A DNA stretch of 64,000 nucleotides from Tillus elongatus (Eukaryota; Arthropoda; Insecta; Coleoptera; Cleridae), in the NCBI GenBank assembly GCA_964006375.1, contig OZ023265.1:149327769-149391768 (forward strand), written 5' to 3'. The notes beneath the pieces are model-generated. The model was not told the origin of the DNA. It did no database searches and saw nothing but the letters and a program-made list of their open reading frames with translations. Shown here piece after piece: positions 1 to 64,000 of this stretch. The first letter of the stretch is position 1, and the number at the start of each line of letters is the position of its first letter. The position numbers and the translations under genes were made by a program.

Positions 1-1017
1 AGAATAAAATGCCATGATTTATGTCCTTGGAGAATGCTTAAAAAATTGTCTTCTGGCATCCAGAGTGTACGGTGAGAGATTTCCTGCAAGAAGGCATCCA
101 GATGCAAGATCATTTCAAAGACTAATGAATAGATTTGACAAGACGGAGACAGTTAAGTACGAGAAGCATGAACGAATAAAGCTAGTGCTAAACGAAACGC
201 ATCTGTTGTTGAAGACCCACATAGAAGTACAGCAGACATAAGTGATATGTTGATCTTAGGTCAAACTTCTGTGAAAAGAATGTTAAGTAAGAATAGGTTT
301 CATCCATATCGTGTGCAACTCACTCAAATACTTAATAGACAAGACTTCGAAAGTAGGATACATTTCTGTAGTTGGGGTCTTGCTCGAATTGGAGAAGAGG
401 AACGATTCTGGAATAATGTATTGTTCACGGATAAGGAGACATTCCAAAACAATGGTCATTTAAACAGGCATAATGCACAATTCTACGCTGATGCCAATCC
501 ACATTTTGTGAGAACTATTGACCAGCAACATAGGTAGAGTATAAATGTATGGGGAGGAATAATTGGAGACCACATAATAGGGCTGCATTTTTTTGATGGA
601 CATCTCAATGGAAATATTTTTCAAAATTTTTTAGACGAAGATCTTGATAATCTGCAGGAAAACATACTACTTCAACTATTGAGAAGGATGTGGTTCCAGT
701 TACATTGGGCCCTATATTGGAGTCTGAAATACTCTGAATGAAAAATTTCCAGGCTGTTGGATCGGAAGAGGAGGACCTATTCCGTGGCCTCCAAGATCAC
801 CAGATCTAACGAAACGGGATTTTTTCTTATGGGTATACATTAAAGATATGGTCTACAAAACACCCCAACAACAACAGCAAACATGCGGAAAAGAATAAGA
901 GACGCATTTTATTCAGTTACTCCCCTGAGGTTACGAAATCTAAATAAATCTTTAACAGGCAGGTTCAATATGTGCCTACAACAAAATGGTAGAGTGTTTG
1001 AACATCTGATGAAGTAG
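1..1017 (+). pseudogene. decayed DDE transposase (Tc1/mariner-type)
   Basis: The frames at 14-241 and 247-537, plus further frames up to the stop at 1015-1017, are broken pieces of one transposase. The first catalytic aspartate is visible in an FTDKETF motif, followed by NRHNAQFYADANPH and an INVWGG motif. The final block appears as WPPRSPDLT followed by RDFFLW. The middle section that should hold the second aspartate is deleted or unreadable. The same motif set occurs in the transposons at 39.6 and 60.9 kb, but this copy is clearly another, more decayed lineage. It starts at or before the window edge, so the 5' end and left inverted repeat are unseen. It is certainly non-functional. Confidence 0.75.
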
Positions 1018-1316
1018 TTATTGTGTTTATGTTAATTACCTAAATTATGTTACGTTTAACAATCCTTTATTCTGAATGATTTTATCATTATTTAAATAAA
1101 TATGATATAAATTTGCGATGCAAAAAGAAATAGCATTCTTATGTTAACAAGTATCACTTGCTTTGATTCCTAATTTGGTGCTGCCTCTGATTTTTCTCAT
1201 TTTCTGTGTAAATTTTTGAAAAAACCTAAATGTCTCAAAAGTAGGTTGAAACAGATACGGCAAGTATGGTATTTTCTGAATGAGCCTACCTTAAGCTTTC
1301 TAACGGCAAAATAATA

Positions 1317-1694
1317 TACAGGGTGTTATAGTTAAGAAATTCAATTAAAATGAAGGTGAATGTAGGGATATTTGAAGAGAAATTTTGAACACCCTGTATG
1401 AACGAGTGCAAATGTAAAGACAGTTCAGGCTGGACTAGGCCAATATTAGATTGCACGTAAATTTCGCAGGGTAACTAACGAATAGTGGCAGAGATATAAC
1501 AGTCTGAAGAAAGTATGTTTTTGACTAAATTTTTAAAGAAAAATTAATAACTCGGCAACACTGCATTTGATAATCTTACAAATTTTTAGTTGAATATAAA
1601 ACCTGTAGAGGCTTCATCTACCGTATAAAAAACTATAGTATTCCATTTAAGAAAAATATAGTTTTTGGTATTACTCTTTTTTGTACACCCTGTA
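1317..1694. mobile_element. possible MITE or transposon end with TACAGGGTGT termini
   Basis: TACAGGGTGT at 1317 and its inverted copy ACACCCTGTA near 1685-1694 could bound a 378-bp non-coding element. A second inverted copy near 1389-1398 means the element could instead be only about 82 bp. CAGGG-type termini also occur on the two TIR transposons at 20.5 and 39.6 kb. Alternatively the right end belongs to the decayed transposon at the start of the window. Confidence 0.35.
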
Positions 1695-1810
1695 TACTTA
1701 AAAATAATTTTGGGTTGTAGCAAAGATCACACGTTATAAGTTTCATTGGGATTTTTTTTCAAGTACAACGGTTTAGTAACTATGGACCAACGCGCACTTA
1801 TCGGACAACC

Positions 1811-1813
<3 letters not shown>

Positions 1814-1898
<85 letters not shown>

Positions 1899-2006
1899 AA
1901 GTTTGGCAGATCCCTTCCTTTTCCAAGTGGAACCAGAAAAATCGGACCAGGTTTTCCAGAATATTTTTTGGTTTCCTTTCGGGAAAAAAACACTTGCTGC
2001 ATCCAG
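1814..2006 (+). repeat. HINE-like repeat, short internally deleted copy
   Basis: A (TA)n array at 1814-1894 is followed by about 110 bp matching the second block of the family and by the family 3' end, CACTTGCTGCATCCAGAC, then a T-run. The 5' palindrome and block A are absent and most of block B is deleted. The apparent poly-Ile/Tyr reading frames across the TA array are not coding. Confidence 0.6.
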
Positions 2007-2319
2007 ACTTTTTATGAATAGAAAACAGAGTGCCATGAAAATATAGCATTCAGAGAGGTTTTCGTTTATATTATTCGTCCAACAAATCGAGATGGCGTAT
2101 ACAGGCTTTCAGAATAGTGACACAATATGAAGAAATTCAAACTGCTGTAGCTCAATTTTTAAATGGAACAGCCTGTATTTTATATTTCAGAAGTGAAGCC
2201 ATGCCCTCTGCTTAAAGTTTTGTATATCACTCCCTATGTCTACATACTCTAGTTTTGTAAATATTTTTTACATTTATAATGGCACAGGTACCTATTATGA
2301 ATCATGTAGGAATCAGTTT

Positions 2320-2735
2320 TAATTTAAAAAAATTTCACTTACGAACTTTTCCTAGACAACTTCGAATAGTTATATGCCCCACATTTCTACTAGCTTTATC
2401 GCCCAATGACGTAGTAGTTTATTTTATGCCTCTATTCCTTTCCCAGACATATTATACAGCCTTACGCACTTTTAGGCAGAAATATATTCACATAAGAACT
2501 GTCACCTCAAAGGTCATACATTTAATTCTGGAAAGTAGGGATAACATTTTCATGGGCTCTTTGAATTTCCAAGGGTTGTGAAACTAAATGATAATGGCAG
2601 GTTGTTAGGTGAAGATGCGGTAAGGGTATTAAGCGATGAGAGCGGGCTTCAAGGGATCCAGCCGTATTTTACCTATTTGTATAGGCTGAGTGACATTGAC
2701 CATGGGACCTGCGACAATAGGCTTTGTAGAATGTA
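2320..2735 (+). repeat. dispersed repeat, inverted partner at 22.77-23.15 kb
   Basis: About 400 bp here matches 22770-23150 in inverted orientation, clearly recognisable but diverged. Shared stretches include TTTCTACTAGCTTTATCGC and the GGCAGGTTGTTAGGT region. No protein domain could be recognised. It may be a piece of an old LINE. Confidence 0.6.
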
Positions 2736-3064
2736 AGCTACAGTTAGCAGTTGGTTTGCAGCTCTTTAATTTATTTATTATGGTACATGACCCTAAAAGG
2801 TGTTACTAAATAAGTGACAAATAGCATATTAGATTATAACCAAAATTATGCAGGTCTTTTTAGTCTCGCGATCTTGCGAATGAATTACCCAACTAGTAGT
2901 TGTTAAAATATTGTTTGGAGTGGCATTATAATGAAGTTTTAATTCTACAGGGTGTTTGGTTGTGGGACGCTGACCAAAAACGCGGTGATAGTATAGGGTT
3001 CATTTGGAACTCAAATAACCCTAGGGTATGTATGTATGGGCGTCAATACATATTATGACTGTTC
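2736..3064. other. no gene seen
   Basis: AT-rich unique-looking sequence. The only structured motif is an ACAGGGTGTTTGG stretch near 2948, which resembles a transposon terminus but has no partner I could find. Confidence 0.5.
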
Positions 3065-3583
<519 letters not shown>

Positions 3584-4312
3584 ACTTCCTGTTTGATGGT
3601 ATTTAATCTCGTTTTTGTAATAAGGTTATTCCCAAATATGACAGGATACTGATCCGCTACTCTGTTGAGTCAGCTGTATGTGTGGTTACATTCTGATAAA
3701 TACAGTGTGAAGTTGCTGCTATGTACCAAAATTCTGTCTCTTCCGATCGTCTGTTGTCCAAGTTATGTTACCCTGTAGTAAATGCGGATAATTATTTCGT
3801 TTATATTCATAGTAAATTGTACGTGCCGTCTTGGTAATCCCATGTGGTCGAGTGCTGGCTGATTTTCTTGCGCATCATCCCCAATGGATGGAGCTCCTGG
3901 ACCAACTTAGCTCTCCTGCTAGTGACGTTGGACTGTAGTTTCCAGTGTGGCAGGGGCCCGCCTCAAAAGCAGTCCGCCACCGACGTCTTGCCTGCTGCCA
4001 TGTCCAGCTCCCGCTACTGATGAACCCCAGACAACCGAGGCTTTTGTTTTACTCTATTTTGATGGGTATGTCACCAATTATTCCTGGTGGCTCAAGTAAG
4101 TGGAACTGAAGGAATGGGTTCAGAAAGGAATAAGGTAATTTGGATAAAGAAATAGAGGACATTGGGAAGAAAGAACAAAGTTAAATAGGAAACAGGACAG
4201 CGGACAGCTGATGTCGCCGGCTGTACCCCCTACGTCGTGACGCTTAGCGGAAAGTACAATGCTGGCAACACTACACCCACCGCCCAGACATTATATTATT
4301 AGTATTGTATGT
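3584..4312 (-). mobile_element. R4/Dong-like LINE, 5' fragment
   Basis: On the minus strand this matches the 5' region of the larger element at 6.5-10.2 kb. The alignment starts at TGTCTGGGCGGTGGGTGTAG (compare TGTCTGGCCGGGGGGTGTA near 10035) and runs through the 5' UTR and N-terminal leader. It is broken by stops and indels. It abuts a TAA-like tract (AATACTAATAATATAAT on the minus strand) that looks like the tail of the next fragment, so the two lie head to tail. Its own 3' portion is missing beyond about 3584, near another TTA-rich patch. Confidence 0.7.
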
Positions 4313-5200
4313 TTTTCCTCGCTCAAGCGGTGTTTACATGTTAGAATACGGATGCAAACCAATTACTAGCATTTACTATTCTGGGACAGGGACGATCTAG
4401 CCATTCTGCATGTGTTGAGTATAATGACTTTTTGGATACCGAGCAGAATTTTGAACAATTTGAATTGCTCCAGATGGTGTACGATAAATCAGCGCAATTT
4501 CGTATATGACAAACAGGTTTATGGAAACCTTTTGGACTTTCCACATATGCCTTATTTTCTCCGCTAATTGTGTTTATTTATGTATTTTTGTTGCATATAT
4601 CTTTTTAATATCATGGTCGAGTGGTAAAGCGAAATCTATTATTTGGACTTGGTCCCTCTGTTTGTCGAAGATAAGAATATCCCGTCAGTTGATTTCTATG
4701 CGCATCTCCTTCTACAATCCAGTATAATTTGCAGTTGTGACTTTCTAGTACTTCTTCTGGGCCGGTAGATGAAGGAAGCGATAGCTTCACGAATTAGCCC
4801 AGCAGGCAGTGCTACAGCCTGGTGACAACTTTTTGCAGCTTCATCATGTCTTGCTGTATACTCGTAATTTGCTAAAGAGGTGCAAGCACCGGTTTTATGT
4901 TCGATATGCTCCGAGCTACCCTGTCAACTTCGGTATTTGTCAGTTATCATATCCTTTATTATAAATCTTTGATAATATCCTGTATGGCTATCATAAACCC
5001 CTCTGTTTCGCCATACAACCTTCCCTGTCTGATCCAGTTTACCAAGGTCAGTTTGTCCACACATGATTATTTTAGCCTATTGGCGTAGTTGCCATGTAAT
5101 GCTTTCTGTTTCCACTCCATGTTCAGCTGTTCTGTAGTTGTATATTTGACCGTTGGCGTCCAAATTGGGTGGTGTCAGATTTCGGGCATTTAGACAGATA
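4313..5200 (-). mobile_element. R4/Dong-like LINE, 3' fragment with degenerate RLE domain
   Basis: Minus-strand translation shows the family landmarks in order: a KALHGNYANRL motif, VDKLTLVNWIRQGRLYGETE, GFMIAIQD, then DILIFDKQRDQVQIIDFALP. The last corresponds to the restriction-like endonuclease centre (RPD, about 14 residues, D/E), although the RPD is degraded. Several stops and frameshifts are present. The 3' end is an AT-rich TAA-like tail near 4313-4330. This is the C-terminal third of ORF2 of a LINE distinct from its neighbours. Confidence 0.65.
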
Positions 5201-5254
5201 ACAGAAAATGGTGAATGTTCTTCAACCTTCTAATAGAAGTACCTGTTACAATAA

Positions 5255-6490
5255 TTATGTTTATTTTTTGTTTAATGCATATTTTGGGCAACCGTCAGAG
5301 GCTGTAGCATACTCTGATTTCCACCCAACGTCATTACGCACGCACCCTCACCCCGCTCGGTGGTGGTAAGAGAGCACAGCATCGGAAATCATTAATCCTG
5401 GTTAAGAGAACAGAGTAGACATAAAGACCCAAGGACGACACATCTTTCCATCCTTTAGGATAGCGAATATGCAAATACGCGGCATGCAGGAATTTGCTCT
5501 AGTTCCGCAGCGGCGAGTTGGGTACATCCCCTAGAAGGCCAATAATTAGGACGACGAGTTGAATGTTATGTACTGTATAAAGCTTACTAAGCTCGAACAT
5601 AAGTTATTTCTAGTTGGTCCATTTTATCGTCTCTTTTATCCTAAGATTCATTTCAGCTGCAGCCGAGAGATCTATGACAAACAGGATTTTATTTTGTTTG
5701 TCGAGGAGGATAATGTCAGGCCTATTAGCGGTCACTGGCCTGGAAGTGGAGACAGAAATTCCAGTATATATGCCATCTCGTGTGCCTCAATCCCCTGGTT
5801 GGTAACGGAGCACTTGTGGTTGGTCTATCTTATAAGAGTGTCGAAGATGACAATACAACACTCGAAGGGTCGCTTTATGTCAATACAGATAATTGGTAGG
5901 CGCCACCACCGGACATGTACTCAAGAGATGCAGCGAGAGTTTCCGGCGCTTGGTGACAGATTCTGCACGTGTCAGTTGCTAGGTCAACTTTCATTATGCG
6001 CTTGTGGTAGATCACGGTCTTTATAACACCACCTTTACAGGCTACGACGAACCATCCACTCTCCGAGCTGATTTAAAAAAGGTAATGTTAGTCTCATCGA
6101 CAAGCCGTGTTCTTATATATCCCGGAAGAACATTCCTTGCAAAGGCTTGTCAACATGCTGCCCAAACAGATGTTTTTGCAGGAGATATCTAATTGTAGCT
6201 CTTAATCTCGGAATCTCTTCCCGACCTGTGGTTGAAGCAACGTCCGAGTTCACATGCTGGTCTGTCTGCTGCCTTGAACAGAAATACGGTTCGTGCGACT
6301 TCGTGACAATTCGCAGAAGGGGATCCGAGCTTTTAAGGATCTTTCAGCTCAAGGACCTCTTTTTCGTGTAACCACTCCAAATTTAATAGTCCTCTAACTC
6401 TGAGATGTCTTGGGAGGTATAATCGGGGAACGGACGACCTCGAGTGCAAGCTTCGATTTTCGTGGAGAAACTTGCGGGTATCGCTATCCA
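5255..6490 (-). mobile_element. R4/Dong-like LINE, second 3' fragment with RLE domain
   Basis: On the minus strand I read HVDKPLQGMFFRDI, then CRICHQAPETLAASLEYMSG (the CCHC-like region upstream of the endonuclease), then NRPDIILLDKQNKILFVIDL. The last fits RPD-X14-D, the signature of R2/R4-type restriction-like endonucleases. Upstream reverse transcriptase sequence is mostly lost. Stops and frameshifts interrupt all frames. The neighbouring element's TAA-rich 3' tail at about 6495-6550 abuts its 5' side, giving a head-to-tail order on the minus strand. Confidence 0.7.
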
Positions 6491-6548
6491 ATTGTAGAAA
6501 CCCTTCTAATAATAATAAATATAATAATAATTATTAATATTAGTATTA

Positions 6549-6923
6549 TTATGACTTTAACTTGAAGGACTTTATCTCTAGCTTATTAGTATTCGGGAAG
6601 GCCACGTCAATCAGCGTCACTTGGTTGCAGGACTTATCCACTACTATTATATCTGGTCTGTTGTGGGCAACTCGTTGGTCTGTGAGCACGGTCCGATCCC
6701 AGTACAACCTGCATCCTTGGTTCTCAAAAACAGGCTCAGGAGTGTAACTATAGCAGGGCACTTTACTAAGATGTAAAAGTCCCAGTTTCAGAGCCCGTTC
6801 TTGATGACGTATACATAAACTCTGTTGCAGCAAACGTTTGACATCCTCCGGTGCGGTGCTGGATAGTCTCTGATGACTAACACCCAGATCTACATTTGTC
6901 ATCATGGAGCGAATTATCGCCAA
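6549..6923 (-). pseudogene. R4/Dong-like RLE endonuclease C-terminal frame
   Basis: A 124-codon open segment carrying the endonuclease end of the LINE ORF. It contains YSYTPEPVFENQGCRLYWDR, then NRPDIIVVDK and LIDVAFPNTNK. In R2/R4-clade elements this domain nicks the target for target-primed reverse transcription. The RPD and the aspartate 14 residues later are retained. The frame joins its upstream partner (6924-7493, ending in GFFLAIQDQVIRTRNYLKYI) only through a frameshift. It is a relic rather than a gene. Confidence 0.75.
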
Positions 6924-7493
6924 CTATATATACTTCAGGTAGTTTCTTGTTCGGATGACCTGGTCTTGTATGGCCAGAAAAAACCCATATGTCCCTGGTA
7001 ACATCTGTCCGGACACCAACCAGTAGTTCGACGCCAATTTGTCGACATGTGCCTGGGAGGTCTCATTCAGATGTCGCCTATAGAGAGGCTTTTGCATCCA
7101 AGATTGCAGCTTGTCCTGATCAGTCCGATGGTGACTTTGTATTTCGCTTTCTTGTAATTGTAGCGATGTTGAATCATCTGCCTCGCATATGACACGGTGA
7201 AGTTCAGAAGTAACCGCCCGCTGGCAAAAATATGTACGTAGGTTCAATATCTGCTGTGTACCAATATCAAACGCTCCTCTCCAATCTTGGTGTCTAGGTA
7301 GGGTTAGTCGCGTGGTAGCACTACGGGGATGATTCTTTTTGGATTTTGTTAGGAGTGTTTGCACCTTCCGTTGCAGATTTTGTATGTCCGTTTTACTCCA
7401 GTTCACAATCCCAAATGAATAGCTAAGTGCCGAACATGCATATGTATTAAGAGCGTTAGTCAGGTTCTTGCCGTTTAGATGTGATCGCGCCAC
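6924..7493 (-). pseudogene. R4/Dong-like RT thumb/linker frame
   Basis: A 189-codon open segment with LTNALNTYACSALSYSFGI, TKSKKNHPRSATTRLTLPR and the linker MLPGTYGFFLAIQDQVIRTR, all typical of the region between reverse transcriptase and RLE in this clade. It is followed directly by the endonuclease frame. Upstream it is separated by stops from the frame holding the MDD box at 7771-7779. Confidence 0.72.
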
Positions 7494-9577
7494 CTACCTT
7501 ACTCCTTTGGTAAACTCATTTACTCCATTACCGAGTGGTTTATTTTCCTCGCTTGCTGTATTCCCAGGTATTTATAACACGCCTCCAGATCCATCGAGGC
7601 AATTTGCTGAACGTTCTACTTTTCATATGCACGTGGTTGTAACTTCCCTCTGACTACACATAAGGTGCCACACTTGTCAAGGCCAACTGCATGTCAATAT
7701 CTCTGGAAAACCCTTCCACGATTTTAAGGAATTGTTCCAGGTGGTTCTTGGTGGAGCCCATCAGCTTAAGATCATCCATACACAGCAGATGATTTAGCCC
7801 CATTTGCTCCCTGCCATTCATTTTTATAGCGAAGCCATATCTGGTGGAGTTCAGGCGGTTTGATAGTGGATCCAATGCGAGGCAGAACCACAATGCGCTT
7901 AGCGAGCCGCCTCGAAATGTACCTATTTCTAATTGGTTTCGTGCTGGTTACGATGTTATCACCCGTGTGTACCTGTAACTTAATTTTTGTTTTCCAGGTA
8001 GACATTGTGTGTTCAAGCAACCTCAGAATTTAAGTATCAATCTTATAGATCTCCAGCACACTTATAAGCCATTAGTGTGAAACTGAATCAGATGCCGTTT
8101 TGTCATCCACGTAGACAGCAAAGAGATTTCTTCGCCCATTGTAAGCATGACTGCACACAACCGAATCAATTATTAGCTGTTCTTTGCATACCATAGATCC
8201 TTTGGCACACCCTTTTTGGTGGTTCGCAATTATGTTGTTTCGTTTGCAGTGCGCATATATGCGTTTCTAAAGGCAGGATGTGTACAACTTATATAGGGTC
8301 GGGAGACAAGTTATTGGTCGTTATCTGCCGGGGTCTGCAGAACACTGTTGGTCCTTTGGCAGATGATACGTATCTCCTTGTGTAAAAAACAATGGCATCT
8401 TCTTTGGGTCAAGTATAACGTCATTTATTAACACCGCCAATAGATTATGTGTACACCCACATTTCTTCAGCCAAAAGTTTTGAACGCCATCAGGCCCGGG
8501 TGCCTTTCAGTTATGAAGCTCTTTAATAACCTCGGAGACTTCATCTGTGGTAAACGGCTCATGATTCATCTGTTCATAACTCTAACAAGCTCGATGTTCT
8601 TCGTTAACCCAGCAGGCGCCAATATTGCAGGAGGCTGGTTTGGTAGTTGTCTTTTCCAGAACTCTTCAGTTTATTCCTTATTTGGAAAAGTATCGGCGCC
8701 TGCATTCGTAGGTGACTGTAGAAAGTCCTTTCAGAGCGTTTAAACATTGTGTTGTGGCATTTTCTATTGTTGCTCGTTTTGTATCTCCTCAAGCATTCTA
8801 CCTATATGGAAAGCTTCTGTTTTAAGGTGTCCAAACGTTCTTGTGCAGTGTGGTTGCCTGGATCTTGTGCTGAGTGTTGTCAAACTCGGCCTATTATTTC
8901 GTCTACTCGTTTCTGCAATTTTGTTGTCTGTACTCCCCCAGTGTATTGCGTCAGTTGTCCACTTTCTTTTCGACGTCTTTCCACTCTACTTATTAACCTT
9001 TTTTCCCTCGGGGACATTCTGTGACGAGATTCTCTGTGATTGGACTTTCGATCAAAAATCTTAATGGCTAGATTTTTAATTGCTGCAGTTGTTGCACAGT
9101 AAATCGGCGTATGCATGAGATCGAATGTGTTGATCTCTAGAAGGTGCCTTGGCAAAATTATTCTGTTCAAAAGTGCCAATATAATTGCCAGTTTTTTAGA
9201 TGATCTTAGCCTAGGTAATGGTGGTCTAGTAAGAGGATTTGTTCCTTTATACTCCGTGACTGCACGTCTCATTTCTGTGGACAATTTGTCGATGAGTTCC
9301 TCAGTTTCTGGCGTATGTGTTCTTGCTCAATATGTATAGGTTGCAGATTACTACCATCAAGCAACATGTGGTTATTTTCCGTAACCGCTATGTTAGTAGT
9401 TCCACATTCAACTTCCTGCTTAATTGTATTCAGTCTCGATTGTGGAATAAGTTTATTATTAAGTATAACACGGTACGGATCCACTACTCTCTGTTGAGTC
9501 ACCTGTATGTGTGGGTACATTCTGAGGAATTCGGTGTGGTCCGAGCTATGTTGTCTGTACTAAATGTGCATAATTTT

Positions 9578-9919
9578 TTAGTTCATATTCATAATCCATT
9601 TCATGCGCCGTCTTGGTAATCCCATCTGGGTGAGCGCTGGCTGATTTTCCTGCGCAGCATCCTCTGTGGGTGGAGCTCTTGGTCTTACTAGGCTCCCCTG
9701 GTGCTGATTTTGGGCTGTAATTTCTGGCACGACAGGGTCCTGCCTCATCAGCTCCCCGCCACCGACGTCCTGCATGATGTCATGTCCAGCGTCTGCTCCA
9801 GACATGCCCTGGCGCACCCCAGGTAGCGGCATTTTTCCGAGGATTTGGTTTTGCTCCATTTCCGTGGGTGTGCCACCAATTAACGCTGGTGGCCCAGGTG
9901 GGGATGGAGAAAGGAGCAA
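9578..9919 (-). pseudogene. R4/Dong-like N-terminal leader frame
   Basis: A 113-codon proline/glutamine-rich leader ending in LPRRRMKWIMNMN, the start of the conserved N-terminal DNA-binding region of this LINE family. The continuation (YPHIQVTQQR) lies in a different frame at 9269-9520. The start codon choice is uncertain because similar sequence continues upstream. Confidence 0.5.
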
Positions 9920-10188
9920 GGTAATATGGTTAAGGAAAAATAGGATAAATAGGACAGCGGACAGCTGGCTGTACCGCCTACGTCGTTACGAGTAGCGGTG
10001 AGCTTACTGCTGGAAGCAGTACACCCCCCGGCCAGACAGACCTATGACCTTAGCCAGGAGCTCTCACAGGCTGCTACCTTTCGGGCCAGACGGGCCATAG
10101 TTTCTTAACGTTGTTGTTACTCCACCTCCTCCTTTCTCACCCGGGCTTGGTACCAGCTATGGCGGACTTCTTTTATTATTTTTATAAC

Positions 10189-10310
<122 letters not shown>

Positions 10311-11204
10311 CACAATGGCGAAGGATCTGCCGTCATAAACTGTGCCTAAAGTGTTGTAATCTTTCCGAGTGACAATACAAAAATAATATATCTTTGAGAT
10401 TGCGCTATTATATCAGTAAATCAGCTACTTAGACCTTTGTGAGAGATTTTCATTGTTTAAAGAGATCGGTTCCCTGTAAATAAAAGGGAAATTGTGTTTT
10501 CATTTACCCGGGCCCTGTTTAGTTTTGTATGCTCTAAACTCAATTTGTCACTGTCTTTTTTGCTACCTAGCTCTAACAAATGGGTAAGTAGTATTTTCTT
10601 TGGAGATTTTGGTTAGGATAAAGAGGGACGAGAAAATAATAGGTTCAAGGGCTCTTGGTAGTGTATAAAAATGACGTTAAATAATGTTGTGAGGTTTTCC
10701 TCGTCAAGGTAACAAGATCCTTCTAGAGCTTTAGGTTTTAAAATATATTGGCCTGAAGTCTAACGATTCCCTAACATGAATTATGTGTAAGCTTTTTATC
10801 TGTTGTTGTCATTAACATTGTTAAAGATAGTAAAGCTTATAGGTGACAGAACTTAATGTGTTTGTAAAGGTGTAATTTCCATTATTTCGCTAAATTATCA
10901 TTATTATGTCATAGCTCATTTATTAATAAGCTCCTACGACTAGTCTGATGTATTAGAAAACTAATTAGTTTTCTTTGAATCTATATTCACCTTTAAAATA
11001 TATCAGAATAAAATATTAAAAAAAATATATGAAACAAATTTTAATTATTATGTGGATTAACATATAATGTAAATATGTAGAGCAAAATGTTTCGATTAGC
11101 CAGAAGCATCTTTTTCCCCTATATTCATTAACTGTTTAGTTACATTATATAATCGGAGTCATAGACCACATTCAATTTGAACTAACAATCAAGAGCCAGA
11201 AATT
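10311..11204. other. no gene seen
   Basis: AT-rich sequence without recognisable coding, repeat pairing or transposon ends. Confidence 0.5.
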
Positions 11205-11659
11205 ATAGGCACTATCATACTAAATTGACTAGAAATGGACAAATAATCCTTAAGTTTAATTATGACTGTAAACAGATAGAGTAAAAGAGACTTATTCTCA
11301 TGACATTGCCGGCTATATCTCAGTGATCACAAATTGATAAATATCAGATATCAAATTAATTTCACAATGATGCGGTAGATATAAGTCTTTAGAAGAGATA
11401 AAGTGTGTCTCGGCTACTAAGGCCATTGTCATAATAAAGTAAACCGTACAAATATCTCATATACAATACATGCCCGATAATAATACATGTACTGTTGAGA
11501 CAATAAACAGTACAATACAACCTTTATACTTATATACGTTCATACAATTTACTAGACTTTATGAATTCCATTACCTTTTATGCTGCACCTGTAGCTAATA
11601 CTACCATGGAGGCTTTGGAGTCTATATTTAAAGCACTCTGTGACGATGTCACTTTCTAA
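11205..11659 (-). repeat. 3' end of an RNase H-type LINE, empty-site copy
   Basis: About 455 bp matches 15785-15968 plus 17277-17770, where a HINE-like element interrupts it. On the minus strand the coding end ESDIVTEC is visible near 11640-11655. It corresponds to the end of a LINE ORF2 whose upstream part is preserved in the second copy, and the remainder is 3' UTR. This copy carries no HINE insert and so shows the pre-insertion arrangement. It lacks about 190 bp present in the other copy at 17366-17555. Confidence 0.65.
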
Positions 11660-12288
11660 ATGGCTCATATTGTAGGTACCACCATACCTAAACCTACACG
11701 TGTGACGTCCACATCATCTACATACATTGACAATTTCCTTGTGAGTAAAAAGACCTTACCTAAATGCTCAGCCAACACTTTGAAAACATTTCTTTTTGAC
11801 CATCATGCAGAATTCGTATGGATTCCCAGTGTCAAGTGCAGTGCGGACGGATCAACAGTCACTAAACGAATAATTATTGAGGCTAATATAGTCCTTCATC
11901 AGATTGATTGAACACGAAACATGGACAAACGTGCTCCAAGAGACCTCCTTTGAAGGTGCTTATAACAAATTCCTGACAACGTTCAGCAACGATTTCAATG
12001 CATGTTTTCGAATCATAAAAATTAGAATCGGTAAGAAACGTAGAGCTCCTGCAACGACAGAAGTCAAAGTGATGAAACATCTCGTCGTACTATATGGTGA
12101 GTTTGCCCAACATTCTTCAGTATTTAGGCCTATGTTTAAAACAGTAAATGCACAATATAAACAAGTCATCGCAGATGTAGGGAAGACCTAACTTGATACA
12201 GCTATTGTCAGCAACAACAGCAAGAGCAAAATGATGTGGAAGACCATTAACAAACTAACAGGGAGGAACCTAAAATGTCAAACTGAAT
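11660..12288 (+). pseudogene. LINE ORF2 fragment (end of APE endonuclease, pre-RT), left half
   Basis: Plus-strand frames read KPTRVTSTSSTYIDNFLVS and a DHHAEF remnant, the C-terminal part of an APE-type LINE endonuclease. They are followed by a W..V.....AY..F...F...F.ACF linker and SNNSKSKMMWKTINKLTG leading to the reverse transcriptase. The same ORF resumes at 15290 after an inserted RTE element, so the two halves were contiguous. Stops and frame changes show an old relic of the CR1/Jockey-like kind. Confidence 0.6.
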
Positions 12289-12488
12289 CTTCTTCTTCAA
12301 GTGCCGTTTCCTCTTCGAAGGTTGGATATCATCATGGCTATTCTCACTTTTGATGCTGCAGCTCTGAACAACTCAACGGAACTACAGTTGTACCATTTTC
12401 TCAGGTTATTTAGCCAGGAAATGCGTCTTCTTCCTCTGCTTCTCTTTTCCCGTACCTTTCCCTACATAATATTCTGCAACAATACATA

Positions 12489-13007
12489 TTAATCTCCTCT
12501 CATCACGTGGCCCAGATATTGCAGCTTCCTTATTTTAATTGTGTTCAATATTTCTTTTTCTTTTCTCATTCTTCCCAGTACCTGCTCATTTGTTACCATG
12601 TCTACCCAACTTATCCTCAAGATCCTTCTATATGACGACATCTCAAATGCCTCCAGTCGATCACTTATATCTTTCTTTAACGTCCATGATTCCATCCCAT
12701 ATAGCAACACCGAGAAAACGTAGCATCTCAATATTCTGACTCTAAGTTGTAAGTTAAGATCTCTACTGCATAACACGCTTCCCATTCTGTTAAATGTGGT
12801 TCTGGCTTGTTCAATTCTTGATTTAATTTCTTCAGCGTACTCATTATTTTCATTGACAGTTGTTCCCAGGTACCTGTACTTACTGACTTTCTCTACTAGT
12901 TCTCCGTTGATCGATAGGTTTTCCTGTTGCTGAACTGATTTTGTAATGGTCATAAATTTGGTCTTTTTGATATTTAAGGTAAGTCCGCTCTCCTCGCTAC
13001 TCGTCAC
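12489..13007 (-). pseudogene. RTE reverse transcriptase, C-terminal frame
   Basis: 172 codons with SGLTLNIKKTKFMTI, YLGTTVNENNEYAEEI, RCYVFSVLLYGMESWTLKK and KLQYLGHVMRGD, the standard C-terminal RT/thumb succession of RTE elements. The catalytic YADD lies just upstream in the same reading direction near 13050-13075, in the gap between this frame and the next. Confidence 0.8.
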
Positions 13008-13195
13008 TACTTGATCTACTAAGCTCTGTAAATATTCTATTGTTTCAGCAATGAGTATGGTGTCGTCTGCATACCGGATATTGTTAATGGGTATTCCATT
13101 GACCTTTACTCCTATTGTCGTTTCTTCCAGCGCTCTCTGAATGATTTCTTCCGAATAAAGATTAAATAATAGCGGCGATAGTACACATCCTTGCC

Positions 13196-13942
13196 TTACA
13201 GCACGCTGATTTTTACTTCTTCTGAGAGTTCATTGTCCACCTTAATATTAGTTGTCTGGCTGTAGTATAAATTATTTATTATTCTAATATCTTTCATGTC
13301 TATATTTTTACTTTTAAGTAACCGAATGAGGTGGTTGTGGCGGACTCTATCAAATGCTTTGTTGTAGTCAAGGAAACAGACATACATCGGCTGATTGATG
13401 TCCATGCATCTTTGAGTCAACACATTGAAGGCAAACAAGGCTTCTCTTGTTCCCATTGCATTTCTGAAGCCAAATTGAGTTTCGCTAATATCTTGTTCTA
13501 ATTTCCTAAAAATTCTCTGGTGTATTATCTTTAAAAATATTTTGAGAGCGTGACTCATTAGACTGATGGTTCGGTGGTCACTACATTCTTTTGCATAAAC
13601 CTTTTTTGGTAATGTAATGAAGGTCGATCTAAGCCATTCGCGGGGAATGATTCCTGTGTATATTGTGTTAAATAGTTCCACCAATATGCCCATTTGATCT
13701 TCTGTGATTAGTTTAATTATTTCTTCTGGAATTTCGTCGGGTCCTGGAGCTTTATTAGACGTTGCCATTTTTACCGCGTGCATTACCTCTTCCTTTGCTA
13801 TTGTTGGGCGCAAATCTCCCTCTGTGTCCTCTTCTACCATTTCTTGTTGTCTCTCATCCTCGAATAGTTCCTGGATATACTCATTCCGTCTTGCCAGCTT
13901 CCCTGCAGTGTCTGGGATTATTTTGCCATCTCTGTCTAGCAA
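13196..13942 (-). pseudogene. RTE reverse transcriptase, N-terminal/palm frame
   Basis: 248 codons spanning the RT fingers and palm: SNKAPGPDEIPEEIIK, IPREWLRSTFITLPKK, FGFRNAMGTREALFA and the FLDYNKAFDRV motif holding the first catalytic aspartate. A one-base frameshift at about 13196 separates it from VRQGCVLSPLLFNLY and the YADD box, which follow in another frame. This is one former ORF with the neighbouring endonuclease and thumb frames. Confidence 0.82.
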
Positions 13943-14411
13943 AACATTGCTTTGGTTTTGCCTTTTTTACCAGCCACCTCCCTAATTTTTTATAGAGGTT
14001 AAGAACATCGTGTTTCATTGTCAAATCTTCTATCTCCGCACATTTTTCTCTGTACCACTTTTCTTTGGCTTCACGTATTATTTTTCTTATCTCACTATGT
14101 ATATGGTTATAAGCATTGTTGTCTATATTTTTGTACGTTCTTCTTTCTTCCATTAGTTTTAAAACTTCGTCAGTTTTCCATGGTTTTTGTTTGTGAACAG
14201 TATTCTTTGTTTGCAGTAACTCTTTTGTTGAAGTCGTTATCGTGGTTTTGATGGTATCCCATATTATGTTTGGATCTTCATTCGGTTGAGCTCTAATCTT
14301 ACTTAGTTCGTTGTTAATATTCTCGGTCAATTGTTCTCTCATTATTGTGCTTTTAAAGTTTAAGGTTTGTAGATGTTTTTGTTTTGTTGGGATTTTGGCT
14401 TCTTCAGTCAT
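13881..14411 (-). pseudogene. RTE linker between endonuclease and RT
   Basis: 176 codons covering the linker: NFKSTIMREQLTENINNEL, a KPWKTDEVLKLMEERRTYK segment and EKWYREKCAEIEDL. It overlaps the endonuclease frame by a few bases upstream and the RT frame downstream. Such linkers are typical of RTE ORFs, so the overlaps reflect frameshifts rather than real gene boundaries. Confidence 0.75.
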
Positions 14412-14938
14412 ACTCTGAGCCTTACTATTACTGGATTATGATCTGTTGCTGCATCTGCTCCAGGATAAGCCTTAGCCGACATTATGGAGTTTCGGTACCT
14501 TTTATTAATTAAGACGTAATCAATTTGATTCCTAACTACGTGTTTGGTGTTATCAGCGTGTGATTTCCAAGTATAAAGCCTCCTATCAGGCAGTTTAAAG
14601 TATGTGTTTGTAATCACCTTGTCTTGTTCTTGACAGAACTGTGTCAATCTATCCCCCCTTTTATTTCTTGTGCCCAACCCAAAATCACCAATAAGATCTT
14701 CTACTTTCCCCTTTTCAACTTTTGCGTTGAAGTTTCCCATTATTATCGTTATATCCCTGTTATTTGTGACATTCAGCGCTTGTTGAATTTCATTATAGAA
14801 TTGTTCTATTTCTTCTTCACTCTTATCGGAAGTGGGGGCGTATACTTGAATGATGTTAAATATTCTTTGGGTTGTTGGTGTTGCTCTTATCATCATTACT
14901 CTATCTGAGGTAGGATTAAGCCAGTTATAGCTTGACAA
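14408..14938 (-). pseudogene. RTE APE-type endonuclease frame
   Basis: 176 codons with QRIFNIIQVYAPTSDKSEEE, the MGNFNAKV catalytic motif, a WKSHADNTKHVVRNQIDYVL segment and the terminal DHNPVIV histidine motif of AP-endonuclease-like LINE nucleases. The true start lies upstream near 15160 (GTWNIRSMF). A stop/frameshift near 14960 cuts it. Insect proteins annotated as craniofacial development protein 2-like are usually copies of this domain. Confidence 0.8.
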
Positions 14939-15289
14939 AAGTTACCTTCCACCACAATCGCTACTCCGTTTCGGTATTTGCATCGTCGTTACCCGAGTAG
15001 TAAATCTTTGACTGATTAATCTTCATTTCGCCTGAATTAGGCGATCTAGTTTCACTGAGTCCCATTATGTTCACATTGAGTCACTGCATTTCTTGAAGCA
15101 CGTTGTGAATTTTACCTGCTTCGAACATGGATCTGATGTTCCATGTACCGATCCTTATGTCTCTTTCTTTTTTCTTAGCTGCATTCAAAACCGGGGACCC
15201 CCCCCCCCCCCCGAGATCCGCATAGGGGACTAGAAACTCCGAAATTTTTCTCCTTGAACTCAGCCATGTTAATTAACTAGGGATATCCA

Positions 15290-15780
15290 TTTGGATCGTT
15301 ACTGCAGTGGTTTCCCGTTGCCTTCTGCATCTTCCTGCCGTTCACCATTCATTGGTTTATCCGCCTTTAGAGATGATTTCACACAAACTGAATGCCCTGT
15401 CATAAATGCGGACCCTCCAGACCAGTTTGGCAACCTTTTCTCATCTGTTGCTCAAAATGAAACTGCTCATCTGCCTGCCATGGTAGAAATAGCATTTGTT
15501 GAGGAGATAACATCGCAAGTGAAAACCAAATTTAGATTCTTACCTGCTACACAAAAGGATGTTCTAAACGCAATAAATACGATTAAATGATCTAATTCTG
15601 CAGGGCCGGTTGAGGTGTGAAGTATATTGCTTAAGAGCTGCAAGTTTGTTGTTTCTTTGCCACCTTCGCACATATATAACATGTCATTGGCCAGGGGTAT
15701 TCTTCCATCGAAAATGAAAGAAGCACATATAAAACCGACATACAAAAAGGTGATCCCACAAATTATTTAAGTTACAGACA
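15290..15780 (+). pseudogene. LINE ORF2 fragment (RT start), right half
   Basis: Continuation of the plus-strand LINE at 11660-12288. It contains a DPPDQFGNLFSSVA segment, EEITSQVKTKF, then KSNSAGPVEV (degenerate KS.GPD motif) and LARGIFPSKMKEAHIKPTYK, the opening reverse transcriptase motifs. Stops interrupt it. Confidence 0.6.
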
Positions 15781-15784
15781 AATC

Positions 15785-17072
15785 ATATTAAACTGACTAG
15801 AAATGGACAAAGAATCCTAAAACGTAATTATGACTGTAAACAGATAGAGTAAAAGAGACTTCTTCTCATGACATTGCTGGCTATATCTGAGTGATGAGAA
15901 ATTGCTTAATATCAAATATTAAATCAATTTCACAATGATGCAGTAGATATAAGTATGTATAAATAAAACTCTGGACGCAGCAAGTGCGTTATGGTAGTGA
16001 ATTTTCATAAAAATGTTTTTAATTGCAAATATGTGTGTTTCCTTTTTAAGAAAGCAGGCATCAATTTTGGTTACCAGTATAACCTATATAGTAAAAACAA
16101 TGTGCCATGTTTCATAAAAATAACTTTATTGTGTGAAAATGTACAAAAATTTCCAAAAGTAAACTTAAAGTGTTCCCGGAAAAACTCGTTTCTTGGTCAA
16201 CCTTATAGGTTAATAGCAAATTGAGCTATTCAAATTTGAAGCATTTAATGAAAATTCGCTACCATAACGCACTTGCTGCGTCCCGAATTTCTTTTCTTAC
16301 AAACATGCATCGCTGAAAAATTCAAAAATGCAATAACATAAGGCGTGTTTGATTAAAAAAAAAAGAAAATTTGTATCACCAACGACTTATGGGCCATCCT
16401 GTGATTGTAGAAATATTTTTTTAAGATGTAGCTCAAGACACCCTATAATTAATATATACAAATTTTCTTCATATCTTGTATAATAACGGATATATTGAGC
16501 TTTATTGATTTTTTACGAAAATTCGACAAAAATTATATACCATTAAACGATAAACTCTAAAGCTAAGGCTACTGCCAAGCATCAGAGAAAGGGTCTATTT
16601 GAAATGAATTTTCTGGAAACATTTTAGTAAAATGAAGGACAATGACGGTTGAAACTAAGACTTCAGAGTTTGTAAAACATCCTTCTTGAGACATTTGATT
16701 TCCATATCCCGTATTAGATTCAAGTTCTTTGCCTAAATGTTGCCGATTTTGACGTTTTAAATCGCAACTTTGACGTTTTGAGGAAAACCCCGATTTATTT
16801 TTCTTTAAATGCCTATAACTTTTCTGTCTTTTTACCTACATAGCTAAATTTGGGTAGGTGGCTTACCTATAAGGATATTAACTAGCGTACCAAATTTGGT
16901 TGCCCTTACTTTGTTAATTCCGGAGATATAAATTTTTTTCGAAAGAAAACACAAAATTTTCCGGGAAAACCTGGGCAGATTTTCCTGACTAACGAACTTA
17001 TCCAAGCCATTTGCAAAAGGAATTTTTCCACCAAATTAAGTCAAAATCGGCCTATTATTTTTTGAGTTATCG

Positions 17073-17142
<70 letters not shown>

Positions 17143-18130
17143 CATATAAAAATTGAAACGGACCCCGGATATGTGTTCTAAAGGGCCTAGTTCGCGGTCA
17201 TTTGAAGAAATTTTTTCAAAATTCAAAAGTCGGGATCTCCTCATTAGTGAATTTTTTTTAAGAAAATTCACTAAAACATTGTTTCTCGGCTCCTAAGGTC
17301 ATTGACATATACAAAGTAAAGGGGAAAATATCTCATACGTGTCCGATAATAATACATGTATTGTTGCGGATGCTTACTCTCCAGAACCGCTCGCTCAATG
17401 TTGGGTAATGGCGGCACCTGGAGACGACAGGAGGACCTGAGGCATGGCGCCTAGTCTTCCTGGCCCGAGGTGGCTCGCGGGCTGGGCCGGCAGGAGTAGG
17501 GCTGTACTTCGAGTTGGTGAATCTGAATGTAATCAGAGTTCCGACATAGAGTGTTGTTGCGACAATAAACTCTACAATACAACGTTTATACTTATATACG
17601 TTCATACAATTTACTGGACTTTAAGAAAACTATTCATCTTTTCTAGGGCACCTATAGCTAAGGCTGCCATGGATATATTTTCGTCTTAAAGCAACATTCT
17701 TTGGAGTGCACTCTGTGACGATGTGGCTCTCTGAAAGGCTTCCATTGTAGGTAGCACAAACTGGTGAAACATGTTGTTCCAGTAGGTAGTGTGTGAGTGC
17801 TGTGTTTCTATCCGGAGTCTTCTTAAAACGACCAAGAACCGACGACGTAGTATAAAGTGGTTGGAATGCCTCGATGGTTGGTGCTAGTTTGTGCAGCGTG
17901 GTGGTTTAATGATTCCAGTATATTTGCCACTTGTCCTAAATTACTGTTTTAATATGTAGTATTAATAGTTTGTAGTAGTGACTTCTTACTGTCATGCCTT
18001 CCATTATCTGTCTTTTAGCAGAAATATCTGCCAGTTCATTGCCCATAATACCAAAGTGTGAGAGTATCCAAGATATAAATAGAATGTATTCACTCTTAAT
18101 TATTTAACATTTCCCTCTATAGATTTTAAG
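15785..18130 (-). mobile_element. RNase H-type LINE 3' portion, split by a HINE-like element
   Basis: Minus-strand relic. From its 5' side it has the end of RNase H, ILSHFGIMGNELADISAKRQ (17985-18075), then LGRFKKTPDRNTALTHYLLE and QHVSPVCATYNGSLSESHIV near 17740-17850, the C-terminal zinc-knuckle-like segment of RNase H-bearing LINEs. Its 3' UTR continues to about 15785 but is interrupted at 15969-17276 by a HINE-like insertion. The shorter copy at 11205-11659 matches the 3' end. Confidence 0.65.
15969..17276 (-). repeat. HINE/DINE-1-like interspersed element, copy A
   Basis: Read on the minus strand: 5' TTTTAGTGAATTTTC palindrome region (17240-17276), block A, (TA)n at 17075-17140, block B, then the 3' module bounded by two inverted copies of GGACGCAGCAAGTGCGTT (15972 and about 16272). 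It ends in the ACGCA-CTTGC-TGCGT hairpin and CCAGAG, next to A/T-rich flank. It contains no ORF of substance. Comparison with 11205-11659 shows it is an insertion without an obvious target duplication. Confidence 0.72.
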
Positions 18131-18339
18131 TTTATTTTAGAAGTTGTTCTATTTCTTGTTATTGAAGGGAGTCAAAGGCATTTCTCCATTGTTCCATGGA
18201 TTGAATTTCGTTGCAATAGAAATACTAATCACATATTTTTAGTTCAGTGCAAGAAATATTTAAATCGTTTTATTGTGGCTGTTGTGATTGGTAATGAGTT
18301 CAGTCGCCAATAGATAATCTCTCTGGATATGAAACTGAG

Positions 18340-19270
18340 AAAAGCGCTTTCAACTATGTCCTACTAGTGAACCATGTGGAAACAGTAACCAGAGACTTCG
18401 GTCTCAACGGTTTGTCCATTTTTGTAGAAGCGTTCGTTAAACAGTTAACATTTCTTGTAAAGAAAGTATAAACAACCAAACTACTACTGCTACTGCCGTG
18501 CGCTGGTGAGCTGACATTTAGTGAGTTGATGGAGGGTAATAATTGAATAAGCGGCACGTTTGCTTAATAAAAACTCACCTATACTTCGAGAAAGGTCGCT
18601 GTGATCCACTCCTGGACAGATTTCCTGCCGTTTTTTCCTATGTTTCCTTGTAGAGTCAATAACATCGAACAATAGTTGACAGTTATTATTCTACCCTCAT
18701 TTAGAAAATCACTTATGATTACTCCATAGCAATCCCAAAATCTCTGTTGATATGGTGATGAACAGTTTTGCCTGCCGTAAGTCTGGCGTTCTCTCCAGTA
18801 GATATGACATGATTTGTTTCCTCTCTCAGGTATCTTACATTGATGGCTTTTTGTTAAGGCACAAAAGGGCTCTGGACAATCGAATGGTGTTGCTTTGCTC
18901 TTTTTGCAATGCTTTCTGCTTCCTCACTTTCTTCAATGCATTGGTGCCCTGGTCCCCACATTAATGTTATTTTGTGGTTCGTTGCCAGTTGCTTTAAGGA
19001 TTTTTTAAGTCAGTTTAGACTCGGTTTTGAAAGATTTAATAGTCTTTAGTACTGTCTAACTGTCAGAGAAGGTGTAACTCTCTTTAAATCTGAGTCTTTT
19101 TTATATGCACTCCTGTACACCGATATTTATAGCAAGCATTTCTACTTGGAAGATGGAAGTTTTTCATAAGGATTTAGAAAGTTAGGTCCTCTTATTGCCA
19201 ATACTGCTCCTTCGATTTGTTTAGACCCATCTGTATACCACACAGATAAGTTGTTGCGACAGTATGATAA
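18340..19270 (-). pseudogene. second RNase H-bearing LINE fragment
   Basis: Minus-strand translation gives VWYTDGSKQIEGAVLAIRGP, the first catalytic aspartate block of RNase H. It is followed by a decayed SDS segment, a GPGHQCIEESEEAESIAKRA block (VPGH..I.GNE.AD) and a CPEPFCALTKSHQCK segment. SIITLHQLTKCQLTS then matches the LLTGHC region of Jockey/I-type LINEs. It is full of stops and differs from the neighbouring RNase H relic at 17.98 kb, so it is a separate insertion. Confidence 0.6.
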
Positions 19271-20183
<913 letters not shown>

Positions 20184-20544
20184 TCTAACGGACTTTCCAG
20201 TGATTAGCAATGTCTGCGTTTTTTGGAAAAACTTGCCATTGTTATCCTTTATGACTAACTATTGTTCTTAGTTTTTATTGTAGTTTTCTTACCTATTGGC
20301 AAGCTTAATGCAGCAGCTCTTTCTTCATGTTATTTTTGCCTTCTTTACTATTTCTTTGCATCCATACTTATTTTGATTTACTGGTTCGTAATCCTTCTTT
20401 ACTTGTTACGTTCTTGTATTAACTTTACTATTTCTGATGTCATCCTGAGCTTTTCGGGAGGAGTTCGGTCGGGAAGATGATAAAGGTTAAATTTGATATT
20501 GTGTTATCATTTTTGTCTGTATAAACCAAAATAATTCAGCTATA

Positions 20545-21553
20545 CAGGTGGGCGATTTTCGGGGCTCACCATGTGAAACTCGCTTATCTTAAAAGATACG
20601 AGGACGGCTAGATTGGGGCAGAGTTGCGTAATCCGGTGCTGATCATTTTTGAAAAAAGAAAGCTGAGATCTTTCGTGGTTTTCGAAATAAAAAATTTTTA
20701 AACGAAATTTGCGATCTTCGTATTTTCCAATTTTCTGAAAAAATTTTGAAGCTATTTGCAAAAATATTTGCAACAAACATTATTAGGACTTTTTTGAATG
20801 AGGAATCTAAAAATCTGAATAGTGTCAGTGTGGCATGCACCACAGTCCTACAGCGATTGTCAACTTTTCTTCTTATGAGCGACATCGGATTTTTACATTC
20901 TCGGAAACAGCTTTTTTTCTGATTACAATGATGTGTCACCTGATATGGTTTGCTCTATTATCTCGTTAATAATATTAGATTTGTTGTATTTGTAAGAGTG
21001 TTTTGGAGAAAATTCGGCACTGTCATCTAAAAACAAACTTATCACAGTTGTTACTTTCAATAAGAGACACACACAAATTAGGTCCAGAATCAATGTTTGG
21101 TGTGGCTTACTATGTAACAAAATAATAGTCCCATTCGTCTACGAGAAGAATTTAACCAATAGCATTTATCTTGATTTCCTAAGATCATTTCTCGCCAATT
21201 ATTTGGACGGAATGTGTACCTAAATCGGATTATTCAATTATTTATGGTTCCAACAGGATGACGCACCGCCTCATAATGAAAGAAGAATTACAAGTTATTT
21301 ATGCCAGTTGTTTCCCCATAAAGTGATATCTAATTATGGTGATGTAAAATGGCCAGTGGCCAGCGCCATCACCGGACTTATCACCACTTGACTATTTCTT
21401 AGAGGAAACTATGAAAGACAAAATTTATAAAACAATGCCCTCTGACATACAGGAACTAAGGGTGTGCCAGTCAAAGAAACATAAAACGGGCAATTAGGTA
21501 GTAGTTTAAAAAAAGAATTTCGTGTTTTGAAGTAAATGGTGAACAATTGAAAC

Positions 21554-21646
<93 letters not shown>

Positions 21647-22668
21647 TAGTTCAACATTTAACATTTAATTAATTTTAATTTAATAATAATTGCTTCTGTT
21701 GCAATTTGTGATTTTTCTGTAAGCAAAATAAATGTTATTCTTGTTATTATTTTTAACCTATTTTATTTCTGGATAACGATGAAGATATTTTTCTGCCGCA
21801 TGTTGTGAATTTTGTGAGAAGCGTAACAAATTTAATTCGTATCATTCTTGATTATAAAGTAGCATTTTCCTGGCAAAAATAACAATATGTTCCTTGAAAG
21901 TAACAGTAGACTGTCATAATTTTGTTTTTAGTTGACCGTACGGAATTTTCACCAAAGCACTCTTACAAATACAATAAATCTAATAGTAATTACGAGATGA
22001 TAGAGAAAACCATATCATGTGATACATCATTGTAAAAAAAAGCTGTTTCCGAAACTGTAGAAACTCAATATGGCGCCCACAAGAAAGAGTTTGTGTGTGT
22101 GTTTTTGTTTCTTTAACGTCGGCCTATTTCCGCGACTATGGCCAATATCCTGGAAATTTTGCCGAACCCTTGCCTTTCTGTAAGGATGGTAGGGATCTTT
22201 AACGTGTCCAACGTCGCATCGACACGGGACCGACGGCTTTACGCCCCCTCCGAAGGGCGGAACGTTCAGACATTCAACTTGCTCAAATACAATGCCAGAA
22301 CCTCGGTTGATGTTAATGTTACAGTTTGTACTGAAAAGGTGAAAGGAGAACCCTAGGATCGAGCCCAGTACCCTTCGCTTCAGAGGCACACTGAAACAAT
22401 TCACAATTTTAGATTCCTTGTTCAAAAATCTCCTAATAATATGTGTGTTGCTAATATCTAGCTTCAATAGTTTTCGAGAAAATTGGAAAATACGAAAATC
22501 GAAAATTGCTTTTTCTAAAATGTATTTCTAAAACCATAAAAGATTCCTCAGTTTTCGTTTTAAAAATGATCAGCACCGGATTACGCAACTTTGCCCTAAT
22601 TTAACCGACCTCGTATGTGTTAAGATAAGCGAGTTCCCCATGGCGAGCCTCGAAAATCGGGCTCCCTG
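20545..22668 (+). mobile_element. TIR transposon with DD41D-type transposase relic
   Basis: TA flanks both ends (20543-20544 and 22669-22670). The termini are CAGGTGGGCGATTTTCGGGG on the left and the diverged inverted match at 22640-22668, and the inverted repeats extend several hundred bases. The interior (about 21060-21460, plus strand) reads INVWCGL, then FQQDDAPPHNERRITSYL with the second catalytic aspartate, then SPDLSPLDYFL. Ignoring a 7-bp tandem duplication (TGGCCAG twice, near 21350), the second and third catalytic acids are 41 residues apart. The N-terminal half is missing, so the element is non-autonomous. A (TA)n array (21556-21642) and a SINE (22089-22400) lie inside it. Confidence 0.72.
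22089..22400 (-). repeat. tRNA-related SINE, inserted in a transposon arm
   Basis: On the minus strand the sequence has a pol III B-box-like motif GGCTCGATCCTAGGG (22351-22365) close to its 5' end, a GC-rich body with GCCGTCGGTCCCGTG and ACGTTAAAGATCCC, and a 3' tail AAACAAAAACACACACA. A related copy lies at 34626-35015 in plus orientation. It splits the right inverted repeat of the host transposon, so it arrived later. The A box is not clear. Confidence 0.6.
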
Positions 22669-22769
22669 TATATTATTTTGTGACCAAAATCCGGTGTAAT
22701 ATGTTTAACACAGGTTTCGTCTTCACTTACTGACAGTTTTGCAATTTGAGTTCAACCAACTCTATTCAT

Positions 22770-23150
22770 TATTGTTGCAGGTCCTTAAGCTATCGTCACA
22801 GCCTATATAAATATGCAAAGTACAGCTCTATCCCTTGAAGCTTGCTTTTATCGCTTAATACCCTTACCGCGTCGTTACCTAACAACCTGCCATTAGAATT
22901 AGTTTCACAATTCTTGGGAGATTCTGAGAGTCCATGGAAATGTTATCGCTATTTCCAGAATTAAATGTAAGACCTCTGAGATGGCAGCTCTTATGTGAAT
23001 ATATTTCTGTGAAAAGGGGGCGTAATACTGTATAATATGGTTAGAACAGGAATAAAGACATATAACAAACTGCTGGGCCGTTAGAGCGATAAAGCTAGTA
23101 GAAATGTGAGGCATATCACTATCCGAGTTCATCTAGGGAAAGTTTGTGAG
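22770..23150 (-). repeat. dispersed repeat, inverted partner of 2.32-2.73 kb
   Basis: Matches 2320-2735 in inverted orientation over about 380 bp with clear divergence. It shares the TTAATACCCTTACCGC and ACCTGCCATTAGAATTAGTT type segments. No domain was recognised. Confidence 0.55.
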
Positions 23151-23179
23151 ATGGTTCTGTTTACGAGTTTATGTAATAA

Positions 23180-23215
23180 AAACTCTGGACGCAGCAAGTG
23201 GGTTATGGTAATGAG
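23180..23215 (-). repeat. solo HINE-like 3' terminus
   Basis: CTCTGGACGCAGCAAGTG followed by GGTTATGGTAATGAG is the reverse complement of the family 3' hairpin end, with no further family sequence attached. Confidence 0.5.
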
Positions 23216-23291
23216 TGAATATTGGAGCCTGTGATGAGCATTGATAAGTACAATTTGGAGAACTGAATTCATCACAATACAGTTTTTAGAC

Positions 23292-23336
23292 ATGACGATC
23301 GTTTCGCTAACAAAGTTAGCTCCATCAGAGGGATGA
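23292..23336 (-). ncRNA. hammerhead-ribozyme-like motif, degenerate
   Basis: On the minus strand: CTGATGG, then a 6-bp stem GCTAAC/GTTAGC with a TTT loop, then GAAAC, GATC and GTC. This resembles the minimal hammerheads reported in Penelope-like retroelements, with a 2-bp helix III capped by a GATC loop. The core CUGAUGA is altered and helix I is weak, so self-cleavage by this copy is doubtful. Related copies lie at 34.09 and 53.50 kb. Confidence 0.4.
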
Positions 23337-23902
23337 ATGAACTGAGCGAATAAAAACTAGAACTACGATTTATATGTTAGTTGCCAAGCAGTTGGAAAAA
23401 ATATCTCAGTAAATACTGGTTTTAGGTATAAGGAATACTTTATAAAACTGAAAGAACATTTGTTGACGTATCAAAATTGATTATTAAATACAGGCTGATC
23501 CATTTGAGTTTCTCGAGAAAACTTGACTCCAGTATTTTTACTGACTTATGCTGTTTTCAAGGGATTCTTTGCGTATTGATTGAAGTTGAAAGAAGAACAC
23601 TTTTTCAAACTTTTGGCGTGATACAGTGTTGCATGCTTCATATTAATGAAGGTACAGAGCGTCAAATGTGCCTCTGATGTTTTAGAAAAGCGGCTATAAC
23701 TTTTGAACGACTCTGTATAGACCCCAACAACCATACACTGGATGAATCGGCAAAACATGAAGAATGCAAAAATGAAACAATATACAGGTGTACCATTTAA
23801 AAAAAAGTTTGGGGTTGCATCTAACTTATGCAGCACCCTATATATGCAAAAACAATTTTAGCTTGTAGATAACGTTAGTACCTGCAACTTCCGTTGTCAT
23901 TT

Positions 23903-24710
<808 letters not shown>

Positions 24711-24842
24711 CCCTTGTTAAGCATATTGCGCGCACGAAGCACTGTGAGATTCGGCATAGTTAAAGTGCATATAAACAAGGAGAGCAGAAAGTTAAAATGT
24801 ATGTATAATATGTGATTAATAAATTAAACATTGCTTTCTTCT

Positions 24843-25227
24843 AATTAGACGAGCGTCTCGCGACAGTAAAAACTTTGATGGGTTTTTGTCGTTTTAACGA
24901 AATAAAAGACCTCCCTGACTGTGCTGTGTACACACAATCCTGCCAACTGACCTTCCTGACCTGCCCTGATATCAGTTTGCGTAATCCAAATCTAAAAGAA
25001 GTTAAAAGGCAAAGGAAAAGTTCATTATGCTCACATAACCTTGATATATGGCAGGGTTGATTTTCCTTCTCCTTTTAGCTTTTAATTAGGCAAACTGATG
25101 CCAGGGCAGGTCTGAAAAGTCAGTTGGTATGATTTTTTGTAACATCACGTTAGGGAGGCCTATAATTTCGTTAAAACAACAAAAACTCATCCAAGTTCTT
25201 ACTGTCGCGAGACGCTCGTCTAATTAG
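24843..25227. mobile_element. foldback element with long imperfect arms
   Basis: The first and last roughly 190 bp are inverted copies of one another, beginning CTAATTAGACGAGCGTCTCG and continuing through the GACAGTAA and CTGCCCTG type segments, with only a short spacer. No coding sequence is present. It looks like a non-autonomous foldback/MITE insertion between two HINE-like fragments. Confidence 0.6.
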
Positions 25228-25317
25228 AGAGTAGGATTGATTCCCAGTGCGACGGGTAATATATTCGTGTCAGTGTAAAACACATATTACTCTTATCGTC
25301 GTATATAACAATTATGG

Positions 25318-25982
25318 TCAGTTAAAGAAAAATATCTCAAAACGTCAAAGTCGCAATTTGAACGTCAAAATTGGCAATGTTTAGGCAAAGAACGTGAAAT
25401 AAATACGGATTGTGAAAAGAAAATGTTGCAAGAAGAGTGTTCTGTGAAATCTTAAGTTTCAGCTTCAACCGTCATTGCCCTCAATTTTACTAAAATATTT
25501 ACAAAAAATTCATTTCGAATAGAACCTTTCTCTGATGCTTTGGCTGTCGGTTTAGTTAAGTTGATGCTTTCGCTGTAGGTTTAGTGAAGTTTATGGTTTA
25601 ACGGTCTATAATTTTTAGCTAATTTTGGTAGAACAAATTCGTTAATGCATTTTGCATTTTTTTATCGAAATATGATGCATGTTTATAAGAAAAAAATTTG
25701 GACGCAGTAAGTGCGTTTTTGTAGCGAATTTTCATTAAATCTTTCAAATTGCATAACTCAATTTGCTATTAACATCAGGTTTGTTGGCTAGGAAACCAAC
25801 ATTTAAGTTTAGTTGCGGAAAATCTTTGTACATTTTCAAACAATAAGTAATTTTGATAAAATATAGTACATTGTTTCTACTACATAGGCTATACTGGTAA
25901 TCAGATTAATGCCTGCTCGCATTGGCTATTAAAAACACTTTTATGAAAATTCACTTTCATAACGCACTTGCTGCGTCCAGAC
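25318..25982 (+). repeat. HINE-like element, 5'-truncated copy with intact 3' module
   Basis: Holds the end of block B and a complete 3' module. GGACGCAGTAAGTGCG near 25700 and its inverted partner CGCACTTGCTGCGTCC near 25963-25978 enclose about 285 bp. It ends CCAGAC followed by a run of nine T. Confidence 0.65.
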
Positions 25983-26052
25983 TTTTTTTTTAAAGTAATC
26001 TTGGCAATACCATTGTCTTCAAAATTTGTACAGAAGAGTGTTTCATATTGTA

Positions 26053-26065
26053 AAATAATAATAAT

Positions 26066-26162
<97 letters not shown>

Positions 26163-26163
26163 T
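26053..26163. repeat. (AAT)n microsatellite
   Basis: About 36 AAT units just upstream of the gypsy 5' LTR. The poly-Asn frame across it is not coding. Confidence 0.95.
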
Positions 26164-26711
26164 CTATTATATTCTATTTATACAAGAACTACACTGTCTA
26201 AGAAATAATGTTATGTTACAAAGCACTTCAATAGACGTATGTGCGGTGTTGCCACATCTCCAGAATTTCCCCAACATCTGGGAATTTTTGCACAATCTGG
26301 CAACACCGCCTCCCCACCCCCCTGGGGGTGCCTGGGGTGACCCCCCTCAGGCGAAGTCTCAACCCTCTAGGACCAGAAATAACGAAGTTACCAACTTGTA
26401 CCCCGTCGGAACGGATAACTGAGGTCTGCACATTCCGAACACCCTGTATATACGCACATTCCGAACACCCTGTATATACACCCTATATACGCAGAGAACC
26501 CTTACACCCTGTATACGCAGAGAGATCTTATAGTTCGAGAAACACCTCTTGTGTAACATAGGAGTGGTGACCACATTTGGATCATCCTGTATACACATCC
26601 CCCTGTATACACACGGGACCGATCTGTATTCACAGAACCTTCTAGTAAAAGAAGGTCCTGGAACGTTCTGGAATGGAACTCTCTAGAAAGGAGGGGAAGG
26701 TACGGCGAGTA

Positions 26712-26755
26712 TATAAAAGCGAGAGCAAGCCAGCCCGAGTTTAGTTCAGTTCAGT
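26712..26755 (+). promoter_or_regulatory. LTR core promoter (TATA box and initiator)
   Basis: TATAAAA at 26712-26718, followed about 30 bases later by TCAGT initiator-like motifs at 26746-26755. The spacing suits arthropod pol II start sites, so transcription of the retrotransposon probably begins here. Confidence 0.65.
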
Positions 26756-26922
26756 AAGAGAATGTGGTAGTGACTTGAGGAAGCAGTGTAAAGTGTTAAG
26801 AGAGTAGCTACTGTAGTAGCAGTGTAGAGACTTGTGTGCAGATTAGTAATTGTAGACAGTAAATTAAGTGTTTTGTGAGAGAGACATTCTAGAAATTTTA
26901 TTGTATCCATATTTAGAGTGTA

Positions 26923-26928
26923 AATAAA
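26923..26928 (+). terminator. LTR polyadenylation signal
   Basis: AATAAA near the LTR end. Used in the 3' LTR copy it would end the genomic RNA downstream of the repeated region. Confidence 0.6.
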
Positions 26929-26988
26929 GTTGTTTTGTTAAAATTAAAAAGTCTCACTTATCCAGAACCCGGAGAAAACGCAACAATT

Positions 26989-27009
26989 TGGTGTCAGAAG
27001 TGTGGGATA
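26989..27009 (+). promoter_or_regulatory. primer binding site
   Basis: TGGTGTCAGAAGTGTGGGAT begins 3 bases after the 5' LTR. Its start complements a tRNA 3' end including CCA, and the sequence resembles sites matched by leucine tRNA in other insect gypsy elements. The tRNA identity is from memory of the family and was not checked. Confidence 0.6.
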
Positions 27010-27045
27010 AGTGAGTGAAGAAGTGAACCGGCAAGCTAGCTGTAA

Positions 27046-28305
27046 ATGGTAAACACCAGATCGACTGACTACGACAAGATGGCTGAAATCAAAGAGTTGA
27101 TGGACTTTCTGAAAAGACAACGCGAAGAAGACGACAGAAGACGACAAGAGGAAGAACAGAGGCGTCTTGAAGATAAAGAAGAACTCAAGAAGCAACGCGA
27201 AGAAGACAAAGAAGACCTCCGAAGTATGTTCCACAATATGAGAGTTGATGTAAAAGAAGAAATTGAACAGATCAACGAACAAATAGAAAATGTGGACTAT
27301 AAAATAGGAGTGGTGAACAGTAAAGTGGAAAATGCAACAGAGGATTGGAACAAACGATGGGAAGAAGTTGAAGGGTTGAAAGAACAAATGAAGATGATGA
27401 TGAAAGGCACAGAAGTCAGACATAGAGAACTGACAGAACAGGTGATGGGCCAAACTGATAGAACTCAACCAAGAGGAGTTACTGGAATGTCCCCAGCTCA
27501 AAATTGTCCGGAAGAAGATATGCCAATCGTGCAGCGGCCTCATGGAACCTTGAAGCCGCCGACTTTCGACGGAGAAACATCGTGGCCAATGTACAGGAGG
27601 CAGTTTGAAGCGGCAGCTCTCAGCAATGGGTGGAGCGAACAACAGGCAGCAACTGCTCTAATTCTCTCGCTTCGAGGTAAAGCCCTAGAAATCCTCCAGA
27701 ACATCCCGGAGTCGAAACAGCAAAACTACTTAACAGTGATACAGGCCCTAGATTTGAGATATGGTAACAAGTACATGAGCCAGGTCTACCAGACACAACT
27801 AAAGTCAAGGGTCCAAAAGCCAAATGAGACGCTGCAAGAATTTAGTGCCGAAGTGGAGAAAATTGTGCGACTGGCATATCCCCAAGCCCCAGAAGAATTT
27901 GTCAACCAGATTACCGTCCAGACCTTCATCGATGGGGTACTTGACAATGAAATGCAACAAGCTTTGAGGCTCGGAAGCATTTATGGTTTGGAATTTGAAG
28001 CAGCCAAGAATGCATCTCAACCTCGCCGCAACAGGCTGCGCGAAGTGAAGGAGATAGAGGACTTTGCAGACACGACAGCAGAACTAAGGCAAGAAATGAA
28101 GTTGATAAAAGAAGCCATAAGCAAGCTCACTGTACCGGTTGGGGCACGTAGGACGAAAGCAGATTGGTCAGACATAGAATGCTACAAGTGTGGTAGGAAA
28201 GGGCACATAAGTAGGCAGTGCTCACAAACCCAACAGGTGGCTCGCAGAAGACAAGAATATACCAACAGTGAGCGGCGTCAGGGAAACGACCTGACGCCAG
28301 TGTAA
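27046..28305 (+). CDS. gag: Gag polyprotein of Ty3/gypsy element
   Basis: Intact 419-residue ORF beginning 60 bases after the LTR. It encodes the capsid/nucleocapsid protein that packages element RNA into cytoplasmic particles. Residues about 10-130 are highly charged and predicted coiled coil. The middle has a retrotransposon gag core (TFDGETSWPMYRRQFEAAA, then LILSLRGKALEILQNIP). A single CCHC zinc knuckle, CYKCGRKGHISRQC, spans residues 379-392. The ORF ends in QGNDLTPV, where GGA-AAC codons form part of a slippery heptamer. Downstream pol is in the -1 frame and overlaps by about 34 bases. No disruption is seen and the LTRs are nearly identical, so this copy may be expressible. Confidence 0.93.
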   Translation: MVNTRSTDYDKMAEIKELMDFLKRQREEDDRRRQEEEQRRLEDKEELKKQREEDKEDLRSMFHNMRVDVKEEIEQINEQIENVDYKIGVVNSKVENATEDWNKRWEEVEGLKEQMKMMMKGTEVRHRELTEQVMGQTDRTQPRGVTGMSPAQNCPEEDMPIVQRPHGTLKPPTFDGETSWPMYRRQFEAAALSNGWSEQQAATALILSLRGKALEILQNIPESKQQNYLTVIQALDLRYGNKYMSQVYQTQLKSRVQKPNETLQEFSAEVEKIVRLAYPQAPEEFVNQITVQTFIDGVLDNEMQQALRLGSIYGLEFEAAKNASQPRRNRLREVKEIEDFADTTAELRQEMKLIKEAISKLTVPVGARRTKADWSDIECYKCGRKGHISRQCSQTQQVARRRQEYTNSERRQGNDLTPV

Positions 28306-28323
28306 GGGGGCGGCAGCTGGCGT
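28281..28323 (+). promoter_or_regulatory. -1 programmed ribosomal frameshift signal (gag/pol)
   Basis: GGGAAAC at 28281-28287 sits in gag phase as G GGA AAC, a canonical X XXY YYZ slippery heptamer. Six bases later ACGCCAG (28294-28300) can pair perfectly with CTGGCGT (28317-28323), a 7-bp stem enclosing the gag stop codon in its loop. The -1 frame is open from 28272 onward and enters protease. Confidence 0.72.
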
Positions 28324-31300
28324 GCGAGTCCCAAGGCCCCAAAGTCAAGGTCTCCACTATCCGACGCTACCACGAGAGCCTCGTTATACCTGGCAGCATA
28401 GACGGAAGACAATGCAGTTTCACCATCGATACTGGTGCCACTAGATCCGTTGTACGTCCAGACATGTTGCCAAACAGGTCCGCACTCACGACCAACAAAC
28501 AGCCTGTGTTGGAGACGGCAAAAGGAGATAGGATACCTGTGCATGGAGAGGCCACTGTTTTCATTAGGCTGGGCAGTACTGAGCTACAGGTAAGGGCTGT
28601 CGTCGCAGAAATCGTCGACGAATTTATTCTGGGCCTGGATTTAATGGAAGATTTCGATGTCCTGTCAGTAGACTTCCAGAATAAGATCTTGAAAATCGGT
28701 AACGAAGAGTTGTATTTATCTCCAACAGCAGGCGAAGCTAATCCCAGGGTGAGACTTATTGTCGACGAGGATACACGGATTCCTGGTAACAGTGAGAAGA
28801 TTGTCAGAGCCAGACTAGAGAAGAAACTTGATGGTATGTCTGCTCTCATAGCGGAGCCCCTAAAAGATAGACATGATGGTGCCCTCGTCGCACGATGCTT
28901 AGTAGACCCGAAGAGGACAATACCCATAAGAGTGGCTAACGTGCAAACTAACAGGGTCACATTGAAGAAAGGTGAGGTTATCGCCACTTGCGAGCCCATT
29001 GACCGAGTGACGTTGTCAAGAAAGGTGACACCCACGGCATTAGACAGAAGACTGCCAGTAGAAATGGTAGAGCGGTTCAAGAATTCTTGGGGCCAATTGA
29101 ACGACATGGAGATGGAAATGGCCCTGAAGTTCGTATTGGAAGAGGCCGATATTTTCGCTCAAGATAAAATCACAGGTCGTACGAGTCTAGTGCAACACAG
29201 AATTAATACTGGCGACGCAAGACCAATTAGACAGCCGCCGAGAAGACTGCCTTTTGCCAAGCAATCAGAAATCAAGGCGATGGTTAACGAAATGCTGGAA
29301 GATGGTGTGATTGAGGAGTCTAATAGTCCTTGGTCGTCCCCAGTAGTTTTGGTCACCAAGAAAGACGGCACTATGAGATTTTGCGTGGACTATAGGAAGC
29401 TGAATGATGTCACCAAGAAAGACAGTTATCCCCTGCCCCGGATCGACGACACTTTGAACACTTTGGCCGGATCAAAGTGGTTCTCTACATTAGACCTGAA
29501 AAGTGGCTACTGGCAAGTAGAACTCCATAAAGACGATAAGGAGAAGACTGCTTTTTCAACCGGGAATGGGTTGTACCAATTCAAGGTCATGCCATTCGGC
29601 TTATGTAATGCTCCTGCCACCTTCGAGCGACTAATGGAGTTAGTGCTGAGAGGACTGACATGGGAAACATGCCTGGTGTATCTCGATGATGTCATGGTGA
29701 TTGGAAGGACTTTCGATGAACACCTGTCGAATCTGAAGCAAGTTTTCTCCAGGCTGAGAGGTGCCAATCTGCAACTTAATCCCAAGAAATGCGTCCTCTT
29801 CCAGAAGAAAGTGAGTTTCCTCGGACATGTCGTTTCTGAGAAAGGGATAGAAACTGATCCAGAGAAAATAAAGGCAGTAAGAGACTGGCCTGTGCCGAGG
29901 AACAAACATGAGGTCAGAAGTTTTCTGGGACTTTGCAGCTACTACCGACGCTTTGTGAAGTACTTCAGCAGCATTGCGAAACCTCTGCATAGCCTGACTG
30001 AAAATAAGGTCGAGTTTATCTGGTCACCAGATTGCCAAGAGTCTTTTAGAGAACTCAAACATCGTCTTCTCACTGCTCCTATACTGGCTTATCCTCAGGA
30101 CGAAGGACTGTTCATACTGGACACCGATGCTTCCCAGTATGGCATTGGGGCAGTACTCTCGCAGCTCCAAGCCGGAGAAGAAGTTGTGATAGGCTACTTC
30201 AGCAAAACGTTCGGAAAAGCAGAAAGGAATTACTGTGTAACCCGGAAAGAACTGCTGGCAGTTGTAAGATCCATCGAACATTTCCACAGCTTCCTGTATG
30301 GAAGAACATTCCGCGTGAGGTCGGATCACTCTGCTCTGCAATGGCTTCTGAACTTTAGAAATCCCGAAGGACAGATAGCCCGATGGATAGAGAAACTGCA
30401 GAGCTACGACTTCCGGATTGAACATCGAAAAGGAAGAAGTCACGCCAATGCAGACAGCCTGTCAAGAAGACCATGTTCAGTGCATGAATGTAAATTTTGC
30501 GAGAGACAAGAGAACAAAGAGATCGACAAAGTAACTCATCAGATCAAACAACTGGTGACGGAACAGGAGAATAACACCGATCTAGACGTAAATCTTGAAT
30601 ACATCAGAGACGCACAGAAGACAGATCCAGACTTGAAAAGTATTAGAGAATGGCTCGAAAAGGGGAAAAGACCTGAGTGGCACGATGTGTCCCGGCTTGG
30701 GGCAGAGGTTAAAGGCTACTGGCTACAGTGGGACTCCTTGTGCCTAAAGAATGACTTGATCACTCGAAAATGGGAAACTGTCGATGGTAGAGACTGTATA
30801 TACCAGACTGTTGTGCCAAGTGAGTGCATAGACAGTGTTCTTCATGAGTTACACAATAGTAGAAGTGGAGGCCACTTTGGGGTCAACAGGACTCTCGCCA
30901 GAGTCAGGGACCGCTTCTATTGGATAAATTGCCGAAGAAGCGTGGAAGAATGGTGCAAACGGTGTGACCAGTGTGCTTCAAAGAAAGGACCAAAGACCCG
31001 ATCCAGAGGAAAAATGATGCAGTACATCTCAGGTGCACCGTGGGAGAGAGTTGCCGTAGACATCGCAGGACCTTTTCCCATCACAGAGTCTGGGAACAGA
31101 TACATAATGGTGGCGATGGACTACTTCTCGAAATGGCCTGAAGTTGCGCCGATGCCCAACCAAGAGGCAACGACCGTGGCAGAAGCCCTGATGGAAAATG
31201 TCATATCACGGCATGGCGTACCCTTGGAGATTCACACCGACCAGGGCCGGAATTTCGAATCAGAGGTCTGGAAGAGCCTAATGGACTTGCTAGGCATAAA

Positions 31301-31940
31301 GAAAACGAGAACAACGCCACTCCACCCTCAATCAGACGGCATGGTAGAACGACATAACAGGACCATTAATCAGTATCTTGCTATGTTTGTTGACGAGAAT
31401 CAGAGAACCTGGGACAAGCTGATACCTCTGTTCCTCCTAGCTTACAGAAGCTCTCAGCATGAATCTACCGGCTACACTCCATCCATGATGTTGACCGGCA
31501 GAGAGATGCGGCTACCAATCGACATGACGAGACCACCACCGAACGAGGACATAGCGGACCTAGCTACGTTACCTGAGTATGTCGCCGACCTAGAAGGAAA
31601 ACTGCGCACTATACACAGATGTGTCAGAGATAGGCTCCTCTTAAGCAGTGACCGGATGAAGATGCGCTTGGATCGCAGAGCAACACCCCATACATTCAAG
31701 GAAGGTGATGCAGTGTGGCTGTACCAACCAACAAGGAGAAAGGGCCTCAGTCCCAAACTTCAGAAACCATGGGAAGGGCCATACTTGGTGACTAAGAAAA
31801 TTAACGACCTAGTCTACAGAATCCAGCTGTCTCCAAGAACTAAACCCAAAGTTGTTCACATAGAGAGGTTGAGTCCCTATCGGGGCAACGAACCCCCAAG
31901 TTGGCGGCCGGTAAATACTGTTCGGGACGAACAGTCTTAA
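28287..31940 (+). CDS. pol: Pol polyprotein (protease-RT-RNase H-integrase) of Ty3/gypsy element
   Basis: Open in the -1 frame relative to gag. The first AUG is at 28464, but protease lies upstream of it (TIDTGATRSVV, catalytic DTG at 28428-28436), so expression by frameshifting is more likely and the start given is the slip site. About 1,217 residues follow: reverse transcriptase (FCVDYRKLND, LDLKSGYWQV, YLDD at 29679), RNase H (ILDTDASQYGIGAVLSQ, RSDHSALQWL), integrase with its HHCC zinc domain (HELHNS to CDQCASKKG) and DDE acids (VAVDIAGPF, HTDQGRNFES, SDGMVERHNRT), and a C-terminal GPY/F module (WEGPYLV). This is the gypsy domain order. There is no env ORF. All catalytic motifs are intact. 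Confidence 0.95.
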   Translation, partial: RPDASVRGRQLACESQGPKVKVSTIRRYHESLVIPGSIDGRQCSFTIDTGATRSVVRPDMLPNRSALTTNKQPVLETAKGDRIPVHGEATVFIRLGSTELQVRAVVAEIVDEFILGLDLMEDFDVLSVDFQNKILKIGNEELYLSPTAGEANPRVRLIVDEDTRIPGNSEKIVRARLEKKLDGMSALIAEPLKDRHDGALVARCLVDPKRTIPIRVANVQTNRVTLKKGEVIATCEPIDRVTLSRKVTPTALDRRLPVEMVERFKNSWGQLNDMEMEMALKFVLEEADIFAQDKITGRTSLVQHRINTGDARPIRQPPRRLPFAKQSEIKAMVNEMLEDGVIEESNSPWSSPVVLVTKKDGTMRFCVDYRKLNDVTKKDSYPLPRIDDTLNTLAGSKWFSTLDLKSGYWQVELHKDDKEKTAFSTGNGLYQFKVMPFGLCNAPATFERLMELVLRGLTWETCLVYLDDVMVIGRTFDEHLSNLKQVFSRLRGANLQLNPKKCVLFQKKVSFLGHVVSEKGIETDPEKIKAVRDWPVPRNKHEVRSFLGLCSYYRRFVKYFSSIAKPLHSLTENKVEFIWSPDCQESFRELKHRLLTAPILAYPQDEGLFILDTDASQYGIGAVLSQLQAGEEVVIGYFSKTFGKAERNYCVTRKELLAVVRSIEHFHSFLYGRTFRVRSDHSALQWLLNFRNPEGQIARWIEKLQSYDFRIEHRKGRSHANADSLSRRPCSVHECKFCERQENKEIDKVTHQIKQLVTEQENNTDLDVNLEYIRDAQKTDPDLKSIREWLEKGKRPEWHDVSRLGAEVKGYWLQWDSLCLKNDLITRKWETVDGRDCIYQTVVPSECIDSVLHELHNSRSGGHFGVNRTLARVRDRFYWINCRRSVEEWCKRCDQCASKKGPKTRSRGKMMQYISGAPWERVAVDIAGPFPITESGNRYIMVAMDYFSKWPEVAPMPNQEATTVAEALMENVISRHGVPLEIHTDQGRNFESEVWKSLMDLLGIKKTRTTPLHPQSDGMVERHNRTINQYLAMFVDENQRTWDKLIPLFLLAYRSSQHESTGYTPSMMLTGREMRLPIDMTRPPPNEDIADLATLPEYVADLEGKLRTIHRCVRDRLLLSSDRMKMRLDRRATPHTFKEGDAVWLYQPTRRKGLSPKLQKPWEGPYLVTKKINDLVYRIQLSPRTKPKVVHIERLSPYRGNEPPSWRPVNTVRDEQS

Positions 31941-31952
31941 GGAGGGGGGCAG
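31939..31952 (+). promoter_or_regulatory. polypurine tract
   Basis: AAGGAGGGGGGCAG directly abuts the 3' LTR and overlaps the pol stop codon. It would prime plus-strand DNA synthesis. Confidence 0.8.
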
Positions 31953-32698
31953 TGTTACAAAGCACTTCAATAGACGTATGTGCGGTGTTGCCACATCTCC
32001 AGAATTTCCCCAACATCTGGGAATTTTTGCACAATCTGGCAACACCGCCTCCCCACCCCCCTGGGGGTGCCTGGGGTGACCCCCCTCAGGCGAAGTCTCA
32101 ACCCTCTAGGACCAGAAATAACGAAGTTACCAACTTGTACCCCGTCGGAACGGATAACTGAGGTCTGCACATTCCGAACACCCTGTATATACACCCTATA
32201 TACGCAGAGAACCCTTACACCCTGTATACGCAGAGAGATCTTATAGTTCGAGAAACACCTCTTGTGTAACATAGGAGTGGTGACCACATTTGGATCATCC
32301 TGTATACACATCCCCCTGTATACACACGGGACCGATCTGTATTCACAGAACCTTCTAGTAAAAGAAGGTCCTGGAACGTTCTGGAATGGAACTCTCTAGA
32401 AAGGAGGGGAAGGTACGGCGAGTATATAAAAGCGAGAGCAAGCCAGCCCGAGTTTAGTTCAGTTCAGTAAGAGAATGTGGTAGTGACTTGAAGAAGCAGT
32501 GTAAAGTGTTAAGAGAGTAGCTACTGTAGTAGCAGTGTAGAGACTTGTGTGCAGATTAGTAATTGTAGACAGTAAATTAAGTGTTTTGTGAGAGAGACAT
32601 TCTAGAAATTTTATTGTATCCATATTTAGAGTGTAAATAAAGTTGTTTTGTTAAAATTAAAAAGTCTCACTTATCCAGAACCCGGAGAAAACGCAACA
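31953..32698 (+). mobile_element. 3' LTR of Ty3/gypsy retrotransposon
   Basis: 746 bp, same ends as the 5' LTR and followed by the target duplication GTTA at 32699-32702. It carries one copy of the 26-bp unit present twice in the 5' LTR. TATA box near 32423-32430 and AATAAA near 32636-32641. Confidence 0.95.
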
Positions 32699-32702
32699 GT
32701 TA

Positions 32703-33356
32703 GTTTATTGCCGGTATGACATAATGGTTAAGAAAATTTAAAATCTCTTCGGGGAGGTTACAACTTGTGAAGACTTTTATGTATCAGTTTTTAGAAGTCT
32801 ATCTTTGATAGTTTTCTGTTTGACAGACGGAAACCGCAAATAGCTCTATGTATTGGTATTCTTATTTTATTACACCCAGTCGCGTAAATAGGTGTGAAAA
32901 GTGACAGTCGTAGTGTAAATATTAATCAACCACGTATGGGGGTAATTCATATTCCGTCCAGCTTCGTGACAGTTTATACGACGCAACAAGGCATACATCT
33001 CATTTCTCTGCCTTCAATTATTTATATGCTTGTCACACTCTTCATTTTCTTTGTTTTTATTGCCAATATACCTATATCATATGATGTATCAAAGGACCTA
33101 GTTTGCGGATTGAGGGAGTGAAGATTTGTTATTGTAACACACAGCATGTTAGGAAATCCAAAAGTCATCGAAATGTCGATGTTCTATGAAATGAGTTCTA
33201 AAAGCTGCAATTTAAAAGATTTTGGAAAAAGCAGGCGCGGAAAAAGCTGTAAACTAGGAACGATGTATTCATTACATAATGATTCGATTTTTGGATCATA
33301 TAAATAGTATTCATAACATCGGCTGTAGGATGGAGATAAAGTCAAATGAAAAAAGT
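32703..33356. other. no gene seen
   Basis: Unassigned AT-rich sequence between the retrotransposon and a solo HINE-like end. A 75-codon hydrophobic frame near 32894-33121 has no support beyond being open. Confidence 0.45.
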
Positions 33357-33425
33357 TGGGGGCGCAGCAAGTGCGTTATGGTAGCGAATTTTCATGAAAT
33401 GCTTCAAATTTGAATATCTGAATTT
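33357..33425 (-). repeat. solo HINE-like 3' terminus
   Basis: GGGGGCGCAGCAAGTGCGTT followed by ATGGTAGCGAATTTTCATG is the reverse complement of the family 3' end. Nothing else of the family is attached. Confidence 0.55.
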
Positions 33426-33430
33426 TATAT

Positions 33431-33905
33431 AATACGAGGGAAGACTGAAATCAAAATTACCTAACCAAGAATAAAAAGATTTAGAGGAAAAGCAAACTTT
33501 TATTTTTCGATATAGAAACACACTTAATCCAACGCCTTTTGGGTGGCAAATATACTTTTATCTTGTTTTGTTGTGTGAGTCCAGTGCAATCCCCACATTT
33601 CATCACCCTTTACAACTTTGCAAACAGATCTCGACCACGAGTTGCAGCTGCAAGGTTTTCTTCACAGTATTCTTGGAATTCAGCGCAGACAATTTATTCA
33701 TCTCCAAATTTTTATGCAAAATTATCAACAACACAAACGCTTCCCAGATCCATGTTTCATAAGCGACAATGAAATTCGCCAACACCATACCACCATTGCT
33801 TTCATTTTCTTGATGCTGACTTTGGTGTTTGCCTACACAGGTCGTTTACTTCTGGACATCTCCAGTGGAATCCCTGCCTCATTATTGACAGCATTGTCAT
33901 AATTT
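33431..33905 (-). pseudogene. possible mariner-like transposon 3' remnant
   Basis: The left edge TACGAGGG resembles a mariner terminus. On the minus strand RRWIKCVSISKNKSLLFL recalls the RW.KC ending of mariner transposases. The remaining translation is heavily disrupted and no catalytic motif could be read, so the assignment is weak. Confidence 0.35.
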
Positions 33906-34087
33906 TATTTAAAAATATTATAGACAATGTTTACCATACATAGCAGAGCGTTGAGCGCGCATGCGTGTGTGTGTGTGCAGTCTCGCTTGCATGTATGCGT
34001 GCGTATTTGCTTGAGTGTATCTGAGAGTGTGTATGTATAATGTGTACAACTAAATTAAATAATGATTATTCGCTTAGTTTATTCTTC

Positions 34088-34130
34088 CGTCTAATGACGC
34101 TAACTTTGTTAGCGAATCGAATGTCAGGCC
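34088..34130 (+). ncRNA. hammerhead-ribozyme-like motif, degenerate
   Basis: CTAATGA, stem GCTAAC/GTTAGC with a TTT loop, then GAATC, GAAT and GTCAGG. It is a mutated copy of the motif at 23.3 and 53.5 kb. It lies about 300 bp upstream of a Penelope-like GIY-YIG remnant on the same strand, which fits the known association of hammerheads with Penelope LTR-like repeats. Confidence 0.4.
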
Positions 34131-34419
34131 TAAAAACTGCAGTGTGATGAACTTGGTTTTCCAAATTGTACTAGTCAGTGCTCATCACAGGTGCCATACT
34201 TCACTCTCTAAAAAGAGGTCTCATGAAATGCTTCAAATTCGTGCACAGGGCAAGAACAATATCAGATGGGCACAAATTGGAAGGGGAATTGAGAAAACTA
34301 AAAGAAAGTACTACAACAAAACTGGTACAGTCGAGCACATAAGAAACGTCATGAGAGAATATGAGAATCTACGCTCCAGAAATGAAAAATTAGCGATCAA
34401 CCAAATGCGGCGACATATC

Positions 34420-34625
34420 CAGCTTATATAAAGGGGTGTACTGCGAAAATAAGAAGACCGCTGGTGAAATACGGGGTCAAATTTAGATATTCAGCATTGG
34501 AGAAAATTCAATTAAAACGACCTAGTATTACGGACAAAATACCACAACTGCAGAAGCCAGTATATGCAGGATACATTACTCATGTGGACTAGTATATATT
34601 GGGCAAACTAATCATAAGGTAAGCT
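34420..34625 (+). pseudogene. Penelope-like element remnant (linker and GIY-YIG endonuclease start)
   Basis: One frame reads KIRRPLVKYGVKFRYSALEK then PSITDKIPQLQKPVY, the linker of Penelope-like reverse transcriptases. Another, shifted frame continues RIHYSCGLVYIGQTNHKV, the GIY-YIG nuclease motif (VYIGQT). The rest of the nuclease is cut off by a SINE beginning near 34626. The ORF upstream (34144-34431) may belong to the same element but shows no recognisable RT motif. Confidence 0.6.
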
Positions 34626-35015
34626 TGCGACATTGTATTTGAGCAAGTTGAATATCTGCATGTTCCGTCCTTCGTAGGACGCGTAAAGCTGTCGGTTCCA
34701 TGTACGTGCGATGTTGGGCACGTTAGAGATCCGTAGCCTCCTTACAGAAAGGATATGTAACATAACATACTAATAATAATACAGTAATACAGTATCTAAC
34801 ATGTTCCCATAAAACAAACAATAACCCATCCAATCATATATTATTATATCGACTTACTAAATATTATCGGGAAGTGTGTTGCCTTTGATAATGGTGACAA
34901 TGTAACGGCAACATTTCCAGGATAGTAAGGTGAAACTGCTCCCTGGCGTCAGTGATTGGCCATAGTCGCCGCGGAAATAAACCGACGTTAAAGAAACAAA
35001 ATACAATACAATATA
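34626..35015 (+). repeat. tRNA-related SINE, second copy, internally disrupted
   Basis: Matches the SINE at 22.1-22.4 kb in opposite orientation: CATTGTATTTGAGCAAGTTG at the start, a GTCGGTTCC region, and GACGTTAAAGAAACAAAATA with an A-rich tail at the end. About 100 bp of unrelated AT-rich sequence sits in the middle (34762-34865). The tRNA-like head is missing. Confidence 0.55.
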
Positions 35016-35069
35016 CCAACCTAGAATACGTTTGTTTTTTTAATTTTCTAATTAAATTTAAAAAAAAAA

Positions 35070-35753
<684 letters not shown>

Positions 35754-35900
35754 GGAAAAACTATTTTAATATTCAGTTTCAGTTGTAAATTAAATATGAG
35801 AATTATAGCTACTAGAGTGTGAAAATCTCGTGTTCTTTATCTAGCGGTATTGAACCAGTTATGTCATTATATATATTTTTAAAAGGTATATAAAAGGATA

Positions 35901-36525
35901 CGAGGGCGGGTCAATAAGTCCGTAACTTTTTGAATTTCCCGCCCCTTCACAGGAAGGGCAACACTGCTCCTGGCAACAAGCATCTATCAGTTGACTCGTG
36001 TCAAATTTTGAACAAGCTGCGTCCTTTAGTTTCTGTTAGATAGCAATTGAAAGCAGACAACCTCTTGAGTTATAACGAAAATAGAAAAAAATGAATTTAG
36101 TGTGCCCATCAAACATTATTTTTTCCGGAAAAAAACATCACTGAAGCCAAAGCTAAGCTTGATAAATACTATGGGGACTCTGCACTATCAATTTCCATGG
36201 TAAAAAAAGTGGTTTACTGAATTTCGTTGCGGTCGTACAGGCACAAATGACGCCGAACGTTCAGGAGGCCCAGTTGAAGTCGCTACACCCGAAACAATTG
36301 AACAAATTCAGTGAATTGAAAATCAGTTGAAAGTGCGGGAGATTGTGAAAGCCATATGCATATCACGTGGCTCAGAGTTTTGGATTTAGCATCATCACTT
36401 GGGTATGAGAAAGCTATCCGAAAGATGGGTGCCGCGTTTGCTCACAATCGACCACAAACGCAATCGTGCGACAACTTAGAAGGAGTGTTTCGCGTGGTTC
36501 AACCGCAATAGGGAAAAATCTAATG
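35901..36525 (+). pseudogene. mariner transposon, 5' half
   Basis: Starts with a terminal sequence CGAGGGCGGGTCAATAAGTC after TA. The decayed transposase N-terminal half follows: ITEAKAKLDKYYGDSA, SMVKKWFTEFRCGRT, NDAERSGGPVEVATPETIEQ and MRKLSERWVPRLLTIDHKRN. These are the helix-turn-helix DNA-binding region and the WVPHEL-like segment. The catalytic DD34D domain and right terminus are absent. Frameshifts and stops are present. Confidence 0.78.
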
Positions 36526-37358
36526 TTATTTAGTAATAAGCTTTACAGATTGTAACCAACAATACATTAGTCAACTTTAAGAGCTATTAAATCTGGAGTA
36601 ACTTGTCAAAAATAATATACGTGTAAAACCAGATGCTTCTGCTTTATCACAACATATAAAGTCATATAAGTAATACATTTTTATAAAATAAAAATTCTCA
36701 CAAATAAAAGCAACTACTTTTAGAGTTGTTTTTTTCTTTGGGAAATGGATATTCATGTTTAAAATTGATTTGCTCTCCATCAAGACAAATTTAAATTCAC
36801 ATGGAATCTCTAGTTGTAATATTGGATAATCGTTTTCATAATGCATCAAAGAGTGTATTGATTAAAATAGTTTAGGATCTACCTATTATTTACTTAGTTA
36901 ATTATATACTTCACTTAAAAAATTTAAACTAACCCAGGATATAGATTCTGGGGTCTTAATTTGCGCCAGTTTCGCTAAAAAACGATGTGATTACCAATTA
37001 ATAACTATTTACAGAATCACTCATTTTCGATTATCAATTATTATTGAAAAGTTACATTAACTGATTTAGTTTATCCAATTACTGTGCAATATCTTCATCA
37101 GAGCCAAGATACTCTCGTTTACTCAATTATTGTAATTACTAGACATAATTTCATTGATTGGATGTTATTAAAGTAATCACTTTTAACTACCCAGAAATAT
37201 AGTTAAGTTATTAGTGCCACCATATTCTGTCAACGATTATCTCGTTAAAGGAAATTAAAACTTATGTAATCTGTTACAAAATAGACTCGCTCCTTCATAC
37301 AGATTAACTACTTAGGCAGTCTAGGTACATTTTATGAATGTTAGTAGGAAGAAAATGT
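36526..37358. other. no gene seen
   Basis: AT-rich, no recognised coding or repeat pairing. Confidence 0.5.
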
Positions 37359-38886
37359 TCGGGACGCAGCAACTGCGTTATGGTAGTGAATTTTCATAAA
37401 AATGTTTTTAATAGCAAATATGTTTTATAAGAAAGCATGCATCAAATTTGGTTTCATCAAAATGACTTGATTGTTTGAAAATTTAGAAAAATTTCCGAAA
37501 GTAAACTTAAAGTGTTCCCGAAAAAACTGGTTTCTTGGTCAACCTTATAGGTTAATAGCAAATTGAGCTATTCAACTTTTGAAGCATTAAATGAAAATTC
37601 ACTACCATAACGCACTTTCTGCGTCCCGAATTTCTTTTCTTACAAATATGTATTATATTTCGATGGAAAATGCAAAAATTCAATAAAATAAGGCGTGTTC
37701 GATTAAAAAAAAATTTGAATCACCAACGACTTATGGGCCACTCTGTAATTGTAGAAATATTTTTTTAAGTAGCTCAAGACACCCTATAATTAATGTATAC
37801 AATTTTTTCTCGTATCTTGTATAATAATGATTATTATTGATTTTTTTACGAAAATTCGACAAAAATTATATACCATTAAACGATAAACTTTATAGCCAAG
37901 ACTACTGCCAAATTATCAGAGAAAGGATCTATTTGAAATGAATTTTCTGGAAATCTTTTAGTAAAATGAAGGACAATGGCGTTTGAAACTAAGACTTCAC
38001 GCTTTGTAAAACATTTTGTAAAATGCAAAAAAGCAATAACGGGTTCGAAAAAAAAAAGAAAATTTATATCAACAACGACTTATGGGCCACCCTGTGATTC
38101 TAGAAATAATTTTCCGAAAATAAAGTTAAATGTTGGTTTCCTAACCAACAAAACTTAGGTTAATAGCAAATTGAGTTATTGAAATTTGAAGGATTTAATG
38201 AAAATTCGCTACTAAAACGCACTTACTGCGTCCAGATTTTTTTCTTACATGCATCGTATTTCGATAAAAAATGCAAAAATGCATTAACGAATATGTTCTA
38301 CGTAAATTGGTTAAAAATTATAGACCGTTAAACCATAAACTTCACTAAACCTACAGCGAAAACATCAAGTTAACTAAACCGACAGCCAAAGCATCAGAGA
38401 AAGGGTCTATTTGAAATGAATTTTCTGTAAACATTTTAGTAAAATGAAGGGCAATGACGGTTGAATCTGAAACTTAAGGGTTCGCAGAACACTATTCTTG
38501 CAACATTTTCTTTTCACAATCCGTATTTGTTTTACGTTCTTTGCCTAAACATTCGCAATTTTGACGTGTCAAATTGCGAGTTTGACGTTTTGGGGAAAAC
38601 TCCAAAATTTGTTTCTTTATCTGCCCGTAACTTTTTTGTTTTTAAACTTAAAGACTTAAGTTTTGGTACGTGGTTCACTCTTTATAATACAAATACGCTC
38701 ATCAAATTTGGTTGCCCTTACTTTGTTATTTCCGGAGATTTAATTTTTTTTAGAAAGAAAAAGCAAAATTTTCCGGGAAAACCCTTTCCGAATTTCCTGG
38801 CTAACGAACTTATCCAACCACTTGCAAAATGAAGGTATTGACCAAATTTGATCAAGATCGGTCCACTATTTTTTGAGTTATCGGTA

Positions 38887-38982
<96 letters not shown>

Positions 38983-39028
38983 CACGGATCTCCCCATTAG
39001 TGAATGTTTTTAAGAAAATTCACTAAAA
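37359..39028 (-). repeat. HINE-like element, copy D, with duplicated 3' module
   Basis: On the minus strand: 5' palindrome (39005-39028), block A mostly deleted, (TA)n at 38891-38981, block B, then an internal 3'-type terminus (ACGCACTTACTGCGTCCAGA near 38217-38236), another stretch of block B (37650-38000) and a full 3' module ending at 37359. It looks like one copy fused to the 3' part of another, giving two 3' termini in series. Confidence 0.65.
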
Positions 39029-39606
39029 AAGCGATATTTTTGAATTTTGCATCCCATATTTATTACCAAATACTACATTTAATGTGGGACTAAAATGAGA
39101 CTTATTTGAAACAATATATCTACTTACAAAAATAAATAAAATAACATTGTGGAGTAAACGTATCCTGTCAAAATCATCACGGTGATTATCAGGTTCAGTT
39201 CCAACAAGATGGAGCACATTCTCACTTTCATTTGAAAATAACTAATTAACGCTAACAGCAATAAAGTAGGTTCTATATAATGAAAATATACAAATACATC
39301 AACCTATTACATTATTAGAACTATTTTCAGTATAGTTAAACGTATTTTGTTTAATATATTTAATTAGAAAGAAGACTTTCCAAGAAAGTGGAATCCATTA
39401 ATTCAGTTAGCTTATTTTAGACAGGGTAGTATTGTCGCATATGTGTCTTTTTACTTCCAAAGCTTCAAAAAGCCAAGTTTACGCTTGTCATTACAAAAAT
39501 GTAGTGGCTCTATGAGGTTATTGTGGGTCTATCTTGAGTATCGATATGTTTTGAAAATGTAGATTTGTCAGCGTGGTTATTTCTAAGTGCAGAAATAAGG
39601 TCGTTA
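39029..39606. other. no gene seen
   Basis: AT-rich unassigned sequence between a HINE-like copy and the TIR transposon. Confidence 0.5.
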
Positions 39607-39608
39607 TA

Positions 39609-41534
39609 CAGGGTGGCGCATTGAAAACGAAACAGACTGATTTGCGTCCAGAGAATATTTTTTTAAGAAACGCTGAAACACGTCAATTTTAATATTGAGG
39701 GGGCATGTTTTGACATAAATTTCAACTTTGCAACATCAACCCCTTAACGGTGGCGATAACAATCCTTATATTTTAAATAGGGAACATTGGTCTAGTGTTA
39801 CATCATTTGAAAGCTCTTTCTTTTCTGTATTCAGCACACAATTTTTTTTTAAGTTTTATCAACTTGTTTAAAAATTATTCACAGTTGGAGTTGCAAGAAC
39901 GTATTTCATTGATTGTGCTAAGAAATGCACTAGTTAGTCAAGTTTTCGTTATAAAAAACTAAAAACAAAACCAAACGTTCATAAATGTTTATTCAGTTAA
40001 GTAAGTGTTCAAATTGTTAACCACCAGCTTCCATACAAAGGTACAAATTTTGTTCAAAACGAGCTCTGACATTCTGGGACATTTGTGGAGTTATTAGACG
40101 GAATTCTTCAACAAGCCGTCGTCGTAATTCTTCCAGAGACTCCGGTTCTGTTACGTAAATTCTACTCTTTAAATGGCCCCATAGAAAGAAGTCTAAAGGA
40201 GTTAAATCCGGTGATCTAGGGGGCCACTCAATAGCACCTCTACGCCCAATCCATTGCTCTGGAAACTCTCTGTTCAAAAACTCCCTAACATGTTGTGAAA
40301 AATGCGGAGAAACTCCATCTTGTTGAAACACTAATTGATTTTCTTGATAGCGATCATCATTTTCAACAACGTCAATTAATATAGGGTAAACGATATCTTC
40401 TAATAACGCTAAATACATTTCGCCCCTCAAATTGCCATTAAGAAAAATTGGTCCGATTAAACGGTCTCCAAAAATGCCAGTCCAGACATTCAATTTCTGT
40501 GGAGTTTGAGTGTGGACTTCGTGAAAATTTCTTGAAATATTATCTGCCCAATAACGACAATTATGACGATTGACTGTAGAGTTTAATAAAAACGTACACT
40601 CGTCTGAAAAACAGATATTGAACAGAAAGTTCCCGTTATCAGCTATTCGTGCAGACATGACTCCACAAAACTCCAGCCGCCGATCAAAATCATCTTCATT
40701 CAGTTGTTGTACAAGATGAATTTTATACGGGTGAAATATATGATGCTTCAATATTCGCTGAATAGTTTTTGTTTTGATGTTTGAAACAGTGGCCAATATT
40801 CTCGTGCTCAAAGTTGGGTCTGCAGCAATTTGTCCTAAAACTTCAATCTCAGTAGTCTCATTTCTAACCGGAAATTCACGTTCAGGATCCCGTTTTTGTT
40901 TTTGTTGTTGAACCACTTTGTCGAAACTTTGCAACTAACTCCAAAATGTATTTTCTGTTAACATGTCTGTTCGGATGTCGTTTATTAAACAAGTTTGCAG
41001 TACAGTTGGCACAGTCATCGTTTTTGAAAAAAAGAGTAATTATTTCAACTTTTCTACAGAATACACCATTGTGAAATTAATTGTCGGTAGTACTATCAAG
41101 TATCAAACCGACCGATAAACTAAAATAATAAACCGCATTTCTCTCATTCAGATAAGAAATGTTCTGATAGTCAATTTTTTGTTTACAAACCAACAAAACA
41201 TTGACTATCAGCACATTTATTGTCGGAATGAGTGAAATGCGTTTTTGCAACTTCAACTGTGAATAATTTTTAAACGAGTTGATAAAACTTCCAAAAAAAT
41301 TACTGTGCTGAATTCAGAAAAGAAAGAGCTTTTAAGTGATGTAACACTCGACCCATATTCCCTATTTAACATATAAGGGTTGTTATCACCACCCTTAAGG
41401 GGTTGATGTTGCAAAGTTGAGTTTTGTGTCAAAACATGTCCCCCTCAATTTTAAAATTGACGTGTTTCAGCGTTTCTTAAAAAAAAATTATCTGGACGCA
41501 AATCGGTCTGTTTCGTTTGCAATGCGCCACCCTA
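39609..41534 (-). mobile_element. complete TIR transposon, DD41D Tc1/mariner-type
   Basis: 1,926 bp, flanked by TA on both sides (39607-39608 and 41535-41536). Termini are CAGGGTGGCGCATTG (left) and its inverted copy (right), with long inverted repeats of about 330 bp. It encodes one transposase on the minus strand with a frameshift near its start. A second copy lies at 60944-62488. Confidence 0.85.
40017..41069 (-). pseudogene. DD41D transposase, frameshifted
   Basis: The ancestral start is ATG at 41067-41069 (MVYSVE), but a 4-bp deletion right after it shifts the frame, and another indel lies near 40900. From 40934 to the stop at 40017 the frame is open for 305 residues. It includes the helix-turn-helix part (TRILATVSNIKTKTIQRIL), the first catalytic D in FSDECTF, an NVWTGIFGDRLIGP segment, the second D in QQDGVSPHF and the third in SPDLTPLDFFLWG. 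Between the last two there are 41 residues, hence DD41D. Elements of this spacing in the Tc1/mariner superfamily include rosa-like families, but I have not aligned them. The active-site residues are intact while the N-terminus is not. Confidence 0.8.
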
Positions 41535-41536
41535 TA

Positions 41537-42238
41537 CAGAACCTGCGTTATTGCTGTTATAGTTAGTTTGACGCACTTTGGGTCCAGGGGCTGACATCAT
41601 TATCACTGTACCATTGAGGCGGCTGATAAAAACATAAATTTGAATGTTATTTTTGTTATGTCATATAGTGTTGTATCTTGTGTATCGTAAGAATTAAAAA
41701 TATATAATGACGAAGGCTTTCATTGTTCGAATAATTTTTGAAAAGTACACTATACATTTAAGTTCACCAAGTGAAATATTTAATTCACATGGTATAATTA
41801 TGTATTGTTGAGATACGTATGGTGTAAAATTGGTTATTGCAAGTTATTTTAGGCGTGAGATTGATTCTGTAAGCACGAGATCAAATTTTATGAAAAGCCA
41901 TAAATTGTCTGTTACACATTTTATGTAACCTCTGAAATGAAACCGCTTCCTCCGTTATACGCAAAGGAATTATTGCTTGTTTTATGTCATCAGCTTTTTC
42001 AGCTTGTTTGAATAAAAATTTTGGCACCGTGAACTTTGCCGCGTTTAATATGCACTTTTCACTCAGAATTACAATTAGGCAATTTTAAAAACGAGTTCTG
42101 TTTTATGCTCACCCGAAAGTTTAATATTTCAAAAATGGTTGCGGATTTGCAGGTTGCTCAGAAAAAAAGATAGAGTTGAATAAAAGAAACATTAAAGTTT
42201 AATAAGTTTTGGCGCAGTAACGGCCTCAGTGTAGTGCC
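41537..42238. other. no gene seen
   Basis: AT-rich unassigned sequence. Confidence 0.5.
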
Positions 42239-45640
<3,402 letters not shown>

Positions 45641-45649
45641 GAAAATTCC

Positions 45650-46728
45650 ACTACCATTCCTTTCGCAAGTCGCTTGGATAATTTTGTTAGCCAGGAGCGA
45701 GGTTTTCGCGGAAAAATTTGTGTTTTCATTCGCAAAATATTTATATCTCCAAAATTAACAAAGTAAGGGCAACCAAATTTGGTAAGCTGGTTTATATCGT
45801 TATAGGTGTGCCACCTACCAAAATTTAACTCTGTAGGTCAAAAGACAAAAAAGTTATGGGCATTTAAAGAAAAATAAATTGGGGGTTTCCTCAAAACGTC
45901 AAAGTGACAATTGAAAACGTCAAACTTCGCAACATTTAGGCAAATAACTTGAATCTAATACGATCTATGGAAAGAAAATGTCTCAAGAAGAATGTTTTAC
46001 ATACACCGAACTCTTAGTTTCAACCGTCATTGTCCTTCATTTTACTAAAATATTTCCAGAAAATTCATTTCTAATAGACCCTTTCTCTGATGCTTGGCAG
46101 TAGCCTTAGCTATAGAGTTTAATGTTTAATGGTATATAATTTTTGTCGAATTTTCGTAAAAAAACAATAAAGCTCAATATATTCGTTATTATACAAGATA
46201 TGAAAAAATATTGTATACATTAATTATACGGTGTTTTGAGCTACATCTTAAAAAATTATTGCGACAATCACAGGGTGGCCCATAAGTCGTTGGTGATACA
46301 AATAATTTTTTTTGTCGAAAACGCCTTATTTTTTTGCATTTTCCATCGAAATATAATGCATGTTTGTAAGTTAAGAAATTCTGGAGGCAGCAAGTGCGTT
46401 GTGGTTGCGAATTTTGATTATATGCTTCATATTTGAAAAGCTCAATTTGCTATTAACCTATAAGGTTGACCAAGAAACGGATTTTTCAGTAACACTTTTG
46501 GTTTACTTTTGGAAATTTCTGTACAATCAAGTTATTTTGATGAAACATGGCACATTGTTTTTACTATATATGTTATACTGGTAATCAAATTTGATGCCTG
46601 CTTTTTCTATATAGGTTATACTGGTAACCAAAATTGATGTCTGCTTTCTTAAAAAGAAAACACACATATTTGCAATAAAAACATTTTTATGAAAATTCAC
46701 TACCATAACGCACTTGCTGCGTCCCGAG
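45650..46728 (+). repeat. HINE-like element, copy E, right part
   Basis: Resumes in block B (TTCCTTTCGCAAGTCGCTTGG) and continues to a full 3' module bounded by inverted GCAGCAAGTGCGTTGTGG (near 46387) and CCATAACGCACTTGCTGCGT (46703-46722). It ends CCCGAGATTTTTTATT. About 70 bp between the TA array and block B are missing at the LINE junction. Confidence 0.7.
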
Positions 46729-46846
46729 ATTTTTTATTATTACAAAAATTTTATTTCCATACAAATGGACCAAATAAATAAGACTCCGATCTTAGTACAC
46801 ATTTAGTGAATCTTCATGAAATAAATGTGACGCCTCTATTATTATT

Positions 46847-46909
<63 letters not shown>

Positions 46910-47269
46910 CTTTATTGATTACAGAATTACATACAATTCTATTTCAATGTCGAAAGGCGAACAGTCGCCAAAAAGTATTAAACTTAAATCATGAATATAA
47001 ATCAAAAACATCCACTTTACAAATGACATCAAAAAAAAAGAAAAAAACTCAGAATTCCTAACAATCAGTACCATAAAATGTAAACATTGGCAGATTAATA
47101 TGACTTCCTCTCTGTTTTCCCTTCTTTAACGTTCGTATATTCACTTGTGCCTGCCTGACCCCGCCCACTTTTACCCTTTTAGCCAGCAAACACACATCCA
47201 CCCAACTCTCCTGCAAACCGCCAAATAAGAGGACTATAGCAATAAAGCTAAGTAAACGATAACAGAAAT

Positions 47270-47605
47270 TTATTCATTCACAATAAAAGCCCTCAGTCTC
47301 AAGATTTCCGATAAGTAATGAACAATCGTTTTAATCAGGCAGCATGTGGGATCAGCAAGAGTAGCTTCCAAAGTTCCAACAGACTTTAAGTCATTTAATA
47401 AAGGCGTTCTAAGTGGCTCATATATAGGACAATCAAATAAGACGTGGATGAGCGTCTCATCCCTCTGCAGGTTGCATATTGTGCAAATCTCTTGAAATTT
47501 TAAAGAATAGTGACTACCGAAAATAGAAAGAGTTAAAGACCTCTTGTAGGAACAACGTATTTCGGCGATCACTCTCTTATAGGTAATGGAAAAACTCAAC
47601 CGCAA
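47270..47605 (-). pseudogene. LINE C-terminal zinc-motif segment
   Basis: 111 codons with IRCSYKRSLTLSIFG and the C..C....ETLIHVLFDCP.Y motif found at the end of many non-LTR ORF2 proteins. It is separated from the RT segment by about 200 bp of broken frame. Confidence 0.6.
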
Positions 47606-47815
47606 ATAAGTATTGTTAAATCCTTCAAGACTGTATAAATCTCAGTACAGCAAGGTATAACGTGAGTTAGAAATAGCGTCCAAATCGTTGTCTTTAAGGG
47701 TAGTTAGATATTTATCAAGAATACTGTGCTTTTTACTTTTAAGAGTAGCGCAAGAAAGATTTACCCACACGTCTTCGAAGCCTAGCTTAACAACAATGTC
47801 CCCAACTTGATTGAG

Positions 47816-48520
47816 CTAATTGTACTGTGGCGCAACATTCCTAAGTTGCAGCATTCGAACCAAGCATTTCTTCGGCAAACGACTATCATCTAAAGAAAGC
47901 AACTCTTGCAACCATTCGAGTGTCTGCTTGAAAACAGTATATTCAAGATAAATTACGCCAGCTTCCCTTCTAACTATAGGATCGGGAGTTGTTTTAGGTA
48001 GATGGAGGATATATTTAAAGAAGCCTACTTGTACCTTCTCTACAATATTGACATATCGTAAACCCCAGATTGGGAGGCAATGTCTAAGGGCGCCTATAGT
48101 AACAGAGTTATACAACTCCAGAACAGAAGTCCATGGAACACCCCTATGCTTTCCCAGAAGTGAAAATGCTGCCCCAAATGAAGCTTTTGACCTATTGTAA
48201 ATAGACTTTGACATCTCCAAGAAAAGCGATGATGTGGAAAACAAAATCCCCAAGTAAGAAAACGAAGAAACAGTATTCAAAGTCTTGTCACCGTAATAAC
48301 ATTTTACGCTATTATTAGTTGCTCCTGATCTAGCAAAACGCATCACTTTAGTTTTATCAATATTGACTACTAGATCGTTACTCACACTGTAGGATTCCAG
48401 TATATTGATATTTTTCTGCAGGTTAATGGGAGAATCTGCCAACAGAATTAAATCGTCAGCGTATAAAAGCATGACAACATCTTTTTGACCATCGAGGTCG
48501 ATACCTCTAGCAAGATGCAA
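47816..48520 (-). pseudogene. LINE reverse transcriptase segment
   Basis: 234 codons containing the catalytic box LLYADDLILLADSPINLQKN, the IDKTKVMRF motif, FSYLGILFSTSS and a thumb with LELYNSVTIGALRHCLPIWG. The upstream fingers domain lies in a different frame beyond 48520. Confidence 0.78.
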
Positions 48521-48669
48521 TTAACCTAAGCCACCCCACGATAGTTCAAAGGATTCTGCCATGGACCTCCTTTATGTAGCATAACTAAATTTACGTTAGA
48601 CCAGTTCGATGGTATAACCCCAGTCTTTAAAACTATTAAATAAATTGAGAAGGTATAATAACCAGTTCT

Positions 48670-48858
48670 TTACCAATTTTTTTTTAGAAATTCATAAGAG
48701 ATTCCATCATTGCCCGGAGATTTTCTACTTTTTGCATGACTAATGCTATTTTTTAATTCAGTCAATGGAATTGGATCATCCAAGAATGGATCCCTGACAT
48801 CTGCAAATGAGAAATCTCTATTACTAATATAAACGTCGCCATGGTGATACTGGCGCAT
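48670..48858 (-). pseudogene. LINE reverse transcriptase fingers segment
   Basis: 62 codons ending KSRKSPGNDGISYEFLKKNW, the KS.GPDGI-type motif that opens the reverse transcriptase domain. This is the 5' limit of what survives of this LINE. Confidence 0.65.
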
Positions 48859-48870
48859 GTGTCTGTGTGA

Positions 48871-49595
48871 TAACTTAAAAATTAATTGCCTAACCGATGT
48901 TGATCAAACTTGGCAAGTATGTTCCTTTTGTAAATCTCTTGGACGACTTCGTTAACCTGTCCAAAAAATATAGTTTTACTGAAAAAAATTCTCCAACAAT
49001 AATAAAGTACTTTGACGAAATTTGATACACGTGTGACCTCAATATGTAGCTACCAAAATGAAAGTTTTTATGATATAAGAAGATTAACTAAAATCGATTT
49101 TGATCAAACTTGGCAAGTACGTTTAACTTGGACGCGTTCGTTACCCCGCCCAATCGGCTCAGTTTGTCGCAAAGAAAATTAAGTTTTTTACTGGAAAAAT
49201 ATATTTCCCATTTCCCAAACAATAATAAAGTACTTTGACGAAATTTGTTACACTTGTGATCTCAATATTTATCTACCAAAATGGAAGTTTTTATGATATA
49301 AGAAGATTAACTTATAACCGATTTTGATCAAACTTGACAAGTACGTTTAACTTGGACGAGTTCGTTAACCCGCCCAATCGCACCAGTTTTTTGCAAAGAA
49401 AATAAAGTTTTTTACTGGAAAAAATATATTTCTCAAACAATAATAAAGTACCTTGACGAAATGTGACACACTTGTGGCCTTAGTAGAAACATATACACCT
49501 ACCAAAATTGAAGTTTCTATGATAATAAAAATTAAGTTATTAGAGTTTGAAACAAATTCACTGGCATAACGCACTTACTACGTTCGAAATTTTTA
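48871..49595 (+). repeat. diverged HINE-like copy F with internal tandem repeats
   Basis: Three successive units beginning GATCAAACTTGGCAAGTA (near 48901, 49100 and 49326, spacing about 200 and 225 bp) resemble block B of the family, including a GTTCGTTAACCCGCCCAATC segment. The end, AACGCACTTACTACGTTCG near 49567-49587, is a mutated family 3' terminus. No (TA)n array or 5' palindrome is attached. Confidence 0.55.
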
Positions 49596-50101
49596 TAAAC
49601 AATATTTTACAAGGCCAAACCGATTTGAAATCAGACTGTCTACCCAATCACAAGGCAAGAAGCAAATATTTATTTTTTCACAATTGAGTGTCAAAATCGG
49701 ATATTTTTAGACAAAGATTCTGAAGCAAATTCAGCTTGTAAAGAACAAGTGTTTCATGTACTGTGTTTCACAAAGTTCCAAGTTTCTGTTTCAATATTTG
49801 CTAATTAAAATGTTTGGAGAATATTTATTTAAAATGGATTTTTTGCCAGTTTGGATATGACTGGCCGGTTGTAAAAAGTCAATGTCATATTAATTGATTT
49901 TTAAATGAAAATTTCGAAACAAACACGGGTTATGGCGAACAAAGTATTGCATTACATCTGTTCGATATGTTCTTAAATTTGTTTGAATTGTTACCTAGAT
50001 CATTTCATTTGCCTAAATTGTGTCCAAAAACTGTATTTGGAGTAGACTTTTGTTTGCCATTCTCAAATGAAAAACTATAGTATTTTATCAGTTTTAAAAA
50101 G

Positions 50102-50145
50102 TCCGGACGCAGCAAGTGCATTATGCTAGCGAATTTTCATTAAAA
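50102..50145 (-). repeat. solo HINE-like 3' terminus
   Basis: GTCCGGACGCAGCAAGTGCA followed by TTATGCTAGCGAATTTTCATT is the reverse complement of the family end. A second, more diverged one lies at 50202-50240. Confidence 0.5.
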
Positions 50146-50284
50146 GTAATTGGTTTCATCAAGAAATTGTTATCTATATAGTAAAAAGAGTATTTAAAAT
50201 GTCTGGGTCAGCAAGTGGGTTATGGCTGCAAATTTTTAAAAATATGCTTCGAATCCCAATTAAGCTAGAATGTTCAATTTTAAT

Positions 50285-50525
50285 ACGTAGTAAAACCTCA
50301 ATAAAAACAGCATGGGTACTAAATTTTATTAATCGTCATACTTATCGGAGATACAGATTTGTTTTTTAAAAACTTTTCCATTTGAAAAATAGGTTCGATC
50401 TGGTTGGCTGAAACCAAATCATTCAAGCGATTAACGTGGGAAAATACATGCCACGTTTATAATTTGGAAGGCGTCCTTTTGTAAATAAAAATTACATTTT
50501 CTTCTGAAAACTTTTATAAAATGCT
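50285..50525. repeat. dispersed repeat, partner at 63.65-63.90 kb
   Basis: Direct, diverged match to 63650-63895. Shared stretches include CCACGTTTATAATTT and TTTTGTAAATAAAAAT. Both also carry a related GGTTCGAT segment. No function was recognised. Confidence 0.5.
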
Positions 50526-51440
50526 GAACACTTTTTGAGGCGTCCTCGATTTCTCCCTGTTAATACATTCAAACAAACGCATTCTGTTGTTAGAAACTGC
50601 CTCCAAACTTTTTCCTTTTCTTGTAAAAAACTGCTTTTCTGTCACTATAGAAAGTATGTTTAACTTAGCGGAAGTCACCAACCCTTTTTAACGGTGAATG
50701 ATATACAGTGAAAAGGCATTAAAAGTTTCAAGTAAACCAAAATGTTTTAGGGAGCAAATTCATTCTTACTTTGGCTTTATCGGTGCTAAATTAACTACAA
50801 GTATAAAATATTTTAGAATTTCAATCTGGCAAGATATAAAATTAAGAAACTGTTAGCATTTCATAATCTAAATTTTACCAGTTGGTACTATTGCGAGTAC
50901 ATTCTTAGTCGAAAAAATTTGAATATACATTGCACTTTTTGTCAAATATCTTCCATTTTTTTAGCGAATTGTCTTAGAAATCAAGTCGCTTATAACGAGA
51001 ACGACGGAAGCAATTGAGTTTGGATGAATTTGGAGACCTTCTGTCTCGAAATTTCCCGTGAAAACATTAGGGACAGCCAAAATATACCACAACAGGAACA
51101 ACAGAGCCACTCCTCTCAAGACCATAAAGCGTTCGTACCATATGATACGTGTCAGCGACAACATAACATAAAAAACATCCTCACAAGAACAAACACTGTC
51201 AAGTATATAATTAAAACTCCGAAGGATACGATTACAAATAAATCCAATGGAGTTTACTAGTAATATTACCCACCAGACTAATGACACCCATAACTACCCA
51301 GGTAGACACTCCACTATGAAGGACGCAACTTCATCAAGCGGCACTTAGAACTGTCTAGGGTTGAACACACTGAGTCCTTTAAAACGATTTCCAGTCAGAT
51401 CTAAGGTGTAGGCAGTTTCAGGCTCCGAACTACAATCACT
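50526..51440. other. no clear gene; one short membrane-type frame
   Basis: On the minus strand 50961-51287 is open for 108 codons and rich in hydrophobic residues, including MVLRGVALLFLLWYILAVP, which resembles a signal peptide. No homology was recognised and no splice pattern could be confirmed. It may be chance or part of an old gene. Confidence 0.3.
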
Positions 51441-51447
51441 TATATAC

Positions 51448-51541
<94 letters not shown>

Positions 51542-51554
51542 GGCAGTATATATA
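51441..51554. repeat. (TA)n array enclosed by inverted repeats
   Basis: TATACTGCCA on the left and TGGCAGTATA on the right flank about 43 TA units (51453-51539). The whole segment can fold into a single long hairpin. No HINE-like blocks flank it. Confidence 0.8.
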
Positions 51555-52420
51555 TAATCTCAAGGAGGTCTATCAACCTTTAAAATGTATTCAAGTTTCT
51601 TCTAGTACATGCTCTATATTTTGCACCTACTTCTTCAGGAGCATATAAAAATACAGTTATAATATACCTTACATAAAGGTGCTGAATTCGGCTGAACAAA
51701 CGTGCTTGGTTAGAAACACAAAAGAGAACCAACAGTGTATATGTGGTCACAGAATAGATACCATATTGAAGCATGACAACAGGTTTTTGGCAACACTGAC
51801 TGATAAAGATACAATAACCATTAACTAGCGAAACACCGGGAATTTTGAACCCATGCTTGAGGAAGGGCTCTTTTACCCACCTGCCAGTGGGTAGATACAT
51901 TAACAATAGTACGCAAATACCGCCAAATACTGTTTTATGTTACCATGGGAAAGTCAGTTTTTCTTCTTTTGCCATGTTGTTGTTGCTGTTGGCACTCCTG
52001 CGCTTTTATGTCATCCATGAAGACAGAAAAGCCAGATGTCATTCATGGAAATTTTGATAGCTCGTGAAAATTGTAATTGCTTCTTAAATTGTAACAATGC
52101 GTTTATAATTCTCACCATGTAGACACGGCTTTTAGAGGTGTTTTGTTTTGTATTCTGTGTCTTTAAGATGTCATATGTCTTTAGGCTTGTGAGATGGCAC
52201 ACATTCTCCTTTTTGTGTTCCTAACCAAAAAAGTTTTTGCATTGTTCAGCTTTCGGTAAGAAAGGTTTAGATCTTTGTTGTAATGATACCATAGCTGTAT
52301 TTGTTGTAATTTTAGAGATCGATAGTCCGATTCTGAGTTTTGGTAACCAGCAGTATGAGCGTTACTCCTCCTAGTCTGTTATGCTGTGAGAGACTCTGAG
52401 TTTTGAAGACTAACAGTGCT
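51555..52420. other. no confirmed gene; broken frame on minus strand
   Basis: On the minus strand, a frame from ATG at about 51976 to 51580 is open except for one in-frame TAA after MAKEEKLTFPW. It contains the hydrophobic GGICVLLLMYLP and YGIYSVTTYTLLVLFCV segments. No family was recognised. It may be a decayed gene fragment or chance. Confidence 0.3.
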
Positions 52421-52422
52421 GC

Positions 52423-52440
52423 GTCCAGACTTTTTAAAAT
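52423..52440 (+). repeat. minimal HINE-like 3' end
   Basis: GCTGCGTCCAGACTTTTT matches the last bases of the family together with the T-run. Nothing else is present. Confidence 0.35.
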
Positions 52441-52539
52441 ATTGTTTAATCTCTAAATACTCTTAGGAATTAGGTTTTTGATTGTTAAATCATCTATTAT
52501 CATTACATATTACAAAACCAGTAAGTAAAATTGCTACTT

Positions 52540-52858
52540 TTTTTATTTCAACAAAACACCACGAGGGCTCACAGCTTAAATACTATCGTACCGTGGGTGT
52601 CGACAAGGAGGAAAGAGGCAACTTGTTAATTCTGGACTTGAAGGTTTGGAGGTTCGGGGGAGAAGGAAAAACATGTGCCGGCAAGGAATTTCACAACTTT
52701 GAAGTCCTCGGGACAAAAGAGCGGGCATAACAAGATGTTCCTGTCTGGTGACCTGGACAGTGAAAGGGTGCATTCGCTCTGTTCCTCTGGTAGATCTGTT
52801 GGGGGCAGCAGGTGGAGGAACTATGAATAAAAGCTCGTCCGAGCAGTGCCCGTGCCCA
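52540..52858 (-). mobile_element. LINE 3' end, relative of the 42.5-kb element
   Basis: About 315 bp closely matching 42510-42830, including the TACTATCGTACCGTGGGTGT stretch and the C-terminal coding end. It is 5'-truncated. T-rich sequence at 52536-52546 is the degenerate poly(A) tail. Confidence 0.8.
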
Positions 52859-53497
52859 TTTTAAAAAAGCTCCACAAGCTTCACATACAGAATAAAACTT
52901 TCGTAAAAGTCGCTTAAAAATAAAAAAAAATTATTGAGGTGTTAACATTTCAAGTGAAACAGCTTAAAACTCAAAATAACCGACCACTACAAAATCCAAC
53001 GTACAGGCGTGCTACTCTTATAGGATTGCTCTAAACTGAAACTCAATTGAGTGTTATAAAATAATACGGGTCCAACCGAATGCTAAATCATGAGAGATTG
53101 CGGCAGAACGTAGTCTATTATTCAACAATCACTGGTTCCTCAAGAGAGTATAATCAGGAGGAAACAATAGAAACGATTAGTGGCATTACCTCCGCATCGT
53201 CCTTGGTGAACACAACGAACCAATAATAATCCGACATAAAAAATTCATTCTATGTAAATGTAAATGCCACTCAGCAAATTCTGCATTAGGAGAATCAATA
53301 ACTCAGATTTCAGTATTAGGGTACATATATAATTTTGAGCTTTAGTATATGGAAACATTTAGTAATATTTTTCACTCAGTTTTCGATTAGGAAATAACTT
53401 ATACTCTTTTAGGAGAAAAAGTATGTTTATTTCAGATCCTCAAATTATAGATTATTTCGCTGTTAAACCAAACAGGATATTAGAAGGAGTAATTTTC
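52859..53497. other. no gene seen
   Basis: AT-rich unassigned sequence. Confidence 0.5.
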
Positions 53498-53542
53498 ATC
53501 CTCTGATGACGCTTACTTTGTTAGTCAAACGATCATCAGGTG
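53498..53542 (+). ncRNA. hammerhead-ribozyme-like motif
   Basis: CCT-CTGATGA, an imperfect stem CTTAC/GTTAG with TTT loop, then CAAAC, GATC, ATC and AGG. The outer CCT/AGG can pair as helix I, and ATC is an allowed cleavage triplet. GAAA has become CAAA, so activity is doubtful. A HINE-like element begins immediately to the right. Confidence 0.45.
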
Positions 53543-53544
53543 TT

Positions 53545-53678
53545 TTTTAGTGAATTTTCTTAAAAAAAATTCACTAATGAGGAGATCTCGACTTTTGAAT
53601 TTTGAAAAAATTTCTTCAAATGAGCGCTAATTAGGCCCCCCAGAACACATATCCGAGGTCAGTTTGAATTTTTATATG

Positions 53679-53759
<81 letters not shown>

Positions 53760-54906
53760 GTATCACACCGATAACTCAAAAAATAATGGGCCGATTTTGA
53801 TTAAATTTGGTGAATAAATTCCTTTTGCAAATAGCTTGGATAAGTTCGTTAGCCAGGAAAATCTGCCCAGGTTTTCCCGGAAAATTTTGTGTTTTCTTTC
53901 GAAAAAAATTTATATCTCCCGAATTAACAAAGTAAGGGCAACCAAATTTAGTACGCGGGTTTATGTCCTTATATGTAAGTTACCTACCAAAACTTAGCTC
54001 TGTATGTCAAAAGACAAAAAAGTTATAGGCAATTAAAGAAAAATAAATTAGGGTTTTCCTCAAAACGTCAAAGTTGCGATTTAAAATGTCAAAATTGGCA
54101 ACATTTAGGCAAAGAACTTGAATCTAATCCGGGCTATGGAAATAAAATGCCTCAAGAAGGATGTTTTACAAACCCTGAAGTCTTAGTTTCAACCGTCATT
54201 GTCCTTCATTTTACTAAAATATTTCCAGAAAATTCATTTCAAATAGACCCTTTCTCTGACGATTGGCAGTAGCCTTAGCTATAAAGTTTATCGTTGAATG
54301 GTATATAATTTTTGTCGAATTTTCGTCAAAAATCAATAAAGCTCAATATATCCGTTATTATACAAGATATGAAAAAAATTTGTATACATTAATTATACAG
54401 TGTTTTGAGCTACATCTTAAAAAAATATTTCTACAATCACAGGGTGGCCCATAAGTCGTTGGTGATACAAGTTTTCTTTTTTTTAATCAAACACGCCTTA
54501 TGTTATTGCATTTTTGCATTTTCCATCGAAATATAATGCATGTTTGTAAGAAAAAAATTCTGGACGCAGCAAGTGCGTTATGGTAGCGAACTTTATTTTT
54601 TTAGTTTTGTCGAAATGCTTTTTGTAAATAATTATATCTTGGTAGGGGCTAAATACCTTGAGGAAGTTCGTTGGCCAGGAAAATCGGGCTAGTTTTTCGG
54701 GGATATTTTAAGTTAGTTTTCGAAAAATATTTGCCCTTTTCCCAACAACAAAGTTATTTTGATAAAATGTGGTACATTGTTCCCACTATAGAGGTTATAC
54801 TGGTAACCAAATTTGATGCCTGCTTTTCTTTAAAAAAAAGGCATATTTGTTAGAAAAAACATTTTTATGAAAATTCACTACCATAACGCACTTGCTGCGT
54901 CCAGAG
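53545..54906 (+). repeat. HINE-like element, copy G, complete
   Basis: 1,362 bp. In order: 5' TTTTAGTGAATTTTC with inverted partner (53545-53578), block A, (TA)n (53680-53757), block B, and a 3' module (54559-54906) bounded by inverted TGGACGCAGCAAGTGCGTTA copies. It ends GAAAATTCACTACCATAACG, the ACGCA/TGCGT hairpin and CCAGAG, followed by T6A. It is almost identical to copy H outside the TA array, with unrelated flanks. Confidence 0.8.
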
Positions 54907-54949
54907 TTTTTTAAATGTGTTGTGGTGATCTGGGTTCTCCAAGTGTACC

Positions 54950-56252
54950 TTTTTTTATTTTCATTTCAATAACACACCACGAGCGCTTACAGCCTAAATA
55001 CTATCATACCGTGGGGTGAATTCTGGACTTGAAGGTTTGGAGATTCGGGGAGTAGAAAAACGTGCCGGCAGGGAATTCCACAACTTGGAAGTCGTCAGGA
55101 CAAAAGAGCAGGCATAACAAGATGTTCTATATCTGGTGACCTGGACAGTAAAAGGGTGCATTCTCCCTGTTCCCCTGGTAGATCTGTTGGGGGAGCAGGT
55201 GGAGGAACTATGGAAGAAAGCTCCTCTGAGCAGTGCCCGTGCAGATATCTATAAAAGAGAGAGAGAGGTCATCAATGGCACGTCGGTGGGCAAGGGATAG
55301 CAGCCTTTGGGTGAGGGTAGGGTCACCATGAGACATATAGCTCCCTTCTGAATTGAGTCCAGGATAGATAGTGTAGAAGCGGCAGCGGCACCCCAGATGT
55401 GGGAGCAGTATTCGAGGTTTGGCCTTATCTGTGAAGTATATAAGGTATAGAGATTAGCTGGTGAAAAGTGTTTGCGAACCTGGAAGAGGAAACCTAATTT
55501 CTCAGCAGCCGATTCTGCAATTAAGGTGACACATTGGTGCCAATTGAGATTTCGTTCCACAGAAATGCCAACAAGTAAAAAGGACTCATTACTTTGAATA
55601 ACTTGGTTGTTCATTGTGATGGGTCTAGGGCTGGTGTATCTCTTATGAAAAAGAAAGCAAGACTGTGACTTGGTGTGGTTGAATTGTACAAAACTTCTAC
55701 TTCCCCTGTCTAATATTTTTTGGAGATCCACGGAGACAGAACCTTCCATGAGTCTGTGATCCTCATCTAATTGGGCTAAAGAGACCAGCTTAGAATATTG
55801 TATATTTGAGTGGAGGGTGCTGTTGTCCGCGTAACTGTAAACTGGGTTGGATGTGCTAGAGAGGAGGCCATTGATGTGGAGAAGAAACAAAGTAGGGGCT
55901 AAAGCTGAACATTGAGGAACTCCTGCATTAACTGGATACAGTTTAGAGGAATGGCCATCCATGACAACAGTAATGCTCCGGTTGGAGAGGAAATTTGCTG
56001 TCCAGGTACAGAGTTTTGGTGGTAGGCCATAGGCCGGTAGTTTATTAAGCAGCGCTGTGTGCCAGACATGGTCGAATGCTTTGGATATGTCTAGAGCGAC
56101 AATCTGGGATTCACCGTGTAGTTCCATAGACTTGTTCCAAGAATTGGTGACAAAGGAAAAGAGGTCGGCAGTTGATCTGCGCTGACGGAATCCATACTGC
56201 CTGTCGTGGATTAGACTGTGTTTTTCAAGAAATTTTAGTAATTCGGTGTTTA
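54950..56252 (-). mobile_element. LINE, 5'-truncated relative of the 42.5-kb element
   Basis: 1.3 kb of the RT and C-terminal half of the same LINE family. The frame 55249-56127 keeps DISKAFDHVWHTALLNKLPA, a mutated YADN in place of YADD, and NRSITVVMDGHSSKLYP. It breaks off abruptly at 56252 against a different LINE. The loss of the second catalytic aspartate makes it inactive. Confidence 0.82.
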
Positions 56253-56255
56253 GGA

Positions 56256-56880
56256 GAATTTACTAACAAATAACTCTAAGTCAGACACACTGTCTGAGAG
56301 CCATGTTTCAGTAAATGCTAGTATGCCATAGTTAACAAAAGACGTTACGGTAAAAAGCTCAGTAATTTTGGAGTTAAGTCCTCTTAACATTCTGATAATA
56401 ACATGTCAGACATCCCAGGCCTGGCTGCATCTGATCTACTGACATATATTCCCTTGCCTGGTCCTTCTTGAAAAAAGTGAAACTTCTTGACCATAACTCC
56501 CTCAGGCCAGGAGGAAGGTGACAGTAGTTGGGAAGCCAGTGAGGCTCGATCCTATATGCACTATAACTTCCAGAGCTAACAGACTGCTGAAATATCGAAA
56601 ACTGCTCATCGGGGTCAAAGATAGTGGAAAGATACTCCATAAGATCACCCTGTGTAACACTGGTATCCAACTTCGATACAAAGACTGATGTCCTTGGAGA
56701 CAAAGTAGTAGGACGCACTTCAGAGGAGCTCAACTTCTTCACTTCCACAATATATCGGTGTTTTCTCATCTCTGTATCTCCACCTCCCCCAGCACCAGTT
56801 CTGACCACCACAGCCTGCCAAAGAGCGGAAGACCCAGGTATAGAGTCCTTAACTGACACAGATCCAAATCGAGAAGGGGT
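56256..56880 (-). mobile_element. LINE ORF1/ORF2 junction fragment of another family
   Basis: On the minus strand, the frame 56374-56859 (161 codons) resembles the C-terminal domain of an ORF1 protein of CR1/Jockey-like LINEs (TSVFVSKLDTSVTQGDLMEY, then a YSAYRIEP segment and LPPGLRELWS). It is followed near 56270-56380 by LRGLNSKITELF and AFTETWLSDSVSEL, the opening of an APE endonuclease (ORF2). Truncated on both sides. The LINE relic at 57240-57640 may be the same family. Confidence 0.55.
56374..56859 (-). pseudogene. LINE ORF1-like C-terminal fragment
   Basis: 161-codon frame without a clear natural start. The motifs SVFVSKLD...T..DL..YL and YSAYRIEP..LP...LPPGL..LWS fit the conserved C-terminal region of ORF1 RNA-binding proteins in this superfamily. 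The neighbouring ORF2 endonuclease start lies downstream in the same direction, as expected. Confidence 0.5.
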
Positions 56881-56917
56881 TTAATATTGTTTAAATTAGT
56901 ATTCAAAGTACATTATA

Positions 56918-57239
56918 GATATCTGCACAGGCACTGCTCAGAGCTTTCTTCCATAGTTCTTCCACCTGCTGCCCCCAACAGACTCTACCAGGGGAACAGA
57001 GCGAATGCACCCTTTTACTGTCCAGGTCACCAGACATAGAACATCTTGTTATGCCCGCTCTTTTGTCCCGAGGACTTCCAAGTTATAGAATTCCTTGCCG
57101 GCACACGTTTTTTCTCCTCCCCCAAACCCCCAAACCTTCAAGTCCAGAATTAACAAGTTGCCTCTTTCCTCCTCGTCGACACCCACGGTACGATAGTATT
57201 TAGCGCTCGTGGTGTGTTGTTGGAATATTTATAAAAAAA
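56918..57239 (+). mobile_element. LINE 3' end, plus-strand relative of the 42.5-kb element
   Basis: About 310 bp matching the 3' end of the 42.5-kb family in plus orientation, ending in A8 at 57232-57239. 5'-truncated. It interrupts the LINE relic that continues at 57240. Confidence 0.78.
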
Positions 57240-57640
57240 ATACCTTCTGAACAAGGTTAGTCTGTATTTTGGTGATGAGATCAATCCTTTCTTTCTAACA
57301 TATACATTATGTACATCAGTCCTATAAGTCATCTTTCTGGATAAGTAAGGGGGCATTTTGTTTTGATGACTGTATGATAGAGTGCCGCCGCCCTGAGTGT
57401 AAATCTACTCTGCATATTTAGCCACCTCGACTCCATGAGCTTACACGAAAAACGCTGATACTTTCGACCACCATAGGCAAATCTCAAACACGTTTTCTGT
57501 AACCGCTGAATTCTTCTGGCATCATAACTATCTACACACGCATATTACAGCTCTAAGTAGTATGTAAACTGCGAGAGAACCAGAGCATTTACCAGCATCA
57601 GTTTAGTCTCTCCAGGAAGATAGGATCGAAGTGGAAAGAG
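57240..57640 (-). pseudogene. LINE ORF2 C-terminal relic
   Basis: Minus-strand translation reads SYLPGETKLMLVNALVLSQF, RRIQRLQKTCLRFAYG and CPPYLSRKMTYRTDVHNVYV, the thumb/C-terminal region of a CR1/Jockey-like LINE distinct from the 42.5-kb family. Stops break it, and a plus-strand LINE fragment lies immediately to its left. Confidence 0.68.
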
Positions 57641-57647
57641 CAGTGTA

Positions 57648-57988
57648 TGTATGCATCACACCGATAACTCAAAAAATAATGGGTCGATTGTGATAAAATT
57701 TGGCACGTGCCTTCCTTTTGTAAGTGGATTAGATAAGTTCGTTAGCCAGGAAAATCTAACCAGGTTTTCCGAGACAATTTTGGGTTTTCTTTCGGAAAAA
57801 GTTTTATCTCCAAAAATAGATAAGCTATGGTAACTAAATTTGGTACGTAAGTTTAGGATATTAAAAGGAAATTATGTACCAAAATTTATATTTCTATATT
57901 GCAAGAAGAAAAAGTTATAAAAAAATATTTGGTGTCAGATCATTTCTATTAAAATTCACTGCGACAACGCACTTGCTGCGTCCAGACT
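57648..57988 (+). repeat. HINE-like element, short copy I
   Basis: Block B (CACACCGATAACTCAAAAAA and onward) followed directly by a family 3' end, ACAACGCACTTGCTGCGTCC AGAC and a T-run. The 5' half, TA array and internal module are missing. Confidence 0.65.
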
Positions 57989-58811
57989 TTTTTAATATTT
58001 GTAGACAAGCACTCTAAGGCTACAACTAAGATTGCTTGTTAACTTTCCCCAGTATTAAGCTGTATTCACAAACAATTATCTACTGTCAGTACTTCCTGCG
58101 TCTCTGTTCCATCCTAAACGAGTTCATTTCAAATTCCCGATTTGAATATCTGAGGATGAGTATTCAGAAATAACAAAGGAAATTCAATTTTCATTTGAAT
58201 ACAACAAACGTGCCACCCGTAAGTTCACCTGCACATAAATAGAATCGATAATTGAGATGATTTTCGTAAAAGGGAAATGCGAATTACAGCAAGGCGTTTG
58301 CTGTGTCATTAGCACATGTAATTATGCGGCAAAAGGGAAACGGAGCAAAGAAATTCATTCGAATTCGATTAATTGTACTTTTAGAGCCAGTTGAAGTTCT
58401 GTTGGAATGAAAGTAAAGACAACGACAGCTTTTGTGTTCCATTATTGATTAAGTACAACTCTTTTTCTGTTCACTCTTTTTTTCTGATTAGATAATTCGC
58501 AAAATAAATCGTAATTGGGTTCTCATTTGTAACATTTTAGGTCATTTGTAATGAATTTTCGAATGAATGTCACGAGCCATAACATATACATTTTTTAATT
58601 AGAACTACGCCAGCGACAAAGGTTGCAGGCAAATGCTGGGTGAGATATGATATTAACGTTTCTTATTTGTGGGTAAATTTTATAAAATAAATTAATAATA
58701 GACTACCTTTTCTAGATGTACTAGTTATCAAAAATAAAGACGCATTAGAATTTGATGTCCATAGGAAAGAAACCACAACCCTAGGTTACATTCCGAATGA
58801 ATGAAAAAATA
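57989..58811. other. no gene seen
   Basis: AT-rich unassigned sequence. Confidence 0.5.
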
Positions 58812-58842
58812 TTAGTGAATTTTCTTAATGAAAATTCACTAA
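58812..58842. repeat. head-to-head pair of HINE-like 5' ends
   Basis: TTAGTGAATTTTC and its exact reverse complement, separated by only TTAAT, form a perfect 13-bp-arm palindrome 18 bp left of copy H. It equals two family 5' tips facing each other. Confidence 0.65.
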
Positions 58843-58859
58843 AAATGGCTAGTTTAAAC

Positions 58860-59006
58860 TTTTAGTGAATTTTCTTAAAAAAATTCACTAATGAGGAGAT
58901 CTCGACTTTTGAATTTTGAAAAAATTTCTTCAAATGAGCGCTAATTAGGCCCCCCAGAACACATATCCGAGGTCAGTTTGAATTTTTATATGTTTATATA
59001 TATATA

Positions 59007-59095
<89 letters not shown>

Positions 59096-60217
59096 GTATC
59101 ACACCGATAACTCAAAAAATAATGGGCCGATTTTGATTAAATTTGGTGAATAAATTCCTTTTGCAAATAGCTTGGATAAGTTCGTTAGCCAGGAAAATCT
59201 GCCCAGGTTTTCCCGGAAAATTTTGTGTTTTCTTTCGAAAAAAATTTATATCTCCCGAATTAACAAAGTAAGGGCAACCAAATTTAGTACGCGGGTTTAT
59301 GTCCTTATATGTAAGTTACCTACCAAAACTTAGCTCTGTATGTCAAAAGACAAAAAAGTTATAGGCAATTAAAGAAAAATAAATTAGGGTTTTCCTCAAA
59401 ACGTCAAAGTTGCGATTTAAAATGTCAAAATTGGCAACATTTAGGCAAAGAACTTGAATCTAATCCGGGCTATGGAAATAAAATGCCTCAAGAAGGATGT
59501 TTTACAAACCCTGAAGTCTTAGTTTCAACCGTCATTGTCCTTCATTTTACTAAAATATTTCCAGAAAATTCATTTCAAATAGACCCTTTCTCTGACGATT
59601 GGCAGTAGCCTTAGCTATAAAGTTTATCGTTGAATGGTATATAATTTTTGTCGAATTTTCGTCAAAAATCAATAAAGCTCAATATATCCGTTATTATACA
59701 AGATATGAAAAAAATTTGTATACATTAATTATACAGTGTTTTGAGCTACATCTTAAAAAAATATTTCTACAATCACAGGGTGGCCCATAAGTCGTTGGTG
59801 ATACAAGTTTTCTTTTTTTTAATCAAACACGCCTTATGTATATATAATGCATGTTTGTAAGAAAAAAATTCTGGACGCAGCAAGTGCGTTATGGTAGCGA
59901 ACTTTATTTTTTTAGTTTTGTCGAAATGCTTTTTGTAAATAATTATATCTTGGTAGGGGCTAAATACCTTGAGGAAGTTCGTTGGCCAGGAAAATCGGGC
60001 TAGTTTTTCGGGGATATTTTAAGTTAGTTTTCGAAAAATATTTGCCCTTTTCCCAACAACAAAGTTATTTTGATAAAATGTGGTACATTGTTCCCACTAT
60101 AGAGGTTATACTGGTAACCAAATTTGATGCCTGCTTTTCTTTAAAAAAAAGGCATATTTGTTAGAAAAAACATTTTTATGAAAATTCACTACCATAACGC
60201 ACTTGCTGCGTCCAGAG
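58860..60217 (+). repeat. HINE-like element, copy H, complete
   Basis: 1,358 bp with the same order of parts as copy G and almost identical sequence. The differences I see are the length of the TA array (58994-59095), one A in the 5' palindrome, and a deletion of about 24 bp near 59838. It ends CCAGAGTTTTTTA, then flank. The flanking sequences of G and H are unrelated. Confidence 0.8.
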
Positions 60218-60299
60218 TTTTTTAGTAAATACGCTAATATAGATATAGCAAAGAATTAGGGTATCTAAAGAACGGGGCTGAATATGATCAATCCACTGC

Positions 60300-60780
60300 T
60301 TACCTAGTGGAAAGATTAATACACAAACAGAAAACAAAAAAACTGTTAGCGGAATCAACGACCTTCAGAAAAGAGAAAGTGGAAAAAAAATCTGTTTATT
60401 CACCATTTGAACCGCGAACCACGGCGGGTCTATATATCAGTTTTAACAAAGCCGATCAGCAACTAACATTTCTGACAAAAAAATATTTTTAAAAATTTGC
60501 TAGGTAACACAGAAGACAAGGATAGTGCCACTAAAATGTCGGAAGTATATGAAATAAATTGTAAAGATTGTCATCTTAAATACGTCTGGCAAACTAAAAG
60601 CTCTAGTAAAATTGGGTTTAAAGAAATTTAGCATGACTGGGATACGGTATTGTAGATATAGCATGTGTGACCCGGCATATTTGGGATAATAATCACCGCA
60701 TAGATGAAGAAATGAAGAAAACCTAAAATTAATTTTTAAAAATCGAAGAAAGCGAAAAAACGGTTTCGATAGTATATGTA
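60300..60780 (+). pseudogene. Penelope-like element remnant with GIY-YIG endonuclease
   Basis: Plus-strand frames read [36 protein letters not shown] (a GIY-YIG core with GQT changed to WQT) and [18 protein letters not shown]. Together these match the endonuclease tail of Penelope-like retroelements. The upstream frame 60307-60492 may be the linker. Stops and frameshifts are present. Confidence 0.6.
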
Positions 60781-60813
60781 TATATAAAGGCTTTGCCCTT
60801 AAACCTTTTTCCT

Positions 60814-62486
<1,673 letters not shown>

Positions 62487-62577
<91 letters not shown>

Positions 62578-62850
62578 TGTATCCAACCGATAACTCTCAA
62601 AATACTTCACCAATCTAAACCAAAGTTGGCAATGCGGTTCATTTTTTTAATAGCTTGGATGAGTTCGTTAGACAGTTTTGACACTCAAATACTTTTAGAA
62701 AAAATGCGAGAAACTGTTTTAAAACGCAATATTGAATTACTACAAGTATTAAACTTACTTACACTCACGTAGATATTCCATTAGTGGTCCTCTCTACCAA
62801 ATTTGAACTTAAGCGGTTTAGTAAATTTTGAGTTATAACCAAATAAAAAA
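62487..62850 (+). repeat. (TA)n plus diverged HINE-like block B, copy J
   Basis: (TA)n to 62567 then ACACACAC and TGTATCCAACCGATAACTC, followed by a GATGAGTTCGTTAGACAG segment corresponding to block B of the family. No 3' module is present. Confidence 0.5.
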
Positions 62851-63265
62851 TAAATAATTTACAATGTAACCTTAAATTACCTCTGAATGGTTGCCTATAA
62901 GGTTAGACAAGGCCAGACAAACATATCAGGATTACGCTGCTATTGCAAACAAATACCACAAATTAAACTTCAAACGAACAGGTTAGAAAAATATGTTACA
63001 CTAAACAATCAGCCGGGTTGCCATTTGCCAAAACTGTCATCTGAATTTGAAGATATCAGGAAAATATATAGGTAGTAATAAATAAAAATTTTAATGAAAG
63101 TTATTGAATTTGTTTAAAAACAATCTAGAACAACGTTTTATTATGTATAAATATTAAGCTTCCCATTCTTAAAGGTATTTAAAACCCATCGCCCTCTCCT
63201 AGTTTAATCTGACAACGCCAGTTAGCTATTTGTCATTGCCATTTGTTATTTTGCCAACTGACAGC
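62851..63265. other. no gene seen
   Basis: A 62-codon frame at 62887-63075 has no recognisable motif. Confidence 0.4.
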
Positions 63266-63269
63266 CGGG

Positions 63270-63355
63270 TGGGAGTCGAATTGGAGGTTATCTTGTTCTT
63301 CTTTGTTTACAAACGTCATAAACAAAGAAGAAGAAGGTGACCTCGACATGGGCTC
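63270..63355. repeat. short foldback sequence
   Basis: TTCTTCTTTGTTTA (63296-63309) pairs perfectly with 63319-63332 across a 9-nt loop. Pairing continues imperfectly outward through GAGGT/ACCTC and GTCGA segments, giving a hairpin of roughly 85 bp. A small MITE or structured repeat is possible. Confidence 0.55.
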
Positions 63356-63649
63356 CGCTTATACCTTAGAATCTTGGAATAAGCTACTTATTGTTTACTT
63401 TTAGGTTCAATTTACTCTTCCTGTCGTGTATGGAAAATATGAGGTAAATGAAACTACATAATGTCATGCAGTTGTTTAAATTATACCTATAAACAGGTGT
63501 TCAGTGTAAATTGATAAAATTTCAACTTCAAAATGTTGTATTGTTTATATTTATTTATTTAATTTTTTTAAGTATGGATACATGCATAGTAAATAAGTGT
63601 TGAAAAGAGTGTAAGTGCGTTTCCCAATAAACTAGAATCTTCAGTTTTG

Positions 63650-63895
63650 ATACATATTTAAACCTATATAAAAGCAGCGTGGGTACCTAATTTAAAAAAT
63701 AACACAAGGAGCTTTACAGGCAACGAGAAATTTGTTTTAGAAAACCATTTTTGTTATTTTGTTTGCCGAAACTGGTTCGATTGAGTTGACTAAAACGGAT
63801 CATCTAAGCAAGTAATACGGAAAAAATACCTACCACGTTTATAATTTAGCAGGTACATTCGTTTTGTAAATAAAAATCAAATTTTCGGTAAATTT
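63650..63895. repeat. dispersed repeat, partner at 50.29-50.53 kb
   Basis: Direct diverged match to the segment near 50.3 kb. No function was recognised. Confidence 0.5.
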
Positions 63896-64000
63896 GCAGA
63901 TTAGCACACGCGCTTTTTAGAAAAAAATTCAGAAACATGCTTAAATCTGGATGCACAGACCACAAGAAATATTTCTTGAAAACAGTCCTCAAGAAAGTTA

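Follow-up and report, generated by a model that had tools for sequence, protein, structure and literature searches.

The closest described systems are the HINEs of Metaseiulus and Culex, which carry palindromic subterminal repeats of 12–15 bp and an inverted copy of them about 38–60 bp from the 3' end, according to the sections of Thomas, Vadnagara and Pritham (2014; PMC4067079) drawn on here. The repeat family analysed here shares with them, as far as those sections describe them, palindromic subterminal repeats, a 3' palindrome, an optional microsatellite and the lack of coding sequence, as well as T-rich targets, a variable number of terminal T and unchanged empty sites. The same sections attribute to Drosophila DINE-1 (INE-1) elements a microsatellite core, subterminal repeats, a 3' stem-loop, TT targets and a very high copy number, all of which recur here; the DINE-1 subterminal repeats are not palindromic and, in DINE-1 proper, come with a separate short inverted repeat, whereas those of our family are palindromic, a comparison made by description. 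In the parts of Bao and Jurka (2013; PMC3627910) covering the Helitron2 ATIR group, the 5'-ATIR forms a hairpin with downstream bases, the 3'-ATIR lies close ahead of the 3' hairpin and the 5' end is T, as in our repeats, which differ in encoding no RepHel and in having five bases (CCATA) between the 3'-ATIR and the hairpin. Satellite-carrying Helentrons of the Pacific oyster, in the portion of the report consulted (PMC7492417), are likewise non-autonomous with tandem repeats; the core here is (TA)n.

The window, the whole 64-kb stretch of DNA analysed, had been described in a sequence-only reading as holding repeats of one shared plan: a palindrome, block A, a (TA)n array, block B, an inverted copy of the 5' tip, a short hairpin, CCAGA and a T-run. 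This plan is borne out by the reference copy, except that the reading overlooked an internal inverted 3' terminus carried by long copies. The features of the reference copy are:

53545..53577, plus strand: 5' palindromic subterminal repeat (5'-ATIR and its partner arm) with a 12-bp stem; fold −8.7 kcal/mol, z −4.9
53680..53747, no strand assigned: (TA)n array separating block A from block B (sequence, alignment)
54554..54594, minus strand: second, inverted 3' terminus inside the element, confined to the long form (BLAST, alignment; 40/43 bases alike)
54869..54880, plus strand: 3'-ATIR GAAAATTCACTA, the inverted tip copy (sequence, tip search)
54886..54900, plus strand: 3' hairpin ACGCA-CTTGC-TGCGT, its stem of 5 bp weak when judged by folding energy alone (z −1.3)
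54901..54912, plus strand: 3' end, CCAGAG and a T-run (sequence)

The palindromic subterminal repeat TAGTGAATTTTC sits directly after a T-run and folds into a hairpin with a 12-bp stem, which places palindromic inverted repeats of the HINE length class within a few nucleotides of the 5' end. The two repeats are asymmetric: terminal at the 5' end, about 30 bp inside at the 3' end and there followed by the hairpin. Asymmetric terminal inverted repeats with hairpins at both ends are what the consulted part of PMC3627910 describes for the Helitron2 ATIR group. From the 3'-ATIR to the element end (54906–54912) we count 26–44 bp, depending on the counting method, which overlaps the published 38–60 bp only in part. 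The 3' end also has the short palindrome expected of HINEs, though an energetically weak one.

BLAST of the copy at 53545–54910 against the window detected a single family in eight substantial copies and a number of fragments, in line with the earlier count of at least seven. Tip TTTTAGTGAATTTTC has 22 window sites at no more than two mismatches (0.75 expected), some of which are 3' repeats or chance matches, and hairpin ACGCACTTGCTGCGT has 20 sites at no more than three mismatches (0.62 expected). The copies and fragments are:

53545..54912, plus strand: complete long-form copy, the reference (BLAST, alignment, empty-site comparison)
58860..60223, plus strand: second complete long-form copy (BLAST, alignment, edge pairing)
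15963..17276, minus strand: complete long-form copy; identity with the reference 89.4% across 1,227 compared bases (BLAST, alignment, empty site)
23900..25986, plus strand: rearranged long-form copy in two overlapping parts, query 1–715, then 515–1366 in pieces (BLAST)
37359..39028, minus strand: rearranged long-form copy in two overlapping parts, query 1–1050 in pieces, then 617–1361 (BLAST)
35064..35753, minus strand: short-form copy without the internal inverted terminus (BLAST, edge pairing)
57646..57993, plus strand: short-form copy, 5' part missing (BLAST)
42239..42465, plus strand: 5' portion of a copy, interrupted by a retrotransposon on the minus strand close to where the (TA)n array ends (BLAST match 42239–42455)
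45656..46732, plus strand: 3' portion, most simply assigned to the copy of 42239..42465 (BLAST)
58810..58844, no strand assigned: solo tip palindrome, 15 bp ahead of the copy at 58860 (tip search)
1814, 23178, 33348, 48869, 50096 and 62487: family fragments (BLAST against the window)

The matches at 42239–42455 and 45656–46732 are most simply explained as one copy split by the retrotransposon. Retrotransposon pieces also lie between the copies at 53545 and 58860, at about 54975–57200. Several reverse-transcriptase frames occur in the window, as does a Tc1/mariner-like frame, a weak match under the curated cut-off.

The family is very abundant, with tens of thousands of copies across the genome: the 15-base tip has 66,801 exact occurrences, compared with 87 for a reversed control, and the 31-base 3' end has 45,603, compared with 0 for its control. 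A pattern scan of viral contigs for the 3' end gave 0 matches. The copies at 53545..54912 and 58860..60223 agree at 1,244/1,244 compared bases outside the (TA)n array (40 gap columns) and have different flanks. Two identical copies in unrelated surroundings suggest very recent movement of the family, although their identity could instead stem from gene conversion.

Insertion is into mostly T-rich sequence with T at each side and no target site duplication. A T-run of 2–5 precedes TAGTG in all 12 copies whose edges were paired by script (one pairing, L002, is probably wrong, its end being of the internal type), and at least three T lie within 16 bases past the hairpin in 48 of 49 3' termini, a count that includes internal termini. 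All five distinct empty sites lack a target duplication; two of them are diverged paralogues (74% and 81%), and the T-rich target is clear at three and less clear at these two. The absence of an obvious duplication, already remarked on from the sequence, was also seen in 10 of the 12 paired copies, which have no left-edge word of at least three bases in the right 35 bases; the remaining two have such a word, of three bases in one and four in the other. Family members have in addition inserted into T-runs of their own copies.

We conclude that the repeats very probably constitute a non-autonomous rolling-circle transposon family of the Helentron type (HINE, Helitron2-like), whose movement would depend on a Helentron Rep/helicase(/endonuclease) acting in trans. 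The HINE reading proposed from the sequence thus came through those of its proposed tests that were run, namely T-run ends, duplication-free empty sites and the presence of Helentron-type proteins in the genome. Of its double label, DINE-1/HINE, the HINE half stands, in the mite/Culex form; a strict DINE-1 assignment fails on the palindromic subterminal repeat. We regard the repeats as a new and probably recently active family whose kind is known but which includes an unusual variant of the tail.

A cut-and-paste origin would make the repeats MITEs, non-autonomous elements mobilized by a DDE transposase, with the inverted tip copies, and in the long form also the two opposed 3' termini, serving as terminal repeats. 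Inverted repeats do lie close to both ends, 43-base inverted repeats flank the long-form 3' module, and the window contains the weakly matching Tc1/mariner-like frame. A fixed-length target duplication is nevertheless absent from the empty sites and the paired copies alike, the 5' repeat is terminal while its 3' counterpart lies inside, ahead of a hairpin, and in 16 of the 17 long-form entries the bases beyond the internal terminus still belong to the family. We therefore consider this origin very improbable.

The T-runs at the 3' end and the reverse-transcriptase frames of the window would suit a retroposed element, SINE-like or a truncated non-LTR element, with the T-run as its tail, yet both ends recur precisely, T-runs flank both sides, no duplication is seen, and a palindrome forms the 5' end and reappears in inverted orientation close to the 3' end; this explanation is the least credible of those considered. 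Rolling-circle movement by the canonical Helitron1-type elements of this genome, which exist in several copies (RGLPHAH motif; open frames of 1,124 and 1,133 aa), would likewise be free of duplications. Canonical Helitrons begin with 5'-TC, end with CTRR-3' and insert between A and T, according to the part of PMC5148889 consulted. The repeat termini have neither sequence, and insertion is into T-runs rather than between A and T, which leaves a Helitron1-type source highly unlikely.

The genome encodes Helentron-type Rep/helicase/endonuclease proteins: one reading frame matches DUF6570, Helitron_like_N, PIF1, UvrD_C_2 and Exo_endo_phos and contains an RGSPH motif. An element of this kind bearing the repeat's own tip and hairpin, the search target put forward in the sequence-only reading, was not found in the few loci examined, so the Helentron link of the repeat rests on its anatomy and insertion behaviour. 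A repeat copy compared with two incomplete Helentron frames shared nothing significant (best E 0.37), no common ends were established for a second Helentron-type family (L040, L078 and L079; motif RGSPHLH), and the 1.2 kb upstream of the Rep loci L082–L084 contained no tip at three or fewer mismatches. A related subfamily (L074, L083) begins elsewhere.

One Helentron, L039, was considered as the partner on account of repeat copies on both sides of its ORF, and was then set aside. On the upstream side the copy arrived later, its site being empty in L077; the copy on the downstream side looks to be an independent, decayed one, and the tentative ends of the ORF family seem to differ from those of the repeat. 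Its 5' boundary, drawn from L075 and L076, is tentative, since L039 and L077 are alike much further upstream. Against dropping L039, the repeat tip occupies the same position beyond the ORF region in three relatives (L050, L053 and L056). Because the sequence that comes next is the same in L053 and L056, we read this tip as probably one old insertion copied along.

To our knowledge, direct experimental evidence on Helentron movement is scarce. A circular intermediate has been reported for related fungal Helitron2 elements, as stated in the consulted part of PMC5148889. In the cycle that we infer for our family, from the enzyme to the order of steps and the role of the hairpin, Rep would nick at the T-run ahead of the palindromic 5' repeat, and one strand would be peeled off and then copied. 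The 3' repeat would pair with its 5' counterpart and, together with the hairpin that follows, mark the end, following the model of Bao and Jurka as given in the relevant part of PMC3627910. The single strand would then join a T-run in the target, so that no duplication would form. With so many copies, an identical pair in different flanks and open Helentron frames in the same genome, this family offers a good opportunity to observe the reaction.

In the long form, the 3' module is bounded by the 43-base inverted repeats. Among 33 sampled entries of main 3' ends, a sample that is not random, 17 carry an additional, inverted 3' terminus about 200–290 bp ahead of the main one, and in all but one of these the sequence outside it is shared by the family, with no variable flank. 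The HINEs of Metaseiulus and Culex, compared by description, differ in this respect: no extra inverted 3' terminus is described for them in the consulted sections of PMC4067079. The tail of the long form could, by its sequence, fold into one long hairpin. Both identical window copies are of the long form, which therefore seems not to block mobility. It is conceivable, though rather unlikely, that the long form represents a subtype of its own, and a successful one, whose second terminus makes the tail a large hairpin, with replication ending or starting at either of the opposed termini. Capture or products joined tail to tail could then arise. In that case a Helentron would tolerate a doubled and inverted replication end with its mobility retained, perhaps even increased. 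The doubled inverted tail offers a natural variant for probing how the replication end is recognized.

On one contig (C1), among the first 100 matches listed for the tip and for the 3' end, those beyond 1.57 Mb all lie on the plus strand, which could be a listing effect or a real orientation domain. At a few loci (L001, L058 and L080), 3' ends occur in tandem series.

The repeat family is of the HINE type by its structure, its insertion target and the absence of duplication; its 3' spacing, 26-44 bp depending on how it is counted, overlaps the published 38-60 bp only in part, and no autonomous element with its ends turned up among the few loci examined. In most of the features tested, this bears out the sequence-only reading, which had assigned the repeats to the non-autonomous Helentrons. 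The plan proposed there (palindrome, block A, a (TA)n array, block B, inverted tip, hairpin and T-run) is present in the window family. The 15-base tip occurs at 22 sites in the 64-kb window (G000:C4:149327769-149391768) with up to 2 mismatches (0.75 expected) and the hairpin ACGCA-CTTGC-TGCGT at 20 sites with up to 3 (0.62 expected). A BLAST search of the window with the copy at 53545 recovers eight substantial copies, where at least seven had been claimed; two of these are rearranged and one is split, and several fragments lie besides. The copies at 53545-54912 and 58860-60223 agree at all 1,244 of the 1,244 bases compared outside the TA arrays, with 40 gap columns, and have different flanks. 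In full comparisons with 53545-54912, the minus-strand copy at 17276-15963 is 89.4% identical and a copy from elsewhere in the genome (locus L005) 90.5%. The family is probably fresh. A solo palindrome at 58810-58844 carries the tip on both strands, 15 bp ahead of the copy at 58860; it may be a remnant, or else the product of one-ended insertion.

The 5' end forms a 12-bp hairpin with a predicted fold of -8.7 kcal/mol (z -4.9); the 3' hairpin, with its stem of 5 bp, is weak (z -1.3). This end layout is that of Helitron2 (Bao and Jurka, PMC3627910) and of HINEs (Thomas et al., PMC4067079). Among the papers listed by literature searches, judged by title and opening lines of the abstract, we found no description of this family.

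The T-run before TAGTG measures 2-5 T in 12 script-paired copies (3 T in six, 5 T in four, 4 T and 2 T in one each), and no left-edge word of more than 4 bases recurs in their right flanks; one of these pairings, in locus L002, is probably wrong. At the other end, CC(A/C)GA follows in 31 of the 49 distinct 3' termini examined, and a run of at least three T follows within 16 bases in 48 of them, internal termini included in both counts. T-runs inside the family's own copies also serve as insertion sites. The search for empty sites covered 14 copies paired by script; some of the pairings were spurious, and L069 is the same place as L055. Four distinct ones have an empty relative within the sequence compared; comparing the main Helentron locus, L039, with L077 supplied a fifth.

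Empty sites (copy, empty relative, identity)
Copy at 53545 against 23337-23255, minus strand: 73.6% over 87 columns
Copy at 17276, minus strand, against 11460-11341, minus strand: 81% over 121
Copy in locus L004 against locus L039: 90% over 120
Copy in locus L055 against locus L044: 93% over 126, the target being T-rich
Copy lying upstream of the L039 Helentron, against L077: 91% and 89% in the two flanks; junction read letter by letter

None of the five sites shows a duplication, in keeping with the earlier claim that no target duplication was obvious, and two diverged sites leave the exact joint unfixed.

Ordinary in kind, the family is high in number and has an unusual tail variant. Counting exact words only, with mutated tips and ends left out, the 1.72-Gb assembly (30 contigs) holds 66,801 tips (33,191 + 33,610; 87 for the reversed word, 44 + 43) and 45,603 copies of the 31-base 3' end (22,666 + 22,937; control 0). 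When the first 100 tips listed are matched with the first 100 3' ends listed, an exact 3' end lies on the tip's own strand no more than 12 kb away for 51 tips and no more than 2.2 kb away for 34. Of those 34, 7 have a spacing of 791-965 bp and 24 one of 1,258-1,694 bp, corresponding to a short and a long form. Between 1.57 and 2.92 Mb of contig G000:C1, every copy among the tips and 3' ends listed lies on the plus strand, which may be a listing effect or an orientation domain.

In the long form, to which both identical window copies belong, a second, inverted terminus precedes the 3' end. In the copy at 53545, the internal and main termini share 40 of 43 bases. The gap between the two inverted repeats is 199-287 in all pairs except one, at 431. 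We sampled, non-randomly and leaving out Rep loci L009-L038, 59 distinct 3' ends preceded by 420 bp or more of sequence. Of these, 33 show the A that marks the main terminus, and an inverted partner is present in 17 of the 33 and absent from 16. The G found mostly at the internal terminus occurs in 25 (partner present in 13, absent from 12) and a T in one; pair 37364/37624, with A at each end, enters the count twice. CTTACAAACATGCAT lies beyond the internal terminus in 16 of the 17 long-form entries (up to 3 mismatches in the last 14 bases), one of them doubtful as the second view of 37364/37624; the entry that differs is L063. The internal terminus is therefore a fixed part of the form, and not a later insertion. 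In a fold prediction for single-stranded DNA, the 363-base tail reaches -68.9 kcal/mol, compared with -33.7 for shuffled sequence (z -9.7), and such a hairpin may have a role in replication. Satellite-like tail growth is seen as series of 3' ends in L001 (131-702) and L080, spaced about 276-280 bp, and in L058 (2637-2944), spaced 146-147 bp.

A Helentron protein probably moves the repeat in trans. The PF14214 profile gives 65 Rep matches in the genome, many of them in a dense Helitron and Helentron cluster at about 44-49 Mb of G000:C7. The Helitron-type motif is present in two or more families whose open frames are long, and also in a third, with RGLPHAH (L031, L033); L017-L019 and relatives form a Rep group assigned to neither class. 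Five canonical Helitron loci (L009-L013) have open 1,124-aa frames; their Rep scores, compared unaligned, are equal or nearly so (212.7 in four, 211.9 in one), so they are perhaps young.

The family best viewed in L039 has a 2,427-aa frame and the Rep motif RIEFQQRGSPHAH; an S between G and P is given as a Helentron sign in PMC4067079. Its domains, over 2,094 aa scanned, are DUF6570, Helitron_like_N, PIF1, UvrD_C_2 and Exo_endo_phos, and judged by sequence the family is a Helentron. By eye, its C-terminus resembles a Ulp1-type peptidase. The best relatives, at 45% and 43% identity, are from the scale insects Parthenolecanium and Planococcus, suggesting an insect host. Homology within the family starts at TTTTAGTCTAAGAGACTTTA or a variant (L075, L076), a tentative boundary because the similarity of L039 and L077 extends upstream of it. 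At 3' the homology stops at CAACTGCC(A/C)A(A/C)TT-like sequence followed by (TA)n or an insertion (L044, L047, L048, L052, L054). These boundaries, the 5' one tentatively, differ from the repeat's ends, which argues against this family as the partner. The proposed search for a partner found Helentron-type proteins in the genome and did not find the repeat's ends at the L039-family boundaries. The repeat's tip follows the ORF region immediately in L050, L053 and L056, at a position common to all three; we interpret it as dating from an old insertion. Another family of Helentron type has the motif RGSPHLH (L040); two of its sibling tails were read (L078, L079), and the frames that end there show no endonuclease. 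Against two partial Helentron frames, the copy at 53545 gave nothing significant at the protein level (best E 0.37), and the window no protein-level match at E 0.01.

The window also holds other elements. A minus-strand non-LTR retrotransposon (42456-45655), whose ORF at 45520-42548 has RT and endonuclease matches, sits at the end of a HINE copy's (TA)n array, and pieces of the same element, recognised by eye, border (TA)n arrays at L044, L047 and L048. It may target TA microsatellites supplied by HINEs. An LTR-type element (26214-32466) has equal ends (26454-26753 equals 32167-32466; 26214-26453 equals 31953-32192) and long open frames at 27046-28305 and 28272-31940, gag- and pol-like by eye. 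Two related transposase-like frames lie at 40017-40934 (minus strand) and 61812-62372 (plus strand); the former matches HTH_Tnp_Tc3_2 weakly, with a score under the curated cut-off.
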